NCBI RefSeq assembly: GCF_000504285.1 | Contig: NZ_KI632511.1 | Span: 1,733,372-1,797,371, forward strand | Length of the DNA: 64,000 nucleotides | Reading direction: 5' to 3' | DNA from: Actinospica robiniae DSM 44927 | Lineage (GTDB): Bacteria > Actinomycetota > Actinomycetes > Streptomycetales > Catenulisporaceae | Shown here: in pieces, positions 1 through 64,000 of the stretch | Position numbering within the stretch: the first letter of the stretch is position 1 | How the letters are laid out: each line of letters begins with the position of its first letter | The notes under the pieces: generated by a model | The model's input: only the letters and a program-made list of their open reading frames with translations | Database searches by the model: none | What the model was told of the DNA's origin: nothing | Translations under genes and position numbers: made by a program

Positions 1-264
1 CCCACCGTTTACCGTTCCCCTCGCCAAAGCGATGATGTTGAGCTCCACATGCGCCGGTCCGCGTACGAAGCCGACGGCGCGCAGCGCATCGGCGTCGGCC
101 GCGCTGAGAATCTCCGCGAGCTCGGGGGCGATGCGCGTACCGCTGTGCGCGCATACGGCTCCCAGGTAGCCGACCTCATCCGCGATGCCGAGTAAGACCT
201 CGAGATCGCGTTGCGCACCAGCCGTTGGTTGAGCACCGCCAGGGCCATGCCGCCCTCTGGCCAC
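1..264 (-). CDS. Partial ORF of unknown function
   Basis: A reading frame open to the left edge can start at GTG 264 and encodes about 88 residues. It shows good third-position GC, especially in the part reading QRDLEVLLGIADEVGYLGAV. No family was recognised and there is no convincing ribosome binding site. It lies divergent from the PadR gene, sharing the short region that holds the PadR-type dyad at 291-323, so it could be a target of that regulator. It could also be a decayed remnant. The rest of the gene, if any, is outside the window. Confidence 0.3.
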   Translation of the reverse strand, partial: MARGRHGPGGAQPTAGAQRDLEVLLGIADEVGYLGAVCAHSGTRIAPELAEILSAADADALRAVGFVRGPAHVELNIIALARGTVNGG

Positions 265-277
265 GGCCGTCGGTCCG

Positions 278-308
278 TTGACAAGCCTACCTCTCTAACG
301 GTTAGACT
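278..308 (+). promoter_or_regulatory. Putative promoter of the padR operon
   Basis: TTGACA at 278-283 and TAGACT at 303-308 form a promoter-like pair with 19-bp spacing. The -10 element falls at the centre of the dyad at 291-323, so binding there would block transcription. The assignment rests on sequence pattern only. Confidence 0.4.
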
Positions 309-323
309 ATAACCGTTAGAGAG
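291..323. promoter_or_regulatory. Perfect inverted repeat, probable PadR operator
   Basis: Two 14-bp arms, CTCTCTAACGGTTA and its exact reverse complement, are separated by the 5-bp spacer gacta. The dyad ends 11 bp before the GTG start of the PadR gene and covers its putative -10 element and ribosome binding site. PadR proteins typically repress their own operon from such dyads, so autoregulation of the regulator and the exporter genes is inferred. Confidence 0.7.
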
Positions 324-334
324 GTGAGCGGTCG

Positions 335-862
335 GTGCAGCAGGAAGTCGTCTTAGCGCTCCTCGCGAAGGAGCCTCGCCATGGTTCGCAGCTTCGCGCC
401 CGGCTGGAGGCCGCACTCGGGCCGGTCGGTGACGGGCTGAACGCCGGCCACGTGTACGTCATCCTCGCCCGCTTGGAAAAGGCCGGGCTGGTGGAACGTG
501 ATGGAGCCGAAGAGCCCGCGCAACGGCAGGACCGCAAGAGCTACCGCCTCACACCGGCAGGACGGGAGCGGCTGGCCGAGTGGCTCGCCGACGTCACGTG
601 GCCCAAACAGGATCAAGCCGACTTCCACCTGAAGCTCATCGTCGCCGACCAGGGCCGCCTGGCCGATCCGATCGCCCTCGTCGACGTGCAGCGTCGCGAG
701 TTGCTTCGCCGCTTGCGCGACGCACAGCGCGCCGCGATGGCCGAGCCGGGCGATTCCGAAGCCGTGCTGCTGCTGGAGGGCATCGTGCTCAGGCTTCAGG
801 CGGACCTGCGCTGGCTCGAGGCGTGTGAACGTACATGGACCGAACGAAGGGGAAAGCGATGA
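335..862 (+). CDS. PadR family transcriptional regulator
   Basis: This 175-residue protein has an N-terminal PadR winged helix (about residues 1-80). The hallmark segment 'GHVYVILARLEKAGLVE' is followed by 'YRLTPAGRERLAEWL', then a helical C-terminal part typical of the longer PadR proteins, which dimerise there. It probably represses its own operon through the dyad at 291-323. The start is GTG 335, the first start in frame after the operator. The stop overlaps the ATG of the ATPase gene (ATGA, 859-862), so the regulator and the exporter are translationally coupled. The inducing ligand cannot be told from sequence, but such units usually respond to a toxic compound that the exporter handles. 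Confidence 0.9.
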   Translation: MQQEVVLALLAKEPRHGSQLRARLEAALGPVGDGLNAGHVYVILARLEKAGLVERDGAEEPAQRQDRKSYRLTPAGRERLAEWLADVTWPKQDQADFHLKLIVADQGRLADPIALVDVQRRELLRRLRDAQRAAMAEPGDSEAVLLLEGIVLRLQADLRWLEACERTWTERRGKR

Positions 863-1602
863 ACAGCACGGGGGGAGCGCTAGTGTGCGCTCGCGGTCTG
901 CGCAAGGACTACGGCACGGGGGAAGCACTCGTACGCGCGCTCGACGAGGTCGACGTCGAGATCGCGAGCGGCGAGTCGGTGGCGGTGATGGGACCGAGCG
1001 GATGCGGCAAGTCGACCCTCCTGCACCTGCTCGGCGGCCTCGACCGGCCGACGGCCGGGGAGGTATGGCTGGGCGGACGCCGCACCGACCGGCTCTCCGA
1101 GCGCGGCTCCGCTCGGGTCCGGCAGAGCGAGATCGGGTTCGTCTTCCAGTCCTTCCACCTCATGGAAGAGCTGACCGCGCAGGAGAACGTCGAACTTCCG
1201 GCGTTGCTGGCCAGGCGCTCCCCGTGCGCGGCCCGCGAGCGCGCCCGAACGCTTCTCGACCAGGTGGGGCTCACGGACCGCGCCCAGCACCTGCCCTCGC
1301 AGCTTTCCGGTGGCCAGCGCCAACGCGTCGCCATCGCTCGGGCGCTGGCCAACGAGCCGACGATCGTCCTGGCCGACGAGCCGACCGGCAATCTGGACTC
1401 CGCCTCCACCCTGGACGTGTTGCGCCTGTTCGAGGCCTTACATGCGTCGGGACTGACCGTTGTGGTCGTAACACACGATGAGCGCATCGCCGCCACTGCG
1501 GACCGATTGATCACGATGCGCGACGGGGCCTTCGTGGACGAGATGAGGCTGACCGGCGGCACGCGCGCGAGCCTCGCCGATCTCGCCGGGCTGGAGGGCT
1601 GA
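859..1602 (+). CDS. ABC transporter ATP-binding protein (MacB/LolD type)
   Basis: This is a cytoplasmic ATPase of about 247 residues that energises the FtsX-type permease encoded next. Walker A GPSGCGKS, the Q-loop 'FVFQSFHLMEELTAQENV', the signature LSGGQRQRVAIARAL, Walker B 'IVLADEPTGNLD' and the H-loop THD are all present, so it should be active. The 'DEPTGNLDS' form is typical of the LolD/MacB/FtsE class. ATG 859 is preferred to an upstream ATG at 835 because it follows a GGGGA-type ribosome binding site and overlaps the padR stop by 4 bp. It belongs to a three-gene PadR-controlled operon. The substrate is unknown. Confidence 0.92.
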   Translation: MNSTGGALVCARGLRKDYGTGEALVRALDEVDVEIASGESVAVMGPSGCGKSTLLHLLGGLDRPTAGEVWLGGRRTDRLSERGSARVRQSEIGFVFQSFHLMEELTAQENVELPALLARRSPCAARERARTLLDQVGLTDRAQHLPSQLSGGQRQRVAIARALANEPTIVLADEPTGNLDSASTLDVLRLFEALHASGLTVVVVTHDERIAATADRLITMRDGAFVDEMRLTGGTRASLADLAGLEG

Positions 1603-1605
1603 CCG

Positions 1606-3420
1606 ATGGGAAGGCTGCTCCTCATCCGACGCCTGGTCGCCAAGGACTTGCGCCGCCGTCCCGCGCAGGCGCTCCTGCTCACGCTCGCCATCGCGACGGC
1701 GGCGACGACACTGACTCTGGGGCTGGCGCTGCGAGGCGCGATCGACAACCCCTACGCCCGCACCCAGACCGCCACCAACGGACCCGACGTCATCGCAACG
1801 CTCCTGCCCGATGGTCCGCACGCCGGTGCGCGAATCGACCCTGGGCAGGTTGCTACCCTCGAACACGCGTCTGGCGTGGCCGCGAGCAGCGGGCCGTTCC
1901 CGGTGACCTGGACGCTGATTCAGCGAGGGCAGGCCCGCGAAGGTGCCGAGGTGGAAGGGCGCAGCGAGCTGCCGGCCGCGGTCGATCAGCCGAAGCTGAT
2001 CCAGGGCGGCTGGGTGCGGCCCGGCGGCGTCGTCCTCGAAGCCGGATTCGCCGAGGCCCTCGGTGTGCACGTCGGGGAGCGGATGATCCTCGGGGGTGAG
2101 AATCTCGAGGTCGTGGGTATCGCGGTCAGCGCCGCCGTCCCGGACTATCCCGATATCTGCGCCTTCACCTGCGTGCTCACCATGGGCCACTACAACCCGG
2201 GCCTGGTCTGGACGACCGAAGCCGAAGCGGTGGCAATCGGCCGCTCCGCCTCGTCCTCACCTCTCGCCTACTACCTGAACTTGCGGCTGACCAATCCTTC
2301 CACCGCGAAGTCGTTCGCCGATGCCGTCGCCCTGACCAAGCCCACGCACTCCCACCTGGTCCTGTACACCGCGCAGTACGTCCGAGACGCGGACGCCCGC
2401 GTTCTCGCCAACGTCCAGCTCTTCCTGCTCACGGGCAGCTCCCTGCTCATGCTCCTCGCTCTCGCCAGCGTCGCCGTGCTGGTCGGAGGGCGTATGGCTG
2501 AGCAGAGTCGCAGAGTGGGACTCCTCAAAGCCGTCGGAGGCACACCGCGACTCGTCGCCCTCGTGCTGCTGTGTGAGAACGGCGTCATCGGACTGATCGC
2601 CGCGGGAATCGGCCTCCTCCTCGGGCAGCTGGCAGCACCGTCTATCAGCGGACCGGGCGCCGGCCTGCTCGCCGCGACGACCACCGCCGGCATAGACCTT
2701 CCGGCCGTCGCTGCAGTGACGGCACTGGGGCTGTTCCTGGCTACCGCCGCGACTCTTCTTCCCACCCTGCACGCGACACGCCGCAGCACTGTCTCCTCCC
2801 TCATGGACCAGCCCCGGACTCCGCGGCGCAGAGCGGCAAGCATCAAGCTCTCCGCCCACCTGCCCGCTCCACTTCTGGTCGGTGCGCGCCTGGCTGCCCG
2901 CCGGCCCAGGCGGGCAGCTCTGACGGTCGCCAGTACGACGGTGACCGTGAGCGGCTTGACGGCTGTGCTGATCATGCATGCGACCCAAGCGAACCCGGAA
3001 TTTATCGCCCCCAGCGATCCGCTCAAGGCCCGTCTGAACGCGGCCGTTGTCATGCTCTCGGCAGCGCTGACCGTCTTCGCGGTGGTCAACGCCGTCTTCA
3101 TTGCCTGGACCACAGCCCTCGAGGCGCGAGCCACCACCGCCCTCACCCGGGCTCTCGGAGCAACCGCGGGAGAAATCGTCGCGGGCCTGTCCGCAACCCA
3201 GGGACTGCTGACCCTTATCGGAGCGATCCTCGGCATCCCCTGTGGAATCGGGATCTACTATGCCTTCACGCCCCACGGCGCGACGACAACAGTGCCACCA
3301 GCACCTAGTCTTGCGCTCGTCGTGCTCTTCACGCCGCTCGCTGTCAGCTTACTCACCATCATTCCCGTCCGCATCGGCGCCCGCGGGCCCGTCGCACACT
3401 CCCTCAAAGCCACGGGGTGA
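1606..3420 (+). CDS. FtsX-like ABC transporter permease
   Basis: This 604-residue membrane protein has the two-repeat FtsX layout. An N-terminal helix (around residues 17-40) is followed by a large extracytoplasmic domain. A first FtsX core lies around residues 275-400 with the coupling segment 'RRVGLLKAVGGTPRLVALVLL'. A second core lies around residues 480-600 with 'TTALTRALGATAGEIVAG'. Three nucleotides separate it from the ATPase gene, so both are made together and form an exporter or mechanotransmission complex of the MacB/LolCDE superfamily. Its job is probably export of a lipophilic compound or antimicrobial that also induces the adjacent PadR regulator. That is an inference from context. 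Confidence 0.9.
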   Translation: MGRLLLIRRLVAKDLRRRPAQALLLTLAIATAATTLTLGLALRGAIDNPYARTQTATNGPDVIATLLPDGPHAGARIDPGQVATLEHASGVAASSGPFPVTWTLIQRGQAREGAEVEGRSELPAAVDQPKLIQGGWVRPGGVVLEAGFAEALGVHVGERMILGGENLEVVGIAVSAAVPDYPDICAFTCVLTMGHYNPGLVWTTEAEAVAIGRSASSSPLAYYLNLRLTNPSTAKSFADAVALTKPTHSHLVLYTAQYVRDADARVLANVQLFLLTGSSLLMLLALASVAVLVGGRMAEQSRRVGLLKAVGGTPRLVALVLLCENGVIGLIAAGIGLLLGQLAAPSISGPGAGLLAATTTAGIDLPAVAAVTALGLFLATAATLLPTLHATRRSTVSSLMDQPRTPRRRAASIKLSAHLPAPLLVGARLAARRPRRAALTVASTTVTVSGLTAVLIMHATQANPEFIAPSDPLKARLNAAVVMLSAALTVFAVVNAVFIAWTTALEARATTALTRALGATAGEIVAGLSATQGLLTLIGAILGIPCGIGIYYAFTPHGATTTVPPAPSLALVVLFTPLAVSLLTIIPVRIGARGPVAHSLKATG

Positions 3421-3448
3421 TCCAGGCTGCGCTGTTGCCCTGGGGCAG

Positions 3449-3487
3449 ACCGCCGTGCGGCGAGGCCGAAGCCTCGCCGCACGCGGT
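3449..3487. terminator. Strong bidirectional hairpin terminator
   Basis: A 12-bp GC stem (GTGCGGCGAGGC, loop cgaa, exact complement, 3455-3482) is extended by ACCGC/GCGGT on the outside. It sits between the convergent ends of the FtsX permease gene (stop 3420) and the binding-protein gene (stop 3498), so it can terminate both transcripts. There is no U-tract, as is usual in high-GC actinobacteria. Confidence 0.7.
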
Positions 3488-3497
3488 CATCACCTGA

Positions 3498-4586
3498 TCA
3501 GCCGTTGCCCGGCTCCGGCGTCGAAGAGGTCGTGAATCCCTCAGCCTTGTTCGCGGCGACCGCGAAGGTGTTGGTGAAAGTGTCGCTCAACTTCACCGAA
3601 TCGACATTCGCGCCGATCGCCTTCTCGGTGGCCATCACAGTCTCGGGGCCGCCGGCCGGCATGATGCCGTCGGGCAGGAACTGCCCCTTGTCCTGAGTGA
3701 GCGCGGTGATGTACTCGGCTTTGGTGAATCCGTTGCTCTGCACGTACGTCTGCGGCAGTGCGTTCGCGATGTCGGTCGCCGAGTGCGTCGCAATCCAGTG
3801 CATCGTCGCCACCAGCGCGTCAACCACGTCCTGAGCCTCCTTCTGGTGCGAGTCCACCCAGTCGGTGCGGGCGAGCACGCCGGCTGAGGGCCAGGTGCCG
3901 CCGAGGGCGGCAGTGGCACCGGACGCGGTCGCCAGGTCGATGGCCGAGTAACCGATGTTCTGCTGCTCGATCTGCAGCACCGTCGGCTGAGTGGTCATCA
4001 GGCACTGGGTCTTGCCGGTCTTGAGCGCGGCTATGGCCGTGGCCCCGTCGCTCACACCGATCCGGCTGTACTGCTTGGTGGTGAGCCCGGACTTGCTCGC
4101 CAGCAGCTGGGTCAGCTCGTCGGTGCCGGATCCGAGGTCGGTCACGCCGAGGGTCTTGCCGGTCCACTGCGCGGCCGAGTGGATGCCGCTGCCGGTGGCG
4201 CACATCTCGCGCTCACCCGGAGCACCGGAGAGCTGGACGATGTCCTGCACAGCCTTGCCCTTGGACTGGAAGTCGATGGCGTGGATGTACCAGGCGCCGG
4301 CCATTTCCACCTGTCCCGAGGCCATCGCGTCTTCGGCGCCGACTCCCCCGTTGACCTCGGTGGTGAGCACCATGTTGACGCCGTACTTCTTGTAGAAGCC
4401 GAGCTGCTGGGCGAGTTCGTAAGGCAGGTAGATCTGCTTGTCGATTCCGCCGACCATGAGGGTGACGGTCGGAAGCGCCGCGCTGCCGCCGGAACCGGAG
4501 CCCGAGCCGGAGCTCGAGCAGGCAGTGAGCGTACCGGTCAGGGCGAGGGCGCCGGCGGCGGCACCGGTGAGGGTCCTTCTGAGCAT
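3498..4586 (-). CDS. ABC transporter substrate-binding lipoprotein (NitT/TauT, NMT1-like)
   Basis: This is a 362-residue lipoprotein. A signal peptide ends in the lipobox LTAC (Cys at about residue 23), followed by a Ser/Gly linker. The mature domain begins 'VTLMVGGIDKQIYLPYELAQQLGFYKKYGVNM', the classic start of the NMT1/SsuA/TauA periplasmic-binding fold, and later has 'GKTLGVTDLGSGTDELTQLLA'. Proteins of this class bind nitrate, taurine, aliphatic sulfonates, pyrimidine precursors or aromatic acids. The ligand cannot be fixed from sequence. It is the last gene of a minus-strand operon behind its own ATPase and permease. Confidence 0.9.
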   Translation of the reverse strand: MLRRTLTGAAAGALALTGTLTACSSSGSGSGSGGSAALPTVTLMVGGIDKQIYLPYELAQQLGFYKKYGVNMVLTTEVNGGVGAEDAMASGQVEMAGAWYIHAIDFQSKGKAVQDIVQLSGAPGEREMCATGSGIHSAAQWTGKTLGVTDLGSGTDELTQLLASKSGLTTKQYSRIGVSDGATAIAALKTGKTQCLMTTQPTVLQIEQQNIGYSAIDLATASGATAALGGTWPSAGVLARTDWVDSHQKEAQDVVDALVATMHWIATHSATDIANALPQTYVQSNGFTKAEYITALTQDKGQFLPDGIMPAGGPETVMATEKAIGANVDSVKLSDTFTNTFAVAANKAEGFTTSSTPEPGNG

Positions 4587-4650
4587 GGCAAAGCCTTTCC
4601 ATGTCTTCGTTGACGGGTAACGGGGTGGAACGCTGACCCGGGGCCGCGGT

Positions 4651-5538
4651 TCAGATCGCGGCGGCCTCGGACGGGGAGGGCGGGCGCCACGAGAGCAGGC
4701 GGCGCTCGACGCGGGTGAGCAGGAGCTCGACGACGAGCGTGATCGCGGCGATGACGAACATCGTGGCGAACACCCCGTCCGGGTTGAACTGGTTCTGCGC
4801 GGTGGCGATGACCAGGCCGAGGCCCTTCTGCGCGCCGAGCATCTCGCCGACGATCGCCCCGACGATGGCGAATCCGAAGGCCGTGTGGAGGCTCGCGATG
4901 ATCCAGGTGAGCGCCGAGGGCAGGGTCACGTCGCGGACGATGCGCAGCTTGGAGGCGCCGAGTACCCGCGCGTTGTTGAGGATGTTGCGGTCGACCTCGC
5001 GCACGCCCTGGAACGCGTTGAAGAAGACCACGAAGAACACCAGTACCGCTGCCAGCAGGATCTTCGGCGTCGGACCGAGGCCGAAGGCGACGAGGAAGAT
5101 CGAGCCGAGCACGATGCGCGGAATGGCGTTCATGATCTTGATGTACGGGCCGATGACCTTGGCCAGGAAGGGGCTCACGCCCAGGCCTACGCCGAACACG
5201 ATGCCACCGGCGGTACCGACCAGGAAGCCGAAGACCGCCTCGCGCAGCGTCGTGAAGATCTGCGACCAGTACGAGCCGAACTCGGTCGCCTGGTCGCCCT
5301 GGGCGAAGTAGTCCCTCAGCTGCTTGGCGATGCCGCTCGGCTGGCCGAAGAAGAACGGATCGACGACCTTCCAGGCGGTCAGGAGCTGCCAGGAGCCGAT
5401 GACGAAGACGGCGAGGACGATCTGCGCGGCCAGCACCCGCAATCTGCGCGTGCGCGCGATGCGGCGGCCGGGATTCGTCTTGCCCACCTCGAAGGACGGC
5501 ACGACCTGGCTTTCGAGTCGGGGGGCGTGGTGGCTCAT
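4651..5538 (-). CDS. ABC transporter permease (NitT/TauT type)
   Basis: This 295-residue inner-membrane protein has about six helices and a BPD_transp_1 domain. The EAA-type coupling loop reads 'NILNNARVLGASKLRIVRDVTLPSALTWIIASL' (around residues 190-220). It pairs with the ATPase encoded just upstream, whose stop overlaps this ATG by 4 bp, and with the lipoprotein encoded downstream. Together they form a complete importer for a small organic anion or a sulfonate-like ligand. The first 40 residues form a cytoplasmic N-terminal extension, common in this subfamily. Confidence 0.9.
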   Translation of the reverse strand: MSHHAPRLESQVVPSFEVGKTNPGRRIARTRRLRVLAAQIVLAVFVIGSWQLLTAWKVVDPFFFGQPSGIAKQLRDYFAQGDQATEFGSYWSQIFTTLREAVFGFLVGTAGGIVFGVGLGVSPFLAKVIGPYIKIMNAIPRIVLGSIFLVAFGLGPTPKILLAAVLVFFVVFFNAFQGVREVDRNILNNARVLGASKLRIVRDVTLPSALTWIIASLHTAFGFAIVGAIVGEMLGAQKGLGLVIATAQNQFNPDGVFATMFVIAAITLVVELLLTRVERRLLSWRPPSPSEAAAI

Positions 5539-6365
5539 GCTGCGGCTCCTGCCGTGCGGGCGTATGCGAGCTCGACTTCTTCGCGCAGGGACTGCCAGAT
5601 CTGCCGGTGCAACTCGAGGAATTCGGGCTGGAACCGGATGTCCTGGACGGCGCCGCGCGGGCGTGGCAGGTCGATGTCATAGACCGCCTTCACCGACCCC
5701 GGCGAGGAGGTCATCACCACGACTCGGTCGGCCAGAGCCACGGCTTCCTCGAGATCGTGCGTGATGAACAGCACCGAAGGACGTAACTGCTCCCACAGGC
5801 CGAGCAGCTCGGTCTGCATGATCGCTTTGGTCTGCACGTCGAGAGCGCCGAAAGGCTCGTCCATGAGCAGGATCCGGGGCTCGTTGATCAACGCCGCCGC
5901 CATGGCGACGCGCTTGCGCATCCCGCCGGAGAGCTGGTGCGGGTGCCGGTCCTCGAAGCCGGCCAGGCCGACCCGGCGCACCCAGTCGCGCGCGGACGCT
6001 TCCGCTTCGCGCTTGGGCACACCGCGGAAGCTGGGGCCGAGCGCGACGTTGCCGAGCACGGTCTTCCACGGCAGCAGGGCATCGGCCTGGAACATGAAGC
6101 TCACACCGTCGGCGATGCCCTCGACCGCGCGCCCGCCGACGCGGACCGTGCCCTCGCTGGGCCGGTCGAGTCCGGAGACCAGGCCCAGCGTGGTGGACTT
6201 CCCGCAGCCGGTCGGCCCGACCACCGCGCAGAACTGACCCGGTTCCACGTCGAAGGTCACGTCGTGGATCGCGGTGAAAATCGAGCCGTCCGGAGTGAGG
6301 AAACGTTTCGTCACGCCGGCGATCTCGATCCGGGCGCCGGGTCCCGCGGATGTCGTCGCGGTCAT
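5535..6365 (-). CDS. ABC transporter ATP-binding protein (NitT/TauT type)
   Basis: This is an ATPase of about 276 residues. It has Walker A GPTGCGKST, Q-loop 'MFQADALLPWKTVLGNV', signature LSGGMRKRVAMAAAL, Walker B 'ILLMDEPFGALD' and the H-loop 'FITHDLEEAVAL', the pattern of the SsuB/TauB group. Start ATG 6365 is chosen because AGGAGG lies about 9 bases upstream. A longer frame from 6404 lacks that support. It is the first gene of the importer operon and is divergent from a CitA/DcuS-type kinase gene 220 bp away, which suggests that the two-component system senses the imported solute or controls its uptake. Confidence 0.92.
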   Translation of the reverse strand: MTATTSAGPGARIEIAGVTKRFLTPDGSIFTAIHDVTFDVEPGQFCAVVGPTGCGKSTTLGLVSGLDRPSEGTVRVGGRAVEGIADGVSFMFQADALLPWKTVLGNVALGPSFRGVPKREAEASARDWVRRVGLAGFEDRHPHQLSGGMRKRVAMAAALINEPRILLMDEPFGALDVQTKAIMQTELLGLWEQLRPSVLFITHDLEEAVALADRVVVMTSSPGSVKAVYDIDLPRPRGAVQDIRFQPEFLELHRQIWQSLREEVELAYARTAGAAA

Positions 6366-6491
6366 CTCGGATCGCCTCCTGTCTTCATTGATCGGGGAGG
6401 CCACACGCTAGGAGCGGCGGATCGGGGTTGTCTCGCTTGTGGTCGTAACTCGCGTTCCCCGCGTTTCCCCGGGTTTTGTGCATTGAGTTCA

Positions 6492-6510
6492 CGGAATATC
6501 GGATAACGGA
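6492..6510. promoter_or_regulatory. CGGA direct repeats in a divergent promoter region
   Basis: Between the divergent importer and kinase genes, CGGA occurs at 6492, 6500 and 6507, spaced by 8 and 7 bases, within the AT-richest part of the interval. This could be a binding site for the response regulator encoded downstream. The evidence is only the repetition and its position. Confidence 0.25.
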
Positions 6511-6585
6511 TTGAATGCTTTTCCCGGATTTCCTTGCCCGGCCATAGGCGCCGCTTCCACAATCCTTCAGGTGCGACGAGGCGCG

Positions 6586-8178
6586 ATGCGCAGGCTCTCC
6601 AGCCAGATCTTCGTCGGCCAGGTGGCGATCCTGGTCGCGACGGTCCTGGTGGGATTCGTCCTGTTCGCGCGGGAGGAACGCACACAACTCGATTGGCAGG
6701 CCGGACAGCAGGCCGTATCCATCGCCGAGACCACCGCCGACATCGACGCGGTCGGCGCGTGCTTGGAGGCGGCAGCGCCGCCGTGCGGCGACGAGGAGCA
6801 GCGGATCGCCGAGCGCGTGACCCAGTCGACCGGTGCCGCGTACGTGGTGGTCATCGACATGAACCGGGTCCGCCACTCGCATCCCAATCCTGCGCTGATC
6901 GGCAAGCAGGTCTCCGAACCGGTCGTTGCCGAGGACGGCAAGGTGCACGTCGTGACCGACGACGGCAGCCTCGGCCGCTCGGCCGACGCCCTGGTTCCGC
7001 TGTATGCCCCGGACGGCACGTTGGTCGGGGAGGTATCGGTGGGGATTCTGGAGAGCAAGATCTCCACAACGCTCTGGCGTGTCCTTCCGCCCTACGTCCT
7101 GTGGTTCGCCCTCGCCCTGGTGATGGGTGCGTTCGCCTCTTGGCTGCTCTCCCGTCGGCTCAGGCGGCGCACGTTCGGGCTCGAGCTCGACGAGATCGCA
7201 AAACTGCTGCTGGAGCGTGAGGCCGTGCTGCACGGCATCCGCGAGGGCATGATCGCGTTCGACCGGGCCGGGCGGATCACCATGGTCAACGACGAGGCGC
7301 GACGGCTGCTCGAGCTCGGCTCGAACGGTGTGGGCAGCTGGATCGAGGACGTGGTGGCGCCCGGACGGCTGCGTGAAGTGCTCTCCGGCGCGATCGACGG
7401 CAGGGACGAGGTCGTACTCACCGACGCCTACTGCCTGACCGTCAATCGGATGCCGGTCGTGCTCGGCGGCCGCCTGCACGGCTCGGTGGTCACTTTGCGC
7501 GATCGTACCGAGCTGGCCGGCCTGCTGCGCGAGCTCGACAGCGTGCGCGGATTGACCGACGCGCTACGGGCGCAGCAGCACGAGTTCTCCAATCGCATGC
7601 ACATCGTCGCGGGCCTGCTCGAACTCGGCGAGGCCGAAGAGGCGCTGCACTATCTGACCGATCTGAGCCTTGCGCAGACCGAGGTCGCCGAGCGGCTTCG
7701 AGCCAGGATCGGCGCCCCGCTGATCGTCGGGCTGCTCTTGGCGAAGGCGACGGTCGCCGCCGAGCGTGGGATCGAGCTCGAGGTGGCCGACGAATCGTGG
7801 CTGGGTGAGGTTCCGGGTAAGACGCAGGCATTGACCACGATCCTGGGAAATCTGATCGACAACGCCCTCGACGCGGTCGGGTCCCGCGGATATCCGGCAG
7901 ACCGTCCGGGACGAGTGCGGGTGCTCCTCGTCGAGGACAGGGGACGCATCACGATCGAGGTCGCGGACAACGGTCCGGGCATTGCGGCCGAGGACGTCGA
8001 CGCGGTGTTCCTGGACGGATTCTCGACGAAGCCTCAGTCAGGGTCCCTGCGCCGCGGGTTGGGCCTGGCACTTGTCCACCGCATCGTCCAGCGGCTCGGC
8101 GGGACGATCTCGGTCAGCGTGGGGCCGGGCGCGACGTTCGAGGTCGGCATCCCGGCGGAAGTGGCGGTGTTGGTGTGA
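6586..8178 (+). CDS. Sensor histidine kinase, CitA/DcuS family
   Basis: This is a membrane kinase of about 530 residues. TM1 (around residues 8-28) precedes an extracytoplasmic PAS/Cache-like sensor with 'VIDMNRVRHSHPNPALIGK', close to the carboxylate-binding segment of CitA/DcuS. TM2 (around 165-190) is followed by a cytoplasmic PAS domain, the phospho-acceptor segment 'QQHEFSNRMHIVAGLLELG' and an ATPase domain with 'NLIDNALDAV' and 'DNGPGIAAED'. ATG 6586 is preferred to a TTG at 6511 because the TM1 signal then begins at the N-terminus. It overlaps the response regulator gene (GTGA). The known family senses di- and tricarboxylates. The ligand here is unknown. Confidence 0.9.
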   Translation: MRRLSSQIFVGQVAILVATVLVGFVLFAREERTQLDWQAGQQAVSIAETTADIDAVGACLEAAAPPCGDEEQRIAERVTQSTGAAYVVVIDMNRVRHSHPNPALIGKQVSEPVVAEDGKVHVVTDDGSLGRSADALVPLYAPDGTLVGEVSVGILESKISTTLWRVLPPYVLWFALALVMGAFASWLLSRRLRRRTFGLELDEIAKLLLEREAVLHGIREGMIAFDRAGRITMVNDEARRLLELGSNGVGSWIEDVVAPGRLREVLSGAIDGRDEVVLTDAYCLTVNRMPVVLGGRLHGSVVTLRDRTELAGLLRELDSVRGLTDALRAQQHEFSNRMHIVAGLLELGEAEEALHYLTDLSLAQTEVAERLRARIGAPLIVGLLLAKATVAAERGIELEVADESWLGEVPGKTQALTTILGNLIDNALDAVGSRGYPADRPGRVRVLLVEDRGRITIEVADNGPGIAAEDVDAVFLDGFSTKPQSGSLRRGLGLALVHRIVQRLGGTISVSVGPGATFEVGIPAEVAVLV

Positions 8179-8906
8179 CGGCCCTGGAGGAGACGACGGC
8201 TACCGAAGGAATCAGAACCCTGGTCGTCGATGACGACTTCCGTGTCGCCCGTATCCACGCCGCATTCGTCGAGAAGACCGAGGGGTTCCGCGTCGTAGGA
8301 GCAGCCCACAGCGCGGCTCAAGCGCTCGAGTCCATCGACGAACTACGGCCGGAGCTTGTGCTGATGGACGTGTACCTGCCCGACGGCGACGGCATCAGCG
8401 TCGTACGCGGCCTGGTGGAGCGGGCCGAGCATCCCGACTTCATCGTCATCACCGCCGCCCGCGACGTCACGACAGTGCGCGCCGCGATGCAGATCGGCGC
8501 CGTGCACTATCTCGTCAAGCCGTTCGGATACGACGCGCTACGCGAGCGGCTCGAGTCGTACCGCAACCTGCGTGAACGCATCGCCGGGCTCGGACCGGAG
8601 GCCGACCAGCCCGAGGTGGACGCCCTCTTCGGCCTGTTGCGCGGTCCGGTCCCGTCGAGCGAGCCGGCGCCGGGCCACAGTGCGCCGACGCTGGAGCTCG
8701 TCCGCGACGCTGTGCGCGCCGCCCACGGGGATGTGTCGGCGAGCGAAGTGGCTGCGCAAGTGGGGATCAGCCGGCCCACGGCACAGCGGTATCTCAGCCA
8801 TTTGGCCCGAAACGGGATGGTCCGCATCCAGCTGAAGTACGGCTCCACGGGCCGTCCGGAACACAGGTACGCGATGCCTGAGGCAAGCCCCACGGCGAAG
8901 CGTTGA
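8175..8906 (+). CDS. Response regulator, CitB/DcuR family
   Basis: This 243-residue regulator has a receiver domain (about 1-125) with the acidic pair 'VVDDDF', the phospho-acceptor Asp in 'ELVLMDVYLPDGDG' and the Lys in 'HYLVKPFG'. A C-terminal helix-turn-helix, 'GDVSASEVAAQVGISRPTAQRYLSHLARNGMV', is typical of CitB/DpiA regulators. GTG 8175 overlaps the kinase stop, so the pair is co-translated. The likely targets are the divergent NitT/TauT importer genes, which is inferred from position. Confidence 0.92.
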   Translation: MTALEETTATEGIRTLVVDDDFRVARIHAAFVEKTEGFRVVGAAHSAAQALESIDELRPELVLMDVYLPDGDGISVVRGLVERAEHPDFIVITAARDVTTVRAAMQIGAVHYLVKPFGYDALRERLESYRNLRERIAGLGPEADQPEVDALFGLLRGPVPSSEPAPGHSAPTLELVRDAVRAAHGDVSASEVAAQVGISRPTAQRYLSHLARNGMVRIQLKYGSTGRPEHRYAMPEASPTAKR

Positions 8907-8925
8907 TCCCCTCCTCGCTCAGGCT

Positions 8926-8945
8926 ACGGCGACGCCCGTCGCCGT
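8926..8945 (+). terminator. Hairpin downstream of the response regulator
   Basis: ACGGCGAC, a gccc loop and the exact complement GTCGCCGT form an 8-bp stem 20 bases after the response regulator stop. It is a plausible rho-independent-like terminator and would also face the LacI remnant reading in from the other side. Confidence 0.5.
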
Positions 8946-8963
8946 TGGGATCGACCGGCGCGT

Positions 8964-9321
8964 TCAGACGCATTCGCGCTCGACCACGCGTCCCCCTTCC
9001 GGCGTCAGGCCCTCGGCGGCCAGCCCGAGCAGGTTGCGGGCCGCGAGACGCCCGTATACCTCGGCGTCAGTATGCACGGAGGTCAGCGCCGGCGAGGTCT
9101 CCCGGGACGGCCAAGCCCTGGTCGTGTGCCGCGCTCAGTGCGCGAAGCGCGATCACGTCGGAGAACGCGGCGATCGCGGTGACGGCCGGGCTCACGCAGG
9201 ACGCGACGGTGCTGGGCTGGCCCTGACCGTCGCACACGTGCAAGTTCATGCCTGCGGAGGCCACGGACGCGGCTACCGCAACCACCACAGATGTCAGCCG
9301 ACGTTGCCTGATAAGCGTCAT
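8964..9321 (-). pseudogene. LacI-family regulator, C-terminal remnant
   Basis: The minus strand encodes LacI/GalR effector-domain sequence split over two frames. From 9321 the frame reads '..AAFSDVIALRALSAAHDQGLAVPGDLA' and stops at 9067. After a frameshift it continues 'ALTSVHTDAEVYGRLAARNLLGLAAEG' and 'VVERECV' to a stop at 8964. These match the family's 'D.IA.G.L.AA.D.GL.VP.D.' and 'LTSV..D....G..A' blocks. The DNA-binding head and most of the effector domain are missing. The first 30 residues of the 84-residue upstream ORF look like an unrelated hydrophobic leader. A second LacI fragment lies at about 10610-10841 in the opposite orientation. Confidence 0.65.
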
Positions 9322-9519
9322 TGCTCATGCCTCCCTAGGCAGTTCACTTGGCGGAGAGGCTGAACACGCGGAGCGATCATAGATAGGGCCTTCACGTACA
9401 ACTAAGCTTGCGCGGGCCTCCACGGTCGGCTGCAAAACCGCGCCTGGACCCTCCGCGATCGCACGGCCCGCGTCGGCGGAACTGAAGCCGCCGATAGCGC
9501 GTCTTCCCGCACGATAAGA

Positions 9520-9535
9520 TTTACAACTATGTAGA
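9520..9535. promoter_or_regulatory. Putative BlaI-type operator upstream of the DUF347 gene
   Basis: TACA (9522-9525), four bases, TGTA (9530-9533) lies 22 bases before the GTG at 9556 in a locally AT-rich stretch. Three dyads with the same half-sites and 4-bp spacing lie at 13016-13108 near the BlaI gene. This suggests that the DUF347 gene belongs to the same regulon. Confidence 0.5.
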
Positions 9536-9555
9536 TATCATGCGGAGGTTGAGGC

Positions 9556-10485
9556 GTGAGCCGGGACGAGTGGCGGCAGGCGGACGTGGCCGGACCGGCG
9601 CTGTGGCGCCCGCCACAGCCGACCGGGCGAGCGGCCGGGCAGCCGTCCGGGCCGGCGGTCGAGGGCACCGGCTGCGGCGCACTGCGCGTACCCGAAGTCG
9701 CGCTCGCCTTCTGGATCGTCAAAGCCTTATCCACCGCGCTGGGCGAGAGCGCATCGGACGCACTGGTCAACTCCTCGCTCGGAGCCCAGATCGCGGTAGT
9801 GCTCGGCTTCTTCGCCTTCCTCGCCGCACTCATCATCCAGTTCAAACAGGCCCGCTACCGGGCCTGGCCCTACTGGACCTGCGTCGCCATGGTCGGGGTG
9901 TTCGGCACCATGGCCGCCGACGTGATGCACGTCGCCCTGCACGTGCCGTATACCGCCTCCAGCATCTTCTACGCGCTCGTACTCGCAGCCGTATTCACCG
10001 CCTGGCGCCGCACCGAGCACACCCTCGACATCCACAGCATCAACACCCCACGCCGCGAAGCGTTCTACTGGGCCGCGGTCGTCGCGACCTTCGCCATGGG
10101 CACCGCCATCGGCGACTTCACCGCAGTCACCCTCAAACTCGGCTACTGGCCCTCCGCAGCACTGTTCGCCGGACTCATCCTCATCCCCCTGACCGCATGG
10201 AAAACACGACACGCCAACCCAGTGCTCTGCTTCTGGTCGGCATACGTGCTCACCCGACCACTCGGCGCCTCGATCGCCGACGGCCTCGGCAAACCGAAGA
10301 ACCTCAGCGGCATGGGCCTCGGCGACGGACCGGTCACCGCCGCACTCACCCTCCTCATCGCCCTCGCCGTCACCTACCTCGCCACCACGAAGAAAGACGT
10401 GCAGCACACGGATGCCGCTGCACGCACGGCTGGAACTGCGGCACGTGACCCGGGCCGCCGAGCAATGCCACATGAAGGGCATTGA
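9556..10485 (+). CDS. DUF347/COG4705-type multi-pass membrane protein
   Basis: This 309-residue protein begins with a Pro/Gly-rich cytoplasmic tail of about 45 residues. The DUF347 repeat signature follows, 'VPEVALAFWIVKALSTALGESASDAL', then about eight helices with a second degenerate repeat around 'AFYWAAVVATFAMGTAIGDFTAVTLKLGYWPSAALFAG'. The family is widespread and poorly characterised. It carries conserved acidic residues in helices and has been proposed to act in metal or solute transport. GTG 9556 follows GGAGG at 9544-9548. The gene stands alone between two LacI remnants, with a BlaI-type dyad in its promoter. The C-terminal 35 residues are polar and probably disordered. Confidence 0.8.
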   Translation: MSRDEWRQADVAGPALWRPPQPTGRAAGQPSGPAVEGTGCGALRVPEVALAFWIVKALSTALGESASDALVNSSLGAQIAVVLGFFAFLAALIIQFKQARYRAWPYWTCVAMVGVFGTMAADVMHVALHVPYTASSIFYALVLAAVFTAWRRTEHTLDIHSINTPRREAFYWAAVVATFAMGTAIGDFTAVTLKLGYWPSAALFAGLILIPLTAWKTRHANPVLCFWSAYVLTRPLGASIADGLGKPKNLSGMGLGDGPVTAALTLLIALAVTYLATTKKDVQHTDAAARTAGTAARDPGRRAMPHEGH

Positions 10486-10609
10486 TATCGGCGCCCTGGG
10501 CCTTCGCGCTGCCAGACAAGCCGTCACCCGTTGTCGACGCCCGGCTTGGATTTTCCACCGAGGCGGGTGCGCTCTTGGGCCTCCAGCCTCTGATACGCCT
10601 GTCCCTCCC

Positions 10610-10841
10610 GTCGAACGGCTTAGCCGGCGAGGAAGTGATGCGGGCCTTCCGCGTCGCCGAGGACGTGGCGGTGATCGGATTCGACGCCGGCGAGCACGGC
10701 GCCCTTTTCCAGCCCTCGCTCACCAGCGTCCACATCGATGCGGAGGCTCACGGCCGCGCCGCCGCCAGACACATCCTCGGCCTGGACCTCACCAGGCTTG
10801 CCTTCGGCGCCGGTCACCTGGTCCTACGAGAATCCACCTGA
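10610..10841 (+). pseudogene. LacI-family regulator, C-terminal remnant
   Basis: The plus strand reads 'GEEVMRAFRVAEDVAVIGFDAGEHGALFQPSLTSV', then 'HIDAEAHGRAAARHILGLDLTRL' and 'HLVLREST', the last 70-75 residues of a LacI/GalR effector domain ('VAV.GFD', 'LTSV..D....GR.A', 'LVVREST'). No DNA-binding head or first subdomain precedes it. An ATG at 10482 in the same frame gives a 119-residue ORF whose first half is not LacI-like. It is convergent with the M56 peptidase gene ending at 10849 and is probably not functional. Confidence 0.65.
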
Positions 10842-10848
10842 GCCCCGT

Positions 10849-11808
10849 TCACCTTCGCGCCCGTTCGATGTGGGCAAGCGCGATCAGTTCATGCAGGTCG
10901 TTCGCCGCTTCCAGCGCACAGAAGGCGGCAAGGGCCATCACAGCGAGAGCCGCGATGAGCGCGATCACGCTGGAACGCGGAGTCGGGCTGAGCAGCGCCG
11001 CAACCCGACGAGGCACCGGGCCGGCACCATCGAGTCGCAAGTCGCCGGTGCGGCTGAGTACGGCTCCCATCGCCAACAATGGATTCCGGCTGGGCCTGGT
11101 CCGCTTGGTCGCGATCGCTGCCGCGGCGATGGCGGCGGCCACCTGCCGACGATCGCCGATCTCACGGGCGGCATGCTCGTCGGCCCAGCGCTCGAGCGCG
11201 AAGTCGACCGCGACAGCCAACGGACGCACGAGCGGGTTGGCGGCCGCGGCCAGACGCACGGCAGTGCCGAAGACATAGTGCCGACCACCCAAATGCGCCT
11301 GCTCGTGGGCCAGCAGCGCCCGTCGGCCAGGCTCGTCGAGCGCGGCGAGCATCCCGGTGGAGACCACGATCCGCCCCGGGCGCCCGGGAACCGTATAAGC
11401 GTCCGCGGCATCGTCTTCGGTGATCACGAGATCATGTCGGCCAGGCAGAGCTCTGGCGTGCCCGAACGCCGCTGCCAGGGCGCGGATGCGGGCGACGGCG
11501 AACGCGATCGTGCCCAGAAGTGCGGCGCCGAAGAGGATCCCCGCGCACACCGCGACCAAGCCCGACGTCGGGTCGGTGGTTCCGACGACCCTTCTCGACA
11601 GATGCGCGAGCCGGGCAAGCACCGGAACGCGAACGAGTGCCGCGATCACCAGGAGGCCCAGTGCGCCGCAGCTCGTGCCCGCGAGAGCCACCGCGGCGCC
11701 GCTGAGGACCCAGGCCGCGTGGCGCGGATGCAATCGGGCGGTGGCCAGCCTCGCCAATGGCAGGGCCGCAAGCGGAAACACCAGTGTGACGTAGACGAAC
11801 ACGCGCAT
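10849..11808 (-). CDS. M56/M48-type membrane metallopeptidase (BlaR1-like core)
   Basis: This 319-residue membrane protein has hydrophobic helices near residues 3-20, 33-55, 85-110 and 280-300, and a zinc-peptidase site 'RALLAHEQAHLGGRHYVFG' (HExxH, about residue 168) with the downstream 'FALERWADEHAA' (E/D ligand). It starts 9 bp after the BlaI gene stop. In known bla/mec systems the M56 peptidase triggers cleavage of BlaI when the sensor is stimulated. This protein lacks the C-terminal penicillin-binding sensor of BlaR1, as is common in actinobacteria, so the signal is unknown. It is the last gene of the dedA-blaI-peptidase operon. Confidence 0.85.
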   Translation of the reverse strand: MRVFVYVTLVFPLAALPLARLATARLHPRHAAWVLSGAAVALAGTSCGALGLLVIAALVRVPVLARLAHLSRRVVGTTDPTSGLVAVCAGILFGAALLGTIAFAVARIRALAAAFGHARALPGRHDLVITEDDAADAYTVPGRPGRIVVSTGMLAALDEPGRRALLAHEQAHLGGRHYVFGTAVRLAAAANPLVRPLAVAVDFALERWADEHAAREIGDRRQVAAAIAAAAIATKRTRPSRNPLLAMGAVLSRTGDLRLDGAGPVPRRVAALLSPTPRSSVIALIAALAVMALAAFCALEAANDLHELIALAHIERARR

Positions 11809-11817
11809 GGATCGCCC

Positions 11818-12258
11818 TCAGCCGAGGTCGGGAGACGAAGTCGGGGTTCGCAGATCGAGCAGATCCCGCAGAAGCTGTTCGTCGTGATCGGGAAGGTCCT
11901 CGACGAAGCGGGAGAGCACCGCGCCGCGGTCGGCGACGGCGTCGAGCAGGGCCGTCAATCGCCGGGCAGCGAGTCCGGCCTCGTCGGCCAGCGGTTCGTA
12001 CCGGAAGGCACGGCCTCGGCGTTCACGGGAGAGCACGTTCTTCTCGCGCAGCCGACCCAGGATCGTGAGAATCGTCGAGATCGCCAGTCCATCTGGCCCC
12101 GTGTGGAAACGCATGTCCAACCGTTCGCGCACTTCGGCCGCGGTCAGGGGCGTTCCTGCCTCCCACAGGACTGCCATGACGGCGGATTCCAAGGCGCCTG
12201 CGGCACGTCGCGTCGTCTCGTTCTGCGGCGCGGATCTGTCTCGGTGTATCGGTTCCAT
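11818..12258 (-). CDS. BlaI/MecI/CopY family repressor
   Basis: This 146-residue repressor has a winged helix in about residues 20-95 ('LESAVMAVLWEAGTPLTAAEVRERL', 'STILTILGRLREKNVLSRERRGRAFRY') and a C-terminal dimerisation part, the usual BlaI architecture and length. It lies 17 bp after the DedA gene and 9 bp before the M56 peptidase gene, on the same strand. Four TACA-N4-TGTA dyads (9520, 13016, 13076, 13095) fit the half-sites that this family recognises. It therefore probably controls the operon, the divergent phosphodiester glycosidase gene and the DUF347 gene. No beta-lactamase gene is present nearby. Confidence 0.9.
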   Translation of the reverse strand: MEPIHRDRSAPQNETTRRAAGALESAVMAVLWEAGTPLTAAEVRERLDMRFHTGPDGLAISTILTILGRLREKNVLSRERRGRAFRYEPLADEAGLAARRLTALLDAVADRGAVLSRFVEDLPDHDEQLLRDLLDLRTPTSSPDLG

Positions 12259-12275
12259 TCCGGACTCTCCGTTCT

Positions 12276-12917
12276 TCAGTCTCGTCGCACTTCAGCCGTT
12301 TCCGCGGGGGCCGACTCGTTCGGCCGGGCGCGGCGAGCGCGAAGAAAGAGCGCGATACCGATAGCCGCCGCGGCACACACGACGGCGGCTATCGCATAGG
12401 TCGGGCCATGGAAGTCGTTGGCGATCGAATCCCACCTGCTGCCGACCGCGTATCCGGCCCAGCCGAGGGCCGCCGTCCACGGGATGCACCCGACCACCGT
12501 GTAGACGCCGAAGCGGAGCGGGTTCATCCGGGCGATGCCGGCCGGGAGCGAGATGAAGGTACGGATGACCGGCAGGCACCGGCCGAAGCCGACGGCAGCC
12601 GGACCGTACTTCTCGAACCATACGGTCGCACGGTCCAGGTCGTGCTCGCGCAGGCGGATCCGGCGCCCCCAGCGGCGCAGCGCGGCCTGTCCGCCGTAGC
12701 TGCCGGCGTAGTAGGCCAGGTAGCTGCCCGCGACGTTGCCGACGACTCCGGCGATGATCACCCCGATGAGGTTCAGGTGCCCGCCCGCCACCGCGCCGGA
12801 GGCTAAGGCGCCGCCGAACAGCATGATCAGTTCGGATGGGATCGGGATGCAGGCGGACTCGGCGAGCATGAGGACGAATACCGCCAGGTAGCCGTAGTGG
12901 GCGATGAAACTCTGCAT
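12276..12917 (-). CDS. DedA family membrane protein
   Basis: This 213-residue membrane protein has the DedA/VTT signature 'VFVLMLAESACIPIPSELIMLFGGALA' (re-entrant acidic segment, residues 13-40), 'GNVAGSYLAYYAGSYGG' and the conserved Arg-rich 'FGRCLPVIRTFISLPAGIARMNPLRF' (around 110-137). DedA proteins are linked to envelope homeostasis, and members recycle undecaprenyl phosphate across the membrane. It is the first gene of a dedA-blaI-M56 operon. GAAGGA precedes the ATG. The promoter region carries three BlaI-like dyads and a long hairpin, so expression is probably derepressed by an envelope signal. Confidence 0.9.
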   Translation of the reverse strand: MQSFIAHYGYLAVFVLMLAESACIPIPSELIMLFGGALASGAVAGGHLNLIGVIIAGVVGNVAGSYLAYYAGSYGGQAALRRWGRRIRLREHDLDRATVWFEKYGPAAVGFGRCLPVIRTFISLPAGIARMNPLRFGVYTVVGCIPWTAALGWAGYAVGSRWDSIANDFHGPTYAIAAVVCAAAAIGIALFLRARRARPNESAPAETAEVRRD

Positions 12918-12962
12918 GTCCGTGGAGTCCTTCGGGTTGAGCGGCCGATCCTGGCGGGCCGA

Positions 12963-13003
12963 CCGGGGACAGCCCTATGGAGGGGCGGTCCGGCTGTCCC
13001 CGG
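12963..13003 (-). promoter_or_regulatory. 12-bp perfect hairpin in the dedA leader region
   Basis: CCGGGGACAGCC (12963-12974) and its exact complement (12992-13003) enclose a 17-base loop, about 45-85 bases upstream of the DedA start and just inside the BlaI-type dyads. As RNA on the minus strand it would be very stable. It could be an attenuator, a processing site, or a terminator shielding dedA from antisense reading. I recognise no known riboswitch. Confidence 0.45.
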
Positions 13004-13015
13004 CCGGAGCTAATT

Positions 13016-13108
13016 CTACACGCTTGTAAATGTTCGCCGCCGCGCCTCGACGGTCGCCCGCCTGGCGCAGAACTACTACAGCGCTGTAGAAATACTACAC
13101 GACTGTAG
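13016..13108. promoter_or_regulatory. Three BlaI-type operator dyads between divergent genes
   Basis: The half-sites TACA and TGTA separated by four bases occur at 13016-13030, 13076-13089 (CTACAGCGCTGTAG, a perfect palindrome) and 13095-13108. The last two are 19 bp apart centre to centre. The sites lie between the DedA gene (start 12917, minus) and the phosphodiester glycosidase gene (start 13188, plus), beside a BlaI-encoding gene. TACA/TGTA dyads are the established recognition elements of BlaI/MecI/CopY proteins. The 4-bp spacing is wider than the CopY box as I remember it (TACA-N2-TGTA). Confidence 0.7.
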
Positions 13109-13187
13109 AAGTTAGGGCTCGTCGCGATCGCCCGCCGCACTTCTCAAGAGACGGCCCCATCCGCGGAAGCCGACCCAGGAGGTACCG

Positions 13188-14402
13188 ATGCCCGAAGACG
13201 TGGACTCCCCGCCGAGCAGCGTCAGCTCGCGAGTCGCACCGCGCGGCCGAGGGCGGAGCCGGATACGCACCCTCATACCGGCGCGTCTTCGCAGGCCGCT
13301 CATCTGGGCGTTGCGCGGCACAGCCGCGGTGGTGCTGATGATGGCCGGGTACGTCGGCGTCACGATCTACCCGTACCTGAGCGCGCCGGGAACCGACAGC
13401 GTGGCGGCACGGATCGCCGAATGGGGACGCGACCACCACCTGAGCTGGGCGGTGACGTGGCTGGAGGACTCGACGTACACCCCGCCGCCCACCGGCGGCG
13501 CGCTCAGCCCCGCCCAGCAGAAGGCCCTGTTGGGCAGCCAGTCCCCGTCCCCGCATCCGGACACCTCGGCACTGATCGACCTGCCGACGGACATCCCGGC
13601 GCAGGCGGCACACCCGCTGCCCGGCGAGGGCGTATGGCATCCGGTGAAGTACGGCCCGACTGGCGGCCCCGTCCTCGAGGAGGCCGCGCTACGCCCGGAC
13701 TCCCAACACACCTCGGCTCTCGCCTATGCGGTGTGGATGAACCAGAAGTCGCTGTCGTTCACGCTCCAACCCGGCTTCCAACAGCCCGGCGGGAGGTGGC
13801 CCGTTCCAGACTCCGTATCCGGTGCGGCCCTCGACGGGTTGGTCGCGACATGGAACGGAGGATTCAAGATCCACCCCGACGACGCGCGGGGCGGCTACTA
13901 CGCAAGCGGCGTCACCGCCGCACGCCTCGTGACCGGCAAGGCTTCAGAGGTCTTCTACCGCGACGGCTCGCTCCGGATCGGCGCTTGGGGCAGCGGCCTG
14001 TCGATGAATCCCGAGGTACTCGCAGTCCGTCAGAATCTGAGCCTCCTGGTCGACCACGGGAGCATCCAGGCCGGCTCGTTCGCGGGCTCGGGCAGCCAGT
14101 GGGGCTTCACGATCAACAACAACTTCTTCGTCGCCCGCTCCGGTGTCGGGATCACCGCCTCCGGCGACATCGTCTATGTCAGCGGACCCTCGCTCTCGGT
14201 CAGTACTCTCGCCCACCTGCTCAAAGCCGCCGGCGCCGTCAACGCGATGGAACTCGACATCAACCCCGCGTGGGTCTCGTTCATGACCTACAGCGGTAAC
14301 GCCCGCGATCCCCACCCGAGCAAGCTCTGGGACTTCACCCAGCCCGCCGACCGGTACCTGCAGCCGGCCAGTCGCGACTTCGTCTCCGTGCACTTGCGCT
14401 GA
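13188..14402 (+). CDS. Secreted/anchored phosphodiester glycosidase (NAGPA family)
   Basis: This 404-residue protein has a basic cytoplasmic N-terminus, one helix (around 44-66) and an extracytoplasmic region. The C-terminal 200 residues carry the NAGPA/DUF2233 pattern: 'VATWNGGFKI..ARGGYYASG', 'VRQNLSLLVDHG', 'NNNFFVARSGVGITASGDIVYVSG' and 'MELDINPAWVSFM'. The family hydrolyses phosphodiester-linked sugars, for example uncovering mannose-6-phosphate, and in actinobacteria it probably trims teichoic-acid or glycolipid linkages. It is divergent from the dedA-blaI operon and shares its operator array, so it may be induced by envelope stress. The middle Pro-rich part (about 110-160) looks like a wall-spanning linker. 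Confidence 0.8.
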   Translation: MPEDVDSPPSSVSSRVAPRGRGRSRIRTLIPARLRRPLIWALRGTAAVVLMMAGYVGVTIYPYLSAPGTDSVAARIAEWGRDHHLSWAVTWLEDSTYTPPPTGGALSPAQQKALLGSQSPSPHPDTSALIDLPTDIPAQAAHPLPGEGVWHPVKYGPTGGPVLEEAALRPDSQHTSALAYAVWMNQKSLSFTLQPGFQQPGGRWPVPDSVSGAALDGLVATWNGGFKIHPDDARGGYYASGVTAARLVTGKASEVFYRDGSLRIGAWGSGLSMNPEVLAVRQNLSLLVDHGSIQAGSFAGSGSQWGFTINNNFFVARSGVGITASGDIVYVSGPSLSVSTLAHLLKAAGAVNAMELDINPAWVSFMTYSGNARDPHPSKLWDFTQPADRYLQPASRDFVSVHLR

Positions 14403-14460
14403 CCGTCCTGCCGGGTATCAGACCCCGGGTGCGGTCCGCCGGATCGGTGCTCGGCAGAGC

Positions 14461-14739
14461 TTGGGCTCACTCGACGACGTCGTCCAGCTCAGACGACGCA
14501 TCCCGCAGCTTGAACAGCAAGTCACCGCCCTCGGCGCCTACCTCGCAGACCCTGACGAGCACCTTGAGACAGCCCGAGAAGCCAACCGCGGCGCGGTCTT
14601 GTCCGCCTTCGCACCCGGCACCGCGGCCGTCGATCTCGTTGCTGAGCGGATGGTCGTGGGCTTGCGCACGGCGCCGATCGCTGCGGTGGCAGCCCGCGTC
14701 GAGCCCGACGATCGCAGTGCTAAGGTAAGCCTCGCCTAA
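14461..14739 (+). CDS. Short hypothetical ORF, possible remnant
   Basis: A 92-residue frame from TTG 14461 contains a helical, coiled-coil-like segment 'VQLRRRIPQLEQQVTALGAYL'. There is no good ribosome binding site and no recognised family. Its last codons overlap the iron box at 14721-14739, which argues that the 3' end is regulatory DNA rather than conserved coding sequence. It may be a decayed helper protein of a mobile element. Confidence 0.25.
   Translation: MGSLDDVVQLRRRIPQLEQQVTALGAYLADPDEHLETAREANRGAVLSAFAPGTAAVDLVAERMVVGLRTAPIAAVAARVEPDDRSAKVSLA
14721..14739. promoter_or_regulatory. IdeR/DmdR (DtxR-type) iron box
   Basis: The 19-bp sequence read on the minus strand, TTAGGCGAGGCTTACCTTA, matches the DtxR/IdeR consensus TTAGGTTAGGCTAACCTAA at 15 of 19 positions, including both outer TTAGG/CCT blocks. 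It lies 41 bp upstream of the ATG of the iron-binding protein gene at 14781, where an iron-loaded repressor would block the promoter. The ABC operon downstream is of the iron(III) type, which supports the call. Confidence 0.85.
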
Positions 14740-14780
14740 TTCATCTGGTCTTCATTATTCATGACCGACAGGAACCGCCG

Positions 14781-15833
14781 ATGCCTCGTCACCGCCTTCT
14801 CACGGCCGCCCTTCCGGCCCTCGCCCTCGCCATCGCCTCCACGGGGTGCAGCGCTCTCGGCGGTTCGGCTCCGGCCGCGGCGCAATCGGGTGTGACCACA
14901 CTCGTGATGTACAGCGGCCAGCACGAGCAGACGACCCAGGCGCTGGTGGCCGCGTTCGAGAAGCAGAATCCGGCGGTACGGATCACGGTCCGCTCCAACG
15001 ATGAGGGCACCCTCTCCCAGCAGATCGAGCAGGAGGGTTCGAAGTCTCCGGCGGACCTGTTCTACGCGGAGAACTCCCCGGCCCTCGAAGTACTCCAGGA
15101 CAAGGGACTGCTCGCCGCCGCACCGACCGGCGCGCTGAGCGCGATCCCGTCCCGCTACGACTCTTCGAAGGGCGACTGGGTGGGCATCACGGCCCGGGTG
15201 ACCTGCATGGTGGTCGCCAACGGTGTCACGGCCGCGCAGACGCCCGCCTCGGCGCTCTCGCTCGCCGATCCGCAGTGGAAGGGCAAGCTCGCCTTCGCCC
15301 CGAGTGAGACCGACCTGCAGCCGATGATCACCGCGATCGCCGAGAAGTACGGCACCCAGCGCGCGGCCGAGTGGCTCAACGGGATCAAGGCGAACGCGGC
15401 CGGCTACCTGCTGCCCGACAACGAGACCGTCGCCAAGGACGTCGACGCCGGCCATGTGCAGATCGGTGTCGTCGACAACTACTACTGGTACCGGCAGGCC
15501 GCCGACGACGGCGGCACCGCCAAGGCAGGCTCCCACATCGCGTTCTTCGCCAACGGCGACCCGGGCTACGTGGTGAGTGTCTCCGGCATCGCGACCCTCG
15601 CCTCCAGCAAGCACAAGGACGCCGCGGCCTCGTTCATCACCTTCCTCACCTCGCCGACGGCCCAGAAGATCATCGCCGACTCCGACAGCTTCGAATACCC
15701 GCTGCTGCCCGGCATCGCGGCCAACAGCGAACTGCCCGCGCTCGCCACCCTGCACCCGGGCACGGTCTCGATCGACGCGCTCGGCGACGGATCGACCGCG
15801 ATCTCGCTGCTTCAGCAGGCGCAGCTGCTGTGA
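14781..15833 (+). CDS. Iron(III) ABC transporter substrate-binding protein (FbpA/FutA type)
   Basis: This 350-residue lipoprotein has a signal peptide with lipobox STGC (Cys about 22), then 'TTLVMYSGQHEQTTQALVAAFEKQNPAVRITVRSND', typical of FbpA-like ferric-binding proteins. The adjacent tyrosines 'IGVVDNYYWYRQAADDGG' correspond to the metal-binding Tyr pair of this family. It is the first gene of a three-gene operon preceded by an IdeR box, and its stop overlaps the permease gene start (GTGA, 15830-15833). It should capture Fe3+ outside the membrane and deliver it to the permease. Confidence 0.92.
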   Translation: MPRHRLLTAALPALALAIASTGCSALGGSAPAAAQSGVTTLVMYSGQHEQTTQALVAAFEKQNPAVRITVRSNDEGTLSQQIEQEGSKSPADLFYAENSPALEVLQDKGLLAAAPTGALSAIPSRYDSSKGDWVGITARVTCMVVANGVTAAQTPASALSLADPQWKGKLAFAPSETDLQPMITAIAEKYGTQRAAEWLNGIKANAAGYLLPDNETVAKDVDAGHVQIGVVDNYYWYRQAADDGGTAKAGSHIAFFANGDPGYVVSVSGIATLASSKHKDAAASFITFLTSPTAQKIIADSDSFEYPLLPGIAANSELPALATLHPGTVSIDALGDGSTAISLLQQAQLL

Positions 15834-17422
15834 GCTCGCAGGCTGACACCGCCTGGGGCGGCGGCGCGATCGAGGCGGCGCCGCCCGTGCGCACGCGCCG
15901 GGCCCGCCGTCCCCCGCTGATATCCGCGCTCGCGGCGACCGCGGCGGCGCTGGCGCTCCTGCCACTGGTGTTCTTGTGCGTTCAGACGGCGCAGGCGGGC
16001 TGGGCCCCGCTCCTGAGGCTGCTCTTCCGATCGCTGACCGCACACCTGCTGGTCAACACCGTTGAGCTCGCCGTGTGCGTGACCGCGGCGTGCGCGGTGA
16101 TCGGCACCGCGGCCGCGTTCGCCACCGAGCGCACCGATCTGCCGCTGCGCCGTGTGTGGTCGGCGTTGATCGTGTTGCCGCTGGCGATCCCGGATTTCAT
16201 CGTCGGCTACACCTGGTCCTCGATCTGGCCCTCGCTGCACGGGCTCGGCGGGGCGGTCCTGGTGATGACCCTGAGCCTCAACCCTCTGGTCTACCTCCCG
16301 GTCGCGGCATCGCTGCGCGCCTCCGACCCGGGGCTGGAGGAGGCGGCGCGCTCACTGGGCCTCGGGCCGGTCGCGGTCTTCCGGAAAGTCACGCTGCACC
16401 AGATCCGCCCCGCCCTGCTCGGCGGGTGCCTGGTGGTGTGCCTGGCGCTGCTGGCCGAGTACGGCGCCTTCGAGGTGCTGCGCTTCGACACCTTCACCAC
16501 CACGGTCTACACCGAGTTCACCCGCGCGTTCTCCTCCTCCGCCGCCAGCGCGCTCGCCCTGGTCCTCGTGCTGCTCGGGCTGGGCGTGCTGGCGGCGCGG
16601 CACTTCGCGACCGACCACCGCGGGCGCGCGGTACGCACCGGCGCGACGCGGCGTCCGCCGAACCGCCACCGCCTCGGCGCCCGCGCCGTCCCGGTCACCG
16701 CCGGTTTGCTGCTGCTGGCCGGGCTCTCGCTCGGCGTGCCGATCTCCACCCTGGTCTACTGGCTCACCCAACCACGATCCACCACCCTCCCGGCCCTGGC
16801 CACGGTGCCGGCGGCGGCCGAGACCACGCTGCTCTACGCGCTACTCGCCGCCCTGGGCGCGAGCCTGCTCGCACTGCCCGTCGCCATGTTCGTCGACCGC
16901 CATCCAAGCCGGCTCTCGCGCACCCTGGAGTCGGCGGCCCTGAGCGTGCAGGGACTGCCCGGCCTGGTGATCGCGATGGCCCTGGTCTTCTTCAGCGTCA
17001 GATTCGCCTTCGCCCTGTACCAGACCCCGTTGTTGATGGTGGCCGGCTACTCGATCCTGTTCTGCCCACTCGCGCTGGTGTGCGCCCGCTCCTCGCTCAC
17101 CCATGCCCCCGCCCGCCTGGAGGAGGTGGCACGCTCGCTCGGCAAGCGGCCGACCGTCGCCCTGCTTCGGGTGACACTGCCCTTGATGGCGCCGGGACTG
17201 GCCGCAGGCTTCTGCCTGGTATTCCTGTCCGTGGTCACCGAACTGACCGCGACGCTGCTGTTGCTGCCCACCGGAGTCCAAACCCTGGCCACCCAGTTCT
17301 GGGCCTACCAGAACGACCAGTCCTACGCCGCCGCCGCACCCTACGCGACCGCGATCGTCGCGATCGCGGTCGTCCCGAGCTTTCTGCTGGGTCTTTGGTT
17401 CGACAAGAAACGAGGAGCGTGA
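15830..17422 (+). CDS. Iron(III) ABC transporter permease (FbpB/FutB type)
   Basis: This permease of about 530 residues has two BPD_transp_1 halves, roughly 12 helices. Each half has a coupling loop: 'PGLEEAARSLGLGPVAVFRKVTLHQIRPALLGG' (around 165-195) and 'ARLEEVARSLGKRPTVALLRVTLPLMAPGLAAG' (around 428-460). This fused-double layout is characteristic of FbpB/FutB. The start is GTG 15830, overlapping the stop of the binding-protein gene. An open frame running further upstream lies inside that gene and is not coding. The stop overlaps a possible GTG of the ATPase gene. Iron limitation should induce it via the IdeR box at 14721. Confidence 0.92.
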   Translation: MSSQADTAWGGGAIEAAPPVRTRRARRPPLISALAATAAALALLPLVFLCVQTAQAGWAPLLRLLFRSLTAHLLVNTVELAVCVTAACAVIGTAAAFATERTDLPLRRVWSALIVLPLAIPDFIVGYTWSSIWPSLHGLGGAVLVMTLSLNPLVYLPVAASLRASDPGLEEAARSLGLGPVAVFRKVTLHQIRPALLGGCLVVCLALLAEYGAFEVLRFDTFTTTVYTEFTRAFSSSAASALALVLVLLGLGVLAARHFATDHRGRAVRTGATRRPPNRHRLGARAVPVTAGLLLLAGLSLGVPISTLVYWLTQPRSTTLPALATVPAAAETTLLYALLAALGASLLALPVAMFVDRHPSRLSRTLESAALSVQGLPGLVIAMALVFFSVRFAFALYQTPLLMVAGYSILFCPLALVCARSSLTHAPARLEEVARSLGKRPTVALLRVTLPLMAPGLAAGFCLVFLSVVTELTATLLLLPTGVQTLATQFWAYQNDQSYAAAAPYATAIVAIAVVPSFLLGLWFDKKRGA

Positions 17423-17427
17423 CCCCG

Positions 17428-18573
17428 ATGGCGATCGCAACCGAGACGCGCCCCCAGACCGCGGTCGTGAACATCAACAGCCTGCACAAGGCGTACGGCT
17501 CCACACCGGTGCTCAGAGGGATCGATCTGACGATCGAAACCGGTGCGCTCACCGCCGTGCTCGGCCCCTCCGGCAGCGGCAAGACCACGCTGCTGCGCCT
17601 GCTCGCCGGATTCGAACGCGCCGACCAAGGACGTATCGAACTCGACGGCCACATCGTCGACGACGCACGACGTGCCGTTCCGCCGGAAAAGCGCCGCATA
17701 GGCTATGTCCCGCAAGACGGCGCACTCTTCCCGCACCTGACCGTACGCGGCAACATCGGCTTCGGCCTCGCCCGCGCCCAGCGCCGCACCGGCCGCATCG
17801 ACGAACTACTCACCCTCACCGACCTGACAGCGCTGGCCGAGCGCTACCCGCACCAGCTCTCCGGCGGACAGCAACAACGCGTCGCCCTCGCCCGAGCCCT
17901 GGCCCCGAACCCGGACCTCGTCCTGCTCGACGAGCCCTTCTCAGCCCTCGACGCCACCCTGCGCTCCGCCGTACGCGCCGACGTCCTGGGCATCCTGCGC
18001 GCCAGCGGCTGCACCGCGATCCTGGTGACCCACGACCAGGACGAGGCCCTGTCCATGGCCGACCGCATCGCCGTCCTACGCGACGGCAGGGTCATCCAGC
18101 ACGCCACCGCGCAGGAACTCTACGACGCACCCGTGGACCCCGAACTCGCCCGCTTCGTCGGCGAGGCCAACCTCGTGCCGGTCGCGCTCACCCCACGTGG
18201 CGCCGACGCCGGCGCGCTCGGCCTGCTCACCCCCCGCGAGCAGGCACCAGCCGAAGGCCCCGCGATCGCGCTGATCCGCCCCGAACAACTCGCGGTACAC
18301 ATACCGGAAAGTGGCCAGACCGACCAGGAAGGCACACCCGGGGACCTGCACGGAGTCGTCGAACATTGCGACTACTTCGGCCACGACATGATGCTCACGA
18401 TTCGCCCGCACCCGGAGGTGAGCGCAGCGAACGGCCAGCGCCTGCCGAAGGCCCTGATCGCCAGACTCTCCGCAGCCGCTCCGATCGCGGCAGGCACGCC
18501 GGTCACCGTCAGCGTGCGCGGACCGGTAACCACCTGGGCAATGCCTTCGCACGACGAAGAACACTCGGCCTAA
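17428..18573 (+). CDS. Iron(III) ABC transporter ATP-binding protein (FbpC/PotA type)
   Basis: This ATPase of about 381 residues has a nucleotide-binding domain (Walker A GPSGSGKT, signature LSGGQQQRVALARAL, Walker B 'LVLLDEPFSALD', H-loop 'LVTHDQDEAL') followed by a TOBE-like C-terminal domain from about residue 240 ('LIRPEQLAV', 'GVVEHCDYFGHDMML'), as in FbpC. ATG 17428 follows GAGGAG (17412-17417) at normal spacing. GTG 17419 would leave only 1 base, so the ATG is preferred. It completes the iron importer with the two upstream genes. Confidence 0.92.
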   Translation: MAIATETRPQTAVVNINSLHKAYGSTPVLRGIDLTIETGALTAVLGPSGSGKTTLLRLLAGFERADQGRIELDGHIVDDARRAVPPEKRRIGYVPQDGALFPHLTVRGNIGFGLARAQRRTGRIDELLTLTDLTALAERYPHQLSGGQQQRVALARALAPNPDLVLLDEPFSALDATLRSAVRADVLGILRASGCTAILVTHDQDEALSMADRIAVLRDGRVIQHATAQELYDAPVDPELARFVGEANLVPVALTPRGADAGALGLLTPREQAPAEGPAIALIRPEQLAVHIPESGQTDQEGTPGDLHGVVEHCDYFGHDMMLTIRPHPEVSAANGQRLPKALIARLSAAAPIAAGTPVTVSVRGPVTTWAMPSHDEEHSA

Positions 18574-19100
18574 GGTGCAGCCCACGGGTCGATGCAACCG
18601 GGCCACAGCGCACGAACCGGCCACGCCGCCCTGGGCCGAGGCCGGATGCATCCGGCGCCAGGAGAGCGCTGCCGTCGCCCCTTTTCCACACGAGAACACC
18701 GGAAGCCGACGTAGTCTCGCCGCACCATGCGCGTGATGCGGCTTAACTCTGCGGACTTCGTGCACCACACCTGTAGCGGTCGTTGTAATCAATCAACAGG
18801 TCTGGGCGGCCTGGCCTTCGCCCTGATCAGAACGCCGTTCGGGCGGCGGTCCCACATGTCCTACAGGGATGCGCGCGCAGCCAGGCCTCGAGCGTGTCGT
18901 CGCTGCGGTCGGGCAGCACGTGGGTTCGCTCGCGCGCCCGGCCATTTCTCGAGTAACAACACAGATCTGACCGGCCAGCCGTGACGTGCGACGCTGATAG
19001 CGTTCCAGCACGCTGGGAAGTCCTGCCGAGCCGACCTTCAGCAGTCTCGGAGTGGGCGACTGTCACCTGCGCTCCCCCACTCCGCAAGAATCCAGCTCGG
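18574..19100. other. Gene-free interval with a transposase relic
   Basis: About 530 bp separate the iron operon from the convergent two-component genes. Apart from the ISL3-like fragment at 18827-18941 I see no gene, RNA or strong repeat in it. Several open frames exist but have no ribosome binding sites or family resemblance. Confidence 0.5.
18827..18941 (-). pseudogene. ISL3-type transposase remnant
   Basis: The minus strand reads 'ERTHVLPDRSDDTLEAWLRAHP', which resembles the segment preceding the catalytic Asp in ISL3 transposases ('..VLPDR....LAAWLR.HPG'). It breaks off before the catalytic core, and a stop follows at 18827. It differs from the corresponding part of the intact ISL3 element at 59.5-61.0 kb, so it is the trace of an older insertion of another member of the family. 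Confidence 0.45.
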
Positions 19101-19781
19101 CTAGCGTCTACGCGGTACGAGTCCGGTCTCGAAGGCGATGATCGCCAGGTGGACGCGGTCCCGGGCTTCGAGCTTGGCGAACAGGCGCGCGACGTGCGTC
19201 TTCGCCGTCGCCGCGCTGATCACCAGCCGCTCGGCGATCTCGCCGTTCGACAGTCCCCGCCCGACCAGGGCCAGCACTTCGCGCTCCCGGTCGGTGATCC
19301 CCGCGATGGCACTCGAGTCCCCGGCTGGCTCGGCGTCGCCGGGGGCCGTGGGGCCGGACGTTCCGGCGAAGTCCGCGATCAGGCGTCGGGTCACGCTCGG
19401 CGCGATCAACGCGTCGCCGGCCGCCACCACGCGGATCGCATCCAGGATCGCGTTCAGGGCCATGCTCTTGAGCAGGAATCCGCTGGCCCCGGCGCGCAGT
19501 GCGCCGTAGACGTACTCGTCGTCGTCGAAGGTCGTCAGCACCAGCACCTTGGGCGGGTCCGGTTCGGCGGTCGCCTGCCGGCTCGCCTCGATCCCGTCCA
19601 TGCCGGGCATCCGGATGTCCATCACCACGACGTCCGGCCGCAGCTCACGTACCAGGCGTACCGCCTCGTGGCCGTCGCCGGCCTCGCCGACCACCTCCAG
19701 GTCGTCGGTGTCGCCGACCAGGATCGCGAGCGCGACCAGCATCAGCGGCTGGTCGTCGGCCAGCAGCACCCGCACGCTCAT
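19101..19781 (-). CDS. NarL/FixJ-type response regulator
   Basis: This 226-residue regulator has a receiver with 'LLADDQPLM', phospho-acceptor Asp in 'PDVVVMDIRMPGMDG' and Lys in 'GFLLKS', then a LuxR-type HTH, 'ITDREREVLALVGRGLSNGEIAERLVISAATAKTHVARLFAKL' (about 155-205). Its start overlaps the stop of the kinase gene (ATGA). The pair is divergent from an FtsX-type exporter with a MacB-like ATPase, an arrangement common for actinobacterial systems that sense envelope-active compounds and induce the exporter. Confidence 0.93.
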   Translation of the reverse strand: MSVRVLLADDQPLMLVALAILVGDTDDLEVVGEAGDGHEAVRLVRELRPDVVVMDIRMPGMDGIEASRQATAEPDPPKVLVLTTFDDDEYVYGALRAGASGFLLKSMALNAILDAIRVVAAGDALIAPSVTRRLIADFAGTSGPTAPGDAEPAGDSSAIAGITDREREVLALVGRGLSNGEIAERLVISAATAKTHVARLFAKLEARDRVHLAIIAFETGLVPRRR

Positions 19782-20977
19782 GCCGGGAGGCTCGCCGTCA
19801 CCCGGAAGCCGCCCTCCGGCCGCCGGCCCGCGCTGAACTGGCCGGACAGCAACGTCACCCGCTCGCGCATGCCGAGCAGACCGAAGCCGCTCCCGCCGGC
19901 CCCCGCCGCGAACCTCGGACGGCCCGGCCCGGCGAGACCGTCGTCCCCGTCGTCCACCACCTCGATCCTCACTCCTGTCGGCTCGTAACCGACCGCGACC
20001 CGGCAGGTCCGCGCCCCGGAATGGCGCACCACGTTCGTCACCGACTCCTGGATGATCCGGAACGCCGACAGCTCGATCTCCGGCGGCAGTGGACGCCGCT
20101 CGCCCTGCCAGGTCACGTGGACCCGAACCCCGGCGCCGGCCGTGCGTTCGGCGAGTTGGGGGACGTCGGCCAGGCTGCCGGCCGGCGCCAGCGGAGCGGC
20201 CTGAGGCATGGCGTCGTCCGGCTCGGCGCGGCGTAGTGCCCCGAGCATGCGCTGCAGCTCCAGCAGCGTCTCCCGGCTGGTGGTCTCGATGCCGGTCAGC
20301 GCCTGCCGCGTCTGCTCGGGCTTGGTCTCCACGACCCGCGCGGCCGCACCCGACAGCACCGTGATGATCCCGATGCTGTGCGCGACGCTGTCGTGCAGTT
20401 CACGGGCGATCCGCAGCCGCTCGGCCATGACGATGCGGGCCGCGGTCTGCTCCTGCAGTGCCTCGAGGTATTCGCGGCGTTTGCGATACACCCCGCCGAA
20501 GACCCACGCGACCGCGAACCACAACGCGAACCCACCGGCCCACTGGGCCGCGTCACCGACGTACTGCCCGGGGACGTGGATGTCGTTGACGAACGCGGCC
20601 GCGACGCCCGCGACGGAGCCGACGGCGGCAGCCTTCGGCCGCCGGGCGGCGAGGTACCCGTTCAAGGCGACGAGCAGAACGAACACGATGATGGGCCGCG
20701 CGCCGAAGATGTCGCCGAGGACTGACTCGCCCAGGATCGCCGCGAAGACGGTCGCCGGCAGGCGGCGCACCAGCAGGACCGGAAGTGCGAGCACGACGTA
20801 CAGACCAATGGTCTGGTAGGCCCCGAGGTCGGGAAACCGGAACAGGCCGTCGTCAGGGCCCGGCGTCGAAAAGGCGAGCATCAGCGCGTAGATGCAGGCG
20901 GTGGCGAGCACCACGCCCTGTGACGTCAGCCAGGTCACGCGCTTCGATGTCGAGAGACGCTGGAGAAGCTCTTCCAT
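19778..20977 (-). CDS. NarL-type sensor histidine kinase (HisKA_3)
   Basis: This kinase of about 399 residues has an N-terminal membrane block of roughly five or six helices (about 18-160) with almost no extracellular domain. A cytoplasmic helix leads to the HisKA_3 motif 'AERLRIARELHDSVAHSIGIITVLSGAA' (His about 200). The ATPase domain has 'ESVTNVVRHSGA' and 'DDGDDG..GSGFGLLGMRERV'. ATG 20977 is used because the longer open frame upstream (to 21532) is antisense to the divergent ATPase gene. Intramembrane-sensing kinases of this shape usually detect cell-envelope perturbation, with the partner exporter acting as the sensor. That role is inferred. Confidence 0.9.
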   Translation of the reverse strand: MEELLQRLSTSKRVTWLTSQGVVLATACIYALMLAFSTPGPDDGLFRFPDLGAYQTIGLYVVLALPVLLVRRLPATVFAAILGESVLGDIFGARPIIVFVLLVALNGYLAARRPKAAAVGSVAGVAAAFVNDIHVPGQYVGDAAQWAGGFALWFAVAWVFGGVYRKRREYLEALQEQTAARIVMAERLRIARELHDSVAHSIGIITVLSGAAARVVETKPEQTRQALTGIETTSRETLLELQRMLGALRRAEPDDAMPQAAPLAPAGSLADVPQLAERTAGAGVRVHVTWQGERRPLPPEIELSAFRIIQESVTNVVRHSGARTCRVAVGYEPTGVRIEVVDDGDDGLAGPGRPRFAAGAGGSGFGLLGMRERVTLLSGQFSAGRRPEGGFRVTASLPA

Positions 20978-21119
20978 ACGAAGATCGTAGTCAGTGGCGT
21001 CGGCTCTCCGCGTCGGCCCGGGGATGTACGCGCGATACACCCTCGGGCCGATGACCTGGGGAAAGGTGACATCCACCGGCCGACGCGAGGGATGGCACTG
21101 CGTTCGTAGGTTCTCCGCC

Positions 21120-21866
21120 ATGACGAATGCACCGATGATCGACCTCCGCGACACGACGAAGAAGTACGGCGACGGCCCGCCCGCGCTGGCCGGTGTGACC
21201 TTGTCCGTGGCGTCCGGTGAGTGCGTGGCGATCCTCGGCCACTCCGGCAGTGGCAAGTCGACGCTGCTGAACCTGGTCGCGGGTCTGGACAAGCCTTCCA
21301 GCGGCACCGTGACCGTCGAGGGCACCCGCGTCGACCAGCTCGGTGAGGCCGGGTCGGCGAAGTACCGCCGGGCCTCGATCGGCATGATCTTCCAGTTCTT
21401 CAATCTGCTCGACGACCTGACCGTGTGGGACAACGTCATGGTTCCGGCGCAGCTGGCCGGGATGGGCAAGGGCGAAGCGAAGCGGCGGGCCCTCGAGCTG
21501 CTCGGCTCGTTGGGCATCGACCAGCACGCCAAGGCCTACCCGCAGCGGCTGTCCGGCGGGCAGCGGCAGCGCGTGGCGGTGGCCAGGGCCCTGATGAACA
21601 AGCCGGCGCTGCTGCTGGCCGACGAGCCCACCGGCGCGTTGGACTCGAGTTCGGCCGAGGACGTGCGCCGGCTGCTGCTGGACCTGCACGGCGAAGGTCA
21701 GACCATCTTGTTGGTGACCCACGATGTGCAGTTGGCCGCGAGCACCGCGCGCCGCACGATCGAGTTGGTGGACGGCGCGGTCGAGCGGGACGTCGTCAAC
21801 GGCGACAGCGGTGCCGGCCTCGCCGCCCGCACGCCGCTGACCCGGCCGGCGGGAGCGGTCGGATGA
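21120..21866 (+). CDS. ABC transporter ATP-binding protein (MacB/LolD type)
   Basis: This ATPase of about 248 residues has Walker A GHSGSGKST, Q-loop 'MIFQFFNLLDDLTVWDNV', signature LSGGQRQRVAVARAL, Walker B 'LLLADEPTGALDS' and H-loop 'LVTHDVQLA'. ATG 21120 starts at the conserved region. The frame further upstream overlaps the divergent kinase promoter region and has no coding character. Its stop overlaps a 29-codon ORF that in turn overlaps the permease gene, giving a tightly coupled three-frame unit. It powers the FtsX permease and is probably induced by the divergent two-component system. Confidence 0.9.
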   Translation: MTNAPMIDLRDTTKKYGDGPPALAGVTLSVASGECVAILGHSGSGKSTLLNLVAGLDKPSSGTVTVEGTRVDQLGEAGSAKYRRASIGMIFQFFNLLDDLTVWDNVMVPAQLAGMGKGEAKRRALELLGSLGIDQHAKAYPQRLSGGQRQRVAVARALMNKPALLLADEPTGALDSSSAEDVRRLLLDLHGEGQTILLVTHDVQLAASTARRTIELVDGAVERDVVNGDSGAGLAARTPLTRPAGAVG

Positions 21867-21952
21867 CATTGCGCAAGCCGTCGATGCTCCGGCGCCTCTT
21901 CGAGGTCGGATTCCGGGCCGCGGCCCGCCTGCTGCCGGCGGTGAGCCGGTGA
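21863..21952 (+). CDS. 29-residue translationally coupled mini-ORF
   Basis: The frame starts with ATG 21863 overlapping the ATPase stop (ATGA). It ends with TGA 21950-21952 overlapping the GTG start of the permease gene (GTGA). It encodes MTLRKPSMLRRLFEVGFRAA and 9 more residues, a basic, amphipathic peptide. It may be a real micro-protein of the exporter, or simply a coupling leader that hands ribosomes from the ATPase to the permease. No family is known to me. Confidence 0.5.
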   Translation: MTLRKPSMLRRLFEVGFRAAARLLPAVSR

Positions 21953-24372
21953 GCGCCTTGGGCAAGGTCGTGCGCTCCGGCGTGGGCCGGCGTCGGGTCC
22001 AGTCCCTCGTCATGGCCCTGACGACGTTCGCCGCGGTGACGTCCTCGGTACTCTCCCTCGGCCTGCTGGCCGTCGTACAGGCCCCGTTCGACCACGCTTT
22101 CAGTGCTCGGAACGGGGCGCACCTGGCGGTCCAGTTCGACGGTTCGAAGGTCACGGCCGCGCAGGCCGCCACCACCGCGCACGCGGCCGGCGTCACCGAG
22201 GCGGCCGGACCGTACCCGATCGCCGCCGCCCTGGACACGACGATCGGCACGGACTGCCCCGACAAGGATTTCGCGGGCCACGACACCGGTCCGATCACCG
22301 TCACCACCCGGCCCGACCCGGGTCGCACCTCCGGGATGGACCAGCTGGCGCTGACCCGGGGGCGCTGGCCGATGAGCCCGGGTGAGATCGCCCTGCCGTG
22401 GAATCAGTATGCCGCCGGCTGCCTCGGCGCTTCGGTGGTGTTCTCCTCCCTGCCGGACAAGCCCTCGTTCAAGGTCGTCGGCTTCGCCGACTCGGTGACC
22501 AGCAGCGCGACCGGCTTCGTCACAGCCGACGGTTTCGCACGGCTCACCGCTGCCGGCGCCAAGTCTGACGAGCAGATGCTCTACCGGTTCGCCAAGGCCG
22601 GGACCGGCGCCGACATCGCCGCCGACAAGCAGGCGGTGTCCGCCGCCGCGCCGGCCGGGTCGGTCGAGTCCGCACAGTCGTACCTGACCACGGAACAGCA
22701 GGCGACCGGCAACGCCAAGGCCTACGTGCCGTTCCTGATCGCCTTCGCGATACTCGGGCTGTTCATGTCGGTGCTGATCATCTCGATCGTGGTCAGCGGG
22801 GCTGTGGCCTCGGGAATCCGGCGCATCGGAATCATCAAGTCATTGGGCTTCACCCCTTCGCAGGTGGCCCGCGCCCACACCGCGCAGGCCATGATCCCGG
22901 CGACACTCGGCGCGGTGCTCGGCACGGTGTTCGGCAACCTCCTGGCTGTGCCGATCCTGGGCGGGGCCACCAAGCAGCTCGGCGCGGCCAGTGCCTCGAT
23001 TCCCTTGTGGGTCAGCGCCGTGATGCCGCTGGGCGCCCTGCTGATCGTCGGCGTCACGGCTCTGATCCCGGCACTGCGGGCCGGCCGGATGTCGGCGGTG
23101 AGAGCTCTGGTGGTCGGCCACGCCCCCATGGCCGGGGGCGGTCAGGCTGCGCAGCGTCTGGCCTCGCGGCTGCCGCTGCCCCGGGCCGTGTCGCTGGGGC
23201 TGGCCCAGCCGTTCGCCCGGCCGGCCCGGGCCGTGCTGGTCGGTACGGCGGTGCTGTTCGGCGTCGTGAGCGTCACGTTCGCGGTAGGGCTGGAGACCGG
23301 GTTCAACAGGTACCTGGACGCCAGCACCTCGGGCTTCAGCGTCGCGTCGGAGTTCGTGATCCCCAGCGCCGACGCGGGCCAGTGGCGGTCCGGGGATTTC
23401 TACGGCCCCAACGACCCGCGCAACGTGCACCTGGACGGTGCAGGGGCCGCCAAGGTGGCCGCCGCGCTCGCCGGGATCCCGGGCACGAAGGCCGCGTTCG
23501 GCTGGGGCGACAGCGGCGCGACCATGGTCGGCGCCCCACCGGGCGGCGAAACGGCGAAGGTGTTCACGACCGCCGGCGACTTCTCCTGGACGGGCATGGA
23601 ACTGCTGATCGGTCGCTGGTACTCGGCCCCCGGCGAGGCCGTGGTCGGCGACAAGCTGGCCTCGACGGTGGGGATCCACGTCGGTGACGACGTCACCGTC
23701 ATGCAGCAGAACAAGCAACTGACACTGAAGGTCGTCGGCGTCAACTTCGACACCAATCAGGGCGACTACACAGTCATGACGGATGCGGCCACCTTCACCG
23801 CCGCGGGCCTGACCCCGCACATCGACCAGTTCAACGTCGAGCTGGCCGCGAACGTCGACGGAGCGCACTGGTCCGCCTCGGCCGTCGCCGCGCTGACCCC
23901 CCTGAACGCCTCGGTCCAGCCGAACTCGGGCGGGGGCAAGAACATCATCGTGATCACCATGGGCGCCCTGGTGGCCACACTCACGCTGATGATGACGGCG
24001 ATCGCCGCGCTCGGCGTGCTGAGCATGGTGGTGCAGGACACCCGGGAGCGGGTTCATGATCTGGGGATCTTCAAGGCCCTCGGGATGACACCCAAGCAGA
24101 CCATTGCGATGGTTCTGACCTCGGTGACCCTCACCGGCCTGATCGCCGGGTTGATCGGGGTCCCGCTCGGGGTGGCGGTGGAGAAGGCGACGCTGACCCC
24201 GATGGGGAACGCGATCGGCCGGCACCTGCCGCCGAGCGTGTCCCACGTCTACACCGCCGGGCTGCTCATCCCCCTGCTGGCCGGCGGGATCGTGATTGCC
24301 CTGCTCGGCGCACTGCTGCCGGCCAGATGGGCGGCGCGGACCCGGACCGCTACCGCGCTGCGGACCGAGTAG
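21949..24372 (+). CDS. FtsX-like ABC transporter permease (large, two-repeat)
   Basis: This 807-residue membrane protein has an N-terminal helix (around 20-43) and a first extracytoplasmic domain. A first FtsX core (around 258-395) contains 'GIRRIGIIKSLGFTPSQVARAHTAQ', and a second domain and core (around 665-805) contain 'ERVHDLGIFKALGMTPKQTIAMVLTSVT'. Repeats of this kind are typical of BceB/MacB-like peptide-resistance exporters. GTG 21949 overlaps the mini-ORF stop. With the ATPase and the divergent two-component pair it forms a probable resistance or signalling module against envelope-targeting compounds. Confidence 0.9.
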   Translation: MSALGKVVRSGVGRRRVQSLVMALTTFAAVTSSVLSLGLLAVVQAPFDHAFSARNGAHLAVQFDGSKVTAAQAATTAHAAGVTEAAGPYPIAAALDTTIGTDCPDKDFAGHDTGPITVTTRPDPGRTSGMDQLALTRGRWPMSPGEIALPWNQYAAGCLGASVVFSSLPDKPSFKVVGFADSVTSSATGFVTADGFARLTAAGAKSDEQMLYRFAKAGTGADIAADKQAVSAAAPAGSVESAQSYLTTEQQATGNAKAYVPFLIAFAILGLFMSVLIISIVVSGAVASGIRRIGIIKSLGFTPSQVARAHTAQAMIPATLGAVLGTVFGNLLAVPILGGATKQLGAASASIPLWVSAVMPLGALLIVGVTALIPALRAGRMSAVRALVVGHAPMAGGGQAAQRLASRLPLPRAVSLGLAQPFARPARAVLVGTAVLFGVVSVTFAVGLETGFNRYLDASTSGFSVASEFVIPSADAGQWRSGDFYGPNDPRNVHLDGAGAAKVAAALAGIPGTKAAFGWGDSGATMVGAPPGGETAKVFTTAGDFSWTGMELLIGRWYSAPGEAVVGDKLASTVGIHVGDDVTVMQQNKQLTLKVVGVNFDTNQGDYTVMTDAATFTAAGLTPHIDQFNVELAANVDGAHWSASAVAALTPLNASVQPNSGGGKNIIVITMGALVATLTLMMTAIAALGVLSMVVQDTRERVHDLGIFKALGMTPKQTIAMVLTSVTLTGLIAGLIGVPLGVAVEKATLTPMGNAIGRHLPPSVSHVYTAGLLIPLLAGGIVIALLGALLPARWAARTRTATALRTE

Positions 24373-24450
24373 GACAGAGCACGATCGAGCGGCGGCGCCG
24401 ACCGCAGCAGCAAGTGCGTGCCCGGCGCGGCGCGGCGCGGCAAGAACGGC

Positions 24451-24493
24451 AATGCCGACCTCCCCCGGCTAATACCATCAGGAGGTCGGCATT
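24451..24493 (+). terminator. 13-bp perfect inverted repeat after the exporter operon
   Basis: AATGCCGACCTCC (24451-24463) and its exact complement (24481-24493) enclose a 17-base loop, starting 79 bases after the permease stop. It can act as a terminator for the exporter operon. The AT-richer sequence right after it (attgtttccttacac) would also suit a promoter for the next genes, so a regulatory role is possible. Confidence 0.5.
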
Positions 24494-24653
24494 CCGACAT
24501 TGTTTCCTTACACAAAGGCGTGAGAGGCACCCAGCAGAGGGATCAGATTCCGCGCGACGCCCCAGGCCGGGCGATCTGCTCCTTTCGGGGAGACTATCCT
24601 TTCCCTCCCGCCGCGATCGCGTGAAGAGCCGGAACGTCGGGTACCAGCCGCGC

Positions 24654-25121
24654 ATGATGAACACGATCGTGCGAGGCGTCATGGCCGGCGCCGCGGGCAC
24701 GTGCGCGCTCAACGGGGCAACCCACCTGGATATGGCAGTGCGCGGCCGCCCCTCCAGCACGACTCCAGAGGAGACAGCCGAGGCCGTGGCGGCCCGGGCG
24801 AACGTGTGTATCCCAGGCGCGGGCCCCGACCGGCAGGCCCGGGTGACCGGGTTGGGCGCGCTCAGCGGAATCGCGGTGGGCACCGGGGTCGGCGTGCTGA
24901 GCGCCGGGCTGCGCCGAATGGGTGTGCGCCTGCCGTTGTGGGCAGGCGCTGCGACCGTAGCCGCACTCGCGATGGCCGCCGGCAACCTCCCGATAGTGCG
25001 GCTGGGCGTGAGCGATCCACGCTCCTGGTCCGTGGGTGACTGGCTCTCCGACGCGCTGCCCCACCTGGCTTACGGCCTCGGGACCTACGAGGCCGTCTCC
25101 GGCGACGGGGCTCGGGCGTGA
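24654..25121 (+). CDS. Hypothetical small membrane protein
   Basis: A frame of about 155 residues starts with ATG ATG at 24654/24657. Hydrophobic segments lie at about residues 5-20, 68-88 and 98-116, separated by 'HLDMAVRGRPSSTTPEETAEAVA'. I recognise no characterised family. It overlaps the next gene by 4 bp (GTGA, 25118-25121), so it is co-expressed with the SRPBCC-domain protein. No clear ribosome binding site is visible, so the exact start is uncertain. Confidence 0.6.
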   Translation: MMNTIVRGVMAGAAGTCALNGATHLDMAVRGRPSSTTPEETAEAVAARANVCIPGAGPDRQARVTGLGALSGIAVGTGVGVLSAGLRRMGVRLPLWAGAATVAALAMAAGNLPIVRLGVSDPRSWSVGDWLSDALPHLAYGLGTYEAVSGDGARA

Positions 25122-25579
25122 ACAGCACGCACGAGGTGGCCGTGAGCGTGCGAGTGCGCGCCGGTGCACAGGCGGTGTGGGACGCGCTGACCGACTGGCC
25201 GGCGCATGATGAATGGATGCCGGCGACAACCGTGCAGACGGTCGACGGCGACGGCAGGGCGGTGGGCGGTCGGATCGTGGCGTACACCGGGTTCGGCCGC
25301 CTGGGCTTCGCGGACCCGATGGAGGTGACCGAGTGGAGGCCGCCGACCCGCTGCGTGATGCGCCACACCGGCAAGATCGTGCGGGGCTTGACCACCTTCG
25401 AGATCGTCCCGGTGGCCGAGGAGTCCGACGGTTCGACCCTGACGTGGCATGAGCGCTATGAGATTCCCGGCGGCAGACTCGGGGCGTACGGCTTCGTCCT
25501 CGCCCGCCCGGTCCTCGCACGGGCGCTGCAGCACGCGCTCACCCGCTTCGCGCAACTCCAGCAAATCCACGGAAGCTGA
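25118..25579 (+). CDS. SRPBCC (polyketide cyclase/dehydrase-like) protein
   Basis: This 153-residue cytoplasmic protein has the START/Bet v 1 fold pattern: 'EVAVSVRVRAGAQAVWDALTDWPAHDEWMPA' at the N-terminus, 'GRIVAYTGFGRLGFADPMEVTEWRPPTRC' in the middle and a long C-terminal helix 'LGAYGFVLARPVLARALQHALTRFAQL'. Such proteins bind hydrophobic ligands. Most in actinobacteria have no known substrate. It is coupled by a 4-bp overlap to the small membrane protein gene upstream and is followed by degraded DNA. Confidence 0.8.
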   Translation: MNSTHEVAVSVRVRAGAQAVWDALTDWPAHDEWMPATTVQTVDGDGRAVGGRIVAYTGFGRLGFADPMEVTEWRPPTRCVMRHTGKIVRGLTTFEIVPVAEESDGSTLTWHERYEIPGGRLGAYGFVLARPVLARALQHALTRFAQLQQIHGS

Positions 25580-25870
25580 CGGGCGGTACTCCCCCGCGCG
25601 CCGTCCGCACACGCCCGTCATCACCATGCAGCGGCCACAGGAACAGCCGAGCTCTTCGGCGTTGAAGATGTGCTCACCTGCCAACTGCTCAAGGCTCAGC
25701 CTTCGAACACCAGCCTGCAAACCTTGCTTCACGGCCGCCTCAGAAGCCGGGGTGGATCACAGGTGGATACGTATCCGGATGGGCAGCCCACGTTCTTCAT
25801 TGGGGCCTCGGATCAGGCCGAGGCCGGGGACGCGGCGACGGCCGTCGCGATGATCGTCCGGGCACTGGAG

Positions 25871-26000
25871 TCAGGCCACGTTCGCCCGGGCGATGATGCG
25901 ACGTGGCCGCTGGTCCTCGCGGTGGCGGTCGTGCCAGATGATGTAGCGCCGGGTCATGATGCCTGCTCGATCAGGATGCCGCGAGCCCGCACGGGGTCAG
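25871..26000 (-). pseudogene. IS630-family transposase C-terminal remnant
   Basis: The minus strand ends with 'GIMTRRYIIWHDRHREDQRPRRIIARANVA' and a stop (26000 to 25871). This matches the C-terminal tail of IS630-type transposases ('..IRRYI.WRN.HA.D..LR..V.RANVA'). Nothing of the DDE core remains upstream, where P450-like sequence begins on the other strand. I saw no terminal repeats. Confidence 0.55.
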
Positions 26001-26079
26001 TTTTCACGAGACGTTGACACCACGGACCTCTGCCCACCGACACCAGCGTTTTGTTCGTCAAAGCGCTCAACAAGCCGTC

Positions 26080-26640
26080 ACCCTCTTCCAGGAAGAAAGC
26101 AAAATCCTGATCCGAGCGAGCGCCGGCAAGGAGGAGCGGGAAGCCTTTCGCTCCCGCCTGTCCGACTACCTCAACGAGCTCGTCAGCCGGAAGCTGACCG
26201 AACCGGACGACGGCGTGCTCTCCCTGCTCGCCGGACGGATCGGGACCGGTGAACTGATCGACGATGACGTGACGCAGATGGCCGTACTGCTGCTGGTGGC
26301 TGGGCACGAGACCACCGCGCACATGATCGCGCTCGGCACGTTCGCGCTTCTCCAGCACCCGGGCGAGCTCGGCCGCCCGCGCGCGGCGCTGGACCTGCAC
26401 AGAGATTCGCCAACGCGGTCGAAGAGCTGTTGCGGAATCTCAGCGTCGTGCAAGCCGGACTGCGCCGGGCCCTGCTCGAGGACATCGAACTGGACGGCCA
26501 GGTCATCCGCACGGGCGAGGGCCTGATCCTCGCCAACACCATCGGCAACCGGGACCCGGTCGCCTTCCCGGACCCCGATCGGCTCGACCTTCGCCGTGCG
26601 CCCCAACGACTCCGCGGCGGCGCGCACACAGATCGTCCTG
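26080..26640 (+). pseudogene. Cytochrome P450 remnant
   Basis: The frame around 26080-26390 encodes 'REAFRSRLSDYLNELVSRKLTEPDDGVLSLLAG' and the I-helix 'MAVLLLVAGHETTAHMIALGTF'. After a frameshift near 26400 the next frame continues 'FANAVEELLRNLSVVQAGLRRALLEDIEL' (K-helix ExxR) and 'ANTIGNRDPVAFPDPDRLDL'. The N-terminal half and the haem-binding Cys loop are missing, so no active enzyme can be made. The pieces resemble actinobacterial CYP105/107-type enzymes. It lies directly beside the IS630 remnant, which may have truncated it. Confidence 0.75.
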
Positions 26641-26835
26641 CCTGTGCCCGCTGGCTGGCGGTTCGGGTAGGAGGACCGGGTTGCCGCGCCGCGCCCATAC
26701 GGCCGTTGCACGATCAAACTTCGAACACGCTCGAACATAGCGTCGCGGTCCGATCACGGAGCGTGAGTCGCCCTGACGGCGGGTCGGGTCCGCGGATATG
26801 GTCCCGGCCGTCGTCGCACCTTCGAAGGAGTCCGC

Positions 26836-27303
26836 ATGGCGCGCCAGAGGCCGGGTCCCGGCCGTTTCCCGCAGTACCCGGAGCCGGGCCGGGCTCGTCT
26901 CTCGCCGCGCGCCTCCTGGCTCGTGTTCGCCCTCACCGGCTTGCCGGCCCTGGCTGGGTGCGGCGGATCGAGCGGGGCGACGGGAGCGCGGCCGGCGGGG
27001 TCGGTCGCGGCGGTGGCGGCCACGAGCGCCGCGCCTTCACCGTCCTGCTCGCTGGTCGATGACCAGGACCTGTTCGTGCGTTACCTCTCCCCAGACCAGG
27101 TGCCCAAGGTCGATGAATACGGGGAGGTGAACCACACCGACTGCACCCCCATGCTCTCCTGGCTGGAGCAGATCGCGGTGACCGATCCCGGTTACTGCAT
27201 GCAAGTGGCGTGGGCGATGGACAACCCGGGATACGACCTGGATGCCATCCCCGCGAAGCCACTCAGGAACCTGATCGAGTCCATTCCCGCGGGCTGCTCG
27301 TAG
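26836..27303 (+). CDS. Putative secreted lipoprotein, unknown function
   Basis: This 155-residue protein has a long Arg/Pro-rich N-terminus, a hydrophobic segment ending in lipobox LAGC (Cys about 42), a Gly/Ala/Ser linker and an acidic mature domain with four Cys (CSL, DCT, YCM, GCS) that could form two disulfides. GAAGGAG precedes ATG 26836. No known domain was recognised. It stands alone between the P450 remnant and IS debris and keeps an intact frame with good codon use, so it is probably a real gene. Confidence 0.65.
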   Translation: MARQRPGPGRFPQYPEPGRARLSPRASWLVFALTGLPALAGCGGSSGATGARPAGSVAAVAATSAAPSPSCSLVDDQDLFVRYLSPDQVPKVDEYGEVNHTDCTPMLSWLEQIAVTDPGYCMQVAWAMDNPGYDLDAIPAKPLRNLIESIPAGCS

Positions 27304-27305
27304 GG

Positions 27306-27329
27306 CCCCGCCGGCCGAGGCAGGCGGGG
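27306..27329 (+). terminator. Hairpin terminator after the lipoprotein gene
   Basis: CCCCGCC (27306-27312) and GGCGGGG (27323-27329) form a 7-bp GC stem two bases after the TAG of the lipoprotein gene. A short loop and no U-tract are typical of actinobacterial terminators. Confidence 0.55.
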
Positions 27330-27569
27330 ACACCGGGCATCAGCGCGTGGAAACGGCTGAGGCCGCGCCGGTACTCGTCCCACTCGCGGGACGCTGCCAG
27401 CACTCCGCGCATCCACGTGCTCATCCGGTGACCCGCGGCCCGGGCCTCGATCTCATCCCCTCTCCGATGAGAGGAACCGAGCTGGGCGGACGTCGGCGCC
27501 GGGCTGCCGCGCTCGGTCAAGCCACCAGATCCATCGAACTCTGGTGGTCGCTCGGCCTCAGAACAGAGC

Positions 27570-27830
27570 TCGTGGGAGGCGTTCAACCCGTTCCTCGCCT
27601 TCCCACCTCAGATCAGGCGCCTGATCTACACTACCAACGCGATAGAGTCCCCAACACCCGGTTCCGACAGGCCACCGCCGCGGCGGGCACTTCCCCGTTC
27701 CGGACGCCGCGCTCAAGGGCCGCCACCTCGCCATCCGGGACCACCGGCCTAACCGGAAGAACGCCGACGGCAGACCGTCGGCTGGAAGCGTGATCAACAC
27801 GCCACCCTGTACTAGGAAGACCGCACCACC
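27570..27830 (+). pseudogene. IS256-family (mutator-type) transposase remnant
   Basis: Reading from 27570 gives 'SWEAFNPFLAFPPQIRRLIYTTNAIES'. After a 1-base shift comes 'NTRFRQAT' and degenerate sequence. This is the highly conserved C-terminal block of IS256 transposases ('P.F..P..IR..IYTTNAIES.N...R....RGHFP'). The catalytic core upstream is gone and the frame is broken, so the element is dead. Confidence 0.75.
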
Positions 27831-27899
27831 GTCAACAACTAGTCTCGACTACCGGCCCCACTCATGGGCTCCGGTACAGACCCTGAATTGATCGGGCGC

Positions 27900-28599
27900 T
27901 CAGCGCGGTTCGAGCCAGCGCAAGTACGGGTCCGCGAGCGCCAGCAGCGTGTCGTCGTTTCCTGTACCGCGAAGACTGACGCCGAGCGCGCACAGATTCT
28001 TCCGCTGCCCGACCGGACCGTTCAGCGCCGCGATCTGGAGGTCCGTCGTGGCCAGCAGGCCTGGCGCCTCGCAGAACACCCACGCCACGCGCCGCCCGGT
28101 ACGCGCTATCGCGTCGAGTTGGGCGACGAAGGCGGAGCGGGCGTCGGCGCCGAGGTAGCTCAGCAGCGTCCTGCGGCCAGATGAACGCCTCCAGCCATGC
28201 CAGGGCCGTTCGCCTGGTGAGGTCGATCGGGTGCTGGTCGATTCAGCCCGGCGCTAGCGCCGACCTCCACGAGGGCTACCGGTCCCGGCCAACGCCGGCG
28301 CACATGTTCCAGACCCAGGCGCAGGGCAATGCAGCGCTAGGTCTCGTTCGTCTGCGTCGCGCCGTGTCGCAGGGCCTCGCGGATCGCTTCACGAACAGCA
28401 GACTCGGCCGACGCTGCTCGCCAGGTGTGTCCAGGAGCAGGCCGAGCAGTGCGGAGTCGGCCGCCGCTGCTCGGCTGAGCGTCTCATCGACGGCTGATCG
28501 GCCGTGGCACTGGGTCGCGCCGAAGAACTCGAACAGGCGGTGCAGACGTGCGGCGTCGTCACGCCCCGCGCGGTTCACGGGGTCGGATTCGTTGCTCAC
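27900..28599 (-). pseudogene. DUF2332 family protein, degraded
   Basis: Minus-strand pieces follow the order of DUF2332 proteins. The first is 'ARLHRLFEFFGA' with 'LLGLLLDTPGEQRRPSLLF' (from ATG 28599). In a shifted frame comes 'LVEVGASAGLN' (near 28250), then 'IDLTRRTALAWLEAFIWPQ', and finally 'FVAQLDAIARTGRRVAWVFCEAPGL' and 'LLALADPYLRWLEPR' to the stop at 27900. Frames change at least twice, and the stretch between the GASAGLN motif and the end is much shorter than normal. It is therefore a pseudogene with frameshifts and a deletion. The family's function is unknown. Confidence 0.6.
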
Positions 28600-28642
28600 C
28601 GAAGCGTTCCCCCGCCCAGCCCGGCGACGGCCCTGATCAGAG

Positions 28643-29617
28643 TCAGGGGCGGACGATCAACTTCGCGCCGGGTGATCCGACCGCCTGCGCCTGCCACGCG
28701 CGTGCGACGTCGTCGAGTTTGTGGACGTGGGTCGGCAGGCTCAGCCGGCCCGAGGCGGCGAGCTTCATCAGGTAGGCGAAAGCGGCTCGGGCCCGATCGG
28801 GTGGGATCGCCGCTCCGCTGAGCCCGGTGAGGCTGATCCACTGGTGCCGGAGCAGTCCTGAGTCCACGGCGGCTTCTGCGCCGGCGCTCTGGCCGAGGTT
28901 GACGTAGCGTCCGCGGAAAGCGAGTCCGGACAGCGCGGGCATGGCGTACGGGCCCCACAGCGAGTCGATGACCACATCCACCGGGCCGCCGGCCTCGGCC
29001 AGCCGTCGCCTCAGGTCCTGCGGATCGGTGGCATCGAGCAGGATCGTCGCGTCGGGTCCCCCGTCGGCCGCCGGAGGCAGCGATGCCAGCCGTTCGGCGG
29101 TACGCCCCACGGCGAGCACCGTCTGCGCGCCCAATGCCCTTGCCAGCTGCACTGACACCCGGCCGAGAGCCCCGGTCGCGCCGAGGACGAGCACGGATTC
29201 GCCGGCCCGCAGCGCGGCGAGGTCTTCGAGCGCCACCAGGGCACTGATACCGACCGCGCCGAGGGCGGCCGCCTGGTCGTCCTCGACTCCGTCCGCGACG
29301 GGCAGGCAGGCGGCATCGGGGACGAGTACGAGTTCCGCGAGGGTCCCGCCGACGAATCCGCCGGGCACCTGCACGCGCACCCGGGCGCCGGGCGTGAGGG
29401 TCTCGCTCTCGACGACCACGCCCGCGCCCTCGATCCCGGGCACGTGGGGAAGGGCCGGGCGGCCCAGCGGGTGCTTGCCGGCGGAGATGGTCACGTCGAT
29501 CGGGTTGACGGCCGCCGCCGTGATCCGGATCAGGCTGCGGCCCGGGGCCGGAACCGGATCCGGATGCTCGACCAGTTCGGGGGCGAGGCCGTGCTGGTGG
29601 ACTACCGCTGCGCGCAT
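28643..29617 (-). CDS. Zinc-independent MDR oxidoreductase (quinone reductase-like)
   Basis: This 324-residue NADPH-dependent medium-chain dehydrogenase/reductase has a GroES-like N-terminal half ('ITAAAVNPIDVTISAGKHPLGRPALPHVPGIEGAGVV') and a Rossmann domain with 'VLVLGATGALGRVSVQLARALGA' (about 140-162). Structural zinc cysteines are absent, as in quinone oxidoreductases. The gene is divergent from a TetR regulator gene, with an 18-bp perfect palindrome between them, so it is the probable target of that regulator. The substrate is unknown. Detoxification of quinones or enals is usual for the family. Confidence 0.88.
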   Translation of the reverse strand: MRAAVVHQHGLAPELVEHPDPVPAPGRSLIRITAAAVNPIDVTISAGKHPLGRPALPHVPGIEGAGVVVESETLTPGARVRVQVPGGFVGGTLAELVLVPDAACLPVADGVEDDQAAALGAVGISALVALEDLAALRAGESVLVLGATGALGRVSVQLARALGAQTVLAVGRTAERLASLPPAADGGPDATILLDATDPQDLRRRLAEAGGPVDVVIDSLWGPYAMPALSGLAFRGRYVNLGQSAGAEAAVDSGLLRHQWISLTGLSGAAIPPDRARAAFAYLMKLAASGRLSLPTHVHKLDDVARAWQAQAVGSPGAKLIVRP

Positions 29618-29672
29618 GGAACCGCCTCTGTCGGAGGGAAACCGGCGTTCTGAAGTGATCGGCCAATTTGGA

Positions 29673-29690
29673 TGACCGACCGGTCGGTCA
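29673..29690. promoter_or_regulatory. 18-bp perfect palindrome, probable TetR operator
   Basis: TGACCGACCGGTCGGTCA is its own reverse complement and lies between the divergent oxidoreductase (start 29617) and TetR (start 29756) genes. 'ACCGACCGGTCGGT' dyads are a common TetR-family operator form. It would control both genes. Confidence 0.75.
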
Positions 29691-29755
29691 CTCTATCCGA
29701 CGGTGGAGACCGCGGTCAACGAACCGTCGCCCAAGCTGCGCGTATCCTGTACGGC

Positions 29756-30346
29756 ATGACCGCACGGGCCGAAGCAGCGCTGGCGACCAGGGATGCGTTG
29801 CTCGACGCGGGCTTGAGGGTGGCCGAAGAGCACGGCCTGTCCGGGATGAGTGTGAACCGGGTGGTCGCCGGCGCCGGGGTCGCCAAAGGCACCTTCTACG
29901 TACACTTCGCCGATCGCGACGCTTTTCTCGACGCCTTGCACCGGCGCTATACCGAGCAGTCCGGCGCCGCGGTCGCAGCGGCCATGGACGGGCACGCGCC
30001 GAGCTGGCGCAGACTGCGCCAGATGATCGAGGCCTACTTCGAATCGTCCATGCGGCACCGCGGCGTCAAGGCCCTTGCCCTGGAGGTGCGCAACGCGCCG
30101 GGCGTGGCCGCGAAGGTGGACGCGCGCAACGCGGTCTTCGTGGAGTTGGCCGAGCCCGACCTGGAGGCGATGGGCTGGCCGGACCCACGCGCCGCCGCGC
30201 GCCTGGTGGTGGCGATGGCGGCTGAGCTGATGATGGCCGAGATGACCGCCGGCGAACCTGACGAGGCCGGGCGCGCAGCGCTTTGGACGACGCTGGAACG
30301 GATGGACCTGGCCCGCTCGGAAGCCTTGACCGGCCGCGCATCCTGA
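29756..30346 (+). CDS. TetR family transcriptional regulator
   Basis: This regulator of about 196 residues has the HTH 'ATRDALLDAGLRVAEEHGLSGMSVNRVVAGAGVAKGTFYVHFADRDAFLDAL' (about 8-58) and a helical ligand-binding domain. ATG 29756 is chosen because the alternative start at 29672 would place coding sequence over the operator palindrome at 29673-29690. It likely represses itself and the divergent MDR oxidoreductase gene. The ligand is unknown. Confidence 0.9.
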   Translation: MTARAEAALATRDALLDAGLRVAEEHGLSGMSVNRVVAGAGVAKGTFYVHFADRDAFLDALHRRYTEQSGAAVAAAMDGHAPSWRRLRQMIEAYFESSMRHRGVKALALEVRNAPGVAAKVDARNAVFVELAEPDLEAMGWPDPRAAARLVVAMAAELMMAEMTAGEPDEAGRAALWTTLERMDLARSEALTGRAS

Positions 30347-30608
30347 AGCCGTTCATCCGAACCCTGCCACCCCCGACAGCAGGTTCCTGCCGGTTGCGGG
30401 CGTCGACGCTACGCGTCACGAGTTCAACCGGTCACTGCGCCCTTGCCGGTCTGCGCGATCAAGCCCGTGGCCATGGCGACGAAGGCCAACCGGCGCGAAC
30501 TGCTCGAGGCGCTCGAGCTTAAGGCGGCCGCGCACCGCCGACGACGCTATGTACGCGGCCGAGGAGGCCGGGCGAAATCGGGTGACGGTGGCCGAGTCCT
30601 GACGAAGG

Positions 30609-31298
30609 TCACTTGTGGGTGAAGGTGAGACCGATCTCGTGGCCGTTCGAGCCGGTTGCGCCGGGCAGCCAGGAGTTGAAGATGAAGCCGTCCTCTTCGC
30701 CGGAAGTACGACTGGCGCTACATGAGCCCAGGTAGGTCACGTAAGAGTCGATGTGGTCGACCGCCGGGCCGGTGAAGGTGAAGCTGTCGCCCGTCATCAC
30801 GCCGGCGAGGATCTTCGAGGTCACGTTTCCGGCGGCGTCGATGGTGAGGCGGCCGATGCTCCTATCGCCGGTGTTCCAGGTGAATTCGAGCATGGCGTTC
30901 TGCGCGATGCTGGTGCAGTCGTGGTTGAGCTCGGTGACGTTGTTCACCGAGGGCCCGCCGACCGAGGTGTAGCTGCTCGACAGGAGGACGGGGTGGTGGT
31001 GGCGGTTGCCGCGGGCGAACTCGCCGTTCGGCGACGAGCAGCCCACCGTGGCGCCCTTGATCTCATTCGGCGACTTGGTGATGCCGTTCTTGTTGAGTGG
31101 GAACAAGAAGTCGTCCTGTTCGACGAACACCCGGCAGGCCAGATCGGCTGACCTCGGCCCAGCGCTCCGGCCGTCGTGGTGTGGCACGAGGTGCGGGATG
31201 GCAGGACCCGCAGGAGTGGCCGCCGCGGGCATAGCGCCGGCGAGAGCGATGCCGCCGGCGACGATCGTCGGCACGAGGATGCGCGTCAGAGGTTTCAT
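30609..31298 (-). CDS. Secreted protein of unknown function
   Basis: This protein of about 229 residues has a Sec signal peptide ('RILVPTIVAGGIALAGAMPAAATPA', cleavage near residue 30). A mature beta-rich domain has 'CRVFVEQDDFLFPLNKNGITKSPNEIKGATVGCSSP' and paired cysteines. ATG 31298 sits at the signal peptide. The open frame extends upstream to 31487 but that part is not signal-like. No family was recognised. The gene is divergent from the multicopper oxidase gene 290 bp away, so the two exported proteins may share control. Confidence 0.7.
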   Translation of the reverse strand: MKPLTRILVPTIVAGGIALAGAMPAAATPAGPAIPHLVPHHDGRSAGPRSADLACRVFVEQDDFLFPLNKNGITKSPNEIKGATVGCSSPNGEFARGNRHHHPVLLSSSYTSVGGPSVNNVTELNHDCTSIAQNAMLEFTWNTGDRSIGRLTIDAAGNVTSKILAGVMTGDSFTFTGPAVDHIDSYVTYLGSCSASRTSGEEDGFIFNSWLPGATGSNGHEIGLTFTHK

Positions 31299-31586
31299 GT
31301 CTGGTTTTCTAGCGCTCGACCTCCGCTTGCCGAGGGACCCGAGCTGGAAGGTCACCCTGACAGCCCCACCGGGATGCGGCGCGACGTCGCCCGCCGGGGC
31401 CCGCGGTGACCGATCCACCACGAGTCGAGATTGTGGCAATATACTCCTACCCTGATATATGTCGAGCCCCTGCCCGGCTCGGCTCATCGGGTGACTCTCG
31501 CACGACTTCCGGCGTGCCGCTGAAGCAGCCGGAACCAGCCTTGTATTCCTTTAAGCGCCAGGTGAGGCGAGTGAAGGCTGGAGACG

Positions 31587-33476
31587 ATGGTTGAGCGCAG
31601 GAGATTTCTCGCGGCCGGCGCCATGGGGAGCGCGGCAGTGCTGGGACGAGGTGCGCCGGGAGCGCAGGCGGCCGCGTTCGCGGCCGGGCGCCCGAAGGCC
31701 TCTGCTGACGGAGCGATGTCTGCGGACGCTTCGATCCCGCAGACTCCTCCGCTGGCGAAGTACGTCGACCCGCTGCCACTGCCGCTGACGGCTGTCCCGG
31801 ACCCCTCGGTGTATCCGGGCGCCGACTACTACGACATCGCGATGCGGCCGGGCACCTGGCGGTTCCACCGCGATCTCGGGCCGGCGAGGGTATGGGGCTA
31901 CTGGGCCGCCGACCCGAACGACCTGAGCAAGCCGATCGGCATGGGCTATCTGGGCCCGACCATCAACGCGACCGTGGACCGGCCGATCGTCCTGATGACC
32001 CGCAACCAGCTGCCGACCACCCACCTGTTCCAGTACGTGGTCGACCAGATCCGCGGCGGAAACGCTCAGCTCACCCCGATCCCCCCGCCTCCCTACCAGA
32101 CCGAAATGCCTTTCCCCGCGAACGTCAACGTGTGGAACGTCGTGCACAAGCACGGCGGCTACACCGCACCGCAGTCCGACGGCATGCCGAAACAGTCCTT
32201 CAGCCCCGACGGCGTCCACGCCGAGTCCTACTCGACCCTGGACCCGAGCCGCGTGAAACCCAATGAGGCGATCTTCGGCTACACCAACCACGAGCACCCC
32301 TCGATGCTCTGGTACCACGACCACGGCATGGGGCTCACCAGCGTCAACGTCTACGCGGGTCTGGCCGGGCTGTACCTCGTCCGCGATCCCGCCGAGGCGT
32401 CGCTCGGACTGCCGCAGGGTGAGTTCGAGGTTCCCCTGATCCTGCAGGACCGCACCTTCCACCCCGACGGCTCGCTCGCGTACACCATGACCGAGCGCGA
32501 GGGCGAGGACACCCCGGTCGTCAACGGAAAGGCATTTCCGTTCCTGGCCGTCGAACCGCGACGCTACCGACTGCGCTTCCTCAACGCCTCCAACGAGCGC
32601 TTCTGGCGGCTGAAATTCGCCGTCCCGCCGGGCGTGCTGCCCGAGCGGGTACTCCCGTTCTGGCTGATCGGAACCGACGGCGGCTTCCGCGCCCCGCTGC
32701 GCATGCTCAACTTCCTCTTCTCCTCCGCTGAGCGCTACGACCTGATCGTCGACTTCAGCGACCTGCCCATGGGCACGAACGTCACGCTGACGAACTACAA
32801 CGCACCGGTCCACTTCCCCGGCGGCGTCGGACCGGAGATCAGCGAGATCATGCAGTTCCAGGTCACCAAGCCGCTCTCCGGCCCCGATCGGACGAGGCGA
32901 CCGCGGGAGTTGAACCTCCCGGCGGTCGAACCGATCCAGGTCGCCGCGGACACCCGCCGCCGGGAGTGGGTCATCTACCAGCATGAGATGTTCGCCACCA
33001 TGACGCTCAACGCGGTGCCGTTCGCCGCGCCGTCCCAGGACTTCATCGAAGCGGGCTCGACCGAGATCTGGGAGTACATCAACCCCAACCACGACGCCCA
33101 CCCGATGCACGTGCACCTGGTCAACTTCCAAGTGCTCAACCGGCAGCCGATCGACGCGTTCGGCTATCAGGCGGCTTACGAGAGGTGGATCGACGGCGGC
33201 CGCCGTCCGGCAGACCTGCCGGTGCTGGCGGACTACTTCACCGGTCCCCCGATCCCGCCGGACCCGGACGAGGCGCTGTGCCGCAAGGACACCGTCAAGG
33301 CGTACGCGGAGATGGTCACCCGGATCGTCATCCAGGAGTTCGATCCGCCGACGGAGACGCTCGCGGGGATCCCGGGCAGCGGCGCCGAATTCCCCGCGAC
33401 CTACATCCACCACTGCCACATCCTCGAACACGAAGACGACGACCTGATGCGCCCGTGGACGATCGAGCGAGCCTGA
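31587..33476 (+). CDS. Multicopper oxidase (CotA/bilirubin oxidase type), Tat-exported
   Basis: This 629-residue oxidase starts with a twin-arginine signal, 'MVERRRFLAAGAMGSAAVLG'. All four copper-ligand blocks are visible: 'WNVVHKHGG' (about 181), 'WYHDHGMG' (about 242), 'HPMHVHLVNF' (about 505) and 'HHCHILEHEDDDLM' (about 607). The last has the HCHxxxHxxxxM layout, so the T1 axial ligand is Met. Enzymes of this type oxidise phenols, bilirubin or metal ions and reduce O2 to water at the cell surface. The domain order and 'YQTEMPFPANVNVWNVVHKHGG' resemble CotA/phenoxazinone-synthase-like enzymes. The beta-helix protein gene follows 41 bp downstream. Confidence 0.92.
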   Translation: MVERRRFLAAGAMGSAAVLGRGAPGAQAAAFAAGRPKASADGAMSADASIPQTPPLAKYVDPLPLPLTAVPDPSVYPGADYYDIAMRPGTWRFHRDLGPARVWGYWAADPNDLSKPIGMGYLGPTINATVDRPIVLMTRNQLPTTHLFQYVVDQIRGGNAQLTPIPPPPYQTEMPFPANVNVWNVVHKHGGYTAPQSDGMPKQSFSPDGVHAESYSTLDPSRVKPNEAIFGYTNHEHPSMLWYHDHGMGLTSVNVYAGLAGLYLVRDPAEASLGLPQGEFEVPLILQDRTFHPDGSLAYTMTEREGEDTPVVNGKAFPFLAVEPRRYRLRFLNASNERFWRLKFAVPPGVLPERVLPFWLIGTDGGFRAPLRMLNFLFSSAERYDLIVDFSDLPMGTNVTLTNYNAPVHFPGGVGPEISEIMQFQVTKPLSGPDRTRRPRELNLPAVEPIQVAADTRRREWVIYQHEMFATMTLNAVPFAAPSQDFIEAGSTEIWEYINPNHDAHPMHVHLVNFQVLNRQPIDAFGYQAAYERWIDGGRRPADLPVLADYFTGPPIPPDPDEALCRKDTVKAYAEMVTRIVIQEFDPPTETLAGIPGSGAEFPATYIHHCHILEHEDDDLMRPWTIERA

Positions 33477-33517
33477 CCGCGACCGACCCGCTACCCCACC
33501 GAAAGGAACGCCGCGAG

Positions 33518-34369
33518 ATGAGACCGCCTCTCAGCCGGCCCGCCACCGCCGCAGCCGCGGCCCTCGCGGCGATCGTAGCCGCGTCACCCGCCGCGTACGC
33601 GTCGGCGCCGGAAGCGAAGACGCTGTACGTGGCCACCAACGGCCACGACGCCGACAACGCCTGCACCGCGCGCGCCCACCCTTGCCGGCATCTCTACTAC
33701 GCCATCCACAATGCCGCCACCTACACCGGAGACGCCGTCACCGTCGTCGTCGCCGCCGGGACGTACACGGAGAACGACGAGATCGACGCCCCCGCCCTGG
33801 CCTCACTAACCGTCGAAGCCGTCCCCGGCACCGTCACCGTCGAAGGCCGGCGCCGCACACACGCAAGCGTGTTCACCATCGACAGCAGCACGAGCACCCT
33901 CCAAGGCTTGACCATCACCGGCGGAGACGCGGACCGCGGCGGCGGAATCAACAGCTACAGCGGCACCGTGACCCTGAACACCAGCACCGTCACCGGCAAC
34001 ACCTCCCCACGCGGGGGCGGAATCTTCAACGACGGCGGCACTCTGACCCTCCAGGCCAGCACCGTCAGCCACAACACCGCCGAGTACGAGATCGGCGAAG
34101 GCGGCGGAATCTACAACTTCGGCGGCACCGTCACTCTGACCCACAGCTACGTCACCGACAACACCGCCCGATACACCGGTGGCGGCATCTACAACGGCGC
34201 CGGCACAATGACCGCGACCGACAGCACCATCACCCGCAACACCGCCGCCCCCACCCCCGGCAGCGGCGGCGGAATCTACCAGGCCGCCAGCGCGACCAGC
34301 ACACTGACACGCACCCTCGTCGCCTCCAACAACCCCGACAACTGCGTCCCAGCCGACCTCTGTCCGTGA
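33518..34369 (+). CDS. Secreted right-handed beta-helix repeat protein
   Basis: This protein of about 283 residues has a signal peptide (cleavage near residue 30, 'AYASA'). It then has 'KTLYVATNGHDADNACTARAHPCRHLYYAI', the start of DUF1565/Pel9A-type helices, and roughly eight coils of 'GG.I.N..GTVTL..STVT.NT' type (residues 125-270). Coils of this sort form parallel beta-helices of surface proteins or polysaccharide-active enzymes. No catalytic residues can be assigned. AAAGGAA precedes the ATG. It follows the multicopper oxidase gene on the same strand and is probably co-exported. Confidence 0.82.
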   Translation: MRPPLSRPATAAAAALAAIVAASPAAYASAPEAKTLYVATNGHDADNACTARAHPCRHLYYAIHNAATYTGDAVTVVVAAGTYTENDEIDAPALASLTVEAVPGTVTVEGRRRTHASVFTIDSSTSTLQGLTITGGDADRGGGINSYSGTVTLNTSTVTGNTSPRGGGIFNDGGTLTLQASTVSHNTAEYEIGEGGGIYNFGGTVTLTHSYVTDNTARYTGGGIYNGAGTMTATDSTITRNTAAPTPGSGGGIYQAASATSTLTRTLVASNNPDNCVPADLCP

Positions 34370-34850
34370 GCCATCGCGATATGCGCCGCGGATGAATCTG
34401 TCCGCCGATTACGGCTCGTGGAGGGACGCCTCCATCTGGTGAGCGTCTCCGTGGCGTGCAATAAGGAAAACAGCACGCGGGGGCCACCGCCGCTTGACCT
34501 CCCGGCAGGTGGACGGGTGGATCGATGAAACCCGGGCGACGCGAAGCGGCGAGCACCCAGCCGATCATCAACTCGCTCCAACCGTATCTTCAAACTAGCG
34601 TCGGATCAGGCCGCGGCGTCTGGCGCGTGCGCCCGCAAGGCGCCGGGTCGGGCGCATACTCGGCGCCGACAGCGCCATCTCACCGGCGGCATCCGCGATC
34701 AGCACCCCGTCGGCTCTTTCGACGGTGAGGATGAATAGGCCGGGAAGCGTCGTCAACGCGTTCACCTGTTCGATGGGCGGACGGCTCGAGCCGGGCGAGT
34801 CCACTGGTCGCGGCCTGTGGCCTGGTCGGCACAGACGTTCGCGGCGCTGG
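34370..34850. other. Gene-free interval
   Basis: About 480 bp between the beta-helix gene and the convergent nuclease gene. I see no gene, hairpin or mobile element that I can support. A plus-strand fragment near 34490-34560 ('LTSRQVDGWIDETRATRSG') looks coding-like, but it is too short to assign. Confidence 0.4.
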
Positions 34851-35594
34851 TCAGCGCTCGCCGGTTGCCCGATGGTTTTCCCAGCTGGCCAGGAGGGACG
34901 GCAAGGAGGTGCCGCTGTTCCAGAATGCGAGTCGATCGCGTTGGATGAGGTAGACCTGGTGGCGGCCGGCCAGCTCCGCGGCTTGCCGGGTGAAGCGCCG
35001 TGCGGTGGTGACGAACAAGGCCACGTCGGCGCCGTGCTCGGCACGGACCGTGCCGAGGAACTGTTGCATCTCGGGTCCGGTGACGGATCCGGAGGCCCGG
35101 TACCGCTTGCACTGGATGACCACGCGGCGACCGTCGGGCAGGTTGGCGATCACGTCCGCGCCCAAGTCGCCCGCGCCGCCGCCGGACCGTACGATCACGA
35201 GGCCGTCGCGCAGACACAGGTTGGCCACGTGACGCTCGAAATCAGTGCCGGCCATGGCATCCAGCGACACAAGCCGGCGATACCGGTCGGCCTCCGCGAT
35301 CCCGGCGCGACGCTCACGCTCCGCGGCGGCTTCCCGCCTGCCTCGTCTGATCGGCCCGGACAGTATCGCCCACACGGCGATCACCCCGCTGACCAGCCAC
35401 CACAGCCACGCCAGGGACGGGATGACGAACGTCAGGATTATCGTGCACAGGAACGAACCGACAGGCACGATGACCACGCCGCGCACACCGGAGGGCTGCT
35501 GCATCGCCATCGCAGCAGGCTCCGAGGCGCCACGGCGAGAAGCTCGCGTCGCCTTCGCCTGGGACGTCTTCGTCGTTCGGAGCTGCTGCGCCAT
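34851..35594 (-). CDS. Membrane-anchored Mrr-type restriction endonuclease-like protein
   Basis: This protein of about 247 residues has a basic cytoplasmic N-terminus, two closely spaced helices (around 40-80, 'GVVIVPVGSFLCTIILTFVIPSLAWLWWLVSGVIAVWAIL') and a C-terminal Mrr_cat domain. The domain carries the PD-(D/E)xK signature: 'MAGTDFERHVANLCLRDG', then 'GDLGADVIANLPDGRRVVIQCKRY' (D..QxK). ATG 35594 follows GAGGAG. The longer frame from 35642 lacks a site. Mrr_cat proteins cleave DNA, often methylated, and membrane-linked forms are common in actinobacteria with unknown role. No methyltransferase gene is adjacent. Confidence 0.82.
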   Translation of the reverse strand: MAQQLRTTKTSQAKATRASRRGASEPAAMAMQQPSGVRGVVIVPVGSFLCTIILTFVIPSLAWLWWLVSGVIAVWAILSGPIRRGRREAAAERERRAGIAEADRYRRLVSLDAMAGTDFERHVANLCLRDGLVIVRSGGGAGDLGADVIANLPDGRRVVIQCKRYRASGSVTGPEMQQFLGTVRAEHGADVALFVTTARRFTRQAAELAGRHQVYLIQRDRLAFWNSGTSLPSLLASWENHRATGER

Positions 35595-35864
35595 CTCGCT
35601 CCTCGGCCCGGCACGGCGTATCCGCGCGGCTTCGTCCAGCAAATCAGAAGGCTTGCATCTGGCCTACCGGCGCGCGAGATCATCGATCGGCGCTCTGAAG
35701 CGCGCGCGTTGAAGGTGCTGCTCTCCGCCTAGCACACGGTAGATCACGCTGCAGTACCCAGTGATGGCCGCGGCGCGCGCCGGCCGAGCGCGCCGACAGG
35801 ATTCAGCTTCCCGTTGCCATCCGTTCATGTCGGCCACGGCGCGCTGCACGCTGCGGCCGGTACC

Positions 35865-35890
35865 GTGTGGCGTTCGGAGAAACGCCACAC
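35865..35890. promoter_or_regulatory. 10-bp perfect inverted repeat upstream of phoU
   Basis: GTGTGGCGTT (35865-35874), six bases, and the exact complement (35881-35890) end 27 bases before the phoU ATG. It could be an operator or a hairpin in the phoU leader. It does not look like the direct-repeat PHO box of streptomycetes. Confidence 0.45.
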
Positions 35891-35917
35891 GGCGAAGAGA
35901 AACGGAGCGCCCGCGCC

Positions 35918-36556
35918 ATGCGCGACGAATACCACGAGCAACTGGACTCGGTCGGCCACACCCTGGTCGAGATGGCCGGTCTGGTGGGCCGGGCCCTGTC
36001 CCGGGCCACCACCGCCCTGCTGGAGGCCGACCTGGCCACTGCGGAAGCGGTGATCTCCGCGGACGACGCCGTGGACGCGCTGCACCGCGAACTCGACGTG
36101 CGCACGCTGGACCTGATGGCCCGCCAGCAGCCGGTGGCCGGCGACCTTCGCACCCTGGTCACCTCGCTGCGGATGAGCGCCGACCTGGAGCGCATGGGCG
36201 ACCTGGCCCGGCACATCGCCAAGATCGCCCGGATGCGTCACCCCGAGCACGCGGTGCCCGAGGAACTGCGTCCGGTCTTCGAGCGGATGGGCCGGATCGG
36301 GACGCAGCTCGCGCAACGGGTCGCGGACATCGTCGAGGCCCAGGACGTCGATGCGGCCCGCACGCTCGAGTCCGAGGACGACGCCGTCGACCGGCTCCAC
36401 AGCGAGGTGTTCACCACCCTGCTCTCGCAGGACAATCCGTACACCATCGAGTCCGCGATCGACGTGACGCTGCTCAGCCGCTACTACGAGCGTTTCGCCG
36501 ACCACGCCGTCTCCGTCGCCCGTCGGCTGGTCTTCCTCGTCACCGGGGAGCAGTAG
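35918..36556 (+). CDS. phoU: Phosphate signalling protein PhoU
   Basis: This protein of about 212 residues has two PhoU three-helix repeats. Each carries the acidic/metal-binding segment: 'LRTLVTSLRMSADLERMGDLARHIAKIA' (around 85-112) and 'SAIDVTLLSRYYERFADHAVSVARRL' (around 180-205, 'ERFADH'). ATG 35918 begins the canonical 'MRDEYHEQLD' and follows an AAACGGAG site. A longer frame from 35867 would run through the inverted repeat. PhoU modulates the PhoR/PhoP response and Pst transport. No phoRP or pst genes are nearby, so this may be a second copy. Confidence 0.93.
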   Translation: MRDEYHEQLDSVGHTLVEMAGLVGRALSRATTALLEADLATAEAVISADDAVDALHRELDVRTLDLMARQQPVAGDLRTLVTSLRMSADLERMGDLARHIAKIARMRHPEHAVPEELRPVFERMGRIGTQLAQRVADIVEAQDVDAARTLESEDDAVDRLHSEVFTTLLSQDNPYTIESAIDVTLLSRYYERFADHAVSVARRLVFLVTGEQ

Positions 36557-36834
36557 GCTCGTCCAGCCCCCCGGCCCGGCTGCGCGAACGGCGGAAACAC
36601 GGCGTGCGCCCGGGCCGGCTCACTCGGTGTCAGGCTCTGAAGAACCGGGTTGGCCAGCGCCGCGCCCTTGAACATCCGGCGGACCAGGCGGCCCATCCAC
36701 ACCACGTCCCTCGACACCTCGACCTCGGCTTTCGTCACCTTGCGGACCGGGAAGTACACGACGGCCGACCATCGGCGGACGTGTAGCACGAGATTTCGGA
36801 TAAGTCTGACGAATCGCAGGCTGGCGGCAGCCAC
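36484..36834 (-). CDS. Hypothetical protein
   Basis: A 116-codon frame begins at GTG 36834 and reads 'RLIRNLVLHVRRWSAVVYFP' and 'VRKVTKAEVEVSRDVVWMGRL', with strong GC at third positions in its first 70 codons. Its tail overlaps the 3' end of phoU on the other strand and looks less coding, so the natural gene may be shortened or frameshifted. It follows the MMPL transporter gene on the same strand about 100 bp downstream. I recognise no family. Confidence 0.4.
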   Translation of the reverse strand: MAAASLRFVRLIRNLVLHVRRWSAVVYFPVRKVTKAEVEVSRDVVWMGRLVRRMFKGAALANPVLQSLTPSEPARAHAVFPPFAQPGRGAGRAYCSPVTRKTSRRATETAWSAKRS

Positions 36835-36937
36835 GATCGAGTGAACGGCTGCCGTTCGAGCCGCGGTGGCGCGCGTTCTCTCGAGCGGCTCGCCGGCGAC
36901 CTAGCGGGGCCCGGTGGTCGTACCGCGTGCCGGGCGG

Positions 36938-39136
36938 TCATGAGGTTCCTGATACGGTCGGCGCCGTCTGCTCGGGCTGGGCCGGAATCTCGTGACGGGC
37001 CGGCGGGCGCGGCGAGCTGGGCGGGATGTGCAGAAGGCGTGCGAAGCGGGTGGGGAGCCACCAGTTGTAGGGGCCGAACATGGATAGCAGGGCCGGGACG
37101 AGCAGGGCGCGCACGATGGTGGCGTCGAGCAGGATGCCCGCGCCGAGGCCGGTGGCGAGAACTTTGAGGTCGGTGTCCGGTGCCTGGGAGAGTGCGAAGA
37201 AGGACAGGGCGAGGATGAGGGCGGCGCTGGTGACCAGGCGACCGGTGCGCCCGAGCCCTTCGACGATCGCGGTGTCGGTGCCGGACTGCGGGTCGGCGTC
37301 GTATGCCTCGCGGATGCGGGCCAGGATGAAGACCTCGTAGTCCATGGACAGCCCGAACAGGAACGCGAAGACCATCAGCGGCACGAAGTTCGTGATCGCT
37401 CCGGTCGCGGCGATGTTCCAGAGCGCACTCGATCCGTGGCCCTTCTGCCAGACCAGCACGAGGACGCCGTAGGTGGCGCCGACGCTCAGGGCATTGAGAG
37501 CCAGGGCTTTGACCGCCAGGACGAGGGAGCGGAAGGTCCGGGTCAGCAGGATCAAGGAGATCACCGCGATCAGGGCGAGCATGAGCGGAAACGAGCCGTA
37601 GACCGCGTGGTTGAATGCCTGGAACTGAGCGCCCGAACCTCCGACCTGCGTGTTCATTCCGGCGGTGGCACTGCGGACTTGGTCGATCAGCATTGTCCCG
37701 CCGGCCGCGTTGGTCTCGCGCTCGGGCAGTACGTCGATGACCGCGACGCCGTGCGCCTGATCCGCAAGGGTGCCGGTCTGCAGGACGCCGTAGACGCCGG
37801 GCAGCGCACGGGTCGTGCCGAGGACGGCGTCGGCGTGGCCGGGGTCGGTCAGGATCTGGATCGGGGTCAGCACCCCGCTGGGGATCGACGCGTCGGCGAG
37901 CCGCTCGGCGTTCTGCCTCGTCGTGCCCGAGGAGGCGAGCGAGGTGGAGGAAGGTTCGCCGGCCACGAGTGAGAACGCGGGTACCAGCAGCGCCGCCAGC
38001 ACGGCGAGGCCGGCGACTGCGGCGATCCTGCGATGGCGGATGACCAGCCGAGCCCATGCGCTCCACCCGCGCGAAGGGCCGGTGCGCGCGTTCCGGCGGC
38101 GGGGCCGGTCCAGAAAGGGCCCTGCGGTGGCGAGCAGGGCGGGCAGCAGGGTGCTGCTGACCAGGACGCTGACCAGCGGGATCAGGACGCCGCCGTAGCC
38201 GATCGAGCGCAGGAACGGTACCGGCAGCACGACCAGCGCGAGCAACCCGAGGGCGACGGTCAGCCCGGAGTAGAGGACCGAGCGGCCTGCGGTGTGCAAC
38301 GCCGCCTGAACCGAGTCCTGATTGGTGCGGCCGCGGCCGCGTTCCTCGCGCCATCGGGTCACCACCAGCAGCGAGTAGTCGATCGCGACGCCCAGGCCGA
38401 TCAGCGCGACGATGAACTGCACGAAGACGGACACGTCCACGACGGTGGTCAGCGTCCCGACGAGCAGGAAGGTCGTGAGGATCGAGGCCAGCGCGGTGAT
38501 CAGCGGCAGGATGGCGAGGAAGGACCCGAATACGAAGCCCAGGATCAGGATGGCGCCCAGGGCGCCGATCGCCGTCTCGGCGAGCACGCCCGTCCCGCCG
38601 CCGCTGGAGCCGGTCAGCTCCCCGATCCCGGTCACTCCGACCGTGGTGCCCGGGCCGAGATCCGCGGCCCGGGCATAGATCGCCCCGGCGCTCTGGCCGA
38701 GCGGCTTGACGTCGACGCCACCGTCGTTCGGCGGATACGCCAGCACGAACGTGGTGCGCAGGTCTCGGCTGACCAGAGCGCGGTCGCCCGCGCTGGCGTA
38801 CGAGATCACGCGCGGGGCGTGGCGCCCCGGCACGGTGAGCGCCTTGGTGAGCGCCGCGTCGCCCCGGGCGAGCGCGGCCGCCACGGCGCTGGAGGTCACC
38901 TCCTGCCCGGGCGGCACGCCCACCACGATCAGCGCGGGGTCTTGCGCGCCACCGGAGCCGACGGCGCTCAGGATGGCCTGGTTGGCTTCGTATCCGGGCT
39001 CTCCCGGCAGGGTGAAAGAGGCGCTGAGCCGCGAGGACACGCCGGCGGTCACGGCGATGCCCGCGACCGCGACCAAGGCCCATGCCAAGATCACCCATCG
39101 CGCGTGGACCGAGCAGAACAGAGCTATGCGACGCAT
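36938..39136 (-). CDS. MMPL family transporter (RND superfamily)
   Basis: This transporter of about 732 residues has 12 predicted helices in two MMPL repeats. TM1 (around 12-35) precedes an extracytoplasmic domain. TM2-6 (around 190-350) include 'VALIGLGVAIDYSLLVVTRWREE', and the second repeat (around 540-720) includes 'FLFGLSMDYEVFILARIREAYDA'. The paired Asp-Tyr motifs in TM4 and TM10 are the proton-relay signature of MMPL proteins. ATG 39136 follows AAGGA. It is divergent from a TetR gene that probably represses it. Actinobacterial members export lipids or antibiotics. This substrate is unknown. Confidence 0.92.
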   Translation of the reverse strand: MRRIALFCSVHARWVILAWALVAVAGIAVTAGVSSRLSASFTLPGEPGYEANQAILSAVGSGGAQDPALIVVGVPPGQEVTSSAVAAALARGDAALTKALTVPGRHAPRVISYASAGDRALVSRDLRTTFVLAYPPNDGGVDVKPLGQSAGAIYARAADLGPGTTVGVTGIGELTGSSGGGTGVLAETAIGALGAILILGFVFGSFLAILPLITALASILTTFLLVGTLTTVVDVSVFVQFIVALIGLGVAIDYSLLVVTRWREERGRGRTNQDSVQAALHTAGRSVLYSGLTVALGLLALVVLPVPFLRSIGYGGVLIPLVSVLVSSTLLPALLATAGPFLDRPRRRNARTGPSRGWSAWARLVIRHRRIAAVAGLAVLAALLVPAFSLVAGEPSSTSLASSGTTRQNAERLADASIPSGVLTPIQILTDPGHADAVLGTTRALPGVYGVLQTGTLADQAHGVAVIDVLPERETNAAGGTMLIDQVRSATAGMNTQVGGSGAQFQAFNHAVYGSFPLMLALIAVISLILLTRTFRSLVLAVKALALNALSVGATYGVLVLVWQKGHGSSALWNIAATGAITNFVPLMVFAFLFGLSMDYEVFILARIREAYDADPQSGTDTAIVEGLGRTGRLVTSAALILALSFFALSQAPDTDLKVLATGLGAGILLDATIVRALLVPALLSMFGPYNWWLPTRFARLLHIPPSSPRPPARHEIPAQPEQTAPTVSGTS

Positions 39137-39201
39137 GGAGGGTCCTTCGACAGTGCCCCGGGGGAACGCCCGCCGGGGCATTAATTCTTACAGGAGTGTC
39201 A

Positions 39202-39230
39202 AAGCTAACCTCGTCTGCTATCCTTGTCAA
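39202..39230 (-). promoter_or_regulatory. Putative promoter of the MMPL gene
   Basis: On the minus strand TTGACA (39225-39230), a 17-bp spacer and TAGCTT (39202-39207) form a good sigma-70-type promoter 66 bases before the MMPL start. TGTCAAA occurs twice around it (39198 and 39235) and could be part of the TetR binding site. Confidence 0.45.
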
Positions 39231-39232
39231 CT

Positions 39233-39865
39233 GTGTCAAACTTAAGCGGCGACCAGGACGGCGCGCCCGGCCGGGACGACGGCGACCGGCAGCGCCGCCG
39301 CCGGTCCGATGCCGACCGGAGCGTGGCGGCCATCCTCGATGCGGCAGCCAAGGTGCTCGCCCGCGACCCGGGCGCGAGCATGGCGGAGATCGCCAAGGCC
39401 GCCGGCCTGACCCGGCAGACCGTCTACGCGCACTTCCCCTCGCGCGACGCGCTCTCCCGGGCTCTGACCGACCGGGCCACCGACCGGGTCACCGCGGCGC
39501 TCGAAGCCGTCGACCTGAGCCGCGGCTCGGCGGCACAGGCGCTGCAGCGGCTGATCCAGATCAGCTGGGAGGCCTTCGAATCCGAACCCGCGCTGCTCGA
39601 CGCCTCGAGACCGGCGCGCGACCCGCACGATGAACGGCAACGGCACGAACCGGTCTCCGCGCTGCTCCGCGAGCTCGTCGAGCGCGGGCAGCGCGAAGGC
39701 GACTTCGATCCCGCCCTGCCGACCAGCTGGATCATCGCCGCGACCATCGCACTCGGCCACGCCGCGGGAGAGGAAGTCCGCGCCGAGCGCCTCACCAGCT
39801 CCCAAGCCGGCACCGCGCTCCGACAAGCGCTACGACAAGGTTTTGCGGCGCCATCATCCCCCTGA
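39233..39865 (+). CDS. TetR family transcriptional regulator
   Basis: This regulator of about 210 residues has a charged N-terminal extension, then the HTH 'AAILDAAAKVLARDPGASMAEIAKAAGLTRQTVYAHFPSRDALSRALTDR' (about 30-80) and a TetR_C-like helical domain. No strong ribosome binding site precedes GTG 39233 or the in-frame TTG 39224, so it may be leaderless. The GTG is preferred because the TTG lies at the edge of the divergent MMPL promoter. The likely target is the MMPL transporter gene. Confidence 0.85.
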   Translation: MSNLSGDQDGAPGRDDGDRQRRRRSDADRSVAAILDAAAKVLARDPGASMAEIAKAAGLTRQTVYAHFPSRDALSRALTDRATDRVTAALEAVDLSRGSAAQALQRLIQISWEAFESEPALLDASRPARDPHDERQRHEPVSALLRELVERGQREGDFDPALPTSWIIAATIALGHAAGEEVRAERLTSSQAGTALRQALRQGFAAPSSP

Positions 39866-40095
39866 TCGCAACGCGCCGCGGCGTCACCCACGACGAGGCG
39901 CGCAGCCGCCGACGGTACGTCCGTTGCGCCACAAGGTAGATGACTTTAAGTCAGATCACGATCTACGGCTGGAGTACTTACCGCGGTCTTGCTGGAGATG
40001 CGGAATAGTCGCTGAGAGCTGGAACTCGAAAGCTGAAATTCGAGGACGCCGGACGGCCGAAGTCAATGCCGACGAGCGTCCTGCGCGCTACCGTC

Positions 40096-40740
40096 CTACG
40101 CGCGACCGGCGTTCTCCTTGATCGCGGCGGCGATGAGCGCGCGGGCGGCCCAGATGACCGTGTCCAGTTCGGCCTGCGGGTCGAGGCCGCGCACGTCGCG
40201 CAGGGCGATCTGCGCCTCCCAGCCGACCACCGCGCAGAGGGCTGAGATGAGGCGGTGATACGCCTCCTCGCCGAGGGTGGCGCGCAGTGGTTCGCAGGCC
40301 TGCTCCAGCCAGGCGATCCGGCGCGGGCTTCGCCGCGGCGCGGCGGCAGGTTGGGCGCCGCCGGCAGGCGGATCGACGGTCAGGCGGATCAGGCGCCGGC
40401 CGATCGGCAGCGAGTCGGGCTTCTGCTGGAACAGCGTCTTGACGAGTACCTCGATGCGGTCTCCGGCATCGTCCACGGCCGGGTCGGCCAGGGCCTTGTC
40501 GACCGCGGGCTCGTTGAGCGCGCCGAGAGCAGCGTCGAGCAGCAGTTGATCGAGGGTGGGGAAGTACAGGTAGACCGTGCGCCGCGACACGTCGGCCGCG
40601 GCCGCGATCTCGTCGATGGACGGCGCGGCACCCTCGGCGCTGAGGCGGATCGCCGCGTCCACGATCGCTTTGCGGGTGCGCCGGCGCTGGGCCTCGCGCC
40701 CGCCGCGGCGCGCCGGATCTTCAGAGGTGGTGGTCGTCAT
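40096..40740 (-). CDS. TetR family transcriptional regulator
   Basis: This regulator of about 214 residues has the HTH 'TRKAIVDAAIRLSAEGAAPSIDEIAAAADVSRRTVYLYFPTLDQLLLDAAL' (about 20-72) and a C-terminal domain with 'GEEAYHRLISALCAVVGWEAQIALRDVRGL'. ATG 40740 follows AGGAG. The longer open frame to 40968 includes the operator region and is rejected. It is divergent from the DoxX and AhpD-like genes. Two dyads with GTGCA/TGCAC arms (40839-40872) in the shared region are its probable operators. Confidence 0.88.
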   Translation of the reverse strand: MTTTTSEDPARRGGREAQRRRTRKAIVDAAIRLSAEGAAPSIDEIAAAADVSRRTVYLYFPTLDQLLLDAALGALNEPAVDKALADPAVDDAGDRIEVLVKTLFQQKPDSLPIGRRLIRLTVDPPAGGAQPAAAPRRSPRRIAWLEQACEPLRATLGEEAYHRLISALCAVVGWEAQIALRDVRGLDPQAELDTVIWAARALIAAAIKENAGRA

Positions 40741-40784
40741 CGTGTTCTCCTGCTCTCCAGTCCTCGCTGCGCGCCGAACGGCGG

Positions 40785-40821
40785 TTGACGGCCCTTCGGA
40801 ATCCGCTTGACGGCCCTTCGG
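40785..40821. repeat. Direct repeat TTGACGGCCCTTCGG x2
   Basis: The 15-mer occurs at 40785-40799 and 40807-40821, a 22-bp period, between the TetR start and the operator dyads. It may reflect a small tandem duplication. The repeated TTGAC could also serve as alternative -35 elements. Confidence 0.5.
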
Positions 40822-40838
40822 CACGAGCGTATACCTTT

Positions 40839-40872
40839 GTGCATTGGATGCACAGTAGTGCAGTGAATGCAC
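40839..40872. promoter_or_regulatory. Tandem TetR-type operator dyads
   Basis: GTGCATTGGATGCAC (40839-40853, perfect 6-bp arms) and GTGCAGTGAATGCAC (40858-40872, 5-bp arms) lie 19 bp apart, about two helical turns, between the divergent TetR and DoxX genes. Cooperative binding of two dimers is a reasonable inference. Confidence 0.7.
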
Positions 40873-40955
40873 GGTGCTGCAATATGACGCCGTGCCACGC
40901 AAGCGCTCCCCATGCATCACGTCTACGCCACGCATGCGCCCTCGAAGGAGACCCC

Positions 40956-41339
40956 ATGAACCTCGCACTGTGGATCACCACCGGCCTGCTCGCCGTCGTG
41001 GCCCTGGTCGGCGGCGCCAGCAAGCTGTTCGTGCCCAAGGAGAAACTGGCCGCGACACGCGGCGGGGAATGGACCGCGAACGCCCGCCCGACCTTCATCA
41101 CCGGCCTCGGCGCCCTGGAACTGCTCGCCGCGTTCGGGCTGATCCTGCCCGCCGTGCTGCACATCGCACCCGTGATGGTGCCGGTGACGGCGCTGTGCTG
41201 GGTGGCGCTGATGATCGGCGCGATGATCACGCACGGCCGACTCGGTCAACTCGCCCTCGTCGGAGTGAATCTCGCCTACCTCGCCCTCGCCGTGTTCATC
41301 GCGTGGGGCCGCCTGGGCCCGGCACACCTCGCCGGCTGA
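40956..41339 (+). CDS. DoxX family membrane protein
   Basis: This 127-residue protein has four helices (about 3-22, 45-68, 72-92, 97-118) and the DoxX pattern 'ALVGGASKLFVPKEKL', 'GLGALELLAAFGLILP' and 'GAMITHGR'. GAAGGAG precedes the ATG. DoxX-like proteins of this size are often found with thiol peroxidase-like enzymes and have been linked to redox homeostasis. It is followed, 96 bp later, by an AhpD-like gene on the same strand. The divergent TetR probably represses both. Confidence 0.85.
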   Translation: MNLALWITTGLLAVVALVGGASKLFVPKEKLAATRGGEWTANARPTFITGLGALELLAAFGLILPAVLHIAPVMVPVTALCWVALMIGAMITHGRLGQLALVGVNLAYLALAVFIAWGRLGPAHLAG

Positions 41340-41435
41340 TCGCATCCCCGTTCAAGCCCTCCGCGCCGACACCCGCGGCCGCAGCACATCCACATCCACA
41401 TCCACAGCCAGCCCGACCACCTGAGGAGATCCGCC

Positions 41436-41909
41436 TTGCACGCACGGCTCAACCCCGTCGCCAGCCCGACCTTCAGCGAGTTCGCCAGACATCTGATCGC
41501 CGCCGACCGGTCCCTCGCGAACTCGACGTTGCCGCGCTCCGTCCAGGAGCTCGTCAAGCTGCGGGCGAGCCAGATCAACGGCTGCGGCTTCTGCACCGAC
41601 ATGCACGCCAAGGACGCGGTCCACGCCGGCGAGTCGTGGGAGCGGCTGAATCTCGTCGCCTCCTGGCGTGAGGCGACGGTCTTCACCGATGCGGAGCGTG
41701 CCGCGCTCGAACTGGCCGAGCAGGGCACCCGTGTCGCCGACGCCGCCGGCGGCGTCACCGACGCGGCCTGGGAGAACGCCGCCCTGCACTACGACGAGGA
41801 GCAACTCGCCGCACTCGTCGCCACCATCTCGCTCATCAACGCCTTCAACCGCGGCAACCTCATCATCCGGCAGCCGGCAGGCGGCTACCGGGCCGGCCGG
41901 CACGCCTGA
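41436..41909 (+). CDS. Carboxymuconolactone decarboxylase/AhpD-like protein
   Basis: This 157-residue all-helical protein has the AhpD active-site motif 'QELVKLRASQINGCGFCTDMHAKDA' (CxxC..H, about 37-62), so it is probably an alkylhydroperoxidase-type thiol enzyme. The later block 'LVATISLINAFNR' also fits the family. The start is TTG 41436, preceded by GAGGAG at 41423-41428. It is downstream of the DoxX gene and belongs to the same probable TetR-regulated unit for oxidative or electrophile stress. Confidence 0.88.
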   Translation: MHARLNPVASPTFSEFARHLIAADRSLANSTLPRSVQELVKLRASQINGCGFCTDMHAKDAVHAGESWERLNLVASWREATVFTDAERAALELAEQGTRVADAAGGVTDAAWENAALHYDEEQLAALVATISLINAFNRGNLIIRQPAGGYRAGRHA

Positions 41910-42075
41910 CTCCGGCCGGAATACCGGATGACGCCGTACGTCCGGGTGCGGCGAGATCATTGCGTACACGGAGAAGTAAGGGCCCTCAGGCTGCGCCGGG
42001 CCGCAGCCTCACCGGCGGGTGCATGACAGCTGAAGGACAACCGGCTCGACAGTCGGCAGAAAGATGGAGGAGATC

Positions 42076-43494
<1,419 letters not shown>

Positions 43495-43681
43495 GCTGCC
43501 TGACTCGTCGCCTCCCGGGCGTATGCCGAAGTATCCGGGCGCCGGGCGCGCGGAACCGATAAGGTTGCGTGCAGCTGCGACTGGCGAGGGTGGAGTGACC
43601 ACCGGGAAGCGGCTTGGATCCGATGCGAGCGTCGACCGCCTGGGCGCTTCCGTCAGCGATGCCGCTGAGGAGGCCAGGGTT

Positions 43682-44842
43682 ATGGAACTGCGCTATGGCA
43701 TGAACCCGCACCAGGGCGCGGCGGAGGCCGCGCCGGTCTCGCAAGGCCGATGGCCGTTGCGTGTGCTCAACGGGAACCCCTCGCTCATCAACATGCTCGA
43801 CGCGCTCAACGGATGGCAATTGGTCCGCGAGGCGCGCCGAGTCCTGGGCCGGGAAGTCGCCACCTCGTTCAAACACGTCTCGCCCGCCGGGGCGGCGACT
43901 TCCGGCCCCGTCGAGGACGACATCGCCGAACTCTACGGCGTGTCCGCGGCGGACCTGAGCGCCGTGGCCGGCGCCTATCTGCGTGCCCGCGACGCGGATC
44001 CGAAATCGTCGTACGGAGACCTCGCCGCCGTCTCGGAGCCGGTGGACGAGGCGCTGGCCGAGGTCCTCAGCGGGCTGGTGTGCGACGGGATCATCGCGCC
44101 CGGATACGCGCCGGGCACGGTCGCGAAGCTGAGCCGTAAGAAGGACGGCCGGTTCCTCGTGATGGAGGCCGACGCGGGCTACAGCCCGCCACCACGCGAG
44201 ACGCGCGAGGTGTTCGGGCTTCGTCTGACTCAGGACCGCGACACGGCACCGGTGACGGCCGACGTACTCACCCGCGCCGTGGACGGGCAGCAGTTGCCAC
44301 CCCGGGCCGTCGCCGATCTCTTGCTCGGGCTGGTCGTCCTGCGCTATACCCAGTCCAACTCCGTTTGCTACGTACGAGACGGGGTGACGATCGGCATCGG
44401 CGCGGGGCAGCAGTCCCGCGTCGACTGCACCAGGCTCGCCGGCGCCAAGGCGGACACGTGGTGGCTGCGGCGCCACCCGTCCGTTCGCGCTATGGCCTTC
44501 CGTCCCGAAATCCGCCGCCAGGAGCGGATCAACTGGCAGATCCGCTTCATCGAAGGCGGGCTGACTGGCGAGGAGGCGACCCGCTTCGCCGAGGCCCTGT
44601 CCGTGCCCGCCGAGGCACTCACCGCCGACGCGCACTCGCGGTGGATCGCAGGTCTCGACGGCGTCGCCCTCGCCTCCGACGGTGCCCTGCCCTTCCGCGA
44701 CAACGTCGACCATGCCCGACGCCACGGCGTGCGCTACATCGCCGAACCCGGCGGATCCACCCGCTCCTCCGAAGTCGAACAGGCCTGCCGCGAACACGAC
44801 ATCGTCCTCGCCCGCACCGGCCTGCGCCTGTTCCACCACTGA
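43682..44842 (+). CDS. Stand-alone AICAR formyltransferase (PurH C-terminal domain only)
   Basis: This protein of about 386 residues corresponds to the AICAR transformylase half of PurH. It has 'MELRYGMNPHQ', 'LNGNPSLINMLDALNGWQLV', the catalytic Lys-His in 'SFKHVSPAGAA', 'YTQSNSVCYVRDGVTIGIGAGQQSRVDC' and 'PFRDNVDHARRHGVRYIAEPGGS'. The N-terminal IMP cyclohydrolase (MGS-like) domain is absent. GTG 43595 would add 29 residues. The ATG gives the usual family N-terminus and is preferred. It should transfer formyl from 10-formyl-THF to AICAR to give FAICAR. No other purine gene is nearby, so a special role is possible. Confidence 0.88.
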   Translation: MELRYGMNPHQGAAEAAPVSQGRWPLRVLNGNPSLINMLDALNGWQLVREARRVLGREVATSFKHVSPAGAATSGPVEDDIAELYGVSAADLSAVAGAYLRARDADPKSSYGDLAAVSEPVDEALAEVLSGLVCDGIIAPGYAPGTVAKLSRKKDGRFLVMEADAGYSPPPRETREVFGLRLTQDRDTAPVTADVLTRAVDGQQLPPRAVADLLLGLVVLRYTQSNSVCYVRDGVTIGIGAGQQSRVDCTRLAGAKADTWWLRRHPSVRAMAFRPEIRRQERINWQIRFIEGGLTGEEATRFAEALSVPAEALTADAHSRWIAGLDGVALASDGALPFRDNVDHARRHGVRYIAEPGGSTRSSEVEQACREHDIVLARTGLRLFHH

Positions 44843-45082
44843 GCGCCGCGGGCCGGCCCTTTGAAATCACCCCCACGACCTACGCTCAGAAAACACCGGG
44901 ACTCCCGCAGATGTAGGCACTACCGGTCAGGCTGCGCCGACCGGCAACCCACGACAACTTGCGAGCGAGGCCCGGCCTCACAAACCGGCACCTACATACC
45001 GTCTAGGTCGACGATAACGAGGGAGCGCGTCTGGTGTGGCCCGCGTGGCAGAGCTGGGCAGGGCTGGCATGGATATGCCGGC

Positions 45083-45109
45083 GTACAGTCAGGGGTCTTC
45101 TGACTGTAC
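45083..45109. terminator. 10-bp perfect inverted repeat
   Basis: GTACAGTCAG (45083-45092), a 7-base loop and the exact complement (45100-45109) form a stable hairpin about 240 bases after the AICAR formyltransferase stop. It may be a distal terminator or an operator. Confidence 0.35.
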
Positions 45110-46020
45110 CCGGCCCTGTAGGGTCTAGCGCCTCGCCAGCGGCACCGCGATCCACATGAACGTCCTCGCCGTCGTCTCCGATCGCGTGAACTCTTGATCG
45201 TGATGATGAAGCCCGGCCCTAGTATTCCAGCCGGACTTTGACTGTTTCGGCTGGTCAGAAGCTGTGTGTTGAGTCTGGCGCGGGGCTTTGCCGGCACCTG
45301 GGTACCGCGCAGCGCCGCCGGTGGTGACAGGCACGCGCGACCGGATTGACCGGCGCGTATGCTGCGGCAGGCTTCGGGCCCAGCGTGGCCGTGTTTCCGT
45401 CGCACCCCTGCCCGTCACCGCGGGATCGCCCTGGCGTGATCAGGGAGATGCCCCTATCGTCTTCGTCAAGCCGGCGAGTGTTCAGTGGCGATTTCTGGAT
45501 CAGTGCCCGCGTGGGCGTGGATCCAGCCTGCGGGCGCGCTGCTGGAGCGGGCTGCCACGCAGGCGTGGCAGCCGGGTCCGTATGTGGATGTTGCGAGAGT
45601 TCGGCTCAGGCGTCCGCGGAAGCGTGGGGCGGCGTTCCGTCGGCGTCCAGGCTACGATCCGGGTCTTGCCGTGGAACGATCCTCTGGCGGTCTTGATTCC
45701 AACGGTGTTGTTGACGACCTCGCCGACGCCTACGCCCGCCGGCCCCGACCGCCGCCGACGGCGTCGTACGAGGGCTGCTGAGGACACCAGTTCGTCGTTC
45801 GGCCGGTCGCTCGACACTCGCCGATCCCGTTCCGGGCGTCGGTGAACGTCAGAAGACTGTCGAAGGAGGGCGTGGCGGAACGAATCGACTTCTGGCTAGT
45901 CTTTCTTGTTATTGGCCTACCTCTGCTATATTCCCATTCCTTCGATCCGGTTGACCTTTGCTTCGAAAAGCCTGCGCCACGCGGCCTGCTCTGGTAACCT
46001 TCGTGATACTGCAACGTCGG

Positions 46021-46031
46021 CACACCTTTGA
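46021..46031 (+). promoter_or_regulatory. Shared motif CACACCTTTGA upstream of the GH13 gene
   Basis: The 11-mer recurs exactly at 56132-56142, upstream of the second Gfo/Idh/MocA operon of the same cluster. It lies 245 bases before the GH13 start, inside the AT-rich promoter region, next to a small dyad ACCTTT-N6-AAAGGT (46024-46041). It could mark co-regulation. Chance occurrence is not excluded. Confidence 0.3.
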
Positions 46032-46275
46032 AGAAAAAGGTACTTCCAGTGTCCTCGGCAAATGGCGCATCTTTGATTGACCTGATTGTGCCCGGCACGG
46101 ATGCCCGGAGCATCGGAGCGGCGACTGGCGCCGGCAGCGCTCTTCGGCCCGGCGCTACCGAGCTTCCGCGCGACCTACACGCACCGACGCACGGCTTCGC
46201 CGAGAACGCCCGCGGTAGTCAACGCGCCGGAGCGGTTGTCTGCACGGCGATCCCGTCGACCGAGTCGGCCACCCC

Positions 46276-47751
46276 ATGAGAAGGGAACGGCTGCGCCGGG
46301 ACCCGGTGCTGTACGAGGTTTACCTGAGGTCCTTCGCCGACAGTAACGGCGACGGTATCGGTGACCTCGCCGGGCTGACCTCCCGTCTCGACCATCTCGT
46401 CGATCTCGGCGTGGACGGCCTCTGGCTTACGCCTGTGTTCCGTTCGCCGCAGTTCGACTTCGGCTACGACGTCTCCGACTATCTCGACATTCACGTCGAG
46501 TACGGTTCGATGCCGGATATGGATGCGTTGATCGACGCGGCACATACGCGTGGTCTCGCGGTTATTCTGGACGTAATCATCGGGCATACCTCAATCGAGC
46601 ACTTCTGGTTCCGTGAGCACCCCGACCGGTATATCTGGGCGGACCAGATCCCGAACAACTGGCTGTCCGTCTTCGGTGGATCGGCCTGGCGGCACGATGA
46701 GGAGGCCGGCCGCTACTACTATCATCGGTTCTATCCCGAGCAGCCGAACCTCAACTGGGGGAATCCCGAGGTACGCCGGGCGGTCCACGAGATCCTCGGC
46801 TTCTGGACGGGCCGCGGTGTTGACGGGTTCCGGCTGGATTCGTTGGACGGTATCGCCGTCGATCCCGGGCTTCAGGACGAGCCGCTCGCAGATCCGTCGG
46901 CCCTGCGCGGCCGTGAGCGGGACCCTTGGGCACAGTACTGGAGCCTCCAGCACGTCCACACCTGCAACTTGCCCCAGGTGCTCACCGAGCTCAAAGAGAT
47001 CGCCACAGCGTTTCCGGATGCCGCCCTGGTGGTCGAGGCAGATCTGCCCAACGAGCAACTGCTGCCCTACATGCGGCTTGCCGACTGCTCCTTCGCCTTC
47101 GACTTCATCAGAGCCCCGCTCGACGGCGTCGCCCTCGCCCGTGTGATCGATGGCGCCGGGCTAGCCGGACGAGGCAATCTGGCCTGGGCGCTCTCGAACC
47201 ATGACCAGCCAAGGATGGTCAGTCGGTGGGGCCGCGACTTGGCGGGTGTCGCGGCGGTGCTCCTGCTGAGCCTGCCGGGATGGTCGTTCATCTACCAGGG
47301 CGACGAGATCGGTATGGTCGACGGCCCAGGCGGCCCGGACCTGCGCGACCGTAGCGGGCGGGACGCGGTGCGCCACCCCATGCAATGGAATCGGTCGGGT
47401 GGTTTCACCACCGGGACGCCGTGGCTCCCCTTCATCGACCCCGAGGTGTGCAACGTCGAGGACCAGCGCGGAGCAGCCGGATCGACCCTGGAGCAGTATC
47501 GGACGCTCATCCGACTCCGGCGCGAACTGCGCGGGCCGGTGCGGATCGTGGCAGCCGAACCTGGATTCCTGGCTTTTCGCCGCGGCGGCCATACGATCAG
47601 CCTCAATCTCGGGGACGAGGACCACGAACTCGGGCCCGGTCAGTTGGTCTACATGACCGGGCGTGTCGAGCCCGGGCGCCTCGGGCCGAGGTCCGCCGTC
47701 GTTCAGGTTGCCGACCCCGACAGCACCGGCGGTCAGCCCTCTGAGAGATAG
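46276..47751 (+). CDS. GH13 family glycosidase/glucosyltransferase
   Basis: This 491-residue cytoplasmic alpha-amylase superfamily enzyme begins 'DPVLYEVYLRSFADSNGDGIGDL'. Region II reads 'GFRLDSLDGI' (nucleophile Asp), region III 'VVEADLPN' (acid/base Glu) and region IV 'LSNHDQPRM', so the catalytic triad is intact. Region I reads 'VILDVIIGHTSIEHFW' where most members have Asn before His. The domain order resembles oligo-1,6-glucosidase, trehalose synthase and sucrose/trehalose-isomerising enzymes. Start ATG 46276 has GAGAAGG-like sequence downstream only, so a nearby alternative is possible. It is the first gene of the sugar cluster, 54 bp before the GT20 gene. Confidence 0.88.
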   Translation: MRRERLRRDPVLYEVYLRSFADSNGDGIGDLAGLTSRLDHLVDLGVDGLWLTPVFRSPQFDFGYDVSDYLDIHVEYGSMPDMDALIDAAHTRGLAVILDVIIGHTSIEHFWFREHPDRYIWADQIPNNWLSVFGGSAWRHDEEAGRYYYHRFYPEQPNLNWGNPEVRRAVHEILGFWTGRGVDGFRLDSLDGIAVDPGLQDEPLADPSALRGRERDPWAQYWSLQHVHTCNLPQVLTELKEIATAFPDAALVVEADLPNEQLLPYMRLADCSFAFDFIRAPLDGVALARVIDGAGLAGRGNLAWALSNHDQPRMVSRWGRDLAGVAAVLLLSLPGWSFIYQGDEIGMVDGPGGPDLRDRSGRDAVRHPMQWNRSGGFTTGTPWLPFIDPEVCNVEDQRGAAGSTLEQYRTLIRLRRELRGPVRIVAAEPGFLAFRRGGHTISLNLGDEDHELGPGQLVYMTGRVEPGRLGPRSAVVQVADPDSTGGQPSER

Positions 47752-47805
47752 ATCGTCACCAGGCCGGCCGGGCAGACCAGGCCGGCGATTCGGAAGGATC
47801 CGCCT

Positions 47806-49230
47806 ATGCGTTTGGTCACATGCTCCAACAGCGGACTGCAGGTTGGCCCGGACGGCTCCGTCCTGGCGGCCGGGCAAGCGACTCCGGGGGGGCTGGTACC
47901 GATCCTCACCGCCCTGCTCAGCGAGGTCGGCGGGCGCTGGATCTTCTCGGCGCCCGGCCTCAGCTCCGGCGAGGCTCCGGAGCGGCCGGACCGAACAGCC
48001 TATGAGAGGGATGTCCGCTGGCAGCCGCTGGCGCTGGACCAGGCCCTCATCGACGAGCAGCGGGAGTCCATAACAATCAGAACCCTGCTGTGGACCTTCC
48101 ACTACCTCCACGACACAGCCACGGCGCCGCTGTTCAGCGCCGACGTGCTTCGGGGTTGGGGCGCGTATGAAGAGGTGAACCGGCGATTCGCCGACGCCAT
48201 GGCCGAAGCGCTCCAAGGTGGGGCCGACGAAGTGGCGCTCGTGCACGATTTCCATCTGATGCTGGTCCCCGGCCTCCTCGCCGCCCGTACCCGTACCCGT
48301 GGCCGAGCCGGCCGGCTCGCGTACTTCCACCACATCCCCTGGTGCGAGCCGGACTACTTCGGGCTGCTTCCGGATTGGATGATCGCTCGTATCCTGGAGA
48401 GCTTGCTCACCTGCGACTTCGTCGGATTCCACAGCGGTCGGTGGGCCGACGCGTTCGCGGGCTGTGTAGAACGCTTTCTGCCGGACGCGGTCGTCGACGG
48501 ACGTCGCATCGCCTATCGTGGGCGCGAAACGGTGGTGACGGTGGCGCCTGGACCGATCGACGCCGCTGTTCTCGATGAGCTTTCCCGCGACCCGAAGACG
48601 GACTGGTGGCGGCAATCCCTCACTGCCCAGGCGGGCGGGCGGCGCCTCATCGTACGGGTGGACCGGATGGACCTGTGGAAGAACGTGGCCCGCGGCTTCG
48701 CCGCCTACCGAGAGCTGATCACCCGGCGCCCTGCCATCGCCGAAGACTACTGGTTCTGCGCGATCGTCTCGATGCCCAGGCTGGTCACCGAACGCCACCG
48801 GGAGTACAGGGCCCTGTGCGAAGACCTGGCGCGTAGCGCCAACGACGCCTGCGGGGCAGGGCGCGACGCGGTCACCCTCGTCTATCCGGACGGTTCCGGC
48901 AGCCCGCGCAACAGGGCGGCCGCGGCACTGTCCTTGGCTTCCGCCGTGTTCGTCAACCCGACATTCGACGGCTTGAACATGGTCGCGAAGGAGGCAGTGG
49001 TGCTCAACCCCGACGCTCCGCTGCTGCTGTCCGTGAACGCCGGGGTGTACCCGCAGCTGGCCGGACACGCAGTGCCGATTCAGCCTTTCGATGTGAGTTC
49101 GACTGCTGACGCACTGGAAAGCACGCTGTTTCGCAGTACACTGAACGGTGCTAGCGAAGTAGCGGCCGCAGTGCGGTCCGAGACCGCGGCGACGTGGCTA
49201 CAGGCGATTCTCCACACGTCTGGAGGCTGA
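47806..49230 (+). CDS. GT20 family protein: OtsA/VldE-like (pseudo)glycosyltransferase
   Basis: This 474-residue GT-B protein matches the trehalose-6-phosphate synthase family: 'LLWTFHYLHD', 'VALVHDFHLMLVPGLL', 'YFHHIPWCEPDYFGLLP', 'RVDRMDLWKNVARGFAAY' and 'FVNPTFDGLNMVAKEAVVLN'. Compared from memory with E. coli OtsA, the N-terminal 'SNR' (Arg9, phosphate contact) reads 'SNS' here. The donor-site 'LDYSKGL' reads 'MDLWKNV', closer to the validamycin enzyme VldE ('TDPIKNA'). The block 'GWGAYEEVNRRFADAM' also parallels VldE. It may join a nucleotide sugar or cyclitol to an unusual acceptor rather than make trehalose-6-P. ATG 47806 is preceded by GGAAGGA. Confidence 0.85.
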   Translation: MRLVTCSNSGLQVGPDGSVLAAGQATPGGLVPILTALLSEVGGRWIFSAPGLSSGEAPERPDRTAYERDVRWQPLALDQALIDEQRESITIRTLLWTFHYLHDTATAPLFSADVLRGWGAYEEVNRRFADAMAEALQGGADEVALVHDFHLMLVPGLLAARTRTRGRAGRLAYFHHIPWCEPDYFGLLPDWMIARILESLLTCDFVGFHSGRWADAFAGCVERFLPDAVVDGRRIAYRGRETVVTVAPGPIDAAVLDELSRDPKTDWWRQSLTAQAGGRRLIVRVDRMDLWKNVARGFAAYRELITRRPAIAEDYWFCAIVSMPRLVTERHREYRALCEDLARSANDACGAGRDAVTLVYPDGSGSPRNRAAAALSLASAVFVNPTFDGLNMVAKEAVVLNPDAPLLLSVNAGVYPQLAGHAVPIQPFDVSSTADALESTLFRSTLNGASEVAAAVRSETAATWLQAILHTSGG

Positions 49231-49271
49231 CCGCGTCCCGGTTCGTGCGTATGCGTCCCAGGGAGGGGAGA

Positions 49272-50429
49272 GTGGACGTTCGGACGGAGCCCCCGCGGGT
49301 ACCCTCGCGGCTCGGGATCGGACCGGTATCCAGAAACGTCGTCGACGCGGCGGTTCGCCTGGCATACCGCCGAAAGCGTCACGTGATGCTCGTGGCGAGC
49401 CGTGGCCAGATCGAGTGCGTCGAACTCGGCGGTGGCTACGTCGAGCAGTGGTCGACCTCCGGCTTCGCCGGATACGTCAGAGAGCACGACCCAAAGGGGT
49501 TGATGCTGCTGTGCCGGGATCACGGCGGACCGTGGCAGCACCCGGATGACGCGGCTCCCGGTGAACTGGCATCGGATACGCCGGACCGCGCGGAGGCCCG
49601 GGCCATCGGTCGCTGCCTGATCTCCCTGCGCGCCGACATCGATTCGGGGTTTGATCTGCTTCATCTCGATACCTCGCATGACAGTGCGGGCGAGGCCGAG
49701 TTCGACAGGGCCCTGCAGCGTCTGCTCGTGCTCTACGACGCCTGTAAGAATTACGCGGAATCGACCGGGCAGCGCGTCGCCTACGAGATCGGCCTCGAAC
49801 GGCAGGTACCCGACACTGACGACCCGGATCGCTTCGCCGTGCGGCTCGACCAGATCATGCAGGAGATCTCCGCGCGCGGATTGCCGAAGCCGACCTTCGT
49901 GGTGGCGCAGACCGGAACCATGGTGGTCGCGGCTGGCAACCGCGGGCTGATGGCTCGTTCGCCGGAGGACGTGGGCCGCACCGTAGGCGAGATCGCTCGC
50001 CGCTGCCGCGACTCCGGTGTCGCGCTCAAGGCGCACAACGTCGACTACTTGCCGGCCCGCGCCGTCGGCGAGCTGTTTCGACGCGGGACCGGGGCGGTCA
50101 ACGTGGCGCCTGAGTTCGGGGTCTGCGAGACCCGAGCATTCCTCGATCTGCTGACACAGTCCCAGTTGACCGCCGAGCGTGACCGGTTCCTCGGACTCGC
50201 CTACGACTCCGGCAGGTGGCGCAGATGGGCGGCCGAGGACACCGGCGACTTCGAGCGTGCCGTCCTGGCCGGCCACTACGTGTTCGGCACGGACGAGTTC
50301 CGCGAATTGAAGGAACGCGCGGACCACGCTGGCCGGGCCCGGCGCACATCCGTCGACACAGTGCTCGGCGAGGCATTGGACCGTTGCCTCGGCCGGTACG
50401 CCGATTTAGCGTGGGGAGCGCTGCCATGA
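49272..50429 (+). CDS. GatZ/KbaZ-like protein (tagatose-bisphosphate aldolase subunit family)
   Basis: This 385-residue TIM-barrel protein of PF08013 has 'VSRNVVDAAVRLAYRRKRHVMLVASRGQIECVELGGGYVEQWSTSGFAGYVRE', 'LMLLCRDHGGPWQ' and 'ADIDSGFDLLHLDTSHD'. In enterobacteria GatZ/KbaZ supports the class II aldolase GatY/KbaY. No GatY homologue is encoded here. Homologues acting alone have been reported as ketohexose(-phosphate) or uronate epimerases, so a C4 epimerase role is attractive but unproven. GTG 49272 follows GGGAGGGGAGA. An earlier frame start at 49194 lies inside the GT20 gene. Its stop overlaps the cupin gene start. Confidence 0.85.
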   Translation: MDVRTEPPRVPSRLGIGPVSRNVVDAAVRLAYRRKRHVMLVASRGQIECVELGGGYVEQWSTSGFAGYVREHDPKGLMLLCRDHGGPWQHPDDAAPGELASDTPDRAEARAIGRCLISLRADIDSGFDLLHLDTSHDSAGEAEFDRALQRLLVLYDACKNYAESTGQRVAYEIGLERQVPDTDDPDRFAVRLDQIMQEISARGLPKPTFVVAQTGTMVVAAGNRGLMARSPEDVGRTVGEIARRCRDSGVALKAHNVDYLPARAVGELFRRGTGAVNVAPEFGVCETRAFLDLLTQSQLTAERDRFLGLAYDSGRWRRWAAEDTGDFERAVLAGHYVFGTDEFRELKERADHAGRARRTSVDTVLGEALDRCLGRYADLAWGALP

Positions 50430-50911
50430 CGGACATCCTGACTGACCTACTCAACAATGCCACATGGCCGGAAGGCGGCGAGGCGCCGTCCGGGAGCCTG
50501 TCAGCCGGGCAGGCGAAGACGGTGCGCAAACCATGGGGCGAGGAGCGCTGGTTGGTGCCGGAAGGTGCGCCGTTCGGCTTCAAGCTGATCATCGTCCGTG
50601 CAGGTCTGCGTACCAGCCTGCAGTACCACCGCGCCAAGGAGGAGGCGAACCTCGTCCTGTCCGGCATCGGCCGGCTGCACCGGGCCGAGTCCCCGGACGC
50701 GCCAGCCACCGTGCATCCGCTCGTTTCCGGGCAGATCGTCCACGTGCTGCCCGGCGTGGTACACCGTGTGGAGGCCGTCACCGATCTCGTGATCGTGGAG
50801 GTGTCCACACCAGAGCTCGATGATGTTGTGCGCCTCGCCGACGACACGGGCCGCGGTGCCGGGCGTATCGCCGCTGAACACGAGCCACAGCCGCCGAGCG
50901 CACGGAAGTGA
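50426..50911 (+). CDS. Cupin protein, mannose-6-phosphate isomerase type II-like
   Basis: This 161-residue single cupin has 'VRKPWGEERWLVPEGAPFGFKLIIVRAGLRTSLQYHRAKEEANLVLSGIGRL' and 'GQIVHVLPGVVHRVEAVTDLVIVEVSTPELDDVVRLADDTGR'. This is the metal-binding cupin of the type II phosphomannose isomerase/GDP-mannose pyrophosphorylase C-terminus (His, Glu and second His visible). The nucleotidyltransferase half is absent. It overlaps the KbaZ-like gene (ATGA) and the following dehydrogenase gene (GTGA), so it acts in the same pathway, probably as a sugar-phosphate isomerase or epimerase. Confidence 0.85.
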   Translation: MTDILTDLLNNATWPEGGEAPSGSLSAGQAKTVRKPWGEERWLVPEGAPFGFKLIIVRAGLRTSLQYHRAKEEANLVLSGIGRLHRAESPDAPATVHPLVSGQIVHVLPGVVHRVEAVTDLVIVEVSTPELDDVVRLADDTGRGAGRIAAEHEPQPPSARK

Positions 50912-51996
50912 CCTCGAAAGGGGTTGACCCGGTGTCCTCGAGGGGCGCCTCGAGGACACCGCACGATGTGTCGTGGAGGATCGGCGTCCTGGCCGGAACC
51001 GGTACCGTACTAAAGCGTACGCTTCCGGCGCTTCTTGCGTCGACGGATTGCCGCGTGACCGTCATGCACGGGCGCGACCCGGACCGGCTCAGGGCGGTGG
51101 CTGCCGTTGATCCGACTATCCGTCTGGCTGCGAGCGAAGCGCAGTTCGCCGAGCTCAGGCCGTATTACGACGTCGTCTTCATCGGATCGCCGCCGTTTCT
51201 GCATCTGCCGCACCTCGAACTCGCATTTCGGCTTGGCACTCCGGTCATCTGCGAGAAGCCGTTGACGGCTCGCCGTGCGGACTATCCGCGGCTGGCCGGA
51301 CTGCTCGGCGCAGGCGGCCTGCCGTTCGCTCTCGCTCACCAGGTCCGGCACCAGCAGGCGGTCGCCGAACTATCGCGGTTGATCAGCTGCGGCGACCTGG
51401 GTGCTCCGGTCGCAGCCGACCTGCACTGGTGCTTTCTGATGAACCATGCCGCATCGAACGCCCGATGGAAACTCGATCCGACGCTCGGCGGCTCGAACGC
51501 CATGTTCGACTGCGGGGTCCATGCCATCGATCTGGCGCTATTGCTGTTCGGCATGCCGACCCGAGCCGGCGCCACCGCGCACCGGATCAATGGCGCCGCG
51601 GTGCAGGATGCGGTGACTGTCGTCCTCGACTACCCGGGCTTGGCGGTCACGATCGTCGCCTCCCAAGCAGCCGCGGCCGCCGGAAACGACGTGCGCATCG
51701 TGTTCGAACGCGGCACGGCGCACGCGCGCGGCCTCCTCGGCGAGCGAGCCGCGCCCGCCGTCGAAGTCGTCGGAGCGAAAGCGCAATCGGCCGGGCACGT
51801 CAAGAAGATCGCGTGCGCAGACGACGACCTTTACCGCCGCGAAGTCGAGGACTTCTGCAGGTCGCTGAACGGGTCGGCGCCTGGGCTGGGAACTAGTGCC
51901 GCCGAGGCCCTCGACGCCGCGCGGATCCTGTTCGCCATCGAGGATTCCATAGCCTCAGGGCGGTTCGTCGAGCTTGGCGGGTACTGTCCTCAGTAG
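50908..51996 (+). CDS. Gfo/Idh/MocA family dehydrogenase
   Basis: This 362-residue NAD(P)-dependent oxidoreductase has an N-terminal Rossmann domain. The nucleotide-binding start 'WRIGVLAGTGTVLKRTLPAL' is slightly unusual (GTGTV in place of GxGxIA). 'VVFIGSPPFLHLPHLELAFRLGTPVICEKPL' carries the EKP lysine, and the C-terminal sheet domain contains 'GGSNAMFDCGVHAIDLALLLFG' with the catalytic His. It probably oxidises or reduces a secondary hydroxyl of a sugar or cyclitol intermediate made by the upstream enzymes. GTG 50908 overlaps the cupin stop. Its 3' end overlaps the convergent GH31 gene by 7 bp. Confidence 0.88.
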   Translation: MTSKGVDPVSSRGASRTPHDVSWRIGVLAGTGTVLKRTLPALLASTDCRVTVMHGRDPDRLRAVAAVDPTIRLAASEAQFAELRPYYDVVFIGSPPFLHLPHLELAFRLGTPVICEKPLTARRADYPRLAGLLGAGGLPFALAHQVRHQQAVAELSRLISCGDLGAPVAADLHWCFLMNHAASNARWKLDPTLGGSNAMFDCGVHAIDLALLLFGMPTRAGATAHRINGAAVQDAVTVVLDYPGLAVTIVASQAAAAAGNDVRIVFERGTAHARGLLGERAAPAVEVVGAKAQSAGHVKKIACADDDLYRREVEDFCRSLNGSAPGLGTSAAEALDAARILFAIEDSIASGRFVELGGYCPQ

Positions 51997-54452
51997 TCGT
52001 CGGCAGCTGAGATGATCTCCAACAGGGCGCCGTACAGGTTGCCGGGCAGCGCGAGGGAGTGCCAGAGCCCGGCAAGCGCCGTCCCAGAGAGCCGGCCTGC
52101 CGCGTATCGCTCGGCGGCGGCGTACGCGTGTTCCTTGACTTCATAGTCGATTGCTGCCTCCTGGAGGATGTCGAACACGTCCTCCGCTGTGGTGCGGCTG
52201 AGCGGCCGCAGCCGGGATACCTGGGCGACGGCGACGGACAGATCGAGGCAGCCCAGGTCCACGATCACGCCGGATGGCAGCGGCCCGACGCCCACCCGGT
52301 CCGACCCACTGACCGGCCGCTCCTCGCCGGCGGCCGGACGGCTGAGTGCGGCAGCGACCGGCGCCGTCTGCACGCCGATGAGATCGAGCAGCACAATGCG
52401 CTTTGTCAAACTGCCCTGACCTTTGACGGGGCCGATGGCCAGGTGTAGTTCGGCGGTATCGTCTCCGACGTCCGACCAATGCGTGGTTACCGGCGTTTCG
52501 TGCCGCTCAGCCGTCGTCGGATACGCCGAGCCGTCGTCCTCATAGAGGACCGCCGATCCCGAAGAGCCGGGAAAGGCCCGAAGGACGATTGCAGCCGGAT
52601 TGGCGTCGGCGGACGCCATGGGATCGGCTGCAAGCGGGATCACGGCTCCCGCTCTGGCGAACACAGGCATCTGCGCCAGTCGGCGGTGTAGCACCAAGCG
52701 TCGGCCGCCGGTGTAGCGGCGACCGGTGAAGAAGTCGAACCAGATCCCCTCGGGCAGCCAGACCGACACGGTAGCCAAGTGGGATACGGCGTCGGCCGGC
52801 GCTGTCACGGGAGCGACCAGCAGGTCGGGGCCGAACATGTACTGGTTCGTAACACAATAAGCCTCGGGCTGGTCCGGGTAGTCGTGGTACATGGGGCGGA
52901 CAACGCCGAGGCCATCAGTATGCGCGGTCCACATGGCGCTGTACATATACGGCACCATCAGGTGCCGCAGACGCAGGAAGTCGGCCATGATCCCAGCTGC
53001 CTCGGTTCCACGCAGCCACGGCTCGCGCGAGTCGAACCGGCTCCGGCTGGAGTGCAGCCGGTTGATCGGCGAGAAAGCACCGAACTGATACCACCGCACG
53101 GCGAGCTCGTCGTCCCGGGCACCGAGCATGTGGCCGCCGACGTCGTTGCTCCACCAGAAGAAGCCGAGGTTCGCCGCAGTCGCGGTGAAGTACGGCTGGA
53201 AGGCGAGTGAGGCCCAGGTGGCAATGGTGTCGCCGGAGAATCCGACCGGATAGCGGTGGCCGCCGGGTCCGGCGTTGCGCGAGAGCGTCAGAGGCCGACG
53301 TCCGCAGCGCCCTGAGTCCGTATAATGCAGATGATTGAGCAACCAGAGCGGGTCCACGCCGCGGGCGCGTGTGGCGCCGCCGGCCTGCCAGTGCCAGTCC
53401 ACCCACCAAAAATCCACGCCCTGTTCTTCGAGCGGATGGTGCAGGAGCGAGAGGTAGTGCTCCGCAAAGTCCCGGCTGGCAGGGTCGAAGGCCACCTCGC
53501 GGCCTGTGGCCGGGTCCTGACCGAGCGCCCGGGCGAGCTGAGGGTACGCTGCCTCGTGTCGGCGCACCCCATCACCGGGATGGAGGTTGAGGGACACGGC
53601 CAGGCCCCGTTCGTGCAATTCACGCAGGAACGCGGGGGCGTCCGGGAAGAGCTCGGGGTTCCAGGTGTAGCCGGTCCACCCGGCGCCGAGTTCCGGGTCG
53701 AGGTCGACGAGATGCCAGTCCATGTCCAGGACTGCGACGGACAGGGGGATGCCTTCGGCGGCGAACCTGTCCATGAGCTGCAGGTATTCTTCGTCGCGGT
53801 ACCGGTGGTAGCGGCTCCACCAGTTGCCCAGAGCATACCGGGGCAGTAGCGGGCTCGGGCCGGTGAGATGGAAGTAGTCGCGTAGCGCGGAGCGGAAGTC
53901 GCGCCCGTAACCGAAGAAGTAGAGGTCTTCCCCGGTCTCGGGGCCGGGAGTGAACCAGTCGTCTGCTGTGAAGAGCATCGCTCGCGGATCGCTGATGACG
54001 GCCAGCCCGTTCGCAGACAGAACGCCCGACGAGAGCGGTACCGGGCCGTCGGCGTCGTCGAGTGCCGACACCGTGCCGCCGAGGTTGTCCAGGGCGGTCG
54101 GGTGGCACGGCAGCGTCTCGCCGAATCGCCATGTTGTCACCAGGGCGGTCGGCGGCTTCGTGCGCAGCGAGATGCTGAGCCCTTCCGGGGTGAACCGCTC
54201 TCGGTTGTAGCTCAGATGCAGGGAGCGCGTCCAGAGATTGAGGGTTCCCCCTTCGTCGGTGACTGTGAACTCGGGCACTGGGAAGCGGCGGTTGACCGCC
54301 AGCTGGGTCGGCAGGTCGACGAACTCCTCCCGGTCGCTCCACTCCATACGGATGAGCCGGTCGGTCAAAACGGAGAAGCGATAGCCTGGACCTTGGACGA
54401 CGCACCGCGGGTCAGCGGCGGCGTCGGGCCCGAAGGCGTGAAATCTCAACAT
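51990..54452 (-). CDS. GH31 family glycosidase (alpha-glucosidase/transglucosidase-like)
   Basis: This 820-residue cytoplasmic enzyme has an N-terminal beta-domain (about 1-190). The TIM barrel (about 205-540) has 'LPRYALGNWWSRYHRYRDEEYLQLMDRFAAEGIPLSVAVLDMDWH', nucleophile Asp in 'DFWWVDWHW' and acid/base Asp in 'VGFSGDTIATWASL'. C-terminal beta-sandwiches include 'VWLPEGIWFDFFTGRRYTGG'. The last 100 residues are an additional segment. Members act on alpha-linked glucosides. Here it may hydrolyse or transfer onto the cluster product. It is transcribed against the rest and divergent from the HAD gene 86 bp away. Confidence 0.9.
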   Translation of the reverse strand: MLRFHAFGPDAAADPRCVVQGPGYRFSVLTDRLIRMEWSDREEFVDLPTQLAVNRRFPVPEFTVTDEGGTLNLWTRSLHLSYNRERFTPEGLSISLRTKPPTALVTTWRFGETLPCHPTALDNLGGTVSALDDADGPVPLSSGVLSANGLAVISDPRAMLFTADDWFTPGPETGEDLYFFGYGRDFRSALRDYFHLTGPSPLLPRYALGNWWSRYHRYRDEEYLQLMDRFAAEGIPLSVAVLDMDWHLVDLDPELGAGWTGYTWNPELFPDAPAFLRELHERGLAVSLNLHPGDGVRRHEAAYPQLARALGQDPATGREVAFDPASRDFAEHYLSLLHHPLEEQGVDFWWVDWHWQAGGATRARGVDPLWLLNHLHYTDSGRCGRRPLTLSRNAGPGGHRYPVGFSGDTIATWASLAFQPYFTATAANLGFFWWSNDVGGHMLGARDDELAVRWYQFGAFSPINRLHSSRSRFDSREPWLRGTEAAGIMADFLRLRHLMVPYMYSAMWTAHTDGLGVVRPMYHDYPDQPEAYCVTNQYMFGPDLLVAPVTAPADAVSHLATVSVWLPEGIWFDFFTGRRYTGGRRLVLHRRLAQMPVFARAGAVIPLAADPMASADANPAAIVLRAFPGSSGSAVLYEDDGSAYPTTAERHETPVTTHWSDVGDDTAELHLAIGPVKGQGSLTKRIVLLDLIGVQTAPVAAALSRPAAGEERPVSGSDRVGVGPLPSGVIVDLGCLDLSVAVAQVSRLRPLSRTTAEDVFDILQEAAIDYEVKEHAYAAAERYAAGRLSGTALAGLWHSLALPGNLYGALLEIISAADDY

Positions 54453-54537
54453 CGCGTAGCCGGTCTTCCATTGTCGTCGGATGGAGTGCGGATGCGTAAC
54501 GCGATATCAGGGTAGGCGCCAGGTAGGGAGGTGCAGG

Positions 54538-55233
54538 TTGGACGGGCCCAAGGTTCATGCGGTCGTGTTCGACTTCCACGCCACCTTGTTCCATTTCCAG
54601 GACGGCCCCGATTGGGTGCTGCACGCAGCGGCCGACATCGGGCGGCAGCTGGATCTCGAGGGGGCCGCAGTCATCTGGTCGAAGGCGGCCAAGGCGCGGC
54701 ACGATCCTGATGTCGTACGCCTGCAGCAGGGCCGGGACTTGTCCAGGGCCTCGCATCGGGAGGCTACGTGCGGCTGGCTCTCGCACGCCGGCCTTGATCC
54801 CGAGCTGGTCGAAGCTATGTACACGGTGCTCTGTGCTCCGCCCTTCTGGTCTCCCTTTCCGGACACGGCGCCGGTGCTCGCTGAATTGTCCCGGCGCAGC
54901 GTGCCGGTCGCAGTGCTGAGCAACACCGGCTGGGACATCCGGTTTGTCTTCCGTCACTATGGAGTGGAACGGGCGATCTCGTCGTTCGTGCTCTCCTACG
55001 AGATGGCGAAGGAGAAACCTGACCCGGATCTGTTCCGGCATGCGTGCGAGCTGCTCGCGGCGGATCCAGCGTCCACGATCATGGTCGGCGACGACCCGGT
55101 GGCCGACGGCGGTGCCGTGTTCGCCGGGATGCCGACCCTCCTCCTGCCCGTCCAGCCCCTGCGCCAGCGCCCGCGCGGGCTGGCAGCGGTTCTCGGCTTG
55201 CTGGAGCAGGTCGGATCCGCGGGGACCGACTGA
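54538..55233 (+). CDS. HAD superfamily phosphatase
   Basis: This protein of about 231 residues has motif I 'VVFDFHATLF' (DxH instead of the usual DxD), motif II 'VAVLSNTGWD', motif III Lys in 'EMAKEKPDPDLFRHA' and motif IV 'TIMVGDDPVADGGAVFAG'. The His replacing the second Asp of motif I is unusual, because that Asp is normally the acid/base of phosphatases. TTG 54538 follows GGGAGG. An ATG at 54481 has no such site. In a trehalose-type pathway it would dephosphorylate the product of the GT20 enzyme, which is an inference. Confidence 0.82.
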   Translation: MDGPKVHAVVFDFHATLFHFQDGPDWVLHAAADIGRQLDLEGAAVIWSKAAKARHDPDVVRLQQGRDLSRASHREATCGWLSHAGLDPELVEAMYTVLCAPPFWSPFPDTAPVLAELSRRSVPVAVLSNTGWDIRFVFRHYGVERAISSFVLSYEMAKEKPDPDLFRHACELLAADPASTIMVGDDPVADGGAVFAGMPTLLLPVQPLRQRPRGLAAVLGLLEQVGSAGTD

Positions 55234-55234
55234 C

Positions 55235-55999
55235 TCACGCGGGAGCCGCAGTCGCCTCCTGCACCGCCGTCGCCTCTTGCTCCGCAGTCCACTCCGACGC
55301 TGCGGCCGGCGCCGGTGATTCGGTGGGCGGCTGTTCGAGCTCGACCGCCGGCCCCGACTCCTCGATCGGCTCCGACTCCTCGGTCACGGGTGTCACGACT
55401 GGTGCGGGCGCGTGGCCATCCCCCTCGCTACCGAGCTGCAGCGCCTTGCTCGCCCGTTCCTGCTGCGTCGTCGTATTCGTCGGGACCCTTCGCAAGATGA
55501 TGGTGCCCATCGAAACGCCGATCACTGCGTAGACGGCGGCCACGACCCAGCCTGCCGAGGCCCCGTACGCATGTCGTGCGAAGGCGAATGCGATGTACGC
55601 GGTGGCGAAGTAGTACGCGCCGGCCAGCAGGTAGAATGCGGAGACGAGATATGTGTCGACGAGACGGTTGTCGACCGATCCGATATTGGGGTCATAGGTG
55701 GACTCGAGCCAGGCCTCCCACCCATCACTGCCCATGATCTCCTTTTCGATGTTCAACCGGATGTAACGGCCGCACCGCATAATACTGTTCCACTGATTGA
55801 GGTAGAGCAGCACGGTGACGACGACCACCATCGGCAGGGTTATGAGGATGGGGGTCGCCGAGTAGTAGGCGACGATGCCGACGACAGCGGGAATGAGCGT
55901 GGCACTGCCGACCATGATCTTGAACGCGCGGTCGAGGCAGTTTTCGATCTCTTTCCGCAGCGTGTGGAACTGCAACTCCTGGTACCTAGCCCGATCCAT
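55235..55999 (-). CDS. Four-helix membrane protein with acidic Pro/Ala tail
   Basis: This protein of about 254 residues begins with 'MDRARYQELQFHTLRKEIENCLDRAFKIMVG', which I associate with a widespread uncharacterised membrane family. Helices lie at about 28-45, 48-68, 120-140 and 148-170. The segment 'LNQWNSIMRCGRYIRLNIEKEIMGSDGWEAWLES' lies between the pairs. The C-terminal 75 residues are Glu/Pro/Ala-rich and probably disordered. ATG 55999 follows GGAGGAG. It abuts the HAD gene end-to-end and is divergent from the second dehydrogenase operon. The role is unknown. Confidence 0.7.
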   Translation of the reverse strand: MDRARYQELQFHTLRKEIENCLDRAFKIMVGSATLIPAVVGIVAYYSATPILITLPMVVVVTVLLYLNQWNSIMRCGRYIRLNIEKEIMGSDGWEAWLESTYDPNIGSVDNRLVDTYLVSAFYLLAGAYYFATAYIAFAFARHAYGASAGWVVAAVYAVIGVSMGTIILRRVPTNTTTQQERASKALQLGSEGDGHAPAPVVTPVTEESEPIEESGPAVELEQPPTESPAPAAASEWTAEQEATAVQEATAAPA

Positions 56000-56131
56000 A
56001 ACGCGTGCTCCTCCCCGCGCCAGACCCACCCCGGCTGCGCCGGCCATTGGCTTACCGTATGAGGCTACTGTAGTTCGTGGGCTAGTGTGTGTGGTTCAGC
56101 CCGATCCACCTTCTGCGTTGCCGACATCTGA

Positions 56132-56142
56132 CACACCTTTGA
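56132..56142 (+). promoter_or_regulatory. Shared motif CACACCTTTGA upstream of the second dehydrogenase
   Basis: An exact copy of the 11-mer at 46021-46031, located 92 bases before GTG 56234 in the divergent promoter region. It is preceded by 'ctgcgttgccgac', loosely similar to 'ctgcaacgtcgg' before the first copy. Possible regulator site for the cluster. Confidence 0.3.
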
Positions 56143-56233
56143 CTCCTCTCGTTTATGTTCGACGCGGATGCGTTGCTTCGCTAATGTTGCCCGCGTACAA
56201 CGGTGACCCGGACGGGTCGGGAGGAGCGCTGCC

Positions 56234-57268
56234 GTGTCGGAGCGAGTGCGCCTGGCATTGATCGGCGCTGGGCGGATCGCCCAGGTCGCGCACCTGCCGG
56301 CACTGGAAAAGGCAGACGGTGTGGAGTTGGTCGCGGTCAGCGACCCAGGGCCAGGCTTGGCCGAGGCGGTGGCTGGTCGGTACGGAGTGCCGGCCGCGTA
56401 TACCGCGACCGAGGCGATCTTCGACGATCCGGACGTCGAGGCGGTGCTCATTGCCGCGCCGGATCGCTTCCACTACGCCCTCGCCTCCGCGGCGCTGGGC
56501 GCCGGCAAGCACGTCCTCGTCGAGAAGCCCCTGGCCGCCGACGCGACGCAAGGTCGTGCCCTGGCCGTCCAGGTCACCGGCACAGCGCTCAAGCTCCAGG
56601 TCGGGGCCATGAAACGACACGATCCGGGGTTGGAGTTCGCGCGCCGGTTCGTCGCGGAATCCCTCGGCCAGGCCCGAACCTTCGATGTCTGGTACCGAAT
56701 CGGCGACATGCGCCCGCAGATCGAGGCAGCTCTCTTTCCGGTCGTGTTCGCGGACGAGGCCGCGGCGCCGAAGGAGGCAGAGATCAAGGCCGACCGGCAG
56801 CGCTACCTGCTCGCAACCCATGGCGCCCACGTCTTGGACACAGTGCGATATCTGCTTGGAGACGTCGCGACCGTCACTGCGCAGCATCGCGGATACGGCC
56901 GAGATCAGGCCTGGACAGCCTTGCTCACCATGGCCAACGGCGCGATGGGCACACTTACACTGAGCGTAGACGTTCCCGGAGTCCCGGCCGAAGGCATCGA
57001 GGTCTTCGGTGCGGAGGGGTCCGTGCGCGTCGACACCCACTTCCCATTTTACCGGCGCGCGTCGACAGTGCGCGCCTACAGCGCTGGCGGGATCATCGAG
57101 CCGATTCTGCCCGATGGGGATGCCTACGAACGACAGGTCGAGGCGTTCGTCCGTGCAATCCGCGAAGACGGCCCGACTACACCGGACGCCGCGGATGGCG
57201 TGGCCGCGCTTGAACTGATCGACGCCATCACAACGGCGGCGGCAACGGGCCATACGGTGACGTTGTAG
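56234..57268 (+). CDS. Gfo/Idh/MocA family dehydrogenase
   Basis: This 344-residue oxidoreductase has a classic dinucleotide site 'RLALIGAGRIAQVAHLPALEKADGVELVAVSD', then 'EAVLIAAPDRFHYALASAALGAGKHVLVEKPL' (EKP Lys, about 97) and 'LLATHGAHVLDTVRYLLGDVATVTAQ' with the catalytic-type His (GAHVLD). GTG 56234 follows GGGAGGAGCG. It is coupled to the TIM-barrel isomerase gene (stop and start share 1 base, TAGTG). Pairs of this kind act on inositols or on 3-keto-sugars, so oxidation of a ring hydroxyl followed by isomerisation or elimination is the likely chemistry. Confidence 0.9.
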   Translation: MSERVRLALIGAGRIAQVAHLPALEKADGVELVAVSDPGPGLAEAVAGRYGVPAAYTATEAIFDDPDVEAVLIAAPDRFHYALASAALGAGKHVLVEKPLAADATQGRALAVQVTGTALKLQVGAMKRHDPGLEFARRFVAESLGQARTFDVWYRIGDMRPQIEAALFPVVFADEAAAPKEAEIKADRQRYLLATHGAHVLDTVRYLLGDVATVTAQHRGYGRDQAWTALLTMANGAMGTLTLSVDVPGVPAEGIEVFGAEGSVRVDTHFPFYRRASTVRAYSAGGIIEPILPDGDAYERQVEAFVRAIREDGPTTPDAADGVAALELIDAITTAAATGHTVTL

Positions 57269-58197
57269 TGGTGGCAGAACTCGAAGACGGCGATCCCGCG
57301 ATCGCGCGCGCGCCGCTGGACGGCGCCGCTCAAGATGAGCCTGTGGCCTTCGAAGCGCGACTTGGCATTTTCGCCCGGACCTTCCGCCGACAGAGCGCCG
57401 CGCAGGTCGCAACAGCTGTCGCCGAAGCCGGCTATTCTCTCGCGCATTGGAACTTCGCCGCCATCGGCCTCTCCACACTCGCGGACGAAGTCAACGGCTC
57501 ACAGTTCACAGAGGTGCGCGATGCGTTCCGCGCGTACGGTCTACAGATCCCCAGCGTCTCGGCGACGTTCAACGCAGTGCACCCGGACCCTGCGACCCGG
57601 CAATCCGCCGTCCGCAAGGCGGTCCGCCTCGTAGCGTTAGCCCCGCTGCTCGGCGCGGAGGTTGTCACCCTGTGCAGCGGAACTCGGGACCCGGACGACA
57701 TGTGGCACGCGCATCCGGACAATGGCAGCCGAGACGCGTGGACCGATCTGAGGCGTACGCTCGACGAATTGCTTGAGGCGGCCTCTGCCGCCGGCGTGCG
57801 GCTCGGCGTCGAGCCGGAGCCGGGCAATGTGATCGCGAACGCCGCGCTCGCGGCCCGCCTGTTGCATGAGATCGGCGACGACGCACCCCTGGGCATCGTG
57901 TTCGATCCGGCAAATCTGCTCAGCCCCGACACCGTCGGCCGGCAAATCGAGATCTTGAACCAAGCCTTCGACCTCCTGCAGCCTCATATCCTGAGTGCCC
58001 ATGCGAAAGACGTCGTAGCGGGCGGATACAGTGCTCCGGGGGTCGGGCTCATGGACTATCATCACGTGCTGGACCTCATCGAACGGGTCCCCGGGGTGCC
58101 GTTGATCGTACAGGACGCCGAGCCCGGTGACGCCGCCCGCGTGAACATCGACCTTCGGCGGTGGCATCAGGAGTCGCGGGCGGGCGGCGGTGCGTAG
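57268..58197 (+). CDS. Sugar phosphate isomerase/epimerase (AP endonuclease 2-like TIM barrel)
   Basis: This protein of about 309 residues has 'EARLGIFARTFRRQSAAQVATAVAEAGYSLAHWNFAAIG', 'GAEVVTLCSGTRDPDDMW', 'GVRLGVEPEPGNVIANAALAARLLHEI', 'GIVFDPANLLSPD', 'HILSAHAKDVVAGG' and 'VPLIVQDAEP'. Together these carry the Glu, Asp, His and Glu/Asp metal ligands of the IolE/Hyi-type xylose-isomerase-like barrel. GTG 57268 shares a base with the dehydrogenase stop. The first 28 residues precede the barrel, so the true start may be later. It should act on the keto product of the neighbouring dehydrogenase. Confidence 0.87.
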   Translation: MVAELEDGDPAIARAPLDGAAQDEPVAFEARLGIFARTFRRQSAAQVATAVAEAGYSLAHWNFAAIGLSTLADEVNGSQFTEVRDAFRAYGLQIPSVSATFNAVHPDPATRQSAVRKAVRLVALAPLLGAEVVTLCSGTRDPDDMWHAHPDNGSRDAWTDLRRTLDELLEAASAAGVRLGVEPEPGNVIANAALAARLLHEIGDDAPLGIVFDPANLLSPDTVGRQIEILNQAFDLLQPHILSAHAKDVVAGGYSAPGVGLMDYHHVLDLIERVPGVPLIVQDAEPGDAARVNIDLRRWHQESRAGGGA

Positions 58198-59026
58198 AGG
58201 GGGCGACGTACGACATCGCATCCAACCGCCGAGCACTCAGGCTGGCTGGCTGTGTGCAAAGGATGCACCGCCGGTGCTGCTCCTTCACGGTCTCGGTGGG
58301 AACCGGGATCAGGCGATGGACCTCCTCCCGGCGGCCTGGCCCGGCACGCGGATTGCCCCGGACCTACCAGGGCACGGCTCGGCAGCACTACACTCGCGGC
58401 AAGCCGTCGGATTCGACGCATTCGCCATATTGATCGCAACCTTTCTCGACCGCTTGCACACCGAGGCGCTCATCCCGCCGGGGCCCGTGCCCGTCGTCGG
58501 GGTGTCGATGGGTGCGGGTGTCGCCGTCCGGCTTGCCGCAGATCGTCGCGACCTGGTGAGCCGCCTTGTGCTCGTCCGGCCGACCTGGCTCGATACCGGC
58601 TCTCCGGCGCACCTGGCCCCGTTCCAGGCCGTCGCCGATCTGTTGCGGCGGCACGGGTCGGCCCAGGGGGCGCGTCTGTTTCAGGCCGGCGGACTCTATC
58701 GGTGCCTTGCCGAAACGGCTCCGGCGACCGCCGAGTCACTGCTCAAGCAGTTCACCCGGCCGGCAGCCGAACGCCATGTGCGCGTCCTAGAAGAGTTGCC
58801 CGCTGACTGCCCGCTGCCCAGCCGCGCCCACTACGCAGCGCTCGACACGGACATCTTCGTGATCGTCTCGGACGATCCGCTGCATCCCGCCGCTGTAGGA
58901 CTGACACTCCAGAAATGGATCCCGGCATCCAGGATCATCGAGATCGTGAACAAAAACATGGATCCGCATGCGCATCAGCGCGCGCTTCACGATGCCGTCA
59001 TAGGCGAACTTGATCACTTGAACTAG
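58190..59026 (+). CDS. Alpha/beta hydrolase
   Basis: This protein of about 278 residues has the alpha/beta hydrolase pattern: 'APPVLLLHGLGGNRDQAMDLLPAAWPGTRIAPDLPGHGSA' (oxyanion HG), nucleophile elbow 'VVGVSMGAGVAVRLA' (GVSMG, Ser about 105), a late acid in 'IFVIVSDDPLHP' and His in 'NKNMDPHAHQRAL'. GTG 58190 overlaps the isomerase gene by 8 bp. It is the last gene of the sugar cluster and could cleave an ester or a keto-sugar fragment. The substrate cannot be predicted. Confidence 0.85.
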   Translation: MRRGGDVRHRIQPPSTQAGWLCAKDAPPVLLLHGLGGNRDQAMDLLPAAWPGTRIAPDLPGHGSAALHSRQAVGFDAFAILIATFLDRLHTEALIPPGPVPVVGVSMGAGVAVRLAADRRDLVSRLVLVRPTWLDTGSPAHLAPFQAVADLLRRHGSAQGARLFQAGGLYRCLAETAPATAESLLKQFTRPAAERHVRVLEELPADCPLPSRAHYAALDTDIFVIVSDDPLHPAAVGLTLQKWIPASRIIEIVNKNMDPHAHQRALHDAVIGELDHLN

Positions 59027-59147
59027 GAGGGCCTTTAAAGTGCTTCTATCGAGTTATCGTGATACTTTTCATGCTGTCGCGATTTTGAACCGCTCCGAAT
59101 TTGATTCAACCTCGATGCCTTAGCCGTGGCATCGTCTTGACGCCTCG

Positions 59148-59494
59148 TCAGGCTGTCGCGGTCTGCACGTTGACGGCGTTGCGCACGACCTCCTGCAAAG
59201 CCCGGTAGCGGTCGACATCTCGGCCGAAGTTGTGACCTGCGGCTTCAGGCCGCTGGTCGATACTCGTTGGTGAGGCCAGCAAGTCCTGTCCTACGTGCCT
59301 GCGCAGGAACTGCACGTCGGCCTCGGCGCTGACCTTTCTGCGGATCACCCGCAGCGCGGCGTCGTAGCCCTGTGCGAAGTCGAGATATTTCCAATAGTCC
59401 GAGACGCCGCGCCCGGTCGGCTCGGTGATTAGCCCTGAGCGAAGCTGCCCGCGCCCCGTCATGTCGAGAACCACGTACTCGCCCGGGCCATCGC
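59148..59494 (-). pseudogene. C-terminal gene fragment cut by the ISL3 insertion
   Basis: The minus-strand frame entering from the insertion point reads 'GPGEYVVLDMTGRGQLRSGLITEPTGRGVSDYWKYLDFAQGYDAALRVIRR' (in part) and ends at 59148 with 'VRNAVNVQTATA', about 115 residues with good codon use. Across the element the frame can be rejoined to 61028-61095, where it reaches a possible GTG. Whether that was the original 5' end is unclear. No family was recognised. Confidence 0.5.
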
Positions 59495-61027
59495 GGCTCA
59501 TCGAGCTTGACCGTGCTGTCAGGCTTTTGAGCGGCGTCTGGGTTGGGCGTGGGGTCCGCTGGTGTGGGTGGTGAGGTGTCCACGGGCGCGGCGGGTGGTG
59601 GCGGCGCGTGCGCGTAGGCGCTGGTTGGCGGGGTTGCGGTAGCCGTAGGCGGTGCGGGCGTCGGTTTTGATCACGCGGTTGGTGCCCTCGGAGCCCGCGT
59701 TCGTCACGCCGGTGGTGATCGCGGCGAGGATCTGCGGCCACCAGGTCGAGACGGTGCCGGCCAGCCGCGTGATCTCCGGCAGGCCGCAGGCGGCGGCGTT
59801 CTCGTAGAACCTGATCAGCAGAGCGCTGATCTGTGCCCGGTCCGGGTGTGTGCCGTGGAGTGCGAGCAGGTCCATCAGGTCTTCCTTGACGTTCCATGCC
59901 TTGAGGATCGGTATACCGATCTTCGCGGGCAGTGCCCGGAGGTCGTCGATCATCGGGTCCAGGTGCTTCGCGTGCATCCGTGTGCCGGCGCGGGTGAGCC
60001 TGTTTCTCAGCTCCCACTCCCGGTTGCCCTTGCGTCCTCGGCGTCCGCGCGCCTGGACGGTGACGCGGCGGCGTACCTCGGTCAGCGCTGTGTTCGCCAG
60101 TTGCGCGACGTGGAAGCGGTCGACCACCAGCGCCGCGTGCGGCAGGCTGGTGCGGATCGCGGCCTTGAACACGGTGCACATGTCGATCGCCACGACCTGG
60201 ACTCCGGCTCGCCATTGCGGGCTCTGCGCCTCGATCCACGCCGAGAGCGTCTCGGCGGTGCGGCCCTCGACCTGCCCGAGCAGTCCGGCGCCGCCGCCGA
60301 GATCGACCATCCCGACGTGCCATTTATCGGCCACGACCTCCCACTTCTCGTCGCCGCCTTCGCCGGGCACGAGCCGGAAGCGCGCCTTGCCGCGCCGGAT
60401 CTCGTCGATGCCCAGGCGTGCGACCTGCGGTGTCTCGGCCGGTAGCGCGAGGCGGGTGTGGGCGGCGAACGCCGTCTGCGCGATCGGCCAGGACACCTCG
60501 TGGTCGCGGGCGGCCTGGATCACGGTGCGCCCGCGGTCGGCCACCGCCGCTCCGATCGAGGCGCGAAGCCGACCGGTCAGCCGGGCACGCGGCGGGATCT
60601 GCGGGACCGACTCGGTGAAGGTCGCCCGCTCACAGGCGGCGTTGCGGCAGCGCCAACGCCGCTTGGTCCACGTCAGCGCCGTCCGGCGCCCTGCCACCGG
60701 CAGATCCCGTGGCCGGGTGCGCACCCACGAATGCGCGTGCTGTGAACGCATCCCGCAGCCGGGACAGCATCTGGCCTGCTCAGACGCGGTCACCAGTGCC
60801 AGTATCGGATTCTCGTCGTCATCGAGCATGACGCGCACGACCTGCACCCCGTCGAGTCCGAACAGCAATGTCGTATCGTTGACCAAGCCCGTGGCTCCCT
60901 CGCGATCACTCTTGTCTCAGCAACTCGAATGATCACAGAGCGCCACGGGCGCCTCTACTTCAGCAAGACCCTGATCTACGGGCCACCGAACGCCCTACAC
61001 CTCAAGCACGGTCAAGCTCGATGAGCC
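59495..61027 (-). mobile_element. Intact ISL3-family insertion sequence
   Basis: This 1533-bp element is bounded by perfect 23-bp terminal inverted repeats beginning GGCTCATCGAGCTTGACC (59495-59517 and, inverted, 61005-61027). It has one transposase gene filling the element and an 8-bp target duplication outside. Size, repeat length and duplication length all fit ISL3. Every part looks intact, so it may still move. It inserted at the border between the sugar cluster and the peptide/regulator genes. Confidence 0.93.
59519..60886 (-). CDS. ISL3 family transposase
   Basis: This 455-residue DDE transposase has an N-terminal zinc-binding domain ('CCPGCGMRSQHAHSWVRTRPRDLPVAGRRTALTWTKRRWRCRNAAC', CxxC..CxxxxC) and a helix-turn-helix region. 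The catalytic domain has 'VARLGIDEIRRGKARF', 'GVQVVAIDMCTVFKAAIRTSLPHAALVVDRFHVAQLANTAL' (Asp residues) and a C-terminal 'GVTNAGSEGTNRVIKTDARTAYGYRNPANQRLR' (catalytic Glu). The length is usual for the family and the frame is unbroken. The stop lies 2 bp inside the left terminal repeat. It catalyses cut-and-paste movement of the element. Confidence 0.95.
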   Translation of the reverse strand: MVNDTTLLFGLDGVQVVRVMLDDDENPILALVTASEQARCCPGCGMRSQHAHSWVRTRPRDLPVAGRRTALTWTKRRWRCRNAACERATFTESVPQIPPRARLTGRLRASIGAAVADRGRTVIQAARDHEVSWPIAQTAFAAHTRLALPAETPQVARLGIDEIRRGKARFRLVPGEGGDEKWEVVADKWHVGMVDLGGGAGLLGQVEGRTAETLSAWIEAQSPQWRAGVQVVAIDMCTVFKAAIRTSLPHAALVVDRFHVAQLANTALTEVRRRVTVQARGRRGRKGNREWELRNRLTRAGTRMHAKHLDPMIDDLRALPAKIGIPILKAWNVKEDLMDLLALHGTHPDRAQISALLIRFYENAAACGLPEITRLAGTVSTWWPQILAAITTGVTNAGSEGTNRVIKTDARTAYGYRNPANQRLRARAATTRRARGHLTTHTSGPHAQPRRRSKA

Positions 61028-61116
61028 GCCATCGCCGAGCCGGAAAGCACAGGTCGAGCGCGCCGCGCGGAGGGTGCGGCGCGCTCGAGTTGGAGCGCTG
61101 AGGTGCGGCACGAGCG

Positions 61117-61353
61117 TCAGACAGACACGTCAGAGCCGTAGTCGAGCCACCAGGCGTGAACGTAACCAGCGCTTTCGTAGGTCATATCATTCTGGTTTGA
61201 AATATAATCATTGACACTTGAGCTAGAGGCGACGGCTGGTTGGCCGGCGTCGCTCGACGAATGGAACTGGGAGCCGACACCGGCGACCAGGGCCGCGACT
61301 GCGGCTGCCGTGGCGATGGGGCCGACACGCTTAAGGGTGGGTATCGCGGCCAT
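61117..61353 (-). CDS. Small secreted or membrane-anchored peptide
   Basis: This 78-residue peptide has a positively charged start and one hydrophobic segment ('IATAAAVAALVAGVGSQF', about 12-30) that can act as signal peptide. A polar tail follows with 'SVNDYISNQNDMTYESAGYVHAWWLDYGSDVSV', rich in Tyr/Asn/Asp and free of Cys. TGGAGG lies about 8 bases before ATG 61353, so translation is well supported. No family was recognised. It lies divergent from the tandem-HTH regulator gene 300 bp away. A signalling or immunity-type function is possible but speculative. Confidence 0.6.
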   Translation of the reverse strand: MAAIPTLKRVGPIATAAAVAALVAGVGSQFHSSSDAGQPAVASSSSVNDYISNQNDMTYESAGYVHAWWLDYGSDVSV

Positions 61354-61654
61354 GCAGTGCCTCCAGGTAATGGAGCCGACGGCGTCGGTAGGGCGCCGAC
61401 GGTGAGGAAGCCGATCCTAGGGCAGACCATAGGCGACTGGGTACAATTTGAGGCACCCATTCCCGAGAACGGGCTGGTCGACGGCCAGATTTCACCTTGA
61501 TAATCGAGTAGAAGCACGGCGGCGAACGGAACGGCGCATCGGCGCCTTGCCTTGTGCGCCGGTTTCAGCGCAGCGTCTGCTCAGCACGGGTCCGCTAATA
61601 TGAAGTCCGACTCAGAGTTTTGAAACTGCCCGGAGGGCGGGCAGACTGCGTACC

Positions 61655-62269
61655 ATGACTGGGGCAGATCGAGCCCAGTCAGCACGCGCGGGGTGCGCCG
61701 AGGGGGTGCGCGTCGGCAGCCGCTTAGTGGGCATCAGGGAGAGCTGCTCACGCAGTCCGGCGGACGGGGACCGAGTATTGACCGCTTCAGAGGTACAACC
61801 CGCGGCGCGCGCTCTGGTGGAGGCCTGGGTGGCGGAGCTGCGCGAGGCACGACTTGCGGCCGGCTTGTCCCAGCGCGACGTTGCCCGGGCGGTGGGGGTG
61901 CAGCGCGAGACAGTGGCCGAATGGGAGACCTACCAGCGCCATCCCACCCTCTCGAATCTGCTACATCTGGCCCGGGAGCTGGGTTGGCGGTTCGTCGTCG
62001 TCGACCGGCACGGCGAGATTTCCGACATCGTCATCGACACCGTGGTCGGCGATTCCTGGGTCCTTCGTGAGATTCGCCGTATCGTCGGGGTCCTGCGCGC
62101 CGCGAGGCGAACAGCAGGGTTGTCCCAAACGGCCATCGCGGCGGCGGCCGGGGTGACGGCGTGGTCGCTCGGCCATTTCGAGCGCTGCCAGGTCAATCCA
62201 CGCCTGGTGGTGCTCGCCGCCTGGGTGCGCGCCGTCGGATGCAGCGCGCGCTGGCAACGGATAGTTTGA
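61655..62269 (+). CDS. Tandem XRE-type HTH regulator
   Basis: This protein of about 204 residues has two Cro/C1-type HTH domains in one chain. The first reads 'LREARLAAGLSQRDVARAVGVQRETVAEWETYQRHPTLSNLLHLARELG' (about 60-108) and the second 'LRAARRTAGLSQTAIAAAAGVTAWSLGHFERCQVNPRLVVLAAWVRAVG' (about 147-195), joined by 'WRFVVVDRHGEISDIVIDTVVG'. The start may be ATG 61655 or TTG 61778 (GGGGA upstream). The extra N-terminal 41 residues look poorly conserved, so the TTG is a real alternative. It precedes the SARP gene on the same strand by 218 bp and may regulate it or the small peptide gene. Confidence 0.75.
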   Translation: MTGADRAQSARAGCAEGVRVGSRLVGIRESCSRSPADGDRVLTASEVQPAARALVEAWVAELREARLAAGLSQRDVARAVGVQRETVAEWETYQRHPTLSNLLHLARELGWRFVVVDRHGEISDIVIDTVVGDSWVLREIRRIVGVLRAARRTAGLSQTAIAAAAGVTAWSLGHFERCQVNPRLVVLAAWVRAVGCSARWQRIV

Positions 62270-62487
62270 CGCACAATTGCACCGGAGATACGGCTAATGC
62301 GAGGCATCATCGCCTCCTGATATATGCACGCATGCTATCGCAATTGCCGCTGCACGATGCACGGGCGAAAAGTCGTTCAGGTGTGCGAAATTTTATTTCG
62401 CCGATGCACAGCCATACGAGTGCGTATCCGGTTGCGCCGTCACGGGGACACGCGGACCGCTCACCCGGTGGATCACGAGGAGGGTTC

Positions 62488-64000
62488 TTGATCTTCCGAC
62501 TGCTCGGGCCGGTCGACGTGTGGGCGCAGCAACGCAGCCACTCCGTCGGGCAGATAAAGGCCCAGACCATATTGTCGATACTGCTGCTCGAATCGGGCCG
62601 TGCGGTCTCCGTGCAGATGCTGGCAGAGCGGTTATGGGACGAGGAGATACCCACTCAGGCACGGGAGACGCTGCAAGTCTACATAAGTCGGCTGCGCCAT
62701 CGGCTACGCGCGGCCGGCGACGAAACAGGGGCGATAGCCAGCACGCCGAACGGCGGCTACCGGATGAACGCCGACCCGCGGCTCGTCGACGCGCACCTGC
62801 TCGGCCGGCTCATCGCCCGCGCCCGGGACGCCACCACCGGACACGACCTGACTCGCGCTCGCGCCCTACTGCTCGAGGCCGAAGCACTCTGGCGGGGCGA
62901 GCCGCTCGAGGGCCTGCCCGGCCGGTGGGCACAGGCTGCGCGCAGCACGTTGCTCGAGCGCCATCGCAACGGCCTTCTGGCGCGCATCGGTTTGGATCTC
63001 AAGGATGAGGCGCGGCGCGACGACGCCCTCGGCGAACTGACCGAGTTCACCCGGGCCGGGCGGATCGATCAACAGGCCATCGCCATGCTGATGACCTCGC
63101 TGGCCGATGTCGGCCGACAGGACGAGGCCCTGGAGGTCTTCCGCACCGCCCGGCTGCGTATGCGTGACGAACTGGGGGTTGACCCGCGCCGGGAGCTCAC
63201 GTCAGTCCACGAAGCCATCCTGCGCGGCGAGCCGACGACCGCAACAGCGCTGGTGGCGCACGCCCGCAGCGGGCCACTCGCGCCGCGCACTCTGGACCGC
63301 GATCCGCCGCACCTGATAGGCCGAGACGAGAAAGTGCACGAGGTCATGTCGGCGGCCGCCGAGGACCTGGCGGTGCCCGGTGGGATCGCGTTGTTCGCGA
63401 TCGACGGAATGCCGGGTATCGGGAAGACGGCGCTCGCGCTGCATGTCGCACACCGCCTCGCCTCGAACTGCCCCGACGGTGCGCTCCAGATCAGTTTCCG
63501 AACGCACGACCCGCGTCAGGCTCCGCTCGACGCGCGAACCGCGTTGCTGATTCTGCTCGAAGCGCTCGGCACTGGATCCGAGGAGCTCGGGCCGGCCGCG
63601 TCCCCGGACGAACTGGCCGCCCTCTGGCGCCGCCGCACCGACGGGCTGCGCCTGCTCCTCGTGTTCGACGACGTCCACGACGCTGGGCAGATAGCCCCGC
63701 TGCTTCCGGTGGCCGCAGGGTCGGTGACCATCGTGACCTCCCGTCAGCGCCTTGCTCATCTTCCCGGCGCGCGCCATCTCACTCTCAGCACACTGAACGA
63801 CCTCGCCTCGACCCGGCTTCTCGCCCGGATCACCCACCGCCAGTTCCCCGGCAAGAGCCGCGAACTACGGCGGTTCGCCGCTCGGTGCGGTGGGCTGCCG
63901 CTGGCCGTCACCCTGGCCGCGGCACATTTACGCGCGCACCCGACATGGGCGCTGTCCGACCTCGTCGAGCGGCTGGAACACCCCGGCCCCGCAGCCTCGG
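62488..64000 (+). CDS. SARP family regulator with BTAD and NB-ARC domains (5' part)
   Basis: The frame runs off the window after 504 codons. An OmpR-type winged helix comes first ('LIFRLLGPVDVW..ILSILLLESGRAVSVQMLAERLWD', 'LQVYISRLRHRLR', 'GGYRMNADP'). The BTAD domain follows ('VDAHLLGRLIARA..DEALEVFRTARLRMRDELGVDPRREL'), then an NB-ARC ATPase with Walker A 'GMPGIGKTALA' (about 310) and Walker B 'LLLVFDDVHD'. This is the AfsR/DnrI-type architecture that activates secondary-metabolite genes in actinobacteria. TTG 62488 follows GAGGAGGG. It is a candidate activator of the sugar cluster 3.5 kb upstream, beyond the IS element. Confidence 0.9.
   Translation, partial: MIFRLLGPVDVWAQQRSHSVGQIKAQTILSILLLESGRAVSVQMLAERLWDEEIPTQARETLQVYISRLRHRLRAAGDETGAIASTPNGGYRMNADPRLVDAHLLGRLIARARDATTGHDLTRARALLLEAEALWRGEPLEGLPGRWAQAARSTLLERHRNGLLARIGLDLKDEARRDDALGELTEFTRAGRIDQQAIAMLMTSLADVGRQDEALEVFRTARLRMRDELGVDPRRELTSVHEAILRGEPTTATALVAHARSGPLAPRTLDRDPPHLIGRDEKVHEVMSAAAEDLAVPGGIALFAIDGMPGIGKTALALHVAHRLASNCPDGALQISFRTHDPRQAPLDARTALLILLEALGTGSEELGPAASPDELAALWRRRTDGLRLLLVFDDVHDAGQIAPLLPVAAGSVTIVTSRQRLAHLPGARHLTLSTLNDLASTRLLARITHRQFPGKSRELRRFAARCGGLPLAVTLAAAHLRAHPTWALSDLVERLEHPGPAAS

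Follow-up and report, generated by a model that had tools for sequence, protein, structure and literature searches.

The ntdABC operon for kanosamine and neotrehalosadiamine joins a Gfo dehydrogenase and a HAD phosphatase in the making of a trehalose-like disaccharide, and to our knowledge it includes neither a KbaZ-like protein nor a GT20 enzyme. In the GT20 family, trehalose-6-phosphate synthesis by OtsA stands beside the coupling performed by VldE/ValL. GatZ and KbaZ of Escherichia coli are described as fructose-6-phosphate 4-epimerases (PMC11907403), and YcjQRS of the same bacterium is described as a 3-keto-glucoside system with a Gfo dehydrogenase and an IolE-like TIM barrel (PMC11543891). 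The region discussed here, positions 46276-59026 of the window (the whole stretch of 64,000 nucleotides from Actinospica robiniae DSM 44927 that was analysed), resembles each of these in part. Its Gfo and HAD genes recall the logic of ntdABC, but a DegT-type aminotransferase is absent among the window ORFs scanned; it also has the Gfo and IolE-like combination, but an alpha/beta hydrolase replaces the second dehydrogenase of YcjQRS. The best explanation, offered tentatively and with somewhat less than even confidence, is an imported island whose core makes a trehalose-like non-reducing hetero-disaccharide and whose last three genes are a separate, probably catabolic module. A literature search for a paper on this gene set or for a named pathway found none, in agreement with the initial annotation.

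Each of the eleven genes has an open frame at the coordinates first assigned to it:

46276..47751 (+), GH13 alpha-glucosidase-type enzyme (PF00128, 312 bits); opens the core run
47806..49230 (+), divergent GT20 with altered acceptor-site residues (PF00982, 226 bits; residues, tree)
49272..50429 (+), TIM barrel resembling GatZ/KbaZ, a predicted sugar epimerase of metal-dependent retro-aldol type (fold, residues, Pfam)
50426..50911 (+), PMI-type cupin, predicted phosphosugar isomerase (PF01050, 29.7 bits against a cut-off of 23.6)
50908..51996 (+), GfoA, Gfo/Idh/MocA oxidoreductase (PF22725, 75.7 bits); closes the core run
51990..54452 (-), GH31 alpha-glycosidase (PF01055, 204 bits)
54481..55233 (+), HAD-family hydrolase, phosphatase candidate (PF00702, 58.3 bits)
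55235..56047 (-), protein without a family in Pfam or NCBIfam, membrane-bound by eye
56234..57268 (+), GfoB, inositol-dehydrogenase-like Gfo/Idh/MocA protein (PF01408, 89 bits); first of the trio
57268..58197 (+), IolE-like xylose-isomerase TIM barrel, AP_endonuc_2 (PF01261, 85.5 bits); second of the trio
58190..59026 (+), alpha/beta hydrolase (PF00561, 53 bits); third of the trio

The Pfam cut-off is passed by GH13, GT20, the cupin (scanned as the longer ORF 50216-50911), both Gfo/Idh/MocA proteins, GH31, HAD, AP_endonuc_2 and the alpha/beta hydrolase. The KbaZ-like protein, scanned as 49194-50429, has 18.7 bits against PF08013, below the cut-off of 26.7, which one relative (L066) reaches with 30.8 bits. 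The families named in the initial annotation stand for ten of the eleven genes, GatZ/KbaZ with this low score, and the eleventh, at 55235-56047 (-), has no match at E<=0.001 in either database and is probably outside the pathway. Five of the overlaps of 1-8 bp are confirmed, namely KbaZ/cupin (4 bp), cupin/GfoA (4 bp), the convergent GfoA/GH31 (7 bp), GfoB/IolE (1 bp) and IolE/hydrolase (8 bp). An overlap of GT20 with KbaZ is questionable, because a strong ribosome-binding site (by eye) precedes GTG 49272, the likelier start of the KbaZ-like gene. Two genes lie on the opposite strand, so the region would comprise about five transcription units. Cyclase, aminotransferase and transporter are all lacking among the 16 ORFs scanned at 41.4-44.8 and 46.3-62.3 kb, as had been remarked before. 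An MMPL protein is found at 36.9-39.2 kb of the window.

The eleven genes all have GC3 values of 0.75-0.82, whereas 16 control genes average 0.886 (p=0.00013). These controls come mostly from a gene picker which favours high GC3, and one of them, just downstream of the region, has 0.78. The low GC3 common to all eleven genes suggests their joint import. The region was probably acquired by horizontal transfer and would be an island built from at least two modules.

The core order GH13-GT20-KbaZ-cupin-Gfo is kept in Actinokineospora fastidiosa (L016), with identities of 33% for GH13, 54% for GT20, 48% for KbaZ, 61% for the cupin and 51% for the Gfo protein, the counterpart of GfoA in the same slot. 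Because the order recurs there, the arrangement is more than chance, and the search for GT20-KbaZ-cupin-Gfo synteny suggested earlier thus found the block conserved in another actinobacterium. The actinobacterial MAG AC_30 (L034) has KbaZ-cupin-GT20, plus a GH13 on the other strand, and no match to Gfo within its 11.6 kb contig. Among 81 KbaZ loci, the divergent GT20 is shared by only these two others. The GH13 near the GT20 is 42% identical in the MAG. The window GH13, whose best solved relative is the alpha-glucosidase 2ze0, scores 251 bits with the TreS model TIGR02456, below its cut-off of 678 bits, while that of A. fastidiosa is TreS (827 bits); orthology of GH13 across the loci is therefore not established. 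This difference between the loci counts against the best explanation.

The window GT20 has 183 bits with the OtsA model TIGR02400, far under the cut-off of 564.85. Its best solved relative is an OtsA (5lqd, 183 bits), which we take to be that of S. venezuelae, and VldE (120 bits) outscores all other solved OtsA in that search, E. coli OtsA having 88 bits. In the tree, built without the repeats L099-L103 and the fragments L106 and L107, the three KbaZ-linked GT20s (window, A. fastidiosa and MAG) form one clade (100/98), whereas VldE, entered without its first 31 residues, is on a long separate branch and pairs with L104 of Streptomyces sp. SID3343 (100/100), in an analysis that warned of long branches. 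The residue alignment consists of 40 rows, 34 of them OtsA-type, and again omits L099-L103 as repeats of existing rows. The OtsA catalytic and donor-site residues D130, H154, R262, K267, D361 and E369 are present in the window GT20, and these together with R300 are retained in all three linked GT20s. W85, which we take to be part of the glucose-6-phosphate site, and R360 are absent from all three; R9 and Y76 are absent from the window and A. fastidiosa proteins but retained in that of the MAG. The window protein has S, R and L at positions R9, Y76 and W85, while the OtsA-type rows keep R9, Y76, W85 and R360 wherever letters are present. Mycobacterial OtsA is described as binding glucose-6-phosphate through Arg18, Tyr90, Asp144, Gln146 and Arg324 (PMC6879718), which by position, not by alignment, are R9, Y76, D130, 132 and R300; R360, by position Arg384, which the same source places in a loop of a regulatory site, is not a glucose-6-phosphate contact. 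A phosphorylated acceptor still appears likely from these residues, because R300, a phosphate contact, is retained. Another KbaZ-neighbouring GT20, in Streptomyces sp. SID3343 (L037; open frame trimmed to its likely start), was rejected as a clade member, as it retains R9, Y76, W85 and R360.

The retained catalytic and donor-site residues and R300 would also suit a second ordinary trehalose-6-phosphate synthase, with the HAD protein as its phosphatase and unrelated neighbours, and so would R9 and Y76 in the linked MAG GT20 and an adjoining GH13, which in A. fastidiosa is TreS itself. A second GT20 occurs elsewhere in this genome, in A. fastidiosa and in the MAG, and among the matches listed from 394 genomes of the class the other GT20s have at most 41% identity to the cluster GT20. 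The paralog in this genome retains R9, Y76 and W85, which are changed in the cluster GT20. With the low OtsA score and the conserved KbaZ-cupin linkage also against it, the ordinary-synthase explanation is very unlikely. Because of the clade and the residue losses, the GT20 is unlikely to be an ordinary trehalose-6-phosphate synthase, in line with the initial annotation, and likewise unlikely to be a VldE.

The KbaZ-like protein shares its fold and four catalytic residues with E. coli GatZ/KbaZ. Its structure model (pLDDT 93) matches GatZ-type chains with Z 34.5 and 33.5, a tagatose 4-epimerase with 28.4 and UxaE with 26.8, the best being 2fiq_D (Z 34.5, rmsd 2.7, 349 aligned). In an alignment of 48 rows, made up of 46 of the 80 loci, the window and L013, without L020 (stop) and by choice without the Legionella loci L055 and L085, GatZ D87, H88 and H257 correspond to D98, H99 and H270, counted from 49227 and invariant in 48/48 rows, and E171 to E191 (E in 45/48, D in 3/48). 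On the other hand, E44 is replaced by I or V (43 and 5 of 48 rows) and K279 by N (48/48), so that fructose-6-phosphate may not be the substrate in this family. From fold and residues the protein is predicted to be a metal-dependent retro-aldol sugar epimerase. As fold and site also resemble those of class II aldolases, a pseudo-disaccharide route could be imagined, in which this protein acts as an intramolecular aldolase closing a carbocycle, the adjacent Gfo supplies the ketone and the GT20 couples a cyclitol like VldE, which shares its family, is the second-best group among its solved relatives and likewise lacks Y76 and R360 of OtsA. Nevertheless, VldE retains the W85 lost here, cyclase and aminotransferase are absent among the ORFs scanned, and we know of no cyclising relative of the KbaZ-like protein, which together with the separate tree branch makes this route very unlikely. 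The VldE kinship proposed in the initial annotation was given up.

Of 81 loci from many phyla, Legionella L055 and L085 included, 66 have a cupin within 6 kb of KbaZ; near-identical Streptomyces loci are counted separately, some loci end at a contig edge, and eight of the 15 loci with no cupin near KbaZ are of one actinobacterial type. Of 200 KbaZ-like relatives, 80 had been kept for this locus set. The window cupin is conserved with 65 cupins of KbaZ loci (the best cupin match anywhere in each locus), and a sequence search gave no solved relative for it. Neighbours of the pair elsewhere include GT-like proteins, nucleotidyltransferase-kinase fusions and DegT-type aminotransferases. The pair adjoins apparent surface-sugar genes in Prochlorococcus, Pelagibacter and many other bacteria, and it is also seen in actinobacterial clusters. 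No paper on the pair was found in the literature search.

The closest solved chain to the GH31 is 7wj9 (657 bits), titled alpha-xylosidase, and no match to the GH31 occurs in the examined DNA of the two core-sharing loci. The GfoB-IolE-hydrolase trio is contiguous, without the core, in 12/12 further rhizobial loci fetched, where the same-slot relatives have 33-36% (GfoB) and 28-35% (hydrolase) identity; the trio is therefore regarded as a separate module, and the single eleven-gene pathway first assumed is rejected. ROK or FGGY sugar kinases are present in both of the rhizobial loci whose neighbours were scanned in part. The IolE-like protein has no solved relative by sequence search; its moderate model (pLDDT 68.8, built on two sequences) matches sugar isomerases and 3-epimerases up to Z 25.6 and YcjR with Z 22.2, a value equalled or beaten by many 3-epimerases and isomerases, and does not separate these three. 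The trio points to catabolism, which counts against the best explanation.

The trio with its kinases, the hydrolase type of GH31 and GH13, and the E. coli KbaZ and GatZ genes, which adjoin PTS and sugar-catabolic genes, would fit an island that is catabolic as a whole: a plant or microbial glycoside would be cleaved by GH13, GH31 and an upstream GH1, the Gfo and IolE-like enzymes would process ring-keto sugars, and KbaZ and cupin would feed a rare sugar into glycolysis. This explanation is considered unlikely, as the GT20 has no obvious catabolic place, the KbaZ-cupin pair occurs elsewhere with the GT-like proteins, fusions and aminotransferases mentioned, and no transporter is found among the ORFs scanned.

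For the favoured explanation, a hetero-disaccharide core with a separate trio, we infer the following substrates, products and directions. The KbaZ-like enzyme and the cupin would convert a common sugar phosphate (at a first guess fructose-6-phosphate) to an unusual hexose phosphate, by C4 epimerisation through metal-dependent retro-aldol/aldol chemistry and by aldose-ketose isomerisation, respectively, and GfoA might oxidise or reduce the unusual sugar. With a nucleotide donor, the GT20 would then attach glucose or a different sugar to it, giving a non-reducing trehalose-like hetero-disaccharide, which GH13 may hydrolyse or remodel. GfoB, the IolE-like protein and the hydrolase probably serve the breakdown of glycosides or ring-keto sugars, and the product may be recycled by them.

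In a broader and somewhat less probable reading, KbaZ-like protein and PMI-type cupin together form a rare-sugar pair, undescribed so far and spread over many phyla, with lineage-specific endings, namely GT20 and Gfo as here, DegT aminotransferase or kinase-nucleotidyltransferase, and the window leads to a new class of non-reducing hetero-disaccharide through a re-tuned OtsA relative. If true, the KbaZ-cupin pair would be a sugar-building step open to direct test, with a chemistry proposed and four catalytic residues named, the GT20 family would have a further specificity besides trehalose-6-phosphate synthesis and VldE-type coupling, and the loss of W85 and R360 would be a marker for hidden trehalose-like products.

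The eleven genes at 46276-59026 lie where the initial annotation had placed them, and ten of them match the families it named, and the observation as a whole is sound; the GatZ/KbaZ-like TIM barrel protein (KbaZ hereafter) scores under the Pfam cut-off for its family. Five junctions overlap by 1-8 bp, as had been described, but GT20 and KbaZ may not overlap, since translation of KbaZ most likely begins at GTG 49272. Two of the genes are on the opposite strand, and the region therefore probably comprises about five transcription units. The GC content at third codon positions is 0.75-0.82 across the eleven genes, whereas 16 further genes of the window average 0.886 (p=0.00013), these controls having been chosen mostly by a script biased to high values and including one gene (61655-62269) at 0.78. 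The eleven genes are followed by:

59519-60886, an ISL3-type transposase gene

No KbaZ relatives were found in 13 listed genomes of the host genus or family, and it is likely, but unproven, that the eleven genes were imported together horizontally. Before them, 42064-44842 carries a GH1 β-glucosidase gene and then an AICARFT/IMPCHase-like gene.

KbaZ-like proteins occur in four of 293 genomes of the host order and five of 394 of the host class, own genome counted. The named genome collection gave 200 matching stretches, 80 of which were retained. The predicted recurrence of the block was borne out in Actinokineospora fastidiosa, which has the same GH13-GT20-KbaZ-cupin-Gfo order (33, 54, 48, 61 and 51% identity, respectively) and, beyond this core, a weak match to GfoB, the second Gfo-type dehydrogenase of the window (42% over about 100 residues). 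In A. fastidiosa the GH13 is a TreS, unlike that of the window, so the shared slot is no proof of orthology. The actinobacterial MAG AC_30 has KbaZ-cupin-GT20, with GH13 (42%) on the opposite strand and a short-chain dehydrogenase after GT20; no Gfo match was found in this locus. Among 81 KbaZ loci, only these two share the divergent GT20 with the window, the GT20 near KbaZ in a third, from Streptomyces SID3343, being an ordinary OtsA.

The closest solved relative of the window GT20 is OtsA 5lqd (183 bits), and VldE, whose ligand contacts are described in PMC3441724, is second (120 bits), above the remaining solved OtsAs. In the tree, the GT20s linked to KbaZ come together in a single clade (100/98) and VldE stands on a separate long branch, a long-branch warning leaving the deeper placement unsure; the proposed kinship with VldE is thus unsupported. 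A GT20 with the VldE residue pattern was seen elsewhere, in Streptomyces sp. SID3343 (L104, G649:C31:1865-3160); it pairs with VldE at 100/100, and its locus is a candidate C7N pseudo-glycosyltransferase cluster.

All three genomes with a KbaZ-linked GT20 have a second GT20 as well, which keeps the OtsA residues at sites where the aligned rows carry letters. The linked GT20s keep the catalytic residues but have all lost R360 and W85, the latter presumably having a role in the acceptor site. The MAG enzyme retains R9 and Y76, which the window and A. fastidiosa enzymes lack, and the Y that normally follows D130 is replaced by F, F and H. According to PMC6879718, mycobacterial OtsA contacts glucose-6-phosphate through Arg18, Tyr90, Asp144, Gln146 and Arg324, and Tyr145 is an additional contact to trehalose-6-phosphate; by position count alone these are R9, Y76, D130, 132, R300 and 131, and R360 is Arg384, a regulatory-site loop residue and not an acceptor contact. 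From these residues, the window and A. fastidiosa GT20s likely have an altered acceptor, though R300, a phosphate contact by position, is kept in the linked GT20s.

The predicted KbaZ model is good (pLDDT 93.1), and by fold it is closest to GatZ/KbaZ-type chains (Z 34.5 and 33.5), followed by tagatose 4-epimerase (28.4) and UxaE (26.8), with class II aldolases at about 24. In E. coli, GatZ and KbaZ epimerise fructose-6-phosphate at C4, for which a zinc retro-aldol mechanism is predicted (PMC11907403), and a similar one is proposed for UxaE (PMC11194214). The family matches E. coli GatZ at D87, H88 and H257 (invariant in 48/48 rows) and E171 (E in 45, D in 3), but E44 and K279 are replaced in all rows. 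The simplest reading is GatZ/KbaZ chemistry on a different substrate.

In 66/81 loci KbaZ has a PMI-type cupin gene no more than 6 kb away, and many invariant residues are common to the window cupin and 65 cupins of KbaZ loci. Eight of the 15 cupin-less loci are of one actinobacterial type, in which KbaZ is accompanied by an unassigned gene, kinase-like by eye (sub-threshold TCAD9 match only), and several of the 15 are truncated by contig ends. Other neighbours are a KdsC-like phosphatase and a nucleotidyltransferase-kinase fusion (42/81 each), a GT-like protein (38/81), a methyltransferase (27/81) and a DegT aminotransferase (21/81); in 16 of the 21, a DegT gene follows KbaZ at a distance of up to about 3 kb and in the same orientation, and six of these 16 loci also have a HAD phosphatase close by. 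With such varied partners, the KbaZ-cupin pair behaves as if it made one intermediate that would then be reduced, aminated or activated.

Several sister arrangements were also seen. A KdsC-KbaZ-GT-like-cupin-nucleotidyltransferase/kinase-methyltransferase block is present in L013 and many of L039-L092, in apparent surface-sugar loci of Prochlorococcus, Pelagibacter, Polynucleobacter, Nitrotoga, Chlorobium and others; we know of no pathway for it. In L015, L018, L019, L021, L023, L025, L027 and L048, the kinase-like gene follows KbaZ, a HAD phosphatase is close by in seven of them, an aldos-2-ulose dehydratase-type β-propeller protein lies within 6 kb in six, and L018 also has ThuA. Eleven Streptomyces-type loci (L024, L026, L028-L033, L035, L036, L038) have a GT2-like gene directly 5' of KbaZ and DegT after it; L009, of this type and read in detail, additionally has a protein of about 300 residues without a Pfam match and, judged by eye, a GNAT.

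Downstream of the core, GfoB, the IolE-like protein and an α/β hydrolase form a trio (56234-59026, + strand). The IolE-like protein has no relative at E<=1e-20 in 295 other genomes of the host class and matches in 42/199 genomes of the Sinorhizobium family at E<=1e-15; the structure predicted for it is of moderate quality (pLDDT 68.8) and resembles many sugar epimerases and isomerases alike. The trio is contiguous in all 12 further rhizobial loci (L152-L163, drawn from best matches), where KbaZ, cupin and GT20 gave no match, and it is therefore a separate module, probably catabolic. In the two rhizobial loci for which some of the neighbours were scanned, these include ROK or FGGY kinases and a protein of class II aldolase type. 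Of all loci seen, S. shofinae alone places an IolE-PIG-L-Gfo-hydrolase group near KbaZ-cupin-DegT-HAD, at a distance of 5-8 kb; the Gfo of this group is only weakly GfoB-like (29% over 145 residues), and a GfoB relative of higher identity (43%) is encoded some 14 kb away from the IolE gene.

The literature search, from whose coverage subscription journals were largely absent, returned no paper on this gene set. The earlier interpretation was half right. The best reading of the core, to which we give somewhat less than an even chance, is that it makes a trehalose-type hetero-disaccharide. A relationship of the GT20 to VldE found no support, and the genes probably make up two or more modules rather than a single eleven-gene pathway.
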